Source of the DNA: Rhodoblastus acidophilus | Lineage (GTDB): Bacteria > Pseudomonadota > Alphaproteobacteria > Rhizobiales > Beijerinckiaceae | Reading direction: 5' to 3' | Assembly (NCBI RefSeq): GCF_025961575.1 | Contig: NZ_JAOQNX010000037.1 | Span: forward strand, 1-45,127 | DNA length: 45,127 bases | Shown: positions 1-45,127 of the stretch, piece by piece | Numbering within the stretch: the first letter of the stretch is position 1 | Layout: the number at the start of each line of letters is the position of its first letter | Position numbers and translations under genes: made by a program | The notes under the pieces: model-generated | The model's input: only the letters and a program-made list of their open reading frames with translations | What the model was told of the DNA's origin: nothing | Databases searched by the model: none

Positions 1-1
1 C

Positions 2-67
2 ATCGTCACCTCCATCCACGGCGAAATCGCCGCAATCATCTGGCGCGTCGCTCCCGAAGGGAGTTGA
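2..67 (+). CDS. C-terminal tail of an unidentified protein (partial)
   Basis: An open frame enters from the left edge and ends at a TGA at 65-67. It gives 21 residues (IVTSIHGEIAAIIWRVAPEG plus S) with normal protein-like composition. Its stop lies directly against the convergent stop of the next gene at 68-70, which is a typical tail-to-tail arrangement. The fragment is too short to assign to a family, and it could be chance. Confidence 0.35.
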   Translation: MVTSIHGEIAAIIWRVAPEGS

Positions 68-2077
68 TCAGACAGCGCTCTTCGGCAACGGGCAGCTAAA
101 GGCAATGTGCTCGACGTCGATCTGGCTTTGTGAGTCCGACTCCAAGACTGCGACGAATTCGTCCGCCAGCAAGTCGACGAAATCGACGGCGTTAAACGAC
201 AGGTAAAGGTTGAGAATTTGCGCGCGTCGATCCGCCGGCGAGATCCGCCCGATCGCCGGCGCTGCCTTGCTTTGAAACTCAGCCCTGCTCATCAATATCG
301 AACGAAGGACGTCGCCCTTCCAAACATCCATATTCACGGTTGGCGAAAACAGTGGAGCCGTTTCGTCGGGTGAGCTTTCGGGTCGAATATGCGGACAAAA
401 CCCCGCTTGCTTTAATCGGTCCACATAATCGAAGTCGAAACCTACGCTTCCGTTTTGTATCACTTGCGTAAAAAGGTCCGACCGCAGCCAAGGGCAATTC
501 TTGTCGTGACTGAAGGCGGCGGCGTAGAAAATCTTCGCTTCGCGGGTGGAGACGAGAACAAAACGGCGTGGGTCGGCGATCAGCCATGCGTGGCATTCAT
601 CGCCGCATCCCTTCAAGATGACATGATCGACCGGTCCCGACCGATCTTGCTTTTCCCATTTGCAGGGACCGACCCAACGGGTCATTTCTGGATGGGCCTC
701 CGGCGAAAAGCCAGATGGAAAGCGCGTTTCGCAGTCATAGATGGCGTCACTGAAATCAACTTTGTCAAACTTTGCGCCATCGAAATTGACGCCGCCAAGT
801 TTTGCCCGCCTGAAGGTCGCACCGGTTAGATCAGCGTTGATGAAGCTGCCGGCGCCGCGGGCGTAGTCGAAATTCGCGCCAGCGAGGTGAGCGCCATCGA
901 ATTTTGCGCCCGCCATGCGGATGCCACCAGCACGAAGCCCTTCCGCTGCAATCTCACGGAAGTCGGCGTCAGTCGCAGCGACGATGGCGAAATCGGCGCT
1001 CTTCAGAGAAGCCCTGCGCAGGCGCGCACCGCTCAGGTCAACCTGGTGAATTCGCGCCCGATCAAGGTTTGCGCCGTCGAGAACAGCCTGGGTCAACTGG
1101 GCGACGGTCATTGCCACGCCACTCATGTCAGCGTTCGTCAGATTCGCTCCATGAGCGGCAAGCTCGTTGGCCTTCAGTCCTGACAGGTTGCGTTCCCTGA
1201 GGTCGGCGCCCGAAATGTCGAGCCTGTTGGTCGTCAGGTCTTTCATTTCGAGGCTGGCGAGATCAGACTTCAATCCGGCGTTCAGTTTGGCCTGCGAGAG
1301 CACAGCACTTGTGTCGACACCTCGTTGCGCCGCGTCCTCAAGGACTGAAACCGCCTCGGAGAATTTCTGCTCATTTGCAAGCGTCCGGCCAAGCTCGGCT
1401 ATTGCTTCGGCTTTGTGACCAGCGTCGGCAACATTGCGCCAAAGCGCCTCGTCTCTTTCACCATCATTGATGAGCCGGAGAAGCCGTGAGGCCTCCTTCG
1501 CTGCGTCGATATCGCCAGGATTGACCTTCAGGGCTGCAAGGGGACGCTTCAATGCCTCATTCACGTACCGCAACATTGCGGCGGCTGGCGAAACCGCCTG
1601 ATTTCCGGTTTCATTCTGTTTTACGTCAGAGAAAAACTCCGGCTCGATGATTGGGGTCTTTTCGACATCGCCGAGTTTGAGGGCGATGGCGCCGCAGATG
1701 TTGGAAACCAAGGCGCCGCTTTCGCTTCGCCACAGAGCGAGCATGATCGGGCCCGGGCGATAGAACGCGCCAAGGTTGACGCCGTTTGGCATTGCGGACG
1801 TGACTTCGATTTTGGACGGCACGACGCCCTTGTAGATCTGCGTGACATCGATCGTCGCGATGTTCGCGGCCAGCTGCTTAATTCCGCCTGCGTAAAAGAG
1901 CGAGCTTGCGCCGGCGTTCGTCCCGCCGCTTGCTCCCGTTCGGATGTCGATCACATTTCCGGAGACTATGACCGGTGCGCTTCGGACGTCGAAAGGCGCG
2001 CAGGTCGAAGCGGCGGCATTGCTTGCGACCGTAAAGAAGGCAACGAATGCAATGAAACAGCGTACGCGTTTCAGCAT
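68..2077 (-). CDS. Exported NTR-like / pentapeptide-repeat protein
   Basis: The chosen ATG at 2075-2077 places a clear Sec signal peptide (MLKRVRCFIAFVAFF, then an Ala-rich cleavage region) at the start; the in-frame extension upstream to 2149 would bury it. The mature protein starts near a Cys and has about 110 residues resembling the netrin-like (TIMP-like) domain of bacterial secreted proteins, with a hydrophobic 'VSGNVIDI' strand, an 'IYKG' motif and a late Cys (NICGAI). A TPR/Sel1-like helical stretch follows (about residues 210-270). Next come about 170 residues of pentapeptide repeats of A(D/N)LXX type, which form a right-handed beta-helix. The last 180 residues are Cys-containing and unrecognised. 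This domain order suggests a periplasmic or surface binding protein. No enzymatic motif is visible. Confidence 0.75.
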   Translation of the reverse strand: MLKRVRCFIAFVAFFTVASNAAASTCAPFDVRSAPVIVSGNVIDIRTGASGGTNAGASSLFYAGGIKQLAANIATIDVTQIYKGVVPSKIEVTSAMPNGVNLGAFYRPGPIMLALWRSESGALVSNICGAIALKLGDVEKTPIIEPEFFSDVKQNETGNQAVSPAAAMLRYVNEALKRPLAALKVNPGDIDAAKEASRLLRLINDGERDEALWRNVADAGHKAEAIAELGRTLANEQKFSEAVSVLEDAAQRGVDTSAVLSQAKLNAGLKSDLASLEMKDLTTNRLDISGADLRERNLSGLKANELAAHGANLTNADMSGVAMTVAQLTQAVLDGANLDRARIHQVDLSGARLRRASLKSADFAIVAATDADFREIAAEGLRAGGIRMAGAKFDGAHLAGANFDYARGAGSFINADLTGATFRRAKLGGVNFDGAKFDKVDFSDAIYDCETRFPSGFSPEAHPEMTRWVGPCKWEKQDRSGPVDHVILKGCGDECHAWLIADPRRFVLVSTREAKIFYAAAFSHDKNCPWLRSDLFTQVIQNGSVGFDFDYVDRLKQAGFCPHIRPESSPDETAPLFSPTVNMDVWKGDVLRSILMSRAEFQSKAAPAIGRISPADRRAQILNLYLSFNAVDFVDLLADEFVAVLESDSQSQIDVEHIAFSCPLPKSAV

Positions 2078-2362
2078 GGAATATGGCCTTTCGAAATTTG
2101 GCGCACGCTCACATTTATACGTTGCCTGGGCAAGTCGTGGAGCGCCCAATCAAATTGTTTTTGCGGGAAGCGCACGAGGCCTTTTATCTCGGGGCGCGCA
2201 GCGAGCCTACCGATCGACGGCTTGAGGTCCGACTGGAGACCGTCGCGGGCGCTGCCCGGAAGGGCCGGAATGAGCCGATGGCCGCCTGTCGCAGCTTGAC
2301 CGTGGCCTAACTTCTTCGGCGTTCAAGGCGTGTGGCTCGTCGTCATGAGGATGGCGGCGCGC

Positions 2363-3487
2363 TTACAAGATCCCCCACGCCCGATACCGCCTGCGGCCGG
2401 TCAGTTCGCGCAATCCAAGCCCGGCGATGAGGTCTTGCCCGGCGCGCGCGGAAACGTTCAGCGCCTTGGCCAGCAATTCGGGGGTGACGATCGGCTTCTC
2501 CAGGGCGAGGTCGAGCGCTTGCGGCAGACGCGACGTGCCCCGCCGGCCCTTCAAGCGTCCCTCGCGCGAGGCGCGCGCCAGCAGCCAGCGGTCATGATCC
2601 TTCAGGCCCTGTTCGGCGGCGGCCTGGATCGCCGCGAGCCAGAACAGAACTTTGGCTTCGGGCTCGCCCTGCTTGCGCCGGAGGCGGCCCGCCGCCCGCG
2701 CGCCGCAGTTCACGCACGTCAGATGGCTCGCGGTCTTGCCGCGCTGGCGCAACAGCGCGGCGGCGAGCAGGCGGCCGAGCCAATCCACATGTTGCAGCGG
2801 CTCGAGGTCGTCCCAAAGGACCGCGGCGATCGCCGCCGCGAGCACCGGCGGCAGATCGGCGGTCGCGGCGACGCCGTCGCGCCATTGGTCGAGCCGCTCG
2901 TCCTCGTCCCAGTCGAGATCGTAGACAAGCGGATCGCGGTCCTCGCGCGCGACGGCGGGCTTGCGTTCGAGCGCGAGGTTTGTCCGCGCCAGCGCGGCGT
3001 CGAGGGCCGCGAGTTCGGCGGCGAGCGGATCATCGTCCGCCGGATCGTCGGCGTCGGCAAAGGCCACCTCCCCTTCCTCGTCTTCACGCACGCCGGGCGC
3101 CTCGGCCCTGCCCTCCCCTTCCGGCAAATACCCGCCGCCGCGCAAAGTAGCGAGGCCGGCCAGCGACAGCGCCCAGTCTGGCGCGGCGGCGACGATCTGC
3201 CGGCGCGCCGCCAGCACCCGCGCGGCGCGGAGCAATTCCGGGGTGGGCGCGCGGGCGTCCATATGGGCGTCGTGGAGCACGAGGTCTTCGAGATGGGCGA
3301 GTTCGCCCTCGATCCAGAGCGAGGCGCAGGCGTCGGCGAAATGCGCGCGTTCGATCCAGCCATGGCGGATCGGGCTGGCGCGCAGCCGCTCGTCGAGCCG
3401 GGCGAGCGCGTCTTCGGCGCGCGCCAGCGGCCCCGCGAGCGCCCGCCACGGCAGGGAATCGAGAAAATTGACGCTCAACGAGGGCAT
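2363..3487 (-). CDS. DUF1612 / RHE_PE00001-family plasmid protein with C-terminal HTH
   Basis: The 374-residue product begins MPSLSVNFLDSLPWRALAGP and ends in a helix-turn-helix-like segment (PELLAKALNVSARAGQDLIA, then GLGLRELTGRRRYRAWGIL). The N-terminal 'LDERLRASP..HGWIERAHFADACASLWIEGE' region and the acidic middle match the DUF1612/RHE_PE00001 family, which is common on rhizobial plasmids. A central CVNCGAR motif may bind metal. The function is not established; the C-terminal HTH suggests DNA binding. It is monocistronic and followed by convergent sequence. Confidence 0.75.
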   Translation of the reverse strand: MPSLSVNFLDSLPWRALAGPLARAEDALARLDERLRASPIRHGWIERAHFADACASLWIEGELAHLEDLVLHDAHMDARAPTPELLRAARVLAARRQIVAAAPDWALSLAGLATLRGGGYLPEGEGRAEAPGVREDEEGEVAFADADDPADDDPLAAELAALDAALARTNLALERKPAVAREDRDPLVYDLDWDEDERLDQWRDGVAATADLPPVLAAAIAAVLWDDLEPLQHVDWLGRLLAAALLRQRGKTASHLTCVNCGARAAGRLRRKQGEPEAKVLFWLAAIQAAAEQGLKDHDRWLLARASREGRLKGRRGTSRLPQALDLALEKPIVTPELLAKALNVSARAGQDLIAGLGLRELTGRRRYRAWGIL

Positions 3488-3930
3488 CGAGCGGCCGGCC
3501 AGGCGAGGCGATCATCGTTCATGGCAACTTTTCCGGAAGCTCCGGCGATCTGGAGTGAATTACTCGCGATTTCATCATGTTGTCCGATCGCTCTTGAAAT
3601 CCGTAGCTAAAAATCCACCCCGGATTTTTGGCTAAGCGCTTCAAATTGAAATCGGCAACCAAAACCGACAACCGGACCGGCGATGTGGCCCCAATCGAGC
3701 ATTTTTGCGATGTTTTCCATGAACGGCAAACGCCTGCGATCCTTGGCTGCGATCTTCTTAACCGAAGCTATCATGGCTTTTACTTCTGTCATAGCGGCGT
3801 CTTGTCGGGAGGCGTCAACACTATCGATAAGGATAGCTTATCGATAGTGAGCCAGCCTACGGCTTATTGTTGCCATCTCGGAGCCAAAAGCGTTATCCTG
3901 GCGCCGATCTAAAGCTTCAAAGATGTCCCG
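3488..3930. other. Gene-free stretch upstream of vapB
   Basis: About 440 bases separate the DUF1612 gene from vapB. A minus-strand frame of 61 codons (3607-3792) exists but has no family match or strong ribosome site, so I do not call it. The clear structure here is the 13-bp inverted repeat at 3819-3849, listed separately. Confidence 0.5.
3819..3849. promoter_or_regulatory. Perfect 13-bp inverted repeat (operator or recombination core candidate)
   Basis: CACTATCGATAAG at 3819-3831 and its exact reverse complement CTTATCGATAGTG at 3837-3849 flank a 5-bp spacer, GATAG. The site lies about 80 bases before vapB, where VapBC autoregulation would be expected. Its arm length also resembles a tyrosine-recombinase core site, and a recombinase is encoded by the fourth gene of the same cluster. 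The sequence does not decide between these. Confidence 0.6.
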
Positions 3931-4188
3931 ATGGCCGAACCGCAACTCTCCATCCGCAGCGCCAAAGCCAGGCGATTGGCGCAAGACCTGGCCCGGCGCA
4001 CCGGCTTGCCGATGAACAAGCTGGTCGAGCGCGCCCTGCAGCATTACGACGCCGAGCTCAACGCCGCCAAAAACGCCGCTCCGATCGACGCCGTCTGGGA
4101 CCTCGCCGCCGCCGGACGCCAGAACGTCGCCGCGAACGCCACCTCCGCGCATGACGATCTTTATGACGCCGACGGCCTGCCGAAATGA
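3931..4188 (+). CDS. vapB: VapB-type antitoxin
   Basis: This 85-residue protein starts with a short DNA-binding segment, LSIRSAKARRLAQDLARRTG. A basic linker and an acidic, unstructured C-terminus follow, as in antitoxins of the Rv0623/PSK family. Antitoxins of this kind neutralise a PIN-domain ribonuclease with the C-terminal arm and repress their own promoter. Its stop overlaps the next start in an ATGA junction at 4185-4188, which implies translational coupling to vapC. Confidence 0.85.
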   Translation: MAEPQLSIRSAKARRLAQDLARRTGLPMNKLVERALQHYDAELNAAKNAAPIDAVWDLAAAGRQNVAANATSAHDDLYDADGLPK

Positions 4189-4598
4189 TCGCGCTCGACA
4201 CCTCCGCCATTGTCGCGATCGCCTTGGCCGAGCCCGAGGCGGAGAGTTTCAAGACCGTCCTGCGCGAAAATGCGCTGCTGATCGGCTGGCCGACGCTGTT
4301 TGAAACCCGCATCGTTCTCGCCGCCAAAGGGTTTTCCAACGCCGGCGCGATCGTGGCTCAACTTGCGGCGACGCCCAATGTCACGGCGCTGCCCTTCGAC
4401 GCCAAACATTTCTCGGCCGCCGAAGCGGCCTATGAGCGCTTCGGTCGCGGCCGCCATCCCGCCGGGCTCAATATGGGCGATTGTTTCGCCTATGCCGTGG
4501 CCGCCGTCGCCAAGGCCCCCCTGCTGTTCAAGGGCCTGGATTTTGGTCAGACCGACATCCTGCGCCACCCGGCGTCCAGCCGCTGCGATCAGGCGTGA
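4185..4598 (+). CDS. vapC: VapC-type PIN-domain ribonuclease toxin
   Basis: The 137-residue protein has the PIN acidic set: Asp5 in MIALDTSAIVAIAL, Glu40 in GWPTLFETR, Asp99 in NMGDCFAYA, and a late Asp near FKGLDFGQTD. VapC toxins cleave tRNA or rRNA in a Mg-dependent manner when free of VapB. Length and motif spacing are normal, so the toxin should be active. The start overlaps the vapB stop by 4 bases. Confidence 0.9.
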   Translation: MIALDTSAIVAIALAEPEAESFKTVLRENALLIGWPTLFETRIVLAAKGFSNAGAIVAQLAATPNVTALPFDAKHFSAAEAAYERFGRGRHPAGLNMGDCFAYAVAAVAKAPLLFKGLDFGQTDILRHPASSRCDQA

Positions 4599-4604
4599 TC
4601 CCTC

Positions 4605-4790
4605 ATGACCATGCTTCTCACCGTTGATGAGGTTATGGATCAGTGGGACGCGCTCCTCGCCCGCGTCGAGGCCGGCGAGGAGGTTCTGATCGCCCGCAAC
4701 GGCGCGCCGGTCGCGCGTCTGATCCGCTTCGGACCTGAACCCGCGAGCGAAAACGTCGACTCCGAAACCGAGCCTTTGCCAAAGCCATGA
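4605..4790 (+). CDS. Phd/YefM-type antitoxin (no toxin of its own)
   Basis: The 61-residue protein contains the Phd/VapB-like core 'VDEVMDQWDALLARVEAGEE' followed by VLIARNGAPVARLIRF, the standard Phd fold that binds operator DNA. It begins 6 bases after the vapC stop and its own stop overlaps the integrase start (ATGA at 4787-4790). No toxin follows; the partner position is occupied by a recombinase. It may be a leftover antitoxin or may have become a regulator of the integrase. Confidence 0.8.
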   Translation: MTMLLTVDEVMDQWDALLARVEAGEEVLIARNGAPVARLIRFGPEPASENVDSETEPLPKP

Positions 4791-5944
4791 CCGACGACGC
4801 CTACGTGGCCGAAACTGCGCGCGCCCTCGCCCTCGACGCCTTGGCGGCGATCCTGCCGATGGACCGCCGCGACGCGCTCGCCGCCACTTTGACCGACGAC
4901 GACGTCGCCACGCTCAAACATCTCGCCAATGAGGGGATCGGCGACAACAGCTTGCGGGCTTTGGCGTCCGATCTGGCCTATCTCGAAGCTTGGTCGCTGG
5001 CGGCGACAGGAAATCCCCTGCCCTGGCCGGCCCCGGAAGCGCTGGCGCTGAAATTTGTCGCCCATCATCTATGGGACCCGGAGAAGCGCGAGGCCGACGC
5101 GGCGCACGGCATGCCTGCCGAAGTCGAGGACGCGTTGCGCGGAAATGGCCATTTGCGCAGCTTCGGGCCGCACGCGCCGGCGACCGTGAAACGCCGGTTC
5201 GCCCATTGGGGCACGTTGCACCGTTGGCGCGGGCTCGACGGCCCTTTCGCCGCGCCGACGTTGCGCGCCGCGCTGCGCCTCGCCGTGCGCGCCTCGGCGC
5301 GGCCGCGGGGGCGAAAAAGCCAAAAAGCGGTGACCCGCGACGTGCTGGAGCAATTGCTGGCTGTTTGCGACTGGAATCGGCTGGTGGATTTTCGTGACAA
5401 AGCCTTACTTTTGGGGGCCTTCGCCTCAGGGGGGCGTCGTCGCAGCGAAATCGCCCGCCTGCGTCTCGAGCAGATCACGCGCGAAGCGCCTGTGCCTCGC
5501 GATCCTCAAAATCCCGGGGCGGGAACCCTGCCCTGCCTGTCGATCACACTCGGCCGCACCAAGACCGGATCAGCCGACGAGGAGACGCGCGTGCTGCTGA
5601 TCGGGCCGCCGGTCGAGGCGCTCGACGCCTGGATCGCAAAGGCCGGGATTGAGAAAGGCGCGGTGTTTCGCGCCATCGACCGCTGGGGCAACCTGGAGGA
5701 CAAAGCGCTCACGCCGCAGGCGGTCAATCTCATCGTCAAGCGGCGCTGCCTTCAGGCCGGGCTCGATCCTTACGCTTTTAGCGCCCACGGGTTGCGGTCC
5801 GGGTTTCTGACCGAAGCCGCGCGGCGCGGCGTCCCCCTGCCCGAAGCCATGCGGCAGTCGCAGCATCGCTCGGTGCAGCAGGCGGCGCGCTATTACAACG
5901 ACGCGGAAGCGCGGCTCGGCGCAGCGGCGCGACTGTTGGTGTGA
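4787..5944 (+). CDS. Site-specific tyrosine recombinase/integrase
   Basis: The protein has 385 residues. The N-terminal 170 residues are helical and resemble the core-binding SAM-like domain. The catalytic half carries an Arg in SGGRRRSEIARLRLEQI (about 218), Lys259 in LGRTKTG, the His-Leu-Arg box HGLRSGF (334-340), His360 in RQSQHRSVQQ and the nucleophile Tyr at 369/370 in ARYYND. All expected catalytic positions are present. It is the fourth gene of a run with vapB, vapC and the Phd-like gene, linked by 4-base overlaps and a 6-base gap. Likely roles are plasmid dimer resolution or mobility of the toxin-antitoxin island; no attachment site was proven. Confidence 0.9.
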   Translation: MTDDAYVAETARALALDALAAILPMDRRDALAATLTDDDVATLKHLANEGIGDNSLRALASDLAYLEAWSLAATGNPLPWPAPEALALKFVAHHLWDPEKREADAAHGMPAEVEDALRGNGHLRSFGPHAPATVKRRFAHWGTLHRWRGLDGPFAAPTLRAALRLAVRASARPRGRKSQKAVTRDVLEQLLAVCDWNRLVDFRDKALLLGAFASGGRRRSEIARLRLEQITREAPVPRDPQNPGAGTLPCLSITLGRTKTGSADEETRVLLIGPPVEALDAWIAKAGIEKGAVFRAIDRWGNLEDKALTPQAVNLIVKRRCLQAGLDPYAFSAHGLRSGFLTEAARRGVPLPEAMRQSQHRSVQQAARYYNDAEARLGAAARLLV

Positions 5945-6077
5945 GGCTTCAGACGCGTGTCAACACGATTGCGGCAGACCGCGCCAAACTGTTGAAACTC
6001 GCGCCCGACAACTTCGCGGCTGAAGACGGCCGCTCCCGCCGAAGACCTGCCGCCCGTTTCGCGAAAGACCGGAATTC

Positions 6078-6467
6078 TCAAACAGGCGCCATGTGTTGAT
6101 CGAACCATAGCGTCAGACTCTGTTCATCCATCTCGCCAGCCGCCAATTTCTGCCAAACGATGACGCATTCGACGTCGGTGGCCTCCAGCCCTTGGCCATT
6201 CAGGTTCAGAAAAAGTTCGGCGACGACCAGCGACGTCCTTTTGTTGCCGTCGGTGAACGGATGGTTCTTGCAAATTCCGTAGGCGTAGGTCGCGGCAAGT
6301 TGCGCAAGGCTCGCAGTCCCATAAGCGAACACGTTTTTAGGTCGGGCAAGGGCCGACTCCAGCAAACCTTCTTCCCGCAACCCGACGCCGCCGCCATGCT
6401 CGGCGATTTGCGCGTCATGAATCGCGAGCGCCACCGAGGCCGCGACCCATCTTGGCTCGTCGGCCAC
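6078..6467 (-). CDS. doc: Doc-type (Fic-fold) death-on-curing toxin
   Basis: The 129-residue protein carries the Fic/Doc active-site motif HPFTDGNKRT at about 69-78. The upstream helix 'GLREEGLLESALARPKNVFAYG' is characteristic of Doc. Doc phosphorylates and inactivates EF-Tu. The start is a GTG directly after the TAA of the upstream antitoxin gene, so translation is probably coupled. The antitoxin partner is an AbrB/MazE type rather than Phd. Confidence 0.9.
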   Translation of the reverse strand: MADEPRWVAASVALAIHDAQIAEHGGGVGLREEGLLESALARPKNVFAYGTASLAQLAATYAYGICKNHPFTDGNKRTSLVVAELFLNLNGQGLEATDVECVIVWQKLAAGEMDEQSLTLWFDQHMAPV

Positions 6468-6692
6468 TTATTTCGCCAGTTCGCGCAGGGCGTTGCGCCG
6501 CTTCTTCATGATCGCTTTGGCCGCTTCCATCTGATCCTCAAAGTCGGGATCGTACGGGGTCAGCCGCATGCCGCCCGGCGCAGGGGTGAGATAAAGCGTG
6601 TCGCCCTCTTTGAGATTGAACTGCGCCAAAGCTTCCTTCGGGATCGTCACGCCGGTGGAGTTGCCGATCAAACGCAGCTTCAATGCGACCAT
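6468..6692 (-). CDS. AbrB/MazE-type antitoxin paired with Doc
   Basis: The 74-residue protein shows the swapped-hairpin AbrB/MazE motif: LKLRLIGNSTGVTIPKEALA, then FNLKEGDTLYLTPAPGGMRL. The C-terminal tail (FEDQMEAAKAIMKKRRNALR) would wrap the toxin. It directly precedes doc with no gap. AbrB-fold antitoxins with Doc toxins form a known mixed class, so the pair is probably functional. Confidence 0.88.
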   Translation of the reverse strand: MVALKLRLIGNSTGVTIPKEALAQFNLKEGDTLYLTPAPGGMRLTPYDPDFEDQMEAAKAIMKKRRNALRELAK

Positions 6693-6749
6693 TGTGTCCT
6701 CCCGAAAGCAAGTTTGTATCTACGTTTGTAATAACATGGGACGCGAAGT

Positions 6750-6922
6750 GGTTCCACGAAAACCGCAAAGGCGAGGCCGGCGGAAATCGGAGCATTTGAT
6801 TTCGCCGAGACGACGGTGGCGTCGAAGGACCTAAGGATCCGCCCTCGGATGGCTTTGGCGGCCTGATCCGGGTCGTCATTGGTGAGCAGCCGAACGATGA
6901 CATTGGTGTCAATCGCCAGCAT
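6750..6922 (-). pseudogene. Truncated VapC-type PIN toxin
   Basis: The frame from the ATG at 6920-6922 begins MLAIDTNVIVRLLTNDDPDQ, the classical VapC N-terminus with the first catalytic Asp. About residue 30 the family resemblance ends and no further acidic PIN motif follows. The start overlaps the upstream antitoxin stop by 14 bases, as in intact vapBC pairs. The toxin is therefore a 5' remnant. The left boundary is approximate. Confidence 0.75.
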
Positions 6923-7130
6923 GCCGCCTCCGCGCTTCATCGAGAACGGCGGCGTCCATGTCCTCGACCGACCGGCGCTTTCCGTCGGTTTTGAGCATCG
7001 CGAACACGTCCGACACTTGCGTGGTTTCGAACAGCGGCGCGCGACGAAGCAAAACACCGTCCGGGACTTCTTCGACCACCAGTCTGGCGCCGACGGATAC
7101 CACGGTTGTCAAACGCTCGCCCGCGGACAT
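6909..7130 (-). pseudogene. AbrB/MazE-type antitoxin lacking part of its DNA-binding core
   Basis: The frame from the ATG at 7128-7130 reads MSAGERLTTVVSVGARLVVE, then EVPDGVLLRRAPLF, and ends in a normal toxin-binding tail (LDEARRRHAGD). In intact relatives, about 20 residues of the AbrB core (the KGQ...P...R strand-turn) lie between TTVVS and GARL. Here they are missing in frame. The protein could still be made but probably cannot bind its operator. Its cognate toxin, downstream, is truncated as well. Confidence 0.65.
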
Positions 7131-7208
7131 GTGTTCGTCTCCTCGGTAAGACAATGGTAAGATGGGCTCTGCCTGGCGCATCGGGAATGGCTCCGATAGC
7201 GAAACATC

Positions 7209-8504
7209 TTAGCCCGCCGCATCGCGGGTGCGGCCCACTTTCGGCAATTTGCCGCGCAACAGCGCCATCAGCACCGGGCCAATGGAAAATTCTTTGGCCC
7301 GGGCTTTCGCCGAAAGCGCGCGGAGATAACCGCCCGGGCTGCCAATGGCCTCGCCTTTTTGCAGGATTGCGGCAATCATCACCGCGGCGTCGGCGGTCCC
7401 CATGGTCTCCTGCGCCTCGCGCCAGGCGTCCGCCGATATGCCAAGGGCGGCGCGCGCCAGACCCGCAGTGGCGATCAGATCGCGCCAGGAGCCTATCCGA
7501 TCCTTGGCGTAATCGGCGATATCCGGGCACGCCTCGAGCACCATCCCGAGCGGATAGGTTTTCATTGTCGGCGCAATCTTTGCCGCATTCGCCTCCTCGT
7601 CGTCTTGAGACCTTTGTGGAGCGCGCCCATCTTGGTCGATTGAACCAATATCGACGGCCCTGCCTTCTCGTAGGCAAGGTTCAAGATCAATTGGAGGGTT
7701 TGGTTTTGAATTATGTATGTGACGCTCAGTTTGAGACTCATTGGCGCTTATATTTTGCGAATTTACGTGAGTTTCCAACAGATTGAGCACTTCGGAGGAC
7801 AGGAGTGCCAGCTCATCGGCGACAGGCTCCAGTTCGGCTCTCGTCGCCGTGCGCGGAATCCGGCCTACAATGGCGCGAAACATCTCATGGATCGTCATCC
7901 AATCCGCAGGGCCCTGCCCCGCGATGCGGGTCGGAACGCCCTCCTCGATGCCGGTTACGATCATCTTGGCGATGTCGCGTCGACAGATGGTGATGCGTTC
8001 GCGCACGCGTTTGAGCGACCGCTCTTCGGCGCGCACGGCTTCTGCGAGCGCCTCGAATTCGTCAGCGCGCGCCACCAGCGGAGCGAGATCGAAGCCAAAG
8101 GCGATTTCGACATCCCCTGCCCCGTCCTTGCGGGCGTAGCGTTTGCCGTTGGGGCTGTCGCGCCGCACGATCAAGCCGGCGTCGACTAGGACGGCGAGAT
8201 GGCGCCTGAGCGTCGCCGGCGCCATGCCGTGGGCGCGCAGGCTGAGTTGCCGGTTTGAGGGAAAGACCACCAGGTCTTCACCGGCGAGGATGGTTTCGGG
8301 ATGAAACGTCAGCAGCGCGTCAAGCACCGCCAGCGCGCGTTCGGACACGCCGAGAGGCGCGCGCGCCGCGCAAATCGCGCGGAAGACATTCCATTTGTGC
8401 GCGAATTTTTCAGGCGGACGCGCTTTTGCCGCCGCCTGGCTTGCCACATGGGCAAGCGTCAGCGACCGCCGCCCAAAAGGCGTCGTTGATTGATGTGGTT
8501 CCAT
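7209..8504 (-). CDS. repC: RepC replication initiator of a repABC plasmid
   Basis: About 431 residues from the ATG at 8502-8504; an in-frame TTG seven codons upstream is less likely. The N-terminal half holds the RepC winged-helix region (FPSNRQLSLRAHGMAPATLR, then RHLAVLVDAGLIVRRDSPNG). The C-terminal domain includes a FSIGPVLMALLRGKLPKVGR segment. RepC binds the origin, which in this family lies inside repC itself, and is limiting for replication. Just before the ATG the transcript can form a 7-bp hairpin (CTTTGCC/GGCAAAG, 8507-8527) that may hide the ribosome site, as expected for ctRNA-controlled repC leaders. Confidence 0.92.
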   Translation of the reverse strand: MEPHQSTTPFGRRSLTLAHVASQAAAKARPPEKFAHKWNVFRAICAARAPLGVSERALAVLDALLTFHPETILAGEDLVVFPSNRQLSLRAHGMAPATLRRHLAVLVDAGLIVRRDSPNGKRYARKDGAGDVEIAFGFDLAPLVARADEFEALAEAVRAEERSLKRVRERITICRRDIAKMIVTGIEEGVPTRIAGQGPADWMTIHEMFRAIVGRIPRTATRAELEPVADELALLSSEVLNLLETHVNSQNISANESQTERHIHNSKPNPPIDLEPCLREGRAVDIGSIDQDGRAPQRSQDDEEANAAKIAPTMKTYPLGMVLEACPDIADYAKDRIGSWRDLIATAGLARAALGISADAWREAQETMGTADAAVMIAAILQKGEAIGSPGGYLRALSAKARAKEFSIGPVLMALLRGKLPKVGRTRDAAG

Positions 8505-8519
8505 GTCTTTGCCTTGTTC

Positions 8520-8547
8520 GGGCAAAGAAAATCCGCTCGCCGAAATG
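8520..8547 (-). promoter_or_regulatory. repC leader block shared with the 14947 gene
   Basis: A 28-base segment just upstream of repC is nearly the same (about 24 of 28) as 14971-14998, upstream of the winged-helix gene at 14060-14947. In both places a TTGAC box on the plus strand follows 10-12 bases later. In repABC plasmids this position is the translational and attenuation control region of repC. The significance is treated in the findings. Confidence 0.7.
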
Positions 8548-8559
8548 ACGCCAAAACTC

Positions 8560-8588
8560 TTGACACTGATTCGCGGAAGTGGGATTCT
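8560..8588 (+). promoter_or_regulatory. Promoter of the repB-repC counter-transcribed RNA
   Basis: On the plus strand, TTGACA (8560-8565) is followed after 17 bases by GATTCT (8583-8588). The -35 is perfect and the -10 is weak. Transcription would run opposite to repABC and start near 8595. Confidence 0.65.
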
Positions 8589-8594
8589 TTAAGC

Positions 8595-8650
8595 GCCAAC
8601 ATAAAGAAGGGGCTTCCGGAACGGCGACGTGACGGGGGCCTTTTTCTTTT
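8595..8650 (+). ncRNA. repABC counter-transcribed RNA (incompatibility RNA)
   Basis: A roughly 55-base transcript is predicted from the promoter at 8560-8588 to a Rho-independent terminator. The terminator stem is GGCTTCCG (8611-8618) with CGGGGGCC (8633-8640), including two G-U pairs, followed by TTTTTCTTTT. It lies in the 212-base gap between repB and repC, where repABC plasmids encode an antisense RNA that lowers RepC synthesis and sets incompatibility. The location, orientation and size fit; the exact ends are inferred. Confidence 0.7.
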
Positions 8651-8716
8651 GCCTGTGGTTCTCCGACTTAGTTGCGGTTTGGTCTGGCCGGCTCATTCCG
8701 ACCAGGCAAACGGTGT

Positions 8717-9736
8717 TCACTCCGGCAGATTGCCGGATTTAAATTCCTCGTAGAGCATCTCCAGCCTGTCTTTGACGAAGTCACCGAACTTCGGCGCGAC
8801 TCGATCGTCAAACACCAAGGTGAGCTTCTTCCCTGTCCGCGCGATCTTGGCAGCGTGCGTCCCGTCTTTCGCCGACCACGTTTCGGCACGACTGCGCGAT
8901 GACTTCTGACGCAGGCCAGCGGCAAGTGTCTCAAAGCGCTTATCCGTATCCAAGACCAGAAATTCGGGTGCTTTGACCATTTCAATCGCACGCGCGCGAT
9001 TGTTTTCCTGTTCGAGAAGGTCGCATAATTCCTGCCACCGCACGCGACCGAAGGCTGGGGCTGGCCCCACACCGTCAATTACTGTTCCCGGCACTCGGGT
9101 TGCGATCGAGATAAGGCGCGAAAGGGCGGCTTTGTCGACATTGAGCGACGCCATGATGATTTCGCGTGAAAATTTCCGTTCTTCTAGTCGGGCGGCAAAA
9201 CGCGCACGTTCGATAAAAGTGAGATCAGTTCGGCCACTGTTTTCCTGACCTTGCGCAATAACCAGTTGCTCATCCGTGAGGACCCGAACGACGGCTCTCA
9301 CTTTAATTCCAAGTTCGCGCGCCGCTCTCAGGCGACGGTGACCAAATGCGACTTCGTAACGCTCTGTCGCGCCGGGCTTGGGCCGTACGAGGATAGGAAC
9401 ATTCTGGCCATGCTGGCGAATTAGGTCGCGGAAGGCCGCACTTTGCTCTTCCGATGATTCCATGCGATCTGCGACGAAAGAATTGTCGATGATCGCTGGA
9501 TCAAGTTCAACGATCACCTGCCCTTCAATGAGCTTCTGCTCGATCTCCTCCGCGCGTTTCACCTTTTCCGAGATGCCGCCCAGCGACTGCGATATCGCAC
9601 CAAGCGCACCAGATGGTTTGACAGATCGCTCAAGCGCAAGAAGCGGGCGCGCGCGTTGCGGCGGTGCTTCATTAATCTCTGCCGTAGGCGTCACAGTCTC
9701 GGCCGCAGGAGGATCGAAATTGATTTTACGCGCCAT
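8717..9736 (-). CDS. repB: RepB (ParB-family) plasmid partition protein
   Basis: The 339-residue protein has the ParB N-terminal domain. This includes the arginine-patch motif GHRRLRAARELG and the ENSGRTDLTFIERARFAARL segment, followed by a helix-turn-helix for parS binding. The C-terminal part would dimerise. The start is 2 bases downstream of the repA stop. RepB binds centromere sites and stimulates the RepA ATPase. No perfect GTTNNNNGCNNNNAAC parS site was found by eye nearby. Confidence 0.93.
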   Translation of the reverse strand: MARKINFDPPAAETVTPTAEINEAPPQRARPLLALERSVKPSGALGAISQSLGGISEKVKRAEEIEQKLIEGQVIVELDPAIIDNSFVADRMESSEEQSAAFRDLIRQHGQNVPILVRPKPGATERYEVAFGHRRLRAARELGIKVRAVVRVLTDEQLVIAQGQENSGRTDLTFIERARFAARLEERKFSREIIMASLNVDKAALSRLISIATRVPGTVIDGVGPAPAFGRVRWQELCDLLEQENNRARAIEMVKAPEFLVLDTDKRFETLAAGLRQKSSRSRAETWSAKDGTHAAKIARTGKKLTLVFDDRVAPKFGDFVKDRLEMLYEEFKSGNLPE

Positions 9737-9738
9737 CC

Positions 9739-10938
9739 TTAGCTCCTGGCCCAGACTTGTTTGATCAAGCCTTCGATCTCGCCGTTCACCAAGTCGAGCG
9801 CTTCGATAGCTCGATCATAGGTGCCGCGCGTGAACTGCTGTCGTTCAACCTCATAAAGTGTCTGCTTCGTAAGTCCGGCGTCAGCGATAGCCGTGCTTTT
9901 CACCATCGGATGAGTCAATACGCGCGACCCGAAGATCGAACGCATTAGACCAACCATTGTCGTCTGCGGACCGTCACTAGGTTCGTATCGCGTGACGAGG
10001 TAGCGCATCCAATCGTATTGCGTTGCGCCGCCTGCGCGCGCTACCACATCAAGCAAGCTTCCGGTCATGTTGAGGAACTGAGACATCGACATGACGTCGA
10101 GCATCTGAGGATGGACGGTTATGAGAACCGCCGTCGCCGCGCAAAGTGCGGAAAGCGTAAGAAAGCCCAGTTGAGGCGGACAGTCGATCACAACGACGTC
10201 GTAAGCGTCGCTGACCTGAGCCAAAGCTTCGCCGATCCTTGCAAAAAACATAGAATCGTCGTTCTCGCGCGCCATCAGCGCCTTCGGCGTCTCGTGCTCA
10301 AACTCCATGAGTTCGAGCTGACCCGGGACAATGTGCAAGTTGGGCATATATGTGGCGCGCACGATTTCGCGCATATCTCTCCGGGCGTCATCGTAGCGGA
10401 TTGCGCCGTAGATCGTTTCGTTTTCACCAACATCGAGTTCGGGTTGATGCCCAAAGAGAGTTGAGAGACTCGCCTGCGGATCAAGATCAATTGCAAGAAC
10501 GCGGTAGCCTCGGAACGCAAGGTATTGAGCGAGGTGCGCCGCAGTGGTCGTCTTGCCGCTACCTCCTTTGAAGTTCATCACGGAGATGATCTGAAGGGCT
10601 TCGCCTTCACGCCGATGCGGAATGTAGCGGCGTGCACCCTTGCCGGCGCCATCGAGCTCGCTTCTCAGGCCATCAATGTCATCAATTGAATAGCTACGGC
10701 GGCCACTCGTTGGGGCTGGAGGGCCCTTCCCTTCAGAAACAAGCTGCCGAAGATAGCCCTCCGCGATGCCGATGAAACGCGCGGTCTCTGCTGACGAGAA
10801 GCGGCGGATTGTTTTCTCGGCCATTGGCGGGAAGTCACGAAGCTGCTGCGCCCGCAGCCGCGTAGAAAGCTCTGCCGCGTCGGCATTGATCAGTGAACGG
10901 AGATCCCGCACACTACCGTCAAGGGATTTGACTGACAT
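9739..10938 (-). CDS. repA: RepA (ParA-family) plasmid partition ATPase
   Basis: The 399-residue protein has an N-terminal HTH region of about 110 residues (FSSAETARFIGIAEGYLRQL). The deviant Walker A KGGSGKTT follows at 124-131, then VLAIDLDPQASLSTLFG and a Walker B VVVIDCPPQLGFL. The length and the N-terminal extension are typical of type Ib ParA / RepA. It drives segregation with RepB and represses its own operon. It is the first gene of repABC, so the operon promoter should lie in 10939-11100. Confidence 0.95.
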   Translation of the reverse strand: MSVKSLDGSVRDLRSLINADAAELSTRLRAQQLRDFPPMAEKTIRRFSSAETARFIGIAEGYLRQLVSEGKGPPAPTSGRRSYSIDDIDGLRSELDGAGKGARRYIPHRREGEALQIISVMNFKGGSGKTTTAAHLAQYLAFRGYRVLAIDLDPQASLSTLFGHQPELDVGENETIYGAIRYDDARRDMREIVRATYMPNLHIVPGQLELMEFEHETPKALMARENDDSMFFARIGEALAQVSDAYDVVVIDCPPQLGFLTLSALCAATAVLITVHPQMLDVMSMSQFLNMTGSLLDVVARAGGATQYDWMRYLVTRYEPSDGPQTTMVGLMRSIFGSRVLTHPMVKSTAIADAGLTKQTLYEVERQQFTRGTYDRAIEALDLVNGEIEGLIKQVWARS

Positions 10939-11040
10939 CGACCTTCTTATCTCTGCATCTGCGGAATTTTGAGCATGCGCCCCGAAAATGCGCTGATGAT
11001 CAGTAATGCCCGATTCTCTCGAAGCTGCAAGGATTATTGA

Positions 11041-11060
11041 GTTAACGGGAAGTTAACGGG
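11041..11060. repeat. Tandem GTTAACGGG repeat upstream of repA
   Basis: GTTAACGGG occurs twice with a 2-base gap (11041-11049 and 11052-11060), giving an 11-base period close to one helical turn. It is about 100 bases before the repA start, where RepA autorepression or partition sites are expected. The direct readout is the repeat; the operator role is inference. Confidence 0.45.
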
Positions 11061-11885
11061 CGCGCTTATCGCGAATTTAGCGTGCAATTCGTTGCCGTGT
11101 GACCGACTGAGAACGCTCAGAGCCTGCGTCTTAATCCCGATTTCGGATCCTTTTGCTGCACTCCGCGCCCTGGCGTATCCGTACGACGAAACTGCATTGG
11201 GGCCTCAGGCAACCGAAAATTGCCCCCAAAACTGATCCTGTGCGGCCGGCAATGTCCTTCGCCGCAGCGCATGAGGCAGCGAATAGCGAGGGTGCGGCGT
11301 CCGGCGGAGGCGACTCACGCAGAGAACAGCGTTGGCAAATGCGTCGCCGTCGTCTGTTAGTGACGCGCGCCATCCGACAGACTGGCGAACTGTATCTTGT
11401 GAGTGTGACGCAGGACGCCATCGGGCGTGTCCATCACCGAAGCGTCCGCACCGGCAGCCAAGGCGTGGCTCCTACTGTCGATTCGTCTCCTCCTTATTGG
11501 TATTGGAGGTGCTTCTCGCGCTACCTTCAGCTGTCCCGCGCGCTCCCAGCGCCGCTGCGAGCCTTCAAATCGCGCGCGCGGCGTGTTCACGCGCCGCGTC
11601 GAAGCGCTTTTTGCCAGACCTCCCACCAGCGCCCAGACCCCGTTCGCCCTCCCGCCTGTTGCGGGAGGCGAAACGAGGCGGCGCCAGCGGCCGGCGCAAA
11701 CGCAATTGCATCGAGACTGATCATGCCGGCTGTGGCAAACGGGCTCCGGGGCGTTCATGGCCGTGCTGGTTGCGATGCTCCGACAGCAGCCAATTATTTG
11801 CCCCAACCCACTCTGCAGCCGAATGAAGCGTCACTTTGGTTTCGCGCGATTGCGGCAACGCCCTCGCGCTGGCTACAAGCACCGC
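11061..11885. other. Gene-free stretch between repA and the transposase remnant
   Basis: Several open frames are present in all directions but none resembles a known family or has a convincing start. The sequence is probably degenerate DNA brought in or left behind with the IS1182-type element that follows. Confidence 0.4.
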
Positions 11886-12828
11886 AGTCGCATAGGAATA
11901 GCGCGCCAACAAAAAAGCAAAGCCAAGAACACGGCACGCTGGCGGTTCCCTTGCCGGCAAGATCGAGGCGCAGTTGCAGGCGGAGGTCGCCGATCTGATG
12001 GCGAAAGCCGTGGCGGCCGATGCGGCGGACATTCCCGATGGCATGTCGATACCCGACGAACTGGCGCGCGCAAAGAGCGCATGCGCAAGCTGGCCGAAGC
12101 GCGGGCGAAAATTGAGGCGCGCGCGGGAGCGTTACGTGCGGGAGAAGCACGCGGCGAAACTGTGGGCGCGCAAAGCCAAGGCGGCGGACACGGGCAAGAA
12201 GCCCGGCGGCAAGCGTCCAAAGGCTCCTGCCGAGGGACCGAAACCGGAAGACCACATCAATCTCAACGACGAAGAGTCGCGCATCATTCCGCCGCCGGTA
12301 GCGGCTTCGACCAGTGCGACAACGCGCAGGCCGCAGTCGCCGCGGGAAGCCTTCTGGTCGTCGCGGCCGATGTGGTTCAGGCCCCGAACGACAAGCAGCA
12401 GCTTGAGCCCAAGCTCGGCAAGATCGTGCCCGTTGCCGAAGAAGTTGGGAGAACCCGAGACGCTGCTGGCGGACACGGGCTATAGCGCGGCGAATGTCGA
12501 GGCTTGTGCGGAGGCGGGGATCGACCCGCTGATCGCCATGGGCCGCCAGCCGTACCTTTCGCAGTTCGATGAGCGTTTCGAGGCCGCGCCCCCCGCGCCG
12601 GAAAACCCGACGCCCGTCGAGACCGTGGCGCATCACTTGCAGACGCCCGAGGGCAAGAAGCTTTACGCCCTGCGCAAACAAACGCCGGAACCAGTGTTCG
12701 GCGTTATCAAATCGGTACTCGGGTTCCGGCAATTTTCGCTGCGTGGTCTAAAAAAGGCGAGAGGCGAATGGAGCCTTGTGACCATGGCGTGGAATTTGAA
12801 GCAGATGTTCGGCCTCGCCTGCGCTTGA
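11886..12828 (+). pseudogene. IS1182-family transposase, multiply frameshifted
   Basis: Fragments in two plus-strand frames join into one IS1182-type DDE transposase. In order these are the NKKAK..KIEAQLQAEVADL helix, KERMRKLAEARAKIEARA (other frame), RYVREKHAAKLWARKAK, GFDQCDNAQAAVAAGSLLVV, then VVQAPNDKQQLEPKLGKI (other frame). The last part is ETLLADTGYSAANVEACAEA, and the C-terminus GFRQFSLRGLKKARGEWSLV ends in a TGA at 12826-12828. At least four frame changes occur, near 12065, 12120, 12290 and 12430, and the N-terminal domain with the first Asp is missing. The gene is dead. No terminal inverted repeats were located. Confidence 0.8.
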
Positions 12829-13142
12829 AAACGATGTCCGCCAATACTGGATAGGAATGGCTGCGCCACGTCGTCCTGCATACCGCGCCAGTCGTCCGAG
12901 GCACATGCCGAAGACGGCCTGAATCGCGGCAAAGCGCCAGTCAACAGCTTGCAAGACGAAGCGCCTAGATCTGGTGGCGATTGAACGCACCGGACGCGGG
13001 GCCACTGCATCTCGCCTCCGTTTTCGCCACCTTGGCCGCGTCGGCCTTGGGCAGGAGGCCGACGCGGGCAGGACCAACGAGCTTTCCGTAATCCCCGCCC
13101 CCAACAACCGTTTGGCCGAAGGCGACGGCCTCGCGGGCTCTC

Positions 13143-13160
13143 AGTTGTACGCTGACAACT
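13143..13160. repeat. 18-bp palindromic repeat, copy 1
   Basis: AGTTGTACGCTGACAACT has 6-bp arms (AGTTGT/ACAACT) around ACGCTG. An identical copy in the same orientation is at 13248-13265. The function is unknown; it may be a mobile-element end or a protein-binding site. Confidence 0.7.
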
Positions 13161-13247
13161 TTATGCGCGAATCGGCTACATGCGCTCTCTAGCCAGATCA
13201 CGACAATCAGTAAATCGCAGCATCCAGGCGCACCCGCCGTCAACGAG

Positions 13248-13265
13248 AGTTGTACGCTGACAACT
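13248..13265. repeat. 18-bp palindromic repeat, copy 2
   Basis: This is an exact copy of the palindrome at 13143-13160, 105 bases away and in direct orientation. The flanks differ (GAG/CAA here against CTC/TTA), so conservation is limited to the palindrome itself. Confidence 0.7.
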
Positions 13266-14059
13266 CAACGCTGTCATCAATGCTGCGCCCAGAACAGGTG
13301 CGCCACTTACGAGGCACACGGACTCCCAGCGCATGGGAGCGAGACCGCTTTGAGGGCAATCATGCATTGCCCCATTTCCGCGCCCGCTCGTCTGGATCGA
13401 AGCCGTCGGTTTCGTTGAGCTGCTGGCCTTGACTACGAAGTTCCGTTGCCTTCGACCGGAGGTTATTCCGCCTGGATGAAGGTCAACTCTATCCTGGGTG
13501 GGATATCCCACTGCCAGACGAGACTTGATCGGAAGGCATCGGCCCCGCGGTGGAAAGCTTGCAGGGCTCTGCCGGTAGTACTTGCTCTGGCCCAGTCTTA
13601 GCTGCACACGCCGCGAGCTTGGCATCACGCTTCGTTCAGGTGCATGACATTTTTGGGCGCGCTTCGATCTCTTGAGACTTTCGACGTGCTTGCGCACGCG
13701 CCGCCGTCGGTTCGTCCCGCAATCAACACTCCGCCGGGAAAGTTCGTCGCATTCGCGCCATTATTCCGGCGGCCGCGAGCAGGCACCGTCTTCAATCTCA
13801 GTTTGGTGCGCACGAGCGCACAGTTCGCCGTGACAATCTCATATCCTAGCTTCCAGTGGCTCGATATTCCCACCCGGAAGGCTTTGTTGTCTCCTATAGC
13901 CCGACTACGTTCATGCGAAATATTCCTATCCGCACATGAGCGGGTAGGGCGCTGGACACAATCTTGCAAATTCTCATGCCGGCAAGCCAAAGGGCGGCGC
14001 AGCGCCGCTCCATTCTTTCGGTCACGGCGGATGCTCGCGGGTTAGGGACGTCGGAAGCG

Positions 14060-14947
14060 TCAACCTGGCGCCGGAGCCGCCGCGTCCTTGAGGCTATGTC
14101 GTCGGAGCCGCATTATCTGTGGGGTGCGCGAACGACAATCGCCTATCTCGCGATCTCCACAAGTGCTTCTGCAAGAAGCTTTATCCGTGGGCTTTGCCTT
14201 TTTGAACCCTCCACCTTCGGGCGGATGAGATCCTCGAGAAAGACAAAAAGCGCGCTGTCCGCGCTTAATCCAGATTTTCCATTCTCGCGAAATAATCCGG
14301 ACGACATTGGAGAGATTTGGGCGCTTGTCGCGCCGGCGCACCTCGATCGTGATAAGGCCCTCGCGCACGGCGAGACGGAGCGCGTTGCGCGTAGTGGTTT
14401 CGCCGATCCCAGCGCGGGCTGCGATCTCCGCGATATATAATCGGCAGTCGCCTCGGTCGCGCACGGCGTCCGCAACGATCCGCAATGCGGCAAGCTCGCC
14501 GGTTGTGAAACGGCAGGCCAGGGCAGGGGGCATCGGGCCGGACGTGGCGAGCAGCCGACGGCGTTCGAGTGATGCACGTCGGTCGGGCGACAACGGCCGC
14601 TTGTGCTTCGGCGGAAAGTGGCTCGGCAAGCTCCGGGTCTTGGTGGCGGCAGTAATCGTTGGCGCGACGGTGACGGGAGCAACGCCGCGAACCTCCTTCT
14701 TCCGCCGTTCAACGGCTGCGGCGAGAGCTTCGGCTTGGTTATCGGACAGAGCTCCGTCAGCCCACTCCGTCCATATATCTTTTGCGAAGCTTTCCAGGGC
14801 GATCAGGGATTTGGTTGCTGCGATGATTGCGAGGGGGGCAAGGCCGATCATCGGTCGGCGCTCGGGCAAATGGATATAATCAATGAGCGCAGCCGAATAG
14901 GCGCCGTGAACACAGCGTGCATGAACCTCTCCAATGATGTGGGTCAT
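14060..14947 (-). CDS. Winged-helix DNA-binding protein, candidate second replication initiator
   Basis: The 295-residue protein starts at the ATG at 14945-14947. A hydrophobic N-terminal segment (GLAPLAIIAATKSLIALESF) is followed by a basic linker. A clear helix-turn-helix/winged-helix region lies near residues 145-225: FTTGELAALRIVADAVRDRG, then IAEIAARAGIGETTTRNALR and LAVREGLITIEVRRRDKRPN. I do not recognise the family by name. Its leader carries the same 28-base block and plus-strand promoter that precede repC, at nearly the same distance (23 against 16 bases). By analogy it may be a plasmid initiator or copy-number regulator. A chromosomal-type transcription factor is the alternative. 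Confidence 0.65.
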   Translation of the reverse strand: MTHIIGEVHARCVHGAYSAALIDYIHLPERRPMIGLAPLAIIAATKSLIALESFAKDIWTEWADGALSDNQAEALAAAVERRKKEVRGVAPVTVAPTITAATKTRSLPSHFPPKHKRPLSPDRRASLERRRLLATSGPMPPALACRFTTGELAALRIVADAVRDRGDCRLYIAEIAARAGIGETTTRNALRLAVREGLITIEVRRRDKRPNLSNVVRIISREWKIWIKRGQRAFCLSRGSHPPEGGGFKKAKPTDKASCRSTCGDREIGDCRSRTPQIMRLRRHSLKDAAAPAPG

Positions 14948-14970
14948 GCCAGGGGCGTCAGAGCCTCAAC

Positions 14971-14998
14971 GGGCAAAGAAAAGCCGTTAGCAGAAATG
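14971..14998 (-). promoter_or_regulatory. Second copy of the repC-type leader block
   Basis: About 24 of 28 bases match 8520-8547, including the uninterrupted GGGCAAAGAAAA start and the GAAATG end. It sits 23 bases upstream of the winged-helix gene start, as the first copy sits before repC. The hairpin around the start is weaker here (GCC/GGC instead of CTTTGCC/GGCAAAG). Confidence 0.7.
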
Positions 14999-15008
14999 TG
15001 CTTCCTGC

Positions 15009-15037
15009 TTGACTTCAGAGTCCGATTCGGGGAAAAT
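15009..15037 (+). promoter_or_regulatory. Plus-strand promoter of the second putative antisense RNA
   Basis: TTGACT (15009-15014), a 17-base spacer and GAAAAT (15032-15037). The spacing is the same as in the ctRNA promoter at 8560-8588. Transcription would start near 15044, divergent from the 14947 gene and antisense to any leader of that gene that begins further upstream. Confidence 0.55.
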
Positions 15038-15043
15038 AAAGTT

Positions 15044-15155
15044 GTTGTCGCTTTCCCGGTTTCAAGGTTTTGGCGAACCTTGAAGGGGCTTTCCCCGCAC
15101 CGACTCTATCTAGCTAGTTTGTGAGGCCCGCCCCCGGCGGGCTTTACGTTTTTCT
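15044..15155 (+). ncRNA. Putative structured antisense RNA upstream of the winged-helix gene
   Basis: The predicted RNA folds into a perfect 9-bp hairpin (TTCAAGGTT 15061-15069 with AACCTTGAA 15076-15084). A GGGG-CTTT-CCCC hairpin follows at 15085-15096, and a terminator stem GCCCGCC-CCC-GGCGGGC at 15126-15142 is followed by TTTACGTTTTT. No plus-strand protein is plausible here. The combination of promoter, hairpins and terminator supports a small RNA; its role as a second copy-control RNA is inferred from the shared leader block. Confidence 0.5.
15126..15154 (+). terminator. Rho-independent terminator
   Basis: A 7-bp all-GC stem (15126-15132 / 15136-15142) with a CCC loop is followed by a T-rich tract on the plus strand. 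No coding gene ends just before it, which fits termination of a small RNA. Confidence 0.7.
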
Positions 15156-15775
15156 AATGCTGTTTTCTCCAATAGGCGGGTCCGAAATCGGCCCAGATAG
15201 CAAGACGCGTGGCACCAGAAATCCGAGCCTGGGCGTCGATGAACCAGGACTCAGAGAACGACCGCCCGAAAACACTGAGCTCGGCCGCGACCGCCGACTC
15301 GTCGGGGAGTCGGGGTTCATCCGGCAATATTGATAAAGTCGTTAGCAAAATCAAATTGTTTCGCCTGAGCAAATAGGCGAGCGTTAAGGGCGCTGATGGA
15401 CGTTTGCTATCCTGCTGATTTTATGAGGTGACTTCAAACCCAAGCCTGCGGATCAAGCGAAGCCGGCGTCAAGGTGTGCCTCATCGCTCGTGATCGGGCA
15501 TGGGCGTCAGGTCGGTGGATCGCGATCCAGGAAGCATCGGCTGCTTAAAAGCGCATTTGGGTGGGGCGAAAAGGCTAGATTCAGCCATTTTCCTGGCCAT
15601 TACATTGTGTTTGGCGAGGAATTCTCTGGAAGTGGCCTCAGCACGTGATTTCGACGGCGCTGGTCCGACGACGACGTCAAACGTAAATTTCGTTAGCAAT
15701 ATGAAATTATGGCGGCTTTGAGAAACGGGTGATTCATGCTTAGAATTTTTTAGCCTACAAAAATGGCTGAAAAAT
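15156..15775. other. Gene-free stretch before the tandem HTH gene
   Basis: Short frames on both strands (for example the minus frame at 15154-15372, which would need a TTG start) have no family resemblance. I see no RNA gene or clear repeat. The promoter of the HTH gene should be near the AT-rich 15690-15770. Confidence 0.4.
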
Positions 15776-16336
15776 ATGAAGAAACGCGAGAAACAGCCGG
15801 ACACAACTTCCGCGAGAGAAAAACGACCATACACACGCCTCCGGTTCCCCCCAGAAATCCGCCGAGATCGGCCCATTCTGGTCGGATTGGCGCAGACTCT
15901 GGCTACGTTACAAAAGAAAAGCGGCCTGAAAAAACCAGAATACGCGAAAACGCTTGGAATCTCGGGCGCTGCGTTTCGGATGCTGCGAAGCTGTTCGGCC
16001 AATCCAAAGCTTGATCGCCTTTTCGAGATGTCGATCCGGCTTCAGATCCCGCTATGCACGCTTTGCGGCGATGACGAGGTGCGTGGTCGCCTGATTGCGA
16101 CGGATCATGCGCTGAAACACATGGCGTTGGTGATTGGGGAAATGACGGCGACTATCGGCGCAACCGACGCCGACAAGGCCAAGTTTCTAGGCATAAGCCT
16201 ATTGCAGTTCTATCTCATCAGACGGCTGGAGGCCGGCCCCCCATTGCTGATGTGCGAAGAAATGGCGGCGCGCCTGGGGATCTCCGTTTGGGAGTTCCTC
16301 GGCGTTGATGCAAGTGTGCCTCTGAGAACAGATTAG
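15776..16336 (+). CDS. Tandem helix-turn-helix (Xre-like) regulator
   Basis: The 186-residue protein has a basic N-terminal 40 residues and two HTH-like units. The first (about 45-80) includes KKPEYAKTLGISGAAFRMLR. The second (about 130-175) includes DKAKFLGISLLQFYLIRRLE and MAARLGISVWEFLGVDASVP. Both keep the hydrophobic pattern of Cro/C1-type folds, though the second is diverged. The start is the ATG at 15776; an in-frame alternative is not obvious. It could be a plasmid transcription regulator of the neighbouring region. Confidence 0.65.
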   Translation: MKKREKQPDTTSAREKRPYTRLRFPPEIRRDRPILVGLAQTLATLQKKSGLKKPEYAKTLGISGAAFRMLRSCSANPKLDRLFEMSIRLQIPLCTLCGDDEVRGRLIATDHALKHMALVIGEMTATIGATDADKAKFLGISLLQFYLIRRLEAGPPLLMCEEMAARLGISVWEFLGVDASVPLRTD

Positions 16337-16640
16337 CGCGCTGTCGTTCACGCGATTATGAACAGCCTGTTCGCGACAGCAATCGCAACCGAGCCATCAT
16401 CCTGGCCAGCCGATTAGAGTGGCGCGCCCTCTCCCCTGGACGCAGACCCGCGCCAGAGTCTTTCTATCAATCCTGACAATTTCGTCATCACCGCCGATCT
16501 CCAGGATCGTCGGGTGATTTCGATTTTCTCGGGCTTCGCGCGAACTCGCGCATCAAAGAGCGCAACAGGATGCGCCGCTCCGCCAGGCGGAGCCGCCAAC
16601 CAAGCGATTGCAAGAGCCTTACGCTCCCCGAACGACGAGT
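16337..16640. other. Intergenic stretch with a GC hairpin
   Basis: Nothing coding is supported. A perfect 8-bp hairpin, GCTCCGCC-A-GGCGGAGC, lies at 16577-16593, about 50 bases before the helicase ATG. It has no T-run, so it is not a canonical terminator. Confidence 0.4.
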
Positions 16641-18884
16641 ATGGCGTTAGACTTCGGCGGCCCTGTCGCGCGATGCAGCGCCACGGTGTACGAGAGGTTC
16701 GAAGGCTTGGCCAACGCGCTGGAAACGCCGCATAAGGAAACGCTGGTCGGTTCGGTCGAACGGGTCACCTTCCACAACGAGGACAACGGCTTCGCCGTCC
16801 TGAAGGTGAAAGCGCGAGGCCACCGTGACCTGGTTCCCGTGGTCGGCCATGCGGCGTCGATTTCCGCCGGCGAGTTCATCCACGCCGTCGGCGTCTGGTT
16901 CACCGACCGGACGCATGGGCTTCAGTTCAAGGCCGATTTCCTCAAGACCACGCCGCCGACGACCGCCGAGGGGATTGAGAAATACCTCGGCTCCGGCATG
17001 GTGCGCGGCATTGGCCCCAAGCTCGCGCAGCGCATCGTCGCGGCTTTCGGGGCGGCGACTTTCGAGATCATCGAGGCGGAGCCGGCGAAGCTCAGAGAGG
17101 TGTCAGGCATTGGCGAGATGCGCGCGACGCGGATCGCCGCCGGCTGGGCCGAGCAGAAGGCCGTGCGCGACATCATGGTGTTCCTGCACGCCAATGGCGT
17201 GGGCACCTCGCGCGCGGTGCGGATCTTCAAAACCTATGGTCATGACGCCATCCAGGTGATGACGGAGAACCCGTACCGTCTGGCGCGCGACATCCGGGGC
17301 ATCGGCTTCCGCACCGCCGACGCCATCGCCATGAGGCTCGGGCTGACCAAGGAATCCCCGCAGCGGCTGCGCGCGGGCGTCTCCTTCGCCTTGCAGGAAG
17401 CAACCGACGACGGTCACTGCGGATTGCCGAGGGCCGAACTGATCCGGTCGGCGAGCGACCTGCTCGATGTCCCCGCTGGCCCGATCGAGACCGCGCTGGC
17501 CGAGGAACTGCTGGCGGGCGAAGTCGTCGCCGACGCCATCGAGGGAACAGAGTGTATTTTCCTGCGTGGCCTGCATATCGCCGAAAAGGGCGCCGCTGAC
17601 CGGCTCCTCTTCCTGTGCGACGGCAAGACGCCGTGGCCGGAGATCGACGCCCCTGTCGCCGTCGCTTGGGTCGAGAGAAAGACGGGGAAGACGCTGGCGG
17701 CGTCTCAGCGCGAAGCCGTCGCCATGGCGTTGAGATCGAAGGTTTTGGTCGTGACCGGAGGCCCTGGCGTCGGCAAGACCACCCTGCTCGACGCCATCCT
17801 GAGAATCCTGACGGCCAAAAGCACGAAAATCCTGCTCGCGGCGCCGACGGGCCGCGCCGCCAAGCGCATGACCGAGCAGACCGGAATGGAGGCGAAGACC
17901 ATCCATCGGCTGCTCGAGACCGACCCGAAGGAAGGCGGCTTCAAGCGCGGCGCCGAAAATCCGCTCGACTGCGACCTGTTGGTGGTCGACGAGGCCAGCA
18001 TGATCGACGCCTCCCTCATGTTTTCGTTGCTCAAGGCTTTGCCCGTCAGCTCGGGCCTGATTCTGGTGGGCGACGTCGACCAGCTTCCCTCCGTCGGTCC
18101 CGGGCGGGTTCTCGCCGACATCATCGAATCCGGCGCGCTTCCCGTCGCCCGCCTGACCGAAGTGTTTCGGCAGGCGGCGGAAAGCCGGATTGTCGTCGGC
18201 GCGCACCGAATCAATGAGGGGAAAATGCCGGAATGGCCGCGGCGCGGCGAAGACGCCGATTTCTTCTTTGTCGAGGCGGGTTCTCCAGAGGAAGGGGCCG
18301 CCAAGGTCTTGGAGATCGTGCGCGATCGCATCCCGCGCCGGTTCGGCATGGACGCGGTCGGCGACGTGCAGGTGCTGTGCCCAATGCAGCGGGGTGCGCT
18401 GGGCGCGCGGGCGCTCAACGCCGACCTGCAGAAGGCGCTGAACCCCAATCCGGTCGACAAGATCGAGCGGTTTGGATCGGTGTTTGCGCCCGGCGACAAG
18501 ATTATGCAGACCGACAACGACTACGACCGCGAGGTTTTCAACGGTGACCTTGGGCGCGTCGTCCGCATTGATCGGGAGGAAGGGGCCCTGGTTGTCAGCT
18601 TCGACGGACGTGAGGTGACCTACTCGTTCGGCGAGCTGGACGCTCTCGTGCCCGCATACGCCACCACCATTCACAAGTCGCAAGGGTCAGAATATCCCGC
18701 CGTTGTCGTGACACTGGCGACCCAGCACTACACCATGCTGGCGCGCAACCTCGTCTACACGGCGGTCACCCGCGGGAAGCGGCTGGTCGTGATCGTCGGG
18801 CAGAAGCGGGCCTTGGCCATCGCCATCCGGAACGTGCGAACAATCAGGCGCTGGACAAAATTGAGGGAGTGGCTGGCACGATAG
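16641..18884 (+). CDS. recD2: RecD2-type ATP-dependent DNA helicase
   Basis: About 747 residues from the ATG at 16641; a TTG start 11 codons upstream is possible. The N-terminal domain (ETLVGSVERVTFHNEDNGFA, then VLKVKA) and the helix-hairpin-helix region (LGSGMVRGIGPKLAQRIV, EVSGIGEMRATRIAAGW) are those of RecD2. The SF1B motor follows, with Walker A GGPGVGKTT near residue 372, Walker B VVDEASMID near 449, VGDVDQLPSVGPG, and the C-terminal motif ATTIHKSQGSEYPAVVV. RecD2 proteins are 5'-3' helicases acting in repair outside RecBCD. The length is normal and all motifs are present. Confidence 0.93.
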   Translation: MALDFGGPVARCSATVYERFEGLANALETPHKETLVGSVERVTFHNEDNGFAVLKVKARGHRDLVPVVGHAASISAGEFIHAVGVWFTDRTHGLQFKADFLKTTPPTTAEGIEKYLGSGMVRGIGPKLAQRIVAAFGAATFEIIEAEPAKLREVSGIGEMRATRIAAGWAEQKAVRDIMVFLHANGVGTSRAVRIFKTYGHDAIQVMTENPYRLARDIRGIGFRTADAIAMRLGLTKESPQRLRAGVSFALQEATDDGHCGLPRAELIRSASDLLDVPAGPIETALAEELLAGEVVADAIEGTECIFLRGLHIAEKGAADRLLFLCDGKTPWPEIDAPVAVAWVERKTGKTLAASQREAVAMALRSKVLVVTGGPGVGKTTLLDAILRILTAKSTKILLAAPTGRAAKRMTEQTGMEAKTIHRLLETDPKEGGFKRGAENPLDCDLLVVDEASMIDASLMFSLLKALPVSSGLILVGDVDQLPSVGPGRVLADIIESGALPVARLTEVFRQAAESRIVVGAHRINEGKMPEWPRRGEDADFFFVEAGSPEEGAAKVLEIVRDRIPRRFGMDAVGDVQVLCPMQRGALGARALNADLQKALNPNPVDKIERFGSVFAPGDKIMQTDNDYDREVFNGDLGRVVRIDREEGALVVSFDGREVTYSFGELDALVPAYATTIHKSQGSEYPAVVVTLATQHYTMLARNLVYTAVTRGKRLVVIVGQKRALAIAIRNVRTIRRWTKLREWLAR

Positions 18885-19025
18885 ATGGGACGAAATGCGA
18901 CGGCCCTTTCCGGCGGATTCCGGACATTCCCGAGGCCGCTGCAAATTGACGACGCGGGCGGAAAGGCGAAGTGGAACTAATGGAAGTTTTGGGACTCCAC
19001 GCGGACGTTCGCTGTCAGGGCGGGG

Positions 19026-20420
19026 TCAGAGCGCGATCTGATTGAGGATTACGCGGTCCTTGATTTTGGTCTCGTCGCAGAGCAATTGCGCCTTGGACAG
19101 AATGAGCGAAAGCACGTCGTCGCCCGCGAAGGGCAAGGGCACGCCGCCGAGATCGCCGCCGCCCTCCCCGCGCACGATGCAGACATGCTGGTTCTTGCCG
19201 ACGATGCGCACGGCGGCATTGCCGCAATGGATGGCGTAGCTGTGCCATTCGCCGCTCACGATCAGGTGGTTATGCTCCATGCGGCAGCGCCCGGCGATCG
19301 CCAGTTTGGGAACCAGCCATTCCAGCATTTCCGCGCGCAGGATCGCGCTCTCGCCAAACGCCTGCAGCGAGAGATTGTCGTCGATGCCCAGCGCGCCCCG
19401 GTCGAATTCCGGCGGCGGCGGCTCCGCCTCGGCGCCGGGATCGGCCCATTGCGGATCTAGACCGAGGACGCTGGCGCCGGTGACCGTATCGATGTCGAAC
19501 AGCACCTCGGCGAAAGCCAGAGCCGGAACATTTTCCAACGCCACGGGGCGCGCGTCGGCGCCGTTGATCTCGGCGGCGCGGTAGAATCGGATTTGCGACG
19601 TGGCGAAATTGGCAAAATTGGGCGCGGCATAGCCGCCGTGGTTCTCCTGCACGGCGCCGCAGCCGCGTCCCCAGAATTCCGCCACCAGCCCGAAGCCCGG
19701 CAGGTCGAGCCGCGCGGGATGGAATTTTTTCGGGACGCAATTGAGCATCCGTGAATGCAGCGCCCAGCCCCGGTTGCGCAGGATGCGCACGAAAACCGGC
19801 TGGTTGAGGATCAGGCCCGCGAAACGGTTGCTGTAGGTCGCGGTCGCCAACTCCGCCTCGGTGAGCCGATAGACCGGACGCCACAATTGGCGGATCGGCT
19901 GGCGCAGACCGCCCGCCGTCAAGGCTGCGCGCCAGCGCGCATTTGTTTCCGGCGTCTCCATCAGGGGATGCCAGAGTTTGACGCGGCAATCTCCTTCCGG
20001 CGCCGCATGGGTTTCGCCATCGGGGCCGTGCAGGTCCGACGCGGTCCCGAAGGCGACGAAAGGCGCGCGATTCCGGGGTTCGAAGCGCCACAGCAGGCGC
20101 GCGGCCAACGTGGCGATCAGGGGATGATCGGGGTAGCGCGCGCGCCAGTCGCCGAACCGCCAGTCGCGGCCCGTGCGCCAGGTCAGCTCCAGCCTTTTTC
20201 GCGCCTCGGCCAGCGCCGCATCGATGTCGGCGCGTCGGGCCTTGAGCGCATCCACGTCTTCGCGCGCGAAAGGTTCGGATGCGGGCAGGCGCTTGAACGC
20301 CTTGCCGCCGGGGTCGAGATAGCTGACGCTGGTATGGCCCAGCGGCGAAAGGGCGATCAGCGCCGTCCAGTCGCCGAGTGGAAATTTCGCGACGCGAGGA
20401 GGAGGATCAAGTGAAATCAT
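19026..20420 (-). CDS. Stand-alone DUF4132 (MolR C-terminal) domain protein
   Basis: The 464-residue protein consists of the C-terminal part of MolR/DUF4132 proteins. This includes WRFGDWRARYPDHPLIATLA, then ARLLWRFE, VKLWHPLMETPETNARWRAA, QLWRPVYRLTEAELATATYS plus NRFAGLIL, and RFYRAAEINGADARPVALEN plus VPALAFAEVLFDIDTV. In the family this domain is fused to a helical-repeat half. Here it is separate, and its ATG (20418-20420) overlaps the stop of the previous gene by 14 bases. The function is unknown; the family name comes from an old molybdate link that is not secure. It is the last gene of the five-gene operon. Confidence 0.8.
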   Translation of the reverse strand: MISLDPPPRVAKFPLGDWTALIALSPLGHTSVSYLDPGGKAFKRLPASEPFAREDVDALKARRADIDAALAEARKRLELTWRTGRDWRFGDWRARYPDHPLIATLAARLLWRFEPRNRAPFVAFGTASDLHGPDGETHAAPEGDCRVKLWHPLMETPETNARWRAALTAGGLRQPIRQLWRPVYRLTEAELATATYSNRFAGLILNQPVFVRILRNRGWALHSRMLNCVPKKFHPARLDLPGFGLVAEFWGRGCGAVQENHGGYAAPNFANFATSQIRFYRAAEINGADARPVALENVPALAFAEVLFDIDTVTGASVLGLDPQWADPGAEAEPPPPEFDRGALGIDDNLSLQAFGESAILRAEMLEWLVPKLAIAGRCRMEHNHLIVSGEWHSYAIHCGNAAVRIVGKNQHVCIVRGEGGGDLGGVPLPFAGDDVLSLILSKAQLLCDETKIKDRVILNQIAL

Positions 20421-22107
20421 AGGCGGGCACGCTGATTTCCTCGATATCCGCCGCCGCGACGCCGCGCGCCTTGGCGATGGTCACCATGGCGCGGTCCACG
20501 GCATTGCTGATGCCGTTGTCGTCGAAATCGCGCTTCAGGCGCCCGAGCGTTTCCATGGCTTGCTGAGAGCCGACGAGAGCCATGCCCTTGATCGCGGCAT
20601 TGGCCACGGCGCGCGAGGGGAGCCGGACGGGCATGGCGGCGCGCGCCACTCGCTCGAAGATCTCCGCAGCATCGGGAGGCGGATTGTCCGCGACGAGCCA
20701 GATCGCGCCCTTGAGCAGCCTCTGGTTGGCAACGGTCGCCAAATGGCAATCCCAGGAGTGGCGATAGGGTGGGTCGTCGTCATAGGAAGCCCTTGGCGCG
20801 TCCCAGCCGAAAGCATGCACCAGGAAGAAACTCAGGGACGTTTCCGACACGCTGAAGCCGAGCGTCACCAGCGCAACCCATTCCGCGAGACCATCGACCT
20901 GCGCTGGGGGCAAGGAAGGCCAGTGCGGGAATTGCATCGCAAAGGTCGCGGCTTCGAGTTGGTAGCTGTGCAGGAAGAACAATTCCCTTAGCGCGTCCTC
21001 AGAACCTCCGGGCGTGTGGTAGAGCGAAAGCCAGGACAGGCAGCGCCGCCGGGCTTCCTCGGCGCCGATGGGCTTGATCGCGACGTTCAATCGCTTTTTC
21101 CACCCTGCCGTCGGCGCGGCGGCGTCGGGCGTCTCCGCGAGGACCGCCAGCAGCGCCCAGTCTTCGGGCTTTCCCGACGCGAGAATATGTTCGGCGCCGG
21201 GAATGAAATCCTGATCCCATTCATGTTCGGCCAGCGGCGCGAACCGCGCGCACAGGGCGTCGAAGTCTTCGCGTGAAAGGGTGCGCGGCGCACGGAACGG
21301 CGCCTGTTTGGCAAACGGGCCGGTCTTGGGTGGATGCAAGCCGCCGAAATTGCGGTAGTCGAAGGGCCTGTCCAGATCCTTGTGGGTCCAGAACCCGAAA
21401 GTGCGCGGCAAGACGCCATCTTCGGGAAACCGAAGCGAAAAGGCTTCACGGTCCTTCGTCCAGACTGGCATATCGGCTTGTGTCAGTTCCGCGATCAGGG
21501 CCTCGGCCTGCGCGGCGACCTTTTGAAAGAACGCGCACCAGAAGTCGAAATCGGGCGGCGGCGGCCGGAAACGACAGGGCGAGGGCCGCGCGATCGCACG
21601 CTTTTTCACCGCGTCCAGCGGATCGATTTCGATGCCGGCGAAGCGGCGCAATTGGTCCTGAAGGGCTTTCGCCTCACGCTCTTGGGTCGCCCCCTTGATG
21701 GGCGCCTTTGCGCAATGCGCCCACAACGCGGCGAAAGCTGCCTTGTCGTCGTCAGTAAAGCGGATTCCATCCCGCTCGGCCTCCGCGAGATAGACCGCGA
21801 AGGGCGCCACGCGCGCATGGCCGCAAGTTGCGAAACTGGTGAGGAGCATTCGGGCCATGGCGCCGACAAGGTCGGCGCGTATCGGCAGACCGTGCTGCAT
21901 GGCGACGAAAATCAAGCCGTCGAGCACGCCGGTTTCGGGTCGCAATCGCACCTGCGCGTGCTTGTCGGCGTCCAGCGCCAGCAGCACATCGGCGCGACGG
22001 TCGTCGTTGGCCGCCTCGGGCGCGAGTTGCGCCAGGAACCACATCCGCAGACTGGCCGAATCCGACGCGGCGCTGGGAAGAACCCTGGAGAATTCAATGG
22101 AAGCCAT
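20407..22107 (-). CDS. MolR/DUF4132 N-terminal-type helical-repeat protein, paralogue 3
   Basis: 566 residues from the ATG at 22105-22107; a TTG five codons upstream is possible. It shares with its two upstream neighbours the FDFWCAFFQKV segment and the PVWTKDREAFSLRFPEDGVL motif. Near the C-terminus it has the HEAT-like 'NQRLLKGAIWLVADNPPPDA' region and ends ARGVAAADIEEISVPAYDF plus T. In full-length MolR proteins, this ending leads straight into the DUF4132 domain, which here begins in the next gene. The 14-base overlaps at both ends imply tight translational coupling. The product probably works in a complex with the 19026-20420 product. Confidence 0.75.
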   Translation of the reverse strand: MASIEFSRVLPSAASDSASLRMWFLAQLAPEAANDDRRADVLLALDADKHAQVRLRPETGVLDGLIFVAMQHGLPIRADLVGAMARMLLTSFATCGHARVAPFAVYLAEAERDGIRFTDDDKAAFAALWAHCAKAPIKGATQEREAKALQDQLRRFAGIEIDPLDAVKKRAIARPSPCRFRPPPPDFDFWCAFFQKVAAQAEALIAELTQADMPVWTKDREAFSLRFPEDGVLPRTFGFWTHKDLDRPFDYRNFGGLHPPKTGPFAKQAPFRAPRTLSREDFDALCARFAPLAEHEWDQDFIPGAEHILASGKPEDWALLAVLAETPDAAAPTAGWKKRLNVAIKPIGAEEARRRCLSWLSLYHTPGGSEDALRELFFLHSYQLEAATFAMQFPHWPSLPPAQVDGLAEWVALVTLGFSVSETSLSFFLVHAFGWDAPRASYDDDPPYRHSWDCHLATVANQRLLKGAIWLVADNPPPDAAEIFERVARAAMPVRLPSRAVANAAIKGMALVGSQQAMETLGRLKRDFDDNGISNAVDRAMVTIAKARGVAAADIEEISVPAYDFT

Positions 22108-23836
22108 AGGACGGCGCTCCAAGCTCTTCGAGGTCGGCGGCGGCGATGCCCTGTTTCGCGGCCGCCTTGGCGAGAAGTTTCGCCACCATATTGGCGATGG
22201 CCTTGTCCTTGATCGCGCGGCGCAGGCGGGTCAGCGCCTCCAGCGCCGCAGGCGAATCCTCGGCGGCGAGCGCGTTGAGCGCCGCATTGGCGGCCGCACG
22301 CGCGCGCAAGACCCTGTCGATGGCGACCGTGGCCGTGCGTTCCAATATTTCCACCGTGTCAGGACCGGGTCCTTCCGCCAGCGCCCAGATCGCGCCGCGC
22401 AGCAGCAATTCATTTTCTAGCGTCAGGCGGTAAACATTGGTTGCGATCCCCCAGCCAAAATAGCTTTGGCCGCGATCGTCGGGATAGATGATTTTTGGCG
22501 CGTCGGGAGCGCGCCGGTCGCGCTCCCATTGGACAAAAGCGTGAAGCGACCAGCGATGGCCATCGGGATAGGCAAGGCAGACCAGCGCAACCCAGCGCGC
22601 AAGACGCGCCAAAGCCTCGGCGTCGAGGCTGCGCCAAGCCGGGAAATTCAACTCGAACGTCGCCGCCATCAAGCCATAGGCGTGGCAGAAGTTGAGGTCC
22701 TCGATCCTGTCGGCCAGCGCGCCGGGACGATGGAACACCTCCAACCATGCGGCGACGCGGCGGCGCGCTTCCTCGACGCCAATGGCATCGGCGGCGGCGC
22801 GCAGCCGTTTCAGCCAAGCCTTGCCCGGCGTCGGCGTATCCGGCGTTTCCGCGAGAACGGCGACAAAAGCCAGATCGTCAGCTTTTCGGTCCGCCGCCAG
22901 CAGATCGGCCGCGGGAATCCAGTTCCGGCTCCAGTCGTGATCGGCAAGAGTCGCGACTTCGGCGCTCAATGCGTCGAAAGCTTCGCGACCCAGGCTGCGA
23001 ATGCCCCGATATTCGGCAAAGCCGGTCCTGCGGCCTGCATTGCGCAGCGGCTTGAAATCGGTGCGGTCCCAGCTCGCGGGCAAGCCGAGTTCCGACCGGC
23101 GCCAGATGGCGAATTCGCGGGGAACCAGACCGTCTTCAGGAAAGCGTTCGGCGAATTTTGCTTCGGATCTCGTCCAGTCGGGCAGGTTCTTGGCCTTGAG
23201 CTCCTTGGCCAGCATATCGGCTTCGCGCGAGACGGCGACGAAGAAATCGCACCAAAAGTCGAAGAAAGGCGGCGGCGGGCGCAGGCGGTTGCAGGAGGGT
23301 TCGGCGTCGAGTCGCTCGCTTATGGCGCTCAGCGCATCAGGCGTTCGCTGGGCGAGGCGGTTGAGCGTCGCGATGGTCTCGCGCGTCTCGCGCTCGCTTT
23401 CGCGCAGGCTTCGGTGCGGATTTTTCTCCAGCCGATCCGCCAGCTTTACCAGCAGGATGCGGTCGGATCGCGTCAGCACGCCTCCGGCTTGCGCCCCCCG
23501 GTTGAGGATATTGGCGAAGTCATGGCTGAGCATGTGCGTGTAGCCAGAATGTCTGTCGTTTTCCAGGATCACGCGAACAACGATCGCGATCAGGTCGGAT
23601 CGCAGCCGCAGGTCGAAACGCAGAAACGACGTGAACGCGAGGCCATCCATGTCGCCCGGTTCGAGGCCGATCCTGAACTGCGCTTCGGTCGCCAGGGCGA
23701 TCAGAAGATCGGCGCGCTGTTCCGGCGAAAGCGGCATCAGGAATTCGTGGCCCCGACGCTCGGATGCCGCGCCTTTCCAAGCCTCGACAAGTGATGGAGC
23801 CGGTTTCGGCTCGCCACCGAACAATCTTTTCAGCAT
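22094..23836 (-). CDS. MolR/DUF4132 N-terminal-type helical-repeat protein, paralogue 2
   Basis: The 580-residue protein begins MLKRLFGGEPKP. It carries FFDFWCDFFVAVSREADMLA, LPDWTRSEAKFAERFPEDGL, NELLLRGAIWALAEGPGPDT and the closing motif KQGIAAADLEELGAPSYGF plus H. It has no DUF4132 C-terminal domain, so it is a shortened family member. It is clearly homologous along its length to the neighbours at 20407 and 23870. No catalytic motif or signal peptide is seen. A role as a scaffold or adaptor is inference. Confidence 0.75.
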   Translation of the reverse strand: MLKRLFGGEPKPAPSLVEAWKGAASERRGHEFLMPLSPEQRADLLIALATEAQFRIGLEPGDMDGLAFTSFLRFDLRLRSDLIAIVVRVILENDRHSGYTHMLSHDFANILNRGAQAGGVLTRSDRILLVKLADRLEKNPHRSLRESERETRETIATLNRLAQRTPDALSAISERLDAEPSCNRLRPPPPFFDFWCDFFVAVSREADMLAKELKAKNLPDWTRSEAKFAERFPEDGLVPREFAIWRRSELGLPASWDRTDFKPLRNAGRRTGFAEYRGIRSLGREAFDALSAEVATLADHDWSRNWIPAADLLAADRKADDLAFVAVLAETPDTPTPGKAWLKRLRAAADAIGVEEARRRVAAWLEVFHRPGALADRIEDLNFCHAYGLMAATFELNFPAWRSLDAEALARLARWVALVCLAYPDGHRWSLHAFVQWERDRRAPDAPKIIYPDDRGQSYFGWGIATNVYRLTLENELLLRGAIWALAEGPGPDTVEILERTATVAIDRVLRARAAANAALNALAAEDSPAALEALTRLRRAIKDKAIANMVAKLLAKAAAKQGIAAADLEELGAPSYGFH

Positions 23837-23869
23837 CGAACTTCCGCGCCCCCGCCCTCGAAGATTTCA

Positions 23870-25600
23870 TCATGCGAAATCATAAGTCGGCGCTCCCAGC
23901 TCTTCGAGATCGGCGGCGGCGACGCCCTGTCTGGCGGCCGCCTTTTCGAGCGCCTTGGCCACGGCATTGGCTAAATTTTTGTCCACGATGGCGCGCCGCA
24001 ATCGCGTCAGAGCCTGCAAAGCCTCAATGGAGCCGTGGGCGGCGAGCGCGTTGATCGCGGCATTGGCGCCGATGCGCGAGCGCGCCGCAATGGTCGCGGC
24101 CACGCCTGCGATGCGTTCGAGTCGATCCACCGTGTCGGGCGCCGGCCATTCCGCCAGCGCCCAGATGGCGCCGCGAAGCAGCAGATCGTTTTCCAGCGTC
24201 AAATGGCAGCAATCCGGGTTGATGATAGTTCCGTAAGGGCTTCGTCCCTCGGGATGGCAAATCTCCGGGGCCGGCGCGTCACGTCGCGCGCAGTCCCATT
24301 CGAGAAAGGCGGCAAAGGACCAGACCCGTCCGTCGGACGCGCCGAGACAAACGACAGCGACCCAGCGCGCCAGAGGCGCGAGCGCCGTGTCGTCGCAATT
24401 TTTCCAATCGGGAAAGGCCAGTTCATAGGCGTGCGCCTCCAGAGCGAAACGGTGACAGAAGGCGAGATCCGCCAGCCTGTCTGCCGTCGCGCCGGGTCGG
24501 TGAAAGATATCCAGCCAGGAGGCGACCCGGCGCCGGGCTTCATCGAAGCCAATCGCCTCTGCGGCCACGCGCAACTGCCTGAGCCAGTCCTTGCTAGGTC
24601 TGGCCGCGTCCGGCGCTGCGGCGAGCGTGGCGAGGAAGGCGAGGTCCCGGGGTTCGCGCTCCGGCGCCAGACGCTCGGCGGCGGGAATCCATGGCTGGTT
24701 CCATTGATGAGCGGCAAGCGCTTCCAGTTCGTCGCGCAAGGCCACAAAAGCCTTTTCATCTATGGCGCGCAGGCCACGAAATTCGGCAAAGTCCGCGGCG
24801 CGGCTCGGCTTGCGCAGCGGCGCGAATTGGCTGCAGTCGCGCCAGCGGGGACCGACTTGCGTCCAGAAGCCGAACGCACGCAACGTCAGCCCGTCCGGCG
24901 GAAAGCGTTCGGCGAATTTCGCTGCGTCGCGGGTCCAAACGGGCAGGCTCTTGCCCTTCAGTTCCTTGGCGAGCGTTTCGGCCTCGCGCGAGACCGCGAG
25001 GAAGAAACGGCTCCAGAAGTCGAAATGCGGCGGAAGCGGACGGAAACGATTGGGCGAGGGCGTGGCTTCCAGCCGCTTGACGATGGCCTCGTTGGGATCG
25101 ACGAGGCGACCGGCCCAGAGGTTGAGCGTCGCCAGAGCCCGCAGCGCCTGCCTTTCATAACTGCGCCGGCATTCGTGGACATGCTCTTCCAGCGTTTCGG
25201 CGAGGCGCTTCAGATCGGCGCGTTCAGCGCTGCCGAGCGTGAGTCCTGCCGCGCCGCCGCGTTCGAGATAGTCGGCGAGCGGGAAGCAGCTCAAGGCGGA
25301 AAAGCCGGCGACGCTTGCATCGCGCTCGATCTTGCGAACCATGGCGACGACAATATCCGGGCGGATCGGCAAACTCGCGAACGCCCAGACAATGGTGTGC
25401 AACGCCATGGCGATGTCGGACGGGTTCAACCGAGTCCGCGCCGGGAAATCCGTATCGACCATGGCCAGCAGCAACCGGCCGCGATCTTCGCTGCTCCATT
25501 GATGCAGTACGCCCAAGCCCTGGCGCGACTCGACGGCATGTTCAAGTTCGCGCAAGCGCGCATCCAAATCATCCGGCGGCGCGCAATTCCCCTGCAACAT
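23870..25600 (-). CDS. MolR/DUF4132 N-terminal-type helical-repeat protein, paralogue 1
   Basis: 576 residues from the ATG at 25598-25600, which has a GAGGAG ribosome site about 8 bases upstream; this favours it over the TTG at 25615. It shares HFDFWSRFFLAVSREAETLA, LPVWTRDAAKFAERFPPDGL, NDLLLRGAIWALAEWPAPDT and RQGVAAADLEELGAPTYDF with the other paralogues. It is the second gene of the operon, 11 bases after the ubiquitin-like gene. Like paralogue 2, it lacks the DUF4132 domain. Confidence 0.75.
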   Translation of the reverse strand: MLQGNCAPPDDLDARLRELEHAVESRQGLGVLHQWSSEDRGRLLLAMVDTDFPARTRLNPSDIAMALHTIVWAFASLPIRPDIVVAMVRKIERDASVAGFSALSCFPLADYLERGGAAGLTLGSAERADLKRLAETLEEHVHECRRSYERQALRALATLNLWAGRLVDPNEAIVKRLEATPSPNRFRPLPPHFDFWSRFFLAVSREAETLAKELKGKSLPVWTRDAAKFAERFPPDGLTLRAFGFWTQVGPRWRDCSQFAPLRKPSRAADFAEFRGLRAIDEKAFVALRDELEALAAHQWNQPWIPAAERLAPEREPRDLAFLATLAAAPDAARPSKDWLRQLRVAAEAIGFDEARRRVASWLDIFHRPGATADRLADLAFCHRFALEAHAYELAFPDWKNCDDTALAPLARWVAVVCLGASDGRVWSFAAFLEWDCARRDAPAPEICHPEGRSPYGTIINPDCCHLTLENDLLLRGAIWALAEWPAPDTVDRLERIAGVAATIAARSRIGANAAINALAAHGSIEALQALTRLRRAIVDKNLANAVAKALEKAAARQGVAAADLEELGAPTYDFA

Positions 25601-25611
25601 CAAGCTGCTCC

Positions 25612-25968
25612 TCAACCGCCGCGCAGCGGTACGAGTTTTAGGAAAACCACTTCGGTGGTCGTGGAGAGATCGATGCGTTCCTGCGGGTCCGTGACTTGGC
25701 GGTCGTTGACGATCAGGAAAAACGCGCCGCGCGCAAAGGCCTTTACGGCGCGGGCGGCGATCTCGTCGACCAATGTGTCGAGCCCGTCGCGCAACTCGGC
25801 ATAAAGCCGGCTTGGCGCGGCACCGCAGGCGATCTTGTCCGCCTCAGCGCGCACCCGCTCCTCGATCAGCGTCGAAGCCAGAACAATCCGGCTTTCGCTC
25901 CAGTCGAAAGTGAAGGAAACCTCATCGCGCCGGGCATTCGCGGCGTCACGGATCAGTACCTTGGCCAT
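25612..25968 (-). CDS. Ubiquitin-like beta-grasp protein with C-terminal Gly-Gly
   Basis: 118 residues from the ATG at 25966-25968. The first two strands are KVLIRDA (3-8) and DEVSFTFDW (15-23). A helical stretch (about 28-80, longer than usual) follows, then FFLIVNDRQVTD (83-94) and EVVFLKLVPLRGG (106-118). The closing strand and the free Leu-Arg-Gly-Gly end match the ThiS/MoaD/ubiquitin pattern, in which the terminal glycine is adenylated and linked to sulfur or a target. It is the first gene of a tight operon with four DUF4132-related genes. No E1-like, E2-like or protease gene is in view. A plain structural beta-grasp subunit is the main alternative. Confidence 0.6.
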   Translation of the reverse strand: MAKVLIRDAANARRDEVSFTFDWSESRIVLASTLIEERVRAEADKIACGAAPSRLYAELRDGLDTLVDEIAARAVKAFARGAFFLIVNDRQVTDPQERIDLSTTTEVVFLKLVPLRGG

Positions 25969-26430
25969 CAAGCGTCCCCTAGGGTCATCGCCACACTAAA
26001 ATGAGAGACTTGCAGTTGGCTTAAAATTTCGCGTAGGCATGGGTGGCCCGCTGATCGTCGGCAATTCGGCAAACAAGAACCTGTCGCCAATTCGGTTGGA
26101 TTGGCAGCTTTGGATCGAAACGGCTGTTCCCGGGCGACGCCGTGAAGGGCCGGATTGAGCCGGACTCTGCCAAAAACCTTGAACTTTGCAGAAATTTAGC
26201 CAAGGCGAAGCTGGCTGAGGCGTCATCGGCGGTCACCGCCAGTTACGGCGGGAGCGCAGACGCTCGCTATTGCACCCTTTCGCGCCGTTCGCCTATCGGC
26301 CATTCCACTTTTGCGCTGAGCACGAGCGAAAAGCGCCGATCGAGAAAAATGTCCGGCGACCAACGCTGAGGCCTGGCCACTTGAGAGCGCAGGGGTGCGG
26401 GAGCCCCGGAGGGCTCCCGCTTGTCCTCGA
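25969..26430. other. Intergenic region upstream of the ubiquitin-like operon
   Basis: About 460 bases have no supported gene. They should hold the promoter of the minus-strand operon (AT-rich around 26000-26035) and the 3' end signals of the 26431 gene. A GC hairpin, GCGGGAGCC (26397-26405) with GGCTCCCGC (26412-26420), lies just after the 26431 stop codon and may be its terminator, although no T-tract follows on the minus strand. Confidence 0.5.
26397..26420 (-). terminator. GC-rich hairpin after the 26431 gene
   Basis: A perfect 9-bp stem with a 6-base loop lies about 10 bases beyond the stop of the minus-strand gene. The lack of a U-tract makes intrinsic termination uncertain. Confidence 0.45.
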
Positions 26431-27006
26431 TCAGAGGACGTCGAGCTGGCTCTTGAGGGCGCGCTGTTCAAGCGGCTGGCCCTCGGCCGGAGCACGGTAG
26501 GCCCGCCACTCTTCGCCAGTGATGTCCTTGTAGGCATCAACCGCGCCGTGGGCGGCGGCCAGCAGAGCGAAGGCCTGGAGGCCCATGTCGGCGGCGAATT
26601 CCGCCGCGCGGCGCGCCTTGCTTTCAAACCCGACCGGCGCGTCGGTGTCCTCGCCACCTTCGGGCGTGCGGGTCGCGAGCGCCCGGGCGTCGGAGACCTT
26701 GTCCGAGTAGAACGAGCCCGCGCCGACCGCCGAAGAGACCAGAGAACCGACGATGCGCTGAAAGTGCAGGGCGGTGGCCTTTTCGTTGAGGGCTGCCTCG
26801 AAGCCGTCCTTCATTTTCAGAAGGGCGAGGGAGTGCTGGTCCCGGATGTTTTCGTAGTCCGGGCAGATGAGGCCGAAGTTTTCGGCGATGCGCTCGGCTT
26901 TGCCCTGGTCGGGGCACAACAGCTTGGCCCGTTCGAAAGTGATGGCGGCCTTGGGCTGTTTGGCATGTTCGGCGGACTGGGCGGGAGCCTTGCGAGTGTT
27001 AGCCAT
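26431..27006 (-). CDS. Conserved plasmid hypothetical protein
   Basis: 191 residues from the ATG at 27004-27006, preceded by AAGAAGGATCGAGCAA. The N-terminus is basic and Ala-rich (MANTRKAPAQSAEHAKQPK). The rest is helical, with RAAEFAADMGLQAFALLAAA near the end and a C-terminal ITGEEWRAYRAP. No family is recognised. Phasin-like or nucleoid-associated roles are compatible with the composition but not shown. It is preceded by the two 53-base direct repeats at 27129-27284. Confidence 0.6.
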   Translation of the reverse strand: MANTRKAPAQSAEHAKQPKAAITFERAKLLCPDQGKAERIAENFGLICPDYENIRDQHSLALLKMKDGFEAALNEKATALHFQRIVGSLVSSAVGAGSFYSDKVSDARALATRTPEGGEDTDAPVGFESKARRAAEFAADMGLQAFALLAAAHGAVDAYKDITGEEWRAYRAPAEGQPLEQRALKSQLDVL

Positions 27007-27035
27007 TTGCTCGATCCTTCTTGGCGCCGGGGGCC

Positions 27036-27052
27036 GTTGACCCTTTGTCAAC
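27036..27052. promoter_or_regulatory. GTTGAC/GTCAAC inverted repeat before the 27006 start
   Basis: GTTGAC (27036-27041) and GTCAAC (27047-27052) flank CCTTT, 30 bases upstream of the start codon of the 26431-27006 gene. In the mRNA this would be a leader hairpin, and in DNA a small operator. It is unrelated to the GCAAGGG elements. Confidence 0.4.
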
Positions 27053-27128
27053 GCGTTCCCCTCGGTGACGCCGAACGAGGCCGGCCCAGAGCCGGCGCAG
27101 AACCCGCCAAGCGTGCATCGCGGCGTCA

Positions 27129-27181
27129 GCGATTTTGCTCCGCGAGGAATTCGCACGTCAGAGCGAAGGGGATAATCGCTG
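27129..27181. repeat. 53-base direct repeat, copy 1
   Basis: It begins GCGATTTTG and ends near AATCGCTG, so its ends are short inverted repeats (GCGATT/AATCGC). It contains GCGAGGAATTCGC and AGAGCGAAGGGGA, which are also present in copy 2, 104 bases further on. Confidence 0.7.
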
Positions 27182-27232
27182 AGCGCCGCGCGCTTGAGCG
27201 GGCCGACGCTTGCGGAGGATCGTGAGATCGCG

Positions 27233-27284
27233 GCGATTTTGTTTCGCGAGGAATTCGCTCCCAGAGCGAAGGGGACAATCGTTG
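27233..27284. repeat. 53-base direct repeat, copy 2
   Basis: It is about 85% identical to copy 1 with one single-base gap. The inner GCGAGGAATTCGC and AGAGCGAAGGGGA blocks are fully conserved. It is in the same orientation. Confidence 0.7.
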
Positions 27285-28119
27285 CGAGCCACGGTTGACG
27301 CGCTGGCTGGCCGGCCTAGGCGTCACCTAAACCGAGGGGACTGCATTGACAGAGGGTTGATGGTCCATGAGCTGGCGCCAAGACGGCTGGATCGACCCAA
27401 TGGCATTGATCGCGGCGCAAAGGCTTTCGCTCACCGCTTCGCCTGACATCGGCCCAGTCGAGCGTCACGTCGCACGAATACCGCCATGCTCGCCACAAGC
27501 GGGGCAAGAAGACGGATGATAGAGCCGAACCTCAAAGGTCGCCCGGGACCAGGAAACCCAGTTCCTGTCATCTTCCGGACTCATCAAGATGAGGGAAGCG
27601 CGCGCCAAGTACGCAACGAAATCACCAACACGCCGTCGTGACTGCCGCATCGGCTCTCTGGTCGCTCTGGCGGTTGGCTGCAATTGGCGTTTTTCGGACA
27701 GGATCACCAATACCGTGGCCAAAGAACCCGCTCTGACAATTGAACCTCGGAGGAAATCGACGCTCCAGTTCTGTGAAGCTGAACCGCGCCCTGCAGGGGT
27801 TTCACAGCCGGCAATGGCGGTGGCTTCGCCCTGCTAACCGCCGCCTACTTGAAGCGGAGTCAATCCTGCGAAACTCTCAAACAGAGAAGTGGCAGCCTTT
27901 CCATCGCCTACGCCAGAGTTCGTCGCACGACCCAGCGCTCAAGACTCCGCCTCGTCTTCGAGCTGCGCAGGACAAGCGGGCGGCCTCCCGGAGCTTCGAC
28001 TCGGAGAGGCGCTGGCCTTCGTAGGCAAAGGGTGTTTGCTGCGCTGGCATGCGCGCCTCCGTAAGGAAAGGAGTGAGGTTTCGCGAAACGCGCGTGTGTT
28101 CGGAATCGCGGCGCTGCCG

Positions 28120-28464
28120 CTAGTATTCGCTGGCGAGCATGATCGTCAGGACGCGCGTCGTCTGAGCCGGGTCGGCGGGATTTTCGGAACCGAACTCGCA
28201 GGCGCGGTCGTAATAGTCGATTTTCCAGAACATCTTCTGGTCGGAAAATTCGAACGCGCCGAAGTTGTGCTCTTCGTACGGATCGTTGTCCGTCGTGAAC
28301 GCATCGAATGTCATAACGCGCCGGATGATTGCAAGCTGAGCGTTCAAGGGTAGGCTCGCGATGCTGCGCGTAAGACACAGTTTTCCTCTCGACTGAGGCG
28401 CCTGTCGAAAGGCGTCGTTCAGTTCGCGCACGCGAACGGTGCGTTGGGTCTCGTCGTCAGTCAT
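28120..28464 (-). CDS. DUF3768 family protein
   Basis: 114 residues from MTDDETQRTVRVRELNDAFR; an ATG at 28531-28533 would add 23 basic residues. The signature ALP-like helix is followed by FDAFTTDNDPYEEHNFGAFE, FWKIDYYDRACEFGSENPAD and the closing TTRVLTIMLASEY. This is the DUF3768 family, a small protein frequent on rhizobial plasmids and of unknown function. It lies downstream of two small genes in the same direction and is probably co-transcribed. Confidence 0.85.
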   Translation of the reverse strand: MTDDETQRTVRVRELNDAFRQAPQSRGKLCLTRSIASLPLNAQLAIIRRVMTFDAFTTDNDPYEEHNFGAFEFSDQKMFWKIDYYDRACEFGSENPADPAQTTRVLTIMLASEY

Positions 28465-28551
28465 GGCGGTGGGTCTCCTCTTCACGGTCTTGCGCGCAAT
28501 GGCGCCGGCCACCGCGGGCGCCGGATTGTTCATGGCTCCGCCGCTTCGGGA

Positions 28552-28803
28552 TCAGCCGTGAACGCGCGCGGTTTCGATCTCGCCTATCGACGCATAGAGC
28601 GCCGAAAGCTTCAGGATGACGGGAGAATGGAAGGCGGCGTGGAGGTATCGCCGCCAATCCGTTCCGTTCCATCGCTCAGGATTCGTGTTTCTGCTGTCGC
28701 GGCGGGAGGCGGCGCGTTCGCAATCAATGATGAGATCGGTCGCGAGCTGGTCGGCCGCCAATTTCCGGGCGGCGCGGCGCCGCTGGATCGCATCGGCGTT
28801 CAC
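28552..28803 (-). CDS. Small plasmid protein of unknown function
   Basis: The 83-residue protein starts at a GTG (28801-28803) that overlaps the TGA of the upstream gene, which indicates coupling. The sequence is basic in the first half (MNADAIQRRRAARKLAADQL) and contains WNGTDWRRYLHAAFHSP. The family is not recognised. Confidence 0.6.
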   Translation of the reverse strand: MNADAIQRRRAARKLAADQLATDLIIDCERAASRRDSRNTNPERWNGTDWRRYLHAAFHSPVILKLSALYASIGEIETARVHG

Positions 28804-29060
28804 GTCGAGACCGCCTGCAAACGAGAGCGGACAGTCTCGCCGAACTTGACCAGCGCCCTGATGGCGTGGTCGCTGTTCGAAGCCTCGGGAAGCCCGGGAA
28901 CGAGGAGGGTTTCATTGTCGTGCGCCAGTCGGGCGACTGCAGCGACGGCCGACTTGAGCAGTTCGAGATTGGAATATTTGGCGATAGACAAGGCGCCCGT
29001 GGGGCATCGGAGGCCAAATCCGATGACGCCGGCGCGATCAGCGAAAGCGATATGCGACAT
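28800..29060 (-). CDS. Small conserved plasmid protein (host-nuclease-inhibitor-like annotation)
   Basis: 86 residues from the ATG at 29058-29060: MSHIAFADRAGVIGFGLRCP, then TGALSIAKYSNLELLKSAVA. Similar small proteins on rhizobial plasmids are often labelled host nuclease inhibitor, but I know of no experiment behind that name, so I treat the role as unknown. It is the first gene of a three-gene run with 28552 and DUF3768. Confidence 0.6.
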   Translation of the reverse strand: MSHIAFADRAGVIGFGLRCPTGALSIAKYSNLELLKSAVAAVARLAHDNETLLVPGLPEASNSDHAIRALVKFGETVRSRLQAVST

Positions 29061-29180
29061 GGTTTTCTCCAGCGGTTCGCGCGCGACGAGACCAGCTTGT
29101 GCGGCGGCGCAAAGTTTGGACGGTTTGTCGGATTGGTCGGCGTGGCGGCGGCGGCGCGCCACACCGGTTTGATCACGATT

Positions 29181-30866
29181 TCAAGCGGCGGCGGCGTGGG
29201 GTTGCTCGGCCTGATCATCGGGACTGGGCGCATCGCCGAGGTCGACGCCGCCATCAAGATCATCCAACGCGTTCGTTTCCGACGCTTCGTCGTCGGCATC
29301 CTCTTCGCCTTCGGCGTATTGGTAGTAGCCGCGGGCGAACTTGGCCGCTTCCTCGTCGCTGAGCGCGAAGTGGGCTTCCGGAAGGACGACCCGGGTTTCA
29401 CGCGCCTGCTCGATGACAGCGGCGCGGGTGTCCTTGACCTTGCCGCGCGGCAACACGCCCATGCCCGAGCCCAGACGTTCGAGCGCGGCGCGTGACAGCG
29501 ACGGCAGGAACTCTTCCGTCGCCATGGTCGGCAGTTCGGCGTCGGCCCCGATCGCGTCGCCGGCGATGCGCGCCGCCAGACCGCTCCCGTTGTATTTGAG
29601 CTGGCAGCTCAGCGTCGCCTTGAGCGCCTTGATGGCGGTCGCGCGGATAAGGGCGGCGTCGGCCGAAATCTTGCCGCCCTCGATCATCTTCGCAACCAGA
29701 CTGCGCATCGGCATCGTGTCACCGGTGCGAACCGTCACGTTGTCGGCGGCGAGCGCCAGGATGAGCAAGGCGATCAGGGTCTCGTCGGCAATGTCCGGCC
29801 GTGACAGCGCGCCGTGCAGTGCTTCGGTCCGCATCTCGCCGATCATCTCCATGCCTTTGCCGGTGATGTCCGGGCGCGTTTTCGGCTGCGTCGGCTCGCC
29901 GCCCTCGCCGCCGTCCTCGACCATGCCTTTCGCGGCGGCGGCGCGCTTCGCGATACGGTAGGCGACGGTCTTGATGGCGCCTGAGCGCGGGTCGATGTAA
30001 TGGCCGATGCGATCATCCGGCGTCGGCGTGGACCAGATGCGTTCGGCGCCCTTGGGAAGTTGCGCGTTGCCCCACTGATCCATTTCGATGATCGCGCCGT
30101 TCTCGGGCAAATTGCTTTCCAGCCACGCGCGCTGCGCGGCGAGAAAGGCGGCGGCGTCGGTCGTAAAGCGGGAATCTTCGTTGGCCGGGGCGAACAGATC
30201 TTCAATCCAGGTGATGCCGAAGGCTTGCTGTTCGGTTTCGCCGAAGCTGGCGTCGCGCGCGAACATCTGTCGGCGGGACAGGGCGTTGGCGATGGCGTGC
30301 CACGACACACCGTCTTTCTTCTTCGGCTTGTGCGCCTCCCAGGCCTCGGCCTGTTCAGCGATCGGCGCCGAGGCGATGGCGCGGAGATAATGCTCCTGGG
30401 GCATGTCGCCCTGACCGATCCGCTCCAGAATCTCAGGCAACACCTTGCCGAGCAGTCGGAGTTTCTTCACCTGGCGCACCGTGGTCGCGAAGGCGGCGGC
30501 GATGGCTTCTTCGGTCCAATTTTCGGAGGCGAGGGACTCGAACGATCGCCACAAATCGACGGGCGACATCGGCTCCCTGACGGCGTTTTCTGCGACGGCG
30601 CGCATGTTGTCGAGCGGATCAGCAGGTTTGACCAGGATCGCCAGTTCCTTCACCTTGTTGGCGATCGCGGCGCGCAAACGGCGGCGGCCGGCGATGATCG
30701 TCAGCGATCCATCATCCTCTTGGGCAAACAGTGGCGGCTGAATGAAGCCGATCGCCTTGACGTTGGCTTTCAGGCCGGCGTCGGACGCCTTCGCGGCGGC
30801 GATTTCGCGGGGATCCTTGTTGTCCTTGAATTCCAGGGTTTTCGGATTGACGATCCTGAGTTCCAT
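29181..30866 (-). CDS. ParB-domain plasmid protein
   Basis: The 561-residue protein has an N-terminal ParB/sulfiredoxin-like domain: LRIVNPKTLEFKDNKDPREI, IAGRRRLRAAIANKVKELAI and VAENAVREPMSPVDLWRSFE. A helix-turn-helix follows (WTEEAIAAAFATTVRQVKKL). The long C-terminal half is specific to this plasmid family and ends in an acidic tail. It is not a second RepB, because it is larger and has no ParA partner. A role in transcription or DNA metabolism of the accessory block is likely. It has a good ribosome site (AGGAGCGAGGC) and a structured leader at 30942-31009. Confidence 0.85.
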   Translation of the reverse strand: MELRIVNPKTLEFKDNKDPREIAAAKASDAGLKANVKAIGFIQPPLFAQEDDGSLTIIAGRRRLRAAIANKVKELAILVKPADPLDNMRAVAENAVREPMSPVDLWRSFESLASENWTEEAIAAAFATTVRQVKKLRLLGKVLPEILERIGQGDMPQEHYLRAIASAPIAEQAEAWEAHKPKKKDGVSWHAIANALSRRQMFARDASFGETEQQAFGITWIEDLFAPANEDSRFTTDAAAFLAAQRAWLESNLPENGAIIEMDQWGNAQLPKGAERIWSTPTPDDRIGHYIDPRSGAIKTVAYRIAKRAAAAKGMVEDGGEGGEPTQPKTRPDITGKGMEMIGEMRTEALHGALSRPDIADETLIALLILALAADNVTVRTGDTMPMRSLVAKMIEGGKISADAALIRATAIKALKATLSCQLKYNGSGLAARIAGDAIGADAELPTMATEEFLPSLSRAALERLGSGMGVLPRGKVKDTRAAVIEQARETRVVLPEAHFALSDEEAAKFARGYYQYAEGEEDADDEASETNALDDLDGGVDLGDAPSPDDQAEQPHAAAA

Positions 30867-30941
30867 GCCTCGCTCCTATGGCTCGCGCTTCGGTCTTCTT
30901 CTTCCGAAACAACAGCGCGCGAGCGCGGAGGCGCGACCGGG

Positions 30942-31009
30942 GCAAAGGCGGCGCTTGCGCCGGGATTCGGACGGTCCAGCGCAAGCGGCCGTCCGAACCC
31001 ACCCTTTGC
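30942..31009 (-). promoter_or_regulatory. Leader hairpin element D (GCAAAGG/CCTTTGC)
   Basis: GCAAAGG (30942-30948) pairs with CCTTTGC (31003-31009). Inside lies a perfect 9-bp stem, TTCGGACGG (30966-30974) with CCGTCCGAA (30989-30997). It is upstream of the ParB-domain gene. Relative to elements A to C, one stem pair is changed from G-C to A-T on both sides. Confidence 0.55.
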
Positions 31010-31054
31010 GGCGGGCGCGTCGCCCGCGCTGGATTTCTCATTCATTTTTATGCC

Positions 31055-31792
31055 CTACGCCGCCTTCTGCTTTTTCGACGCAAAGCCGACTTCGGCGCCG
31101 CGCCGACGCGCGACGAGGGGGCGCGAACAAGCGGCCTGAGCGAGGCGCTCAATCAGAGCAAGCTCGTCGTCTGAACAGGCGCCGGTGATTTCGAGATCGA
31201 TGAATTCGCCGCAATCATCGGGCGCGGCTGCAGCGACTTGCAGCGGAGTCGCCCGCAGGAACAGAATCCCGGAGCCGAGATTGCCGCAGTAAATCGCAGC
31301 GGGCTTCGGGGCGCCAGGAGAGGGCGGGGGCTTGCCGATCTGCTTGAAGGCCTCCGCGAACGTCGTCGGATTGGGCGTCGTCCGCGCCCGGATGGAGGCA
31401 TGGAACGTCCAGGGCGGCCGGAAGGGATCGAGTTTACCGATCTGGATCTGGCGCAGGAAATCCCCGAAGCTGTAGGGGTCTGGCGGGTAGGGGCAGCGCC
31501 GCCATGTCTCGCGGATTTGGCGCCGCAGCGCATCGGGGAAAGCAAACAGTCGCGCGCGAAACCGCCGCCAGTCGGCCGCGCGCCGATTTCGGCTTGATTG
31601 TTGGATTCGGACCCAACTCACGGCCCGGCGCGCCATTTCTTCGTCGACGCTGTGCTGGTTTTCCGCGATTGCGCTTGCGAACAGCGGCAAGGATTCGCGT
31701 TCAAGCCGTTGCTTGCGCGCGAAGGCCGCGCGTTTCCGGGTCGTGTCTTCGAAAGGAGTCGGGTGGGGCCAGCGGCGGAAGCGCATCGTCAT
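31055..31792 (-). CDS. Conserved plasmid hypothetical protein
   Basis: The 245-residue protein begins MTMRFRRWPHPTPFEDTTRK. It has an Arg/Trp-rich central block (WRRFRARLFAFPDALRRQIR, then ETWRRCPYPPDPYSFGDFLR). It lies between the DarB-like gene (68 bases upstream) and the ParB-domain gene, in the same direction. The family is not recognised by name; the composition suggests nucleic-acid contact, which is inference. Confidence 0.65.
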   Translation of the reverse strand: MTMRFRRWPHPTPFEDTTRKRAAFARKQRLERESLPLFASAIAENQHSVDEEMARRAVSWVRIQQSSRNRRAADWRRFRARLFAFPDALRRQIRETWRRCPYPPDPYSFGDFLRQIQIGKLDPFRPPWTFHASIRARTTPNPTTFAEAFKQIGKPPPSPGAPKPAAIYCGNLGSGILFLRATPLQVAAAAPDDCGEFIDLEITGACSDDELALIERLAQAACSRPLVARRRGAEVGFASKKQKAA

Positions 31793-31860
31793 GCCCTTTC
31801 AAATTTTGGGGGAGGGGAGGGCGCCGGCTGAAAGACCCGGCGCGACAGCTCGTCAGCGCA

Positions 31861-34800
31861 TCAAGCGGCTGCGGCGATCGGCTCGTTGTAGTCCGCTTCG
31901 CTCTTCGTCGTCGCGAGCGAGGCGTTGATCTCGGCGAGTTCGGCCCGCTTTTCGGCCAGTTCGTCGTTGAACTGGAAACGTGCGCCGAGGCGCGCCGCCA
32001 GCGACGGAAGCCACGTCTCGGCCTGGGCGATGGTGGCGTTCTCGTCCCGCAAATCGGCCTCGAACCGCGAGAGCACATGCTCGATGCGAGAGATCAGGCC
32101 CAGCGGCGTCAGGTCGCCGTCCGTCTCGATCGTCTCGTTCGATCCGGTGCGCGCCATCACCAGGGCGGGATAGCCGAACATGCTCTTGATGAAGCGCAGG
32201 TCGAAACCGCCGATGGCGCCGATCCGGTGCGGACTGAAGCTCTTGGTCGCGGCGCGGTTCTTGACCACATGCTTCAACAGCAACGATCCCGCCTCCTTGC
32301 GGTCCGTGAACGACCTTTCGTCGATGGTCATCGCAAAGGCGTCGCCGCGCGTAGAGCGGCGCTTAGCGATGTCGGCCTCGATCTGGGTGATGCGCAGGCG
32401 CGCGCGTTCCGCGTTGTTGCGCATCCGCTCGATCTTGCCGCGCAGCATGATCTGCTCGTCAAAATGATTGTCGCGCAGGCGCTCGAGGCGGGCGATCTCC
32501 GCCTCGACGCCGGCCTTGCGCATCAGGCGCTCGTCGCCGGACGCAATCGCCTTGGCGAGGCCGAACTGGTTGGCCTGGGCGCCAACATCCTCGATCCGGC
32601 GGATCGAACGGTCGCCGGACATGGCCATTTCGATGAACCGGGCCTTGCGTTCGAGCGTCTGCCAGCCGGTCGCGTCGACGCTGCCCTTGGTCGCATAGGC
32701 GTAGAGCTCGATTTCCTCGTTCTGATTGCCCTGGCGCTCGATGCGGCCCTCGCGCTGCTCGACCTGGGAAGGCAGCCAGGGCACGTCGAGATGGTGGAGC
32801 GCGACGAGGCGTTTTTGCGCGTTGACGCCAGTGCCCATGGTTTCGGACGAGCCGATCAGAATGCGCTTCTTGCCGCCGTTCATGTCGTTGAACAGGCGCT
32901 GCTTGGCCGCGGAACGCTTAAAATCCTGCATGAAGGCGATTTCGGACGCCGGGACGCCGCGCGCGATCAGGGTCTCCCTGATCCACAGATAGGCGGAGAA
33001 TCCGCGCGACTCGGCGACGGACGGCGTGCCCAGGTCGGAAAAGATCATCTGGGTGGCGCCGGGGGTTGGGTCGGTTGTTCCGTCCGGGCGGCGATAGCGT
33101 CGGTCCGAGGTGTCGCGCCAGATTTGGAAGACCTTGTCGATCAGCGCGTTGAGCTTGCTTTCGGGCTCGTTGGCGTGATCGGGGTAGGTGAAGCGCAGGT
33201 CGATCGCGGCGTGGCGGCCGTCGGTGATGACCGACAGCAGGATGTCGTCGCCCTTCTTCGGGCGTCCCTGGCGGTTCTCGATCGCCTTGATCCGCTGCGC
33301 GAGCACCTTCTGGTAAGCTTTGAAGGCGGGCGTCGCCGGCGCGGTGATGATCTGGCGCTGTCCGGAGGCGATCCTCGGCAGCTTCAGGTTCTCGCGAAGG
33401 TCGGATTTGAGCACGACGTCGGCGAAATCCCGGAACATCGAGATCAGTTCGGGCACGTTGACGAATTGCGCGAACCGGGTCACGGGCTTGTAGATGCCCC
33501 AGGGCTGCAATTCGAGGTCGGTCGTCGTCTCGCCGAACGAGGCCGCCCAGGCGTCGAACTCCTGAATGCCGCGCTCCTCCAGCATGTCCGGCTGGAAGAA
33601 CCGCTGGATCGTGTACATTTCGCCGAGCGTGTTGGTGATCGGCGTGCCCGACGCGGCGATCAGCGCGCGTTCGGTGCGGCGGTTCAGCGCCAGGAAGCGG
33701 GTTTTCACATAGAGGTCCCAGGCGCGCTGCGAGCCGTCGGGATCGACGCCCTTCAGCGTGCTCTGGTTGGTGGTGAAGGACAATTTCCGGAACTCCTGCA
33801 TCTCGTCGACGATGATCTGGTCGACGCCGATCTCGGCGATGGTCAGCATGTCGTCCTTGCGGCTCTGCAGGGCCTCAAGCTTGGCCTCGATGCCCTCCTT
33901 CATGCGCTCCAGGCGCTTGATCGAGACGCGGTCCTCCTTGTCGATGCGGCTCATCAGCTCGGCGTAAGAGGCGAGCTGGTCGGCGATCAGGCCCTCCTCG
34001 AATTTCGCGGGGGTGGCGATGAACTTGAAGGCCGAATGGGTGATGATGATGCAGTCCCAATTGGCCGTCGCGGCGCGGGCGAGGAAGCGCTGGCGCTTGT
34101 CCTTGGCGAAATTGGTCTCATCCGCGACCAGGATGCGGGCGGTCGGATAGAGCTGCAGGAACTCGCGCGCGGCCTGGGCCAGGCAATGGCCGGGCACGGT
34201 CATCATCGGCTTGGTGATCAGAGCCAGCCGCTTCTGCTCCATCACGGCCGCCGCGAGCGTAAACGTTTTGCCGGCGCCGACGGCGTGGGCGACATAGGTC
34301 GAGCCGGCGGCCAGAATGCGCCAGATCGCGCGCTTCTGGTGGGAATAGAACTTGATCACGCTGGAGGCGCCGGGGATCGTCAGATGCGATCCGTCGAAGC
34401 AGCGCGGCACGAGATTGTTGAAGCGCTCGTTGTAGAGCTTCGCCAGGGTTTCGGCGCGCTCCGCGTCGGTCCAGATCCAGTTCTCGAACGCCTGCTTGAT
34501 CTTGGCCAGCTTGTCCTTGGCCGCTTCTGTGTCGGGCGCGTTGAGCACGCGCTTGGTGACGCCGTCTTCCTGGTATTCGTCGTAAATCTGCGGGATGCGC
34601 GAATTGAGCGCGTCGATCATGAGCTCGCCGGCGTGGCGGCGCAGCGTGCCCCAGTCCGAAGTCGAAGCCGGGTTTTGCTGGAAGGCGCTGGCGGTCACGG
34701 TCCAGCAGGCGATTTCGACGGTGTGATAGATCAGCGTCTTCACGCCCATGATCTCTTCGCAGAATTTGGCGATGACCTCGGCCGGAATCCACGGTGCGCC

Positions 34801-36954
34801 GAGGCGGGCGGTGATCTCGGAGGGTTTCAGGTCTTCCGGCAGGGCCTCCTTCAACGCGTCCACATTGCGCTGGAAGCGGGGGTTGGACATTGCGGCTTCG
34901 GTAGCCGCGGCGAGGCGTTTGCGGATGTCGCCAGAGAGATAGGCGTCGGCGGTGTGCCAGAGTTCTACATTTGTTCCATGCGCGATTGGGTCGAGAAAAA
35001 TCCGGTCGCCGAGGTCGGCGATGACCGCCTCGCGGGTGACGCCCAAAAGTTCCGCGATCCGGTCGACGTCGACCGTGCCGGTCTCGTGCAGCACGACCGC
35101 GAGCGCGTCAGCCGCGCTGGTGATCTCCGGCGTGGTCGGCGGATGCAGCACGCGCTGGCTGAAGATCGGGCCCTGGCTGGCGTGGCCGCTTTCCACGTCA
35201 TAGTCCTCGATCGAGGCGACCAGCCAGACGTCGGGATCGTCGAGGAAGGGCTGGAGATTGGGCCGGCGCACGGTTTCGCGGATGTCGCCGTCGGCAGTGG
35301 TGGTTTCGGAAATGGTGGTGAGGTTGATCGGGCCGAAGTCGCGCTTGAAATGGGCGTAGGCCGAGCGCAGCCGCACCTGGGCGACGCCCCACGGCTGATC
35401 GGCGGCCTGCGCGCGCAAAACCTCGCGAACGGCGTCACGGACCTGGATCAAGCCGCGAATGATGCGGGCGTGTTTGGCGGGAATGCCTTCTGTGCCCTTG
35501 CCCTGGCGGACCGCGACCGGGACCGGCCTGCCGTTGATGATCTGCGCCAGGCTGTTCTTGACGACGAGATAGCTGCCCTCCTTGATCGTGGCGCCTTCGG
35601 CGGCGGTGCCGACGTCGATCGTTTCGCCGTCGAGGTCGAGCAGGTCGTTCAGTTCCTTGGGAAGCTGCGGCCGGGGCGCGTAGATCGCGGGCGGGACGGA
35701 ATAGAGCGCCTCGATCAGGCGGCGGAACAGCGCCGGTTCGTTGGCGTGGGTCGGAAGGCAAGTGTAGGTCGGGCCATAGGCGCTGGTGGTGCGGGCGTGC
35801 GCGCCGAGCGTCATGGCGGGATGCGCCACGAAATATTGGTTGATGCGCAGTTCGTCCTCGCCATCCTCGGCCGGCAGGATCGCGTCGAGTTCGATCCAGT
35901 TCGCCGCTTTGGGAGCTTGGTCCTGGTCGCGTTTCTGGAAGATCAGCACGTCGACCACGACGTCGGTCCCGGCGCCGGCGCGCATGGCGCCTTCCGGCAA
36001 GCGAACGGCGCAGAGCAGGTCGGCCATGGAGGCGATGAACGTGCGGGCTGTCGCGTCGGTCTTGTCCATGGTCCAGCGGCTCGTGACGAAAGCGGCGATT
36101 CCGCCCGGGCGCAGGCGTTCGATCGAGCGCGCGATGAAATAGTCGTGCAGCGACAGATTGAGCGCGCCGACGGGGTCGCTTCCCCGCACGGTGCGGGTGC
36201 TGAACGGCGGATTGCCGATGACCAGGTCGTAGTTGTCGGGCAGGCGCGCCTTGGTGAAATCCTCGTTGCGAATTTGGGCGTTCGGAAAGAGGAGTTTGGT
36301 GATTTTCGCCGTGACCGGATCGAGTTCGACGCCGGTCAGGGTGGTCTTGTCGGCGAGCGCATCCGGCAGCATCGAGAAAAACAGTCCGGAGCCGCAACCG
36401 GGCTCCAGCACGCGGCCTTCGGAGAATCCTATACGGCGCAGCGCCTTCCACATGGCGCGGATGATGAATTCCGGCGTGAAATGCGCGTATTGGGTGACGC
36501 GCGCGAGGCTCGCCAGTTCGGTCGGCGAGACCAGCTGTTCGAGCTCCTGGCCGAGCGTTTCCCAGCCTTTCGGCAGAGCCTCGTCGGCGGCGCGGCGGAA
36601 CAGATTGTTGGCGAGATCGCCTGCGCCGAATGAGATGAATCGCGCCAACCGGCTCTGTTCCTCCGGCGTCGCATTGCGCGCCTCACCCTCGATCTGCTGC
36701 ATCAGGCGGATGGCGGCGAGATTGTCGGCGGCGCGGGATTTCCAGTCGGAGGCGAGAGGCCGCGATCCCCGGAGCCGGAAGTTTCGCGCGGGAGTCGCAA
36801 CCGGCTTCGCGACGGAGCCCTGGTCTTCGGCTTCGGGCTCGTCGTCTTCGGCGGGTTCGCCGAGAGACAGGCCGGAATAGAGCCCGAACGCGCCCGTGCT
36901 CAAAGCGGTGGTGTCGAACAGCGGCAAGGTCATTTGATCAATGGATTTTTTCAT
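31861..36954 (-). CDS. DarB-like N6-adenine methyltransferase / SF2 helicase
   Basis: The 1697-residue protein has an SAM-binding motif (VLEPGCGSGLFFSML near 187) and the amino-methyltransferase catalytic motif NPPF (IGNPPFSTRT, near 247). The helicase part has a Walker A variant HAVGAGKTFTLAAAV (near 893), a motif II VDEMQEF (near 1050, DEMQ in place of DEAH), a GTPITN motif and a motif VI QVEQREGRIERQG (near 1403). Homologues on phage P1 (DarB) and many plasmids protect incoming DNA from type I restriction, probably by methylation or remodelling. All key motifs are present. ArdC is encoded next upstream. Confidence 0.88.
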   Translation of the reverse strand: MKKSIDQMTLPLFDTTALSTGAFGLYSGLSLGEPAEDDEPEAEDQGSVAKPVATPARNFRLRGSRPLASDWKSRAADNLAAIRLMQQIEGEARNATPEEQSRLARFISFGAGDLANNLFRRAADEALPKGWETLGQELEQLVSPTELASLARVTQYAHFTPEFIIRAMWKALRRIGFSEGRVLEPGCGSGLFFSMLPDALADKTTLTGVELDPVTAKITKLLFPNAQIRNEDFTKARLPDNYDLVIGNPPFSTRTVRGSDPVGALNLSLHDYFIARSIERLRPGGIAAFVTSRWTMDKTDATARTFIASMADLLCAVRLPEGAMRAGAGTDVVVDVLIFQKRDQDQAPKAANWIELDAILPAEDGEDELRINQYFVAHPAMTLGAHARTTSAYGPTYTCLPTHANEPALFRRLIEALYSVPPAIYAPRPQLPKELNDLLDLDGETIDVGTAAEGATIKEGSYLVVKNSLAQIINGRPVPVAVRQGKGTEGIPAKHARIIRGLIQVRDAVREVLRAQAADQPWGVAQVRLRSAYAHFKRDFGPINLTTISETTTADGDIRETVRRPNLQPFLDDPDVWLVASIEDYDVESGHASQGPIFSQRVLHPPTTPEITSAADALAVVLHETGTVDVDRIAELLGVTREAVIADLGDRIFLDPIAHGTNVELWHTADAYLSGDIRKRLAAATEAAMSNPRFQRNVDALKEALPEDLKPSEITARLGAPWIPAEVIAKFCEEIMGVKTLIYHTVEIACWTVTASAFQQNPASTSDWGTLRRHAGELMIDALNSRIPQIYDEYQEDGVTKRVLNAPDTEAAKDKLAKIKQAFENWIWTDAERAETLAKLYNERFNNLVPRCFDGSHLTIPGASSVIKFYSHQKRAIWRILAAGSTYVAHAVGAGKTFTLAAAVMEQKRLALITKPMMTVPGHCLAQAAREFLQLYPTARILVADETNFAKDKRQRFLARAATANWDCIIITHSAFKFIATPAKFEEGLIADQLASYAELMSRIDKEDRVSIKRLERMKEGIEAKLEALQSRKDDMLTIAEIGVDQIIVDEMQEFRKLSFTTNQSTLKGVDPDGSQRAWDLYVKTRFLALNRRTERALIAASGTPITNTLGEMYTIQRFFQPDMLEERGIQEFDAWAASFGETTTDLELQPWGIYKPVTRFAQFVNVPELISMFRDFADVVLKSDLRENLKLPRIASGQRQIITAPATPAFKAYQKVLAQRIKAIENRQGRPKKGDDILLSVITDGRHAAIDLRFTYPDHANEPESKLNALIDKVFQIWRDTSDRRYRRPDGTTDPTPGATQMIFSDLGTPSVAESRGFSAYLWIRETLIARGVPASEIAFMQDFKRSAAKQRLFNDMNGGKKRILIGSSETMGTGVNAQKRLVALHHLDVPWLPSQVEQREGRIERQGNQNEEIELYAYATKGSVDATGWQTLERKARFIEMAMSGDRSIRRIEDVGAQANQFGLAKAIASGDERLMRKAGVEAEIARLERLRDNHFDEQIMLRGKIERMRNNAERARLRITQIEADIAKRRSTRGDAFAMTIDERSFTDRKEAGSLLLKHVVKNRAATKSFSPHRIGAIGGFDLRFIKSMFGYPALVMARTGSNETIETDGDLTPLGLISRIEHVLSRFEADLRDENATIAQAETWLPSLAARLGARFQFNDELAEKRAELAEINASLATTKSEADYNEPIAAAA

Positions 36955-37047
36955 CGGTCCGAGGCCTTTCGGATGCGCGCGATCGCGCGGCGCCGTCAGA
37001 CGTCGTCGCGATCTACCAAATGGGAGAGGTGAGCTTGAGGGCCGCGC

Positions 37048-38001
37048 TCAGGCGGCCAGGGCCTCGGCGGAGGCGTTCGACGGCTGGGCTTCGTCGGTCG
37101 CGTCGTGATCGTCGTCGCTGGCGGCGTGCTCAGGATGGTGCGACAGGATCCATTCAGCGATGCGATTGGCGTCGGCTGCCGCGCGGAAAATCTCGCGCTT
37201 GTCGTCCTTCAGCACTTTGACCCAGGACTCGATGTAGCTGGCGTGATTGGGCACGTCGCAGGGAAGATCCAGGGCGTTGCCGACGAACAGGCTCGCCAGT
37301 TCGGCTCGCAATTCCTCGCGCGAGTATGCCGTGCTGCCGAACCGGCCAGTGAGGTCGCGGTCGAGCCGGTGCTTGGCGCCGGATGCGTGGGCCAATTCAT
37401 GGATCACGGTCGCCGCCCAGGCCGGCATGTCTTCGAACGCCTGTTCCGGCGGCATCTGAATATGGTCGGTCGCCTGTCGGTAGAAGGCGCGGTTGCCGCC
37501 GATCTCGATGCGCACGCCGCTGGCCCTCAGAATCAAATCGACGTCGGCGATGCGCTCGATGACGGGCTTGGTCGCTTCCGGGGCGACGAATTCGGGAATG
37601 CCGTCGATCTGCGAGGCGTGGAACACGGTATAGGCGCGCAGCAACGGGATCGCGCGGTCTTCCTCGTTCTCGTCCTTGATGTTCAGCTTCTTGTAAAAGA
37701 AGACGATGGTCCCCTTCTCGCCCTTTCGCACCTGCCAGCCACGTTGGTCGGCCTGCTTGTAGCTGCACCAGCGCGGATCGCCCGAGGCGAACGTGTGCGG
37801 CGACATCGCCAGCGCCAGGGCATTGATGCCGCGATAGAAGCGTCCCGTGGTCGGGTTCATCGGGTTGCTTGCCGACGCGCATTTGGCCGCGTCCCACGGC
37901 TTACGCCACGGTAGAACCCCGGCTTCGAGCTTGGCGATGATGGTTTGGGTGAGTTCTTCGCAATGGTCGCGGCGCGCGCTGGCTCTGTTGAACTTTTTCA
38001 T
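37048..38001 (-). CDS. ardC: ArdC-type antirestriction protein with zincin domain
   Basis: 317 residues from the ATG at 37999-38001. The N-terminal ssDNA-binding ArdC domain contains TIIAKLEAGVLPWRKPWDAA and GRFYRGINALALAMSP. The C-terminal zincin-like metallopeptidase has HELAHASGAKHRLDRD with the HExxH-type core (HELAH) and a downstream YSREELRAELASLFVG helix. ArdC protects ssDNA of an entering plasmid against restriction. The stop is 93 bases before the DarB-like start. The long leader contains hairpin element A. Confidence 0.92.
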   Translation of the reverse strand: MKKFNRASARRDHCEELTQTIIAKLEAGVLPWRKPWDAAKCASASNPMNPTTGRFYRGINALALAMSPHTFASGDPRWCSYKQADQRGWQVRKGEKGTIVFFYKKLNIKDENEEDRAIPLLRAYTVFHASQIDGIPEFVAPEATKPVIERIADVDLILRASGVRIEIGGNRAFYRQATDHIQMPPEQAFEDMPAWAATVIHELAHASGAKHRLDRDLTGRFGSTAYSREELRAELASLFVGNALDLPCDVPNHASYIESWVKVLKDDKREIFRAAADANRIAEWILSHHPEHAASDDDHDATDEAQPSNASAEALAA

Positions 38002-38420
38002 CGGCTGTCCTTTCCATATTCTGGTCCGAAAACAGCCCCTTGCGCTTCGCGTCCCGGAGAACGCCGCAAGGGCGCGAAGCGCCGGGCTTGACCCTTGCGG
38101 CGCGCGACGGCGATGCGGTAGCGGGATTCTTCTTTTCTCTTTTTGCCGTCTTTCCTGTCTCTCCAACCGCGAAAGCGTGTTGGGCATCGACTGACGGGAG
38201 GTCCTCAACTGAAATCGGCCAGGGCGGCGCAGATCGCGGAAATGGCGTCCATGCAGCCGACTAAAACTCCGGATCGACCGAGCGTGTGCGCGACAGTCCG
38301 CACGGCTTCCAGCATTTTCGGCGCCGCGGTGATCAGGCGAAGGTTCGCCAGACCTTCACCGTCCTAGTTCGTCAGCTCGTCGGACGCCTCAAGCGCAAGC
38401 CCATGTTCGTCGCGCGGCCA
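38002..38420. other. Long ardC leader region
   Basis: There is no supported gene in 419 bases. The region carries hairpin element A (38062-38102) and a conserved flank at about 38105-38135 that also occurs next to element C (40979-41013). It appears to be a regulatory leader. Confidence 0.5.
38062..38102 (-). promoter_or_regulatory. Leader hairpin element A (11-bp stem)
   Basis: CGCCGCAAGGG (38062-38072) and CCCTTGCGGCG (38092-38102) form a perfect 11-bp stem with a 19-base loop. An alternative inner hairpin GGCGC-GAA-GCGCC (38071-38083) competes with the left arm. This could act as a switch in the ardC leader. Confidence 0.6.
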
Positions 38421-38609
38421 TCAGCCCTCGTTCAGGCCGTACCAAATGACGTCGACGTGGCGATCATCGATCAGCTCAGGCGGAATGTCGGCGCCCGGAA
38501 TCCAGCGCTGATGTGAACTGACCATGTCGGGCACGATGGGAAGGTTGAACGCGCGCACTGGGCGTCCATTCAGGTCACAGATTTGAACCGCATAGTGTCC
38601 AAGAGACAT
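38421..38609 (-). CDS. Small plasmid protein of unknown function
   Basis: The 62-residue protein MSLGHYAVQICDLNGRPVRA... has a strong ribosome site (AAGGAGG) 7 bases before the ATG at 38607-38609. It ends VDVIWYGLNEG. The family is not recognised. The ribosome site, direction and position between small genes support it as real. Confidence 0.65.
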   Translation of the reverse strand: MSLGHYAVQICDLNGRPVRAFNLPIVPDMVSSHQRWIPGADIPPELIDDRHVDVIWYGLNEG

Positions 38610-38646
38610 TTTGACCTCCTTGACGCTTGTCGCCGTTCAAACCTGC

Positions 38647-38904
38647 CTATTCCTCCCGTTCCGCGTTGATTTTGCGCCAGTTGCGAGCGTCGTATTCCGC
38701 CTCGCATTCGGAGCTGACGCGTCGTGATGCCGCCGCCGTGACGACACGCACCACGAAACGCATGACGGCTGGAATGCCATGGCGCGCGAGGCGCTTGGCC
38801 TTTTCCGCATTCGGGCTGGTCGGGTAGCTGTAGGCGGTCACGCGGCTATCGAGATCTCCGCAGATGAACGCACCGTCATCGGTGATGGTCCAACACGAGT
38901 TCAT
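38647..38904 (-). CDS. Small plasmid protein of unknown function
   Basis: The 85-residue protein begins MNSCWTITDDGAFICGDLDS and ends with a charged helix (CEAEYDARNWRKINAEREE). It is preceded by GGAAGGAAGACGTC, a good ribosome site. It is probably co-transcribed with the 38421 gene, 37 bases downstream. The function is unknown. Confidence 0.65.
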   Translation of the reverse strand: MNSCWTITDDGAFICGDLDSRVTAYSYPTSPNAEKAKRLARHGIPAVMRFVVRVVTAAASRRVSSECEAEYDARNWRKINAEREE

Positions 38905-39013
38905 GACGTCTTCCTTCCTGGAATTGGGCAGATGGCGCGCGCCAGCGAGGCTCCGGAGCGCGCGGAAAGGATCAGGTGATGGGGGTGTTCTGCGTCTCGG
39001 CCCGGCGTCCGGC

Positions 39014-39565
39014 TCAGCCGATCCCGGCTCGGTCGGGTTCGATCCAAACCCTGGTCGTTCCGCGCGCGGGCAGATGGCGCTTTTTCAAGCGGCCCTGAAC
39101 AAAGGCTTCACGAAAGGTCTTGGCGGTCGCTTCGGCCGCCTCCCGTTTGGCGTTCGTGTGAACATCCAGAATCGACCACATCAGGCGGAAGCGCGTGTCG
39201 GAATCCATTTGCGCGAATGCGTTGACCGTCCGGCGGGAATAGCCGAGGTCCACGCGCTCAATCCCGCCGCCATGCTGGACGATCAACACATAATTGGCGA
39301 AGCGCGGCTTGATGATCTTGAAGCTGTGGCTGCGGCAGTCGGTTCCACCGGCGCCCTCGTGAACCGAGGGGAGAATGCGACCGGGCTCGTGAAAGAGAAG
39401 TTCTTCATCTTCTGCGTGGGGCGGCTGACGCCACGCTTCACGGCCATGATTGTTGCCGTCAAAAACGGCGCGCGACCAGCCGAATCCTGGATCTTCAATC
39501 TTTCCGCTGCGAACCTGGGCTGGCGAAACGCGCTTGCCGTCGGTGTTGGCCTCGATGTTCATCAT
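39014..39565 (-). CDS. Conserved plasmid hypothetical protein
   Basis: About 183 residues from the tandem ATG pair at 39560-39565, with AAGGAA upstream. It contains GKIEDPGFGWSRAVFDGNNH, a HAEDEELLFHEPGRILPSVH segment and a basic C-terminus. No family is recognised. Its leader carries hairpin element B (39626-39659). Confidence 0.6.
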   Translation of the reverse strand: MMNIEANTDGKRVSPAQVRSGKIEDPGFGWSRAVFDGNNHGREAWRQPPHAEDEELLFHEPGRILPSVHEGAGGTDCRSHSFKIIKPRFANYVLIVQHGGGIERVDLGYSRRTVNAFAQMDSDTRFRLMWSILDVHTNAKREAAEATAKTFREAFVQGRLKKRHLPARGTTRVWIEPDRAGIG

Positions 39566-39625
39566 CTCAGGAATTCCTTTCATCTCTTCCAGATATTTCC
39601 TGAGCCGCCGACCGCAGCGGACGGG

Positions 39626-39659
39626 GCAAGGGCGCGTCAGCGCATGGCCTGACCCTTGC
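39626..39659 (-). promoter_or_regulatory. Leader hairpin element B
   Basis: GCAAGGG (39626-39632) pairs with CCCTTGC (39653-39659) across a 20-base loop, 61 bases before the 39565 start. The bases outside the right arm (GGCG) match element A. Confidence 0.55.
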
Positions 39660-39714
39660 GGCGACGCCGCGCGTCGGCGAATTTTCGCCTTTCCTCCGGA
39701 TCTTCCTTTCAATT

Positions 39715-39903
39715 TCAGCGACAGTTCTGGCGATCGCTGAGCATCCGCAACGCGTCAGGTTCGTGTTGCCAATGGTGAGGCCGCGCGCCCTGTTCTTGGG
39801 CCATCATGGATTTACGGCCGTCAAAGTGCGGCTTGTCATCGTCGGGCTCGCCTGTTTGGGTGTGAATATACTCGGATGCGCAGCGGCGCCGCGCATTGGT
39901 CAT
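39715..39903 (-). CDS. Small protein coupled to the TOPRIM gene
   Basis: The 62-residue protein is His- and Arg-rich (MTNARRRCASEYIHTQTGEP). Its ATG overlaps the TOPRIM gene stop (ATGA at 39900-39903), which is the main reason to accept it. The function is unknown. Confidence 0.55.
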   Translation of the reverse strand: MTNARRRCASEYIHTQTGEPDDDKPHFDGRKSMMAQEQGARPHHWQHEPDALRMLSDRQNCR

Positions 39904-40841
39904 GTGTCACGGCGCAATATTCGGGCTTTGAGGACGTCGTTCCAATCCTGGCCCTGCGGCGGTCGGCGCCGAATGAAGGGAATGCCGGCCTCCTGAGCGA
40001 ATTGTTCATGGCGGTTGGCATAACGATCGCCGGCAGGGTTTGCGTCGGTCGCGCTTTCGAAATGAGCGCCGGGCCTGCCGGCGATCGAAAACAAGTGATC
40101 TCTGATGGCGGCGATCGTGCCCGGTCCCATGCCTCCGCCCGTCGCGGCGTAAGCCGTGTCCTCACGCATATTCTCAAGGGCGGCGCAGCTCAGCGCGTCG
40201 ATCGCAGCCTCCGCCAGCACGAAACGGTTCCGAAGCGCGGTGTCGCTCGGAAACCAGAACAGCGACTTGGCGCCGCCGGTCAACGAGCCTTTGTATGCTG
40301 GCCCCCTGACATCGACGTGGGTGACGACGTTCGCAGTGCGATGAGCAAACCATGCCGAGCCATATGGGCCGTCGCGGATGACATCGCAACCGGCGGCGGC
40401 GACAAGCACGGCTTCCGGCAACCCTCGGTTCGAAAGATAAAGCCAGGCATGCGAATGCCTGCGCAAGCGGGGCCGTTGCGCCCACCGAACAGCCACCGAC
40501 AATGGCACCGCACAGCTGGCGGTTGTCCGCACGTCTTGCGTGAAGGCGGGCGGGATGCCGGCGAGAGGCCGCAGCGCTTTGCGCACGTCCCCGAAATTGA
40601 GCCGAGGCTCCAAATGCTGGACGAGATTGAATACGTCGCCCTTCGCGTCGCTCGTTGGATCCCACCAACCCGCGCCGTTGTGATTGACAATGACGATCTC
40701 ACCGGCGCCGCGTCGATACTTCAGGCAATTTCGAGAACTTTCGGCGCGGTCAAGGCGCCAGGCCGGCGAGGCTCTTTCGAGAACGGTCGCGCAACTTACC
40801 CCGGCGCGTAATTCCTCGATTTCGGTTCGGGCGTGCGTCAT
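39900..40841 (-). CDS. DUF3991 / TOPRIM-domain plasmid protein
   Basis: 313 residues from MTHARTEIEELRAG at 40839-40841, with AGGAGCAGGAA upstream. The N-terminal DUF3991-type region (LDRAESSRNCLKYRRGAGEI, then NHNGAGWWDPTSDAKGDVFN) is a primase-like zinc/DNA-binding module. The TOPRIM part has FVLAEAAIDALSCAALE with the catalytic-type Glu and a later DANPAGDRYANRH. Such proteins are common on alphaproteobacterial plasmids and are thought to act as primase-like or conjugation-associated enzymes. Confidence 0.8.
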   Translation of the reverse strand: MTHARTEIEELRAGVSCATVLERASPAWRLDRAESSRNCLKYRRGAGEIVIVNHNGAGWWDPTSDAKGDVFNLVQHLEPRLNFGDVRKALRPLAGIPPAFTQDVRTTASCAVPLSVAVRWAQRPRLRRHSHAWLYLSNRGLPEAVLVAAAGCDVIRDGPYGSAWFAHRTANVVTHVDVRGPAYKGSLTGGAKSLFWFPSDTALRNRFVLAEAAIDALSCAALENMREDTAYAATGGGMGPGTIAAIRDHLFSIAGRPGAHFESATDANPAGDRYANRHEQFAQEAGIPFIRRRPPQGQDWNDVLKARILRRDT

Positions 40842-41292
40842 TTCCTGCTCCTGAATTGGGAACAAAGCCCTCTATCCGGTTGCTCTTCTCGGAATGACGA
40901 CGGCTCGACCGCGAGGCGGCGGCGGGGCAAGGGCGCGCGGATACGCGCGGGAGCGGGCGACGCACCCTTGCTGCGATCGACGGCGATAGCGGTAGAGGTG
41001 ATTCTGCTTCCTTCCCACCGCTCTCCGGTAGGCGCGCTGTGTCGTGAAATGGCGCGCGTCCGCGCCGGAGGGTGCGCAAGAGGCCCTTGGGGGCTCCGGC
41101 GCCGCAGGCGATGGAGCCGATCGTCACCCGCAGGGCGAAGACCCTTTGGGGCTTCGGCGATGTAGGCGCGAGAGCCCGTCCCGCAGGGCTTGCCATGAAG
41201 GATTGAGAGGCGCGGGATTGCCGGCTCATGCTGGAGCGGCCTTGCAGCGATCGGAAAATCTCGCTAACCCGAATCCAGGAGGCTCACGAGCT
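40842..41292. other. Intergenic region with leader hairpin C
   Basis: There is no supported gene. It contains element C (40926-40970) followed by a flank similar to that of element A. The rest is GC-rich and without recognisable coding. Confidence 0.5.
40926..40970 (-). promoter_or_regulatory. Leader hairpin element C
   Basis: GCAAGGG (40926-40932) pairs with CCCTTGC (40964-40970), 85 bases before the TOPRIM gene. The 31-base loop contains its own CGCGCG/CGCGCG stem. The next 40 bases (CGACGGCGATAGCGGTAG and GATTCT) closely match the flank of element A. Confidence 0.55.
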
Positions 41293-41779
41293 ATGAGCAA
41301 ACTAATTGGCTTTTTGTCGATGATTCCAATTTTTCCGATTAGCGCTCCTGCGAATGCGCGACAAAGGGCCGCGAGCGTTGCTTTTTACAGTGCGCCGGAA
41401 ATGAGCCTTGTCGAAATACGAGGTTATTGACTCGCTTAAATTTGCAGCGTCGCGCGGAGCAAAATTTCGGATTTATCTGGACCTAAGAGAACTCCCGTAG
41501 CTCAAACTGAACGACGATCAGCCGTTGGTGCAGCTTTCGCACGCGCCAACCGTCCAGATCAAAGTAAAAGCAGAGGCCGAGGGGCTGATGCACATGAAGT
41601 CTTATGCGATCGACAATTCAAATTTGCGCACAGGTTCAGCCAACGAATCGTTTACCGGATTGACGAAGCAAGACAATGACTTGCTTTTGATTACGGATCG
41701 CGCGGCTGTCGAGGCTTTCAATCGAAAATTTGAAGTCATGTTGGCGCGACGCTCTAACGTGGCCTTCTCTTTTCCCTAA
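41293..41779 (+). pseudogene. Phospholipase-D-like exported protein, broken
   Basis: The first frame encodes a signal peptide and start of the mature protein (MSKLIGFLSMIPIFPISAPA, then VAFYSAPEMSLVE) and stops at 41430. The family continues in another frame from about 41414 (KYEVIDSLKFAASRGAKFRI, then YLDLRELP), meets an in-frame TAG near 41498, and resumes with LKLNDDQPLVQLSH. The HKD-type motif follows (HMKSYAIDNSNLRTGSANES), and the frame ends at 41779. The protein is a single-HKD phospholipase D/nuclease relative with one frameshift and one nonsense mutation. Confidence 0.75.
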
Positions 41780-42006
41780 CGGCTGCGGCTTGCGACACCA
41801 AATGTGGATTTGGCGACGAGTGAGATCGAGACCGCTTGATCGGCAGAGTCCGGCTCGAAAGCGACATTGCGGAAAACGCCTGCCCTCGTTTCAGATCAGC
41901 CCAAAGGAGACGCCTGACAGGCGGAAGCCAACGTCACATCCAGCTTCGATGGCGGACGTTGCAAGATTTCAGGAATTCGGACTAGAAGCAGGGCAGGACG
42001 CGCCTT

Positions 42007-43362
42007 TCATCGGAATTGCCGGAGGAGTTTCGCTGCCTCGCGATCACCGTTCGCAGAAGCACGCTGTAGCCAGAAGACGCCCTGCCGCGGGTCCGGAGGC
42101 GTCCCGTAGCCTTGCATATAGCAGACGCCAAGCAGCCGTTGCGCCACCGATTCATTGTTTGCGGCCGCGGCCTTTTGCAGCCACTTGAAGGCTTCCCGAT
42201 AATCTTGGCGGTAAGCTCCCTTTCCGAAGAAATGACCGATTCCAAGTTCGGCCTGCGCATGTGCGTCGTTCTTTTCCGCCGCGCGCCGCATCCAGATGGC
42301 CGCCTCGGCCGGATCGGCCAGGACGCCATCACCGTCTCGCAGCGCCATGCCCAGCATGCGCGCGGCTCCGGCCTGATCCGGGTCCGCCGCGGCGCCGCGA
42401 TACCATTTGGCGGCTTCGGCATGATCGCGCGGATAAGGCGGCCATCCATTCCAATAGGCGTCCCCGATCATCGACTTCGCATTCGCGTCGCCGCGATCCG
42501 CCGCATCGCGGAACCATTTCAACGCCACAGTCTTGTCCTGGGAAACGCCGTCGCCATTCATGTAGGCCCAGCCGACCATCCGGGCCGCGCTGGCATAACT
42601 GGGGTCATTCGCGGCCTCACGATAGATCTTCACCGCTTCGGCGCGGTTCTGCGCGTAGGGGGGCCTGCCATGCCAGTAGGCGTCCGCCAGTTCGACCTTT
42701 GAATAGAGATCGCCCTGGTCGGCCGCCTTGCGAAAATATTCGAGCGCCTTGACGCCGTCGACGCCCACGCCGACCCCGTTCCGGTAGGCAATGCCCACGT
42801 GACGCTGCGCGAAAGCCAGTCCGGCGTCCGCGGCCTTGGAGAGCCATGCGAATCCGGCTTGGAGATCACGCGCCAGGCCGAACTTGCCATAGACGAGATA
42901 CAGCCCGTAATTGGCCTGGCCGTAGACCATGCCCTGCTCGCCCGACAGGCGATAGTAGCGCGCGGCCTTGCTAGCGTCCCAGTCTTGCGGCTTGCCGAGT
43001 TTCATGTCCCCATCGTAGATCGTGGCCAGCATGAACTGCATGTTGGCGTCGCCAGCGTCGGCGCGCGCGGTCAACTCCCTCAGCGCGGCGGGATCGTTCA
43101 AGGCGCGATTGCGCAGGGCTTCGGCCACGCCGATCGCGGCGGGCGATTGCTCAGCCGGTTTCGGCTGACGCGGCGTCGTTGGCCCGCCGCTCCAGCCCGG
43201 CGGCGGCGCGCCCCAGCCTGGCGCCCCCGGCTCCACCTGCCGAGTGAACAGCCACGCGAGACCGGCGAGGGCCAGCATCTGCGGAGCGACGAACCAGATG
43301 CGGCGATAGGCCGTGTCTCCGTGCCAGAGAAGGAAATGGGCGAAGCGCGCTCGAGCGGTCAT
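42007..43362 (-). CDS. Membrane-anchored Sel1-repeat protein
   Basis: The 451-residue protein has one transmembrane segment near residues 22-40 (IWFVAPQMLALAGLAWLF) and a Pro/Gly-rich linker. About nine Sel1-like repeats of roughly 36 residues follow, such as AARYYRLSGEQGMVYGQANY and ALEYFRKAADQGDLYSKVEL. Sel1 repeats form protein-binding solenoids. The gene starts 10 bases after the AAA+ ATPase gene, so the two probably form one membrane complex. Confidence 0.85.
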   Translation of the reverse strand: MTARARFAHFLLWHGDTAYRRIWFVAPQMLALAGLAWLFTRQVEPGAPGWGAPPPGWSGGPTTPRQPKPAEQSPAAIGVAEALRNRALNDPAALRELTARADAGDANMQFMLATIYDGDMKLGKPQDWDASKAARYYRLSGEQGMVYGQANYGLYLVYGKFGLARDLQAGFAWLSKAADAGLAFAQRHVGIAYRNGVGVGVDGVKALEYFRKAADQGDLYSKVELADAYWHGRPPYAQNRAEAVKIYREAANDPSYASAARMVGWAYMNGDGVSQDKTVALKWFRDAADRGDANAKSMIGDAYWNGWPPYPRDHAEAAKWYRGAAADPDQAGAARMLGMALRDGDGVLADPAEAAIWMRRAAEKNDAHAQAELGIGHFFGKGAYRQDYREAFKWLQKAAAANNESVAQRLLGVCYMQGYGTPPDPRQGVFWLQRASANGDREAAKLLRQFR

Positions 43363-43372
43363 GGCGTCGCGC

Positions 43373-44503
43373 CTAATACGCAGCTATGGCGCTGTCGAGG
43401 TCAGCCAGCGTCAGCTGACTGGTGCTGCTCGACTCCGGATCGCGCGACAGCCGCACCGCCTGCGCCTCGCGCATCTTCTCCACCAATTGTCGCACCGATC
43501 GCGCGTTGGCCCAGCCGATCCGGCCGCGCGCCGCCGAAACCCAGGCGTTGAACTTCTCCTCGTAATTTTCGGGCGGAACGAAGTCCTGCGCCTTGACCAT
43601 GGCGATCATGATCTGCGCCAGTTCATCCGGCGCATAATCCGGAAATTCTATCGTCTTTGCGAATCGTCCCCGTAGGCCAGGGTTGGCGTCGAGGAATTTC
43701 TGCATCGGTTGCGAATAGCCGGCCACGATGACGATCACGCGGTCGCGATAGTTCTCCATGAAGGTGAGAAGCGTGTTGATCGCATCCATGCCGAAACTGG
43801 CCGTGTTGTTCTCGGCGACCAAACCGTAAGCCTCGTCGATAAAGAGGATTCCGTCCAGCGCGGATTCGCAGATCTTGTCGACATTTCCTGCGGTCTGGCC
43901 GATATAGCCCTTAATGAGATCCTTGGTCTCGGCGACGATCAGATGTCCGCGCTTGAGGACGCCCAGGCCGCGGTAGATGTCTCCGAGCGCGTGGGCCACC
44001 ACGGTCTTGCCGACGCCCGGCGGTCCCTGGAACACCATGTGCTGGCTCAGGCCGGTGACTTTCTTGCCTTCGGCTCGACGCTTCTGCTCAAGCTGCAGAC
44101 GAGCGATCAGCGTGTTGACCTCGGCCTTGACGCTGTTGAGCCCGATCATGGCGTCGAGTTCGTCGAGAGCCTGCTGCGCGGTGCGGCCCTGCTCCACGAT
44201 CGCGGGCGTCGCGACGATACGCAACAACCGTAGTTGATGCGTCGCCACCGCCGGCCCTTCCGCTGTCGCGTTGACATTCGCATAGACGAGCGCAAGGCGC
44301 ATGGCGAGAAAGCTCGTGAGCGCGCCGGCGACGATGATCGCCAGGGCTGTCAGCAGCTTGGGCATATTGGCCCATGTAAAGAGTTGCGAAAGCGCGCCGG
44401 CGCCGCCGGCGACGCCCGCGAAGATCAATGCCGTCAGCAGCGAGGCCGCGGTCATGCCAACGATCAACGCAGCAGTTTGATTACGCTGGAGAAAATCAAA
44501 CAT
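43373..44503 (-). CDS. Membrane-anchored CbbX/SpoVK-type AAA+ ATPase
   Basis: 376 residues from MFDFLQRNQT at 44501-44503. Two transmembrane segments (about 12-32 and 50-72) precede a CbbX-type AAA+ domain with Walker A GPPGVGKT (160-167), Walker B LFIDEAY (220-226) and the arginine-finger region NPGLRGRFAKTIEF. Soluble members remodel Rubisco or serve type VII secretion. The membrane anchor is unusual and suggests remodelling of a membrane or secreted client. The partner is the Sel1-repeat gene. Confidence 0.85.
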   Translation of the reverse strand: MFDFLQRNQTAALIVGMTAASLLTALIFAGVAGGAGALSQLFTWANMPKLLTALAIIVAGALTSFLAMRLALVYANVNATAEGPAVATHQLRLLRIVATPAIVEQGRTAQQALDELDAMIGLNSVKAEVNTLIARLQLEQKRRAEGKKVTGLSQHMVFQGPPGVGKTVVAHALGDIYRGLGVLKRGHLIVAETKDLIKGYIGQTAGNVDKICESALDGILFIDEAYGLVAENNTASFGMDAINTLLTFMENYRDRVIVIVAGYSQPMQKFLDANPGLRGRFAKTIEFPDYAPDELAQIMIAMVKAQDFVPPENYEEKFNAWVSAARGRIGWANARSVRQLVEKMREAQAVRLSRDPESSSTSQLTLADLDSAIAAY

Positions 44504-44534
44504 CGCCCCACCGTCTTTCCCTAAAACCCTCCGG

Positions 44535-45002
44535 TCACCGGCCGCATGGCTGGTCGGTGCGCCACCACACGTTGATGACGGCGGCGCCTCCCGTTCCGCT
44601 GGAGAACCAGGTGGGGCTAAGCGACGCATTCAAACCATTATGGGGCCCCTCGACGCCGAACTGGCCTGTCCCGGCCGAATAGGCCGCCGGAAAAGGCACG
44701 GCGACGCGGATCGGGGTCGCGCCAACCTGGAACGGAGGCGAGAGATATGCGCCCGCGCGAATTCTGATCGGTCCAACCGGCGCGTCCGGCGCCCGTACGA
44801 GGGTAAGAACCGCCATCGGCGTCTTGCAGTCCCGGGCCTGGCTGGCGAGAGCCGCGGCGACGCCCGGCTCCAGCGAACCCATTGCGGCGGCGATGTCGGC
44901 GACCGACAAAGCGCTGATCTCGACGGAATCGGACGCGGTTGCTCTAGCTGTCGGAAGCGCAACGGCGCCTGCGAGAACTCCAGTCGCGATCACGCCGGCC
45001 AT
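44535..45002 (-). CDS. Small exported protein of unknown function
   Basis: The 155-residue protein has a signal-peptide-like start (MAGVIATGVLAGAVALPTAR). The rest is Gly/Pro/Ala-rich and contains YLSPPFQVGATPIRVAVPFP and a final VINVWWRTDQPCG. It may be the first gene of an operon with the AAA+ and Sel1 genes, 31 bases apart. The IS5-type remnant ends 29 bases upstream, so the native promoter may have been replaced. Confidence 0.6.
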   Translation of the reverse strand: MAGVIATGVLAGAVALPTARATASDSVEISALSVADIAAAMGSLEPGVAAALASQARDCKTPMAVLTLVRAPDAPVGPIRIRAGAYLSPPFQVGATPIRVAVPFPAAYSAGTGQFGVEGPHNGLNASLSPTWFSSGTGGAAVINVWWRTDQPCGR

Positions 45003-45031
45003 AGCCAGCGCATTGGCGCCCGCGCCGCCCT

Positions 45032-45127
45032 TTAGGTCATCGACTCATTAAACCGGCACCATATGCGAAACGCAGCGAGCTTGACGCCTGCGAGAAAGTT
45101 GTCGGCTCGCTTGTCGTAACGAGTTGC
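45032..45127 (-). mobile_element. IS5-type transposase, C-terminal end (partial)
   Basis: 31 residues (ATRYDKRADNFLAGVKLAAF, then RIWCRFNESMT) end at a TAA at 45032-45034. The TRYDK..NFLA..LAA...W pattern is the C-terminus of IS5-type DDE transposases. The gene continues beyond the right edge of the window. Confidence 0.8.

Follow-up and report, generated by a model that had tools for sequence, protein, structure and literature searches.

MoaD-MoaE and ThiS-ThiG each consist of one ubiquitin-like protein (Ubl) with one dedicated large partner. The Ubl family described here, found in an operon within a window of 45,127 nucleotides from Rhodoblastus acidophilus (the whole stretch of DNA analysed), has the terminal Gly-Gly in common with the MoaD/ThiS sulphur carriers, which also gave the best, albeit weak, fold match, but differs from them in its greater length, an extra helix and the lack of a sequence-profile match. 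Bacterial operon types 6a-6e, which contain E1 and JAB genes (Iyer 2006; PMC1779556), likewise encode a small Ubl with a conserved C-terminal glycine and, in type 6d, a helical protein with invariant polar residues. Unlike in these types, an E1 gene was seen at only 2 of 54 loci of the present family and not among the window ORFs scanned. Neither a JAB nor an E2 gene came to notice. Escherichia coli YehI and the partner of the Ubl have in common DUF4132 and the stretch preceding it, the partner-profile match ending before the YSNR and DUF7737 parts; YehI adjoins MoxR, vWA and SWIM genes, and no Ubl match was found near it in the 24 kb examined.

A homologous pair, DRA0165-DRA0166, is found in Deinococcus radiodurans, for which deletion, tagging and expression data have already been published. 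The pair was described as DdrO/IrrE-regulated and DRA0165 as a MoaD-like, Deinococcus-only protein with a likeness also to SAMP1, the term "ubiquitin" being absent from the main text (PMC9650054). DRA0165 (SEP068184; 134 aa, ending in LTALAGG) lies two bases before the DUF4132 protein DRA0166 and matched alignment A5 with an hhalign probability of 98.7; the SEP068184 pair was equated with DRA0165-DRA0166 via the gene order after trxC. The D. radiodurans partner comprises 1626 aa, compared with the usual ~820. N- and C-terminally tagged DRA0165 recovered an identical set of 157 proteins (PMC9650054), a result that lends no weight to a binding that depends on Gly-Gly.

Organisation of the operon

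Re-derivation of the coordinates (Table 1) confirmed a five-gene minus-strand operon in which neighbouring genes overlap or lie at most 33 bp apart, and in which the first gene encodes 118 aa with EVVFLKLVPLRGG immediately preceding the stop codon. The original prediction of four DUF4132/MolR-related genes was not borne out by the Pfam/NCBIfam scan and partner-profile alignment, as DUF4132 is present only in the last gene, whose 464-aa core product matched DUF4132 (PF13569) with an E-value of 1.1e-36 and DUF7737 (PF24879) with an E-value of 2.4e-25. The other three genes (571-581 aa), which gave no Pfam or NCBIfam match above the curated cut-off, are paralogues whose alignment covers the N-terminal half of a partner of the usual ~820 aa and ends at the start of DUF4132, with partner-profile E-values of 8.3e-27, 1e-27 and 5.3e-24 for paralogues 1, 2 and 3, respectively (search of 3 sequences; profile of 45 partners, window sequence left out). 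Separate N-terminal-half genes were found at none of the other loci examined, save for ORFs cut by locus ends. In the window the N-terminal half lies apart from the core, in three divergent paralogues, as though several adaptors might be served by a single core.

Table 1. Coordinates of the operon genes, domains and candidate residues in the window
Feature	Position	Strand	Remarks
MoaD-like Ubl, 118 aa, ends PLRGG	25612..25968	minus	ATG start; ORF list
Codons for terminal Gly-Gly	25615..25620	minus	Gly-Gly in 46/47 tails, window counted
N-terminal-half paralogue 1	23870..25615	minus	581 aa from TTG; 576 aa from ATG at 25600
N-terminal-half paralogue 2	22094..23836	minus	580 aa
N-terminal-half paralogue 3	20407..22122	minus	571 aa from TTG
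DUF4132-DUF7737 core protein, presumed enzyme	19026..20420	minus	464 aa; Pfam, AF2, invariant polar residues
DUF4132 domain (PF13569)	19764..20306	minus	Pfam
DUF7737 domain (PF24879)	19035..19340	minus	holds His398 and Cys414
His398, DUF7737	codon 19227-19229	minus	position computed from ORF
Cys414, DUF7737	codon 19179-19181	minus	position computed from ORF

Tail and fold of the Ubl

The Ubl represents a recurrent MoaD-like/ubiquitin-like family that has no Pfam model. A terminal Gly-Gly was present in 45 of 46 readable Ubl tails from the 54-locus set versus 1 of the 427 nearby ORFs that were called mechanically, a recurrence that exceeds chance; conservation of this ending among orthologues, one of the checks proposed at the outset, held in the main clade but not in a related Bacteroidota long type. 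The AF2 model of the window Ubl (pLDDT 81.8, with the first ~20 residues near 60) leans towards the suggested beta-grasp fold, the top Foldseek matches being human MoaD (probabilities 0.98 and 0.97) at weak E-values of 0.064 and 0.083, with no match at E<=0.001. The ThiS family PF02597 was matched by two members out of 46, at best with E 0.13, and profile homology to ThiS/MoaD was undetected by hhalign (probability <=1). Sequence and conservation establish a Gly-Gly terminus that is ready as made, on a predicted MoaD-like fold. Two ordinary ThiS/MoaD genes are also encoded in the window's genome. An orphan Ubl without Gly-Gly was found in a genome with no DUF7737 match, and a Ubl candidate with an internal stop (G082, E 0.008) was dismissed as noise.

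The DUF4132-DUF7737 partner and its covariation with the Ubl

Both the DUF4132 and DUF7737 models of Pfam scored over the cut-off in all 46 members of the partner alignment A6, with many polar residues invariant (46/46) and Cys414 retained in 45/46. The core was modelled by AF2 with a pLDDT of 84.5; its fold had no match at E<=0.001 in the PDB or BFVD. The search for sequence relatives in the PDB gave none that was convincing. DUF4132 is mentioned in 3 papers of the literature searched in PMC, where DUF7737, PF24879 and PF13569 were absent.

Of 61 readable pairs, 59 have either both Gly-Gly and the near-invariant DUF7737 Cys or neither of them, the exceptions being L040 (Gly-Gly without Cys) and L020 (Cys with Gly-Ser). 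All six double losses belong to the Bacteroidota long type and are perhaps a single event. In this type the pair is retained, the Cys is absent and the Ubl homologue may work without activation, because its tail reads G-x-[YL]-W.

Linkage and distribution

A scan for the partner alone (DUF4132+DUF7737) identified 54 loci from many phyla, 47 of them with a Ubl gene, mostly directly upstream, in line with the recurrent Ubl-DUF4132 linkage originally anticipated. Spacing between Ubl and partner was -14 to +54 bp in 43 of 46 cases, with starts chosen by script. A survey of 398 genomes of the phylum picked out the same 3, the source genome counted, with the Ubl and with a complete DUF7737, and in a Bacteroidota sample a Ubl adjoined all nine full-length DUF7737 genes, four of these Ubls carrying Gly-Gly. 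Tree distances of Ubl and partner correlated with r 0.745 over 42 pairs (maximum 0.278 in 2000 permutations), an agreement expected from joint inheritance and no proof of binding.

No third gene family recurred convincingly at the loci. A PADLOC run with four of the five operon proteins and the L028 pair returned one weak match only (E 0.038) and pointed to no known anti-phage system. A viral origin was rejected after searches of viral contigs with alignment A6 (19 pattern matches, zero relatives) and of phage records with the L028 partner (no match). Plasmids gave no match to the window Ubl alone, and a search with the L028 partner hit 14 plasmid records. The nine inspected included a Novosphingobium and four Deinococcus plasmids with a Gly-Gly Ubl and a Bacteroides plasmid whose Ubl tail is G-R-L-W; no Ubl was found on the Nonomuraea, Acetobacter and Burkholderia records.

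As first noted, no E1 was seen among the 14 window ORFs scanned; a ThiF-family E1 is encoded elsewhere in the same genome. Two Flavobacteria have an E1 gene directly after that of the partner, and these were the only loci to show a ThiF E1 (2 of 94 flanking proteins scanned). ThiF was detected in 47/47 system genomes, yet also in 12/14 controls. JAB, rhodanese and cysteine desulphurase were absent from the 25 of 96 flank families listed, as were MoxR/vWA proteins, of which there were also none in the operon or the other nine window ORFs scanned. The suggested link of DUF4132 to MoxR/vWA systems applies to proteins like E. coli YehI, to whose type that setting belongs, and was not seen for the DUF4132-DUF7737 subfamily.

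Discussion

The conserved adjacency of Ubl and partner, as read from gene order, points to what may be an undescribed protein-tagging or sulphur-transfer system. The best explanation, to which a probability of roughly 0.5 was assigned, is a two-component ubiquitin-like system in which an E1-activated Ubl is used by DUF4132-DUF7737 acting as a transferase or thiolase; the activation, the chemistry and the substrate are those that we infer. Chemical activation of the Ubl is probable, and the chances that DUF4132-DUF7737 is an enzyme using it are about even. A MoaD-like Ubl would be produced with its Gly-Gly end ready, and its terminal glycine would be adenylated by a ThiF/MoeB-type E1-like enzyme, for which genes are present: in most cases the cell's general E1 and, in the two Flavobacteria, the product of the gene directly after the partner. 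The invariant polar residues of DUF4132-DUF7737 would then work on the C-terminal end of the Ubl, Cys414 and perhaps also His398 being the candidates for an acceptor or nucleophile. A substrate bound by the helical N-terminal half may then receive either the Ubl itself or its sulphur. This reading is favoured by the 47/54 linkage, the Gly-Gly tails, the MoaD fold match, the adjacent E1 genes and the Gly-Gly/Cys agreement, and is weakened by the weakness of the MoaD match, the failed profile comparison, the few E1 loci and the Bacteroidota tails. It is possible, if doubtful, that DUF4132-DUF7737 alone serves as both E2 and E3, taking the Ubl on Cys414 and transferring it to substrates picked by the N-terminal half, with a role in the DNA-damage response in Deinococcus and with three alternative adaptors in the window.

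Somewhat unlikely is a sulphur carrier: like MoaD and ThiS, the Ubl would be thiocarboxylated, and DUF4132-DUF7737 would use its sulphur for the thiolation of a small molecule, a tRNA or a protein, with no conjugation. The activation step is common to this and to the best explanation; the outcome differs. MoaD as the best (weak) fold match, the resemblance of a single Ubl with one dedicated large partner to MoaD-MoaE and ThiS-ThiG, and the published MoaD and SAMP1 likeness of DRA0165 (PMC9650054) are consistent with sulphur transfer, whereas the flank families listed (25 of 96) include no rhodanese or cysteine desulphurase and the helical repeats suggest a macromolecular substrate. Retention of the pair in the Bacteroidota long type, with G-x-[YL]-W tails and without the Cys, would suit a non-covalent subunit whose tail docks in a DUF7737 groove and is conserved only for binding, with no activation, as would the lack of a visible E1 at 52 of 54 loci; this is nevertheless unlikely in view of the free terminal Gly-Gly in 45/46 tails, its agreement with the Cys in 59/61 pairs and the two adjacent E1 genes. 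Finally, many Ubl-partner pairs overlap or nearly touch, so that the last Ubl codons lie near the next start, and the glycine codons could in principle be kept as the Shine-Dalgarno sequence of the downstream gene. Such an artefact is highly improbable and was set aside: fifteen different GGN-GGN codon pairs occur, each third position taking all four bases, Gly-Gly persists where 24 to 725 bp separate the genes (script-chosen starts) and in L052, where the Ubl comes after the partner, and the residues before it are conserved as protein.

Two uncharacterised protein families are tied to a Gly-Gly Ubl across many bacterial phyla, and DRA0165, published as restricted to Deinococcus, is now a member of a broad family. 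The terminal glycine and Cys414 constitute a testable residue pair. If the Ubl is conjugated, bacteria would possess a tagging route that has no E2 or JAB next to it, and the system would bear on the origin of ubiquitin systems from sulphur carriers.

Operon organisation and replicon context

Reading of the open reading frames (ORFs) confirmed five minus-strand genes, as in the original prediction; its four DUF4132 genes were reduced to one, since Pfam placed DUF4132, together with DUF7737, in the last ORF only. The middle three genes are paralogues, the second and third being 51 and 39% identical to the first, and two stretches of their C-terminal half align, in the same order, to the region directly before DUF4132 in fused homologues, indicating from sequence comparison that the usual partner of ~820 aa is divided here into an N-terminal half, in three copies, and a C-terminal core. 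Stand-alone genes for the N-terminal half were not seen in the other loci read, ORFs cut by locus ends excepted. The 45,127-bp contig, which the window covers entirely, is one of 80 in a 4.9 Mb genome, and no overlap between its ends was found at the lengths tried. Its RepA-, RepB- and RepC-type genes suggest that it is probably a repABC plasmid or chromid, on which the operon would thus lie.

Features of the window and of other loci, with coordinates
Feature	Sequence	Position	Strand	Remarks
RepC, RepB and ParA/RepA-type genes	window	7209-10938
RecD2-type helicase	window	16608-18884	opposite to operon	adjoins operon
Five-gene operon	window	19026-25968	minus
DUF4132-DUF7737 core	window	19026-20420	minus	464 aa
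Ubiquitin-like protein (Ubl)	window	25612-25968	minus	118 aa
1697-aa protein and ArdC-type anti-restriction protein	window	31861-38208		weak N6-methylase matches (former); zincin domain (latter)
Protein with five Sel1 repeats	window	42007-43362
Orphan Ubl	L016 (genome G113)	6235-6600
Gly-Gly Ubl	L114	6888-7328		in genome of Melainabacteria locus L026, apart from DUF4132 gene
Tandem DUF4132-DUF7737 genes	L024	3-4138		first cut by contig end

Predicted folds

The AlphaFold2 model of the window Ubl (pLDDT 81.8, the first ~20 residues near 60) has an order of elements that fits a beta-grasp fold with an extra long helix ahead of the third strand. The top two Foldseek matches were human MoaD (probability 0.98 and 0.97; weak E-values of 0.064 and 0.083) and none reached E<=0.001, no Pfam family covers the Ubl, and profile comparison with ThiS/MoaD proteins from relatives gave no match. 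For the predicted structure of the DUF4132-DUF7737 core (pLDDT 84.5), neither PDB nor viral structures gave a match at E<=0.001.

Distribution and linkage

Among 150 genomes of the order, the window Ubl matched three, the source genome included; in one of these (L004) the Ubl adjoins a DUF4132 protein and has a Gly-Gly terminus. DUF7737 was found in the source genome, G317 and G426 among 289 genomes of the class, with a part match in G296, and a Ubl profile run on 385 genomes recovered the same three and one noise-level match. In a phylum sample of 398 genomes, both Ubl and DUF7737 matched the source genome, G549 and G708, DUF7737 also giving a 32-position fragment in G105. DUF7737 occurred in 9/287 Bacteroidota genomes, and reading of ten such places located a Ubl homologue near all nine full-length genes and none near the fragment.

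When all genome contigs were searched with only the partner (A4, an alignment of four proteins, two of whose genomes recur as L017 and L022), 54 loci emerged, which by record title and taxonomy we take to cover Proteobacteria, Planctomycetes, Acidobacteria, Armatimonadetes, Chloroflexi, Actinobacteria, Bacteroidetes, Verrucomicrobia, Myxococcales and Melainabacteria/Obscuribacterales. Of these loci, 47 carry the Ubl, with a spacing of -14 to +54 bp from the partner in 43/46 measured pairs, a reversed gene order in L052 and a frameshifted Ubl locus in L060. The Ubl-less loci comprise two cut by a contig end (L024, L062), one with <1 kb upstream of a partial partner gene (L058), one whose partner is a 258-aa remnant (L070) and three with no Ubl within 8 kb of flank (L025, L026, L043). 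A Ubl was located elsewhere in the genomes of L024, L025, L026 and L043, and was looked for and not found in those of L058, L062 and L070. No partner lies in the 14 kb around the L114 Ubl.

C-terminal tail and covariation with the partner

Gly-Gly ends 45/46 readable Ubl tails of the 54-locus set, the exception being Gly-Ser in L020, against 1/427 mechanically called neighbouring ORFs; its codons vary, and it is retained at long Ubl-partner gaps. Family, linkage and tail together identify a recurrent two-gene ubiquitin-like system. The orphan Ubl of G113, a genome 86% complete and with no DUF7737 match, ends in KLAA. Counting against the tail rule, in the Bacteroidota long type (L137-L141, L122) the Ubl homologues end in G-x-[YL]-W.

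Partners are 28-37% identical to the window protein. In an alignment of 46 of 55 (nine partial or odd partners were omitted, among them L052, with another residue at N198), R76, H99, H151, Q174, Q178, R181, Y184, E190, N198, R199, E305, D311, R362, Y395, H398, D434, K443, D455 and Q461 are invariant and C414 is retained in 45. Such polar invariance at this level of identity suggests that DUF4132-DUF7737 is an enzyme.

Tail and Cys column were both readable in 61 of 75 partners, after omission of ten without a local Ubl (Cys kept in seven), frameshifted L060 and truncated ORFs L065, L067 and L069. Gly-Gly and Cys occurred together in 53 and neither in six; the exceptions were Gly-Gly without Cys (L040) and Cys without Gly-Gly (L020). 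All six double losses belong to the Bacteroidota long type (~1700 aa), whose partner lacks the DUF7737 Cys, and four Deinococcus long-type pairs retain both. The double losses may represent a single evolutionary event, and the covariation is a lead, not proof.

Deinococcus counterpart

The D. radiodurans locus (L121) encodes, two bases before a 1626-aa DUF4132 protein, a 134-aa protein with the tail LTALAGG, and trxC lies upstream; by gene order these are DRA0164-0165-0166. The other three Deinococcus loci read have no trxC annotated next to them. PMC8533742 places an RDRM site 83 bp ahead of drA0165 and reports that drA0165-drA0166 are strongly upregulated when DdrO is depleted and that tagged DRA0166 rises in an IrrE-dependent manner after mitomycin C. 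Contrary to this, no RDRM was found in PMC9650054, which also reports higher antioxidant activity on DRA0165 deletion, binding of Trx1 by DRA0165, its restriction to Deinococcus and a predicted structure similar to MoaD and SAMP1. The MoaD likeness of one family member is thus already known; the literature searches did not turn up the broad family, the DUF4132-DUF7737 pairing, the tail rule, the Cys covariation or E1-bearing operons.

E1 linkage and proposed activation

The source genome encodes one full ThiF-family E1 and two ordinary ThiS/MoaD proteins. ThiF was present in 47/47 genomes with a Ubl-bearing locus and also in 12/14 controls, and its presence alone therefore discriminates little. 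Among 94 of 186 listed flanking proteins, ThiF matched two, both encoded by E1 genes that begin where the DUF4132 gene stops, one in Aureisphaera galaxeae (L051), the other in a Flavobacteriaceae MAG (L060). By rough estimate, given that each genome has one to five ThiF matches, well under one would be expected among the flanks by chance. No E2 or JAB family was seen among the 25 flank families listed, out of 96. Most likely, the Ubl would be activated by an E1 and DUF4132-DUF7737 would be its dedicated enzyme; we infer a role for Cys414, transfer of the Ubl and substrates for it, and the three window paralogues would be putative adaptors.
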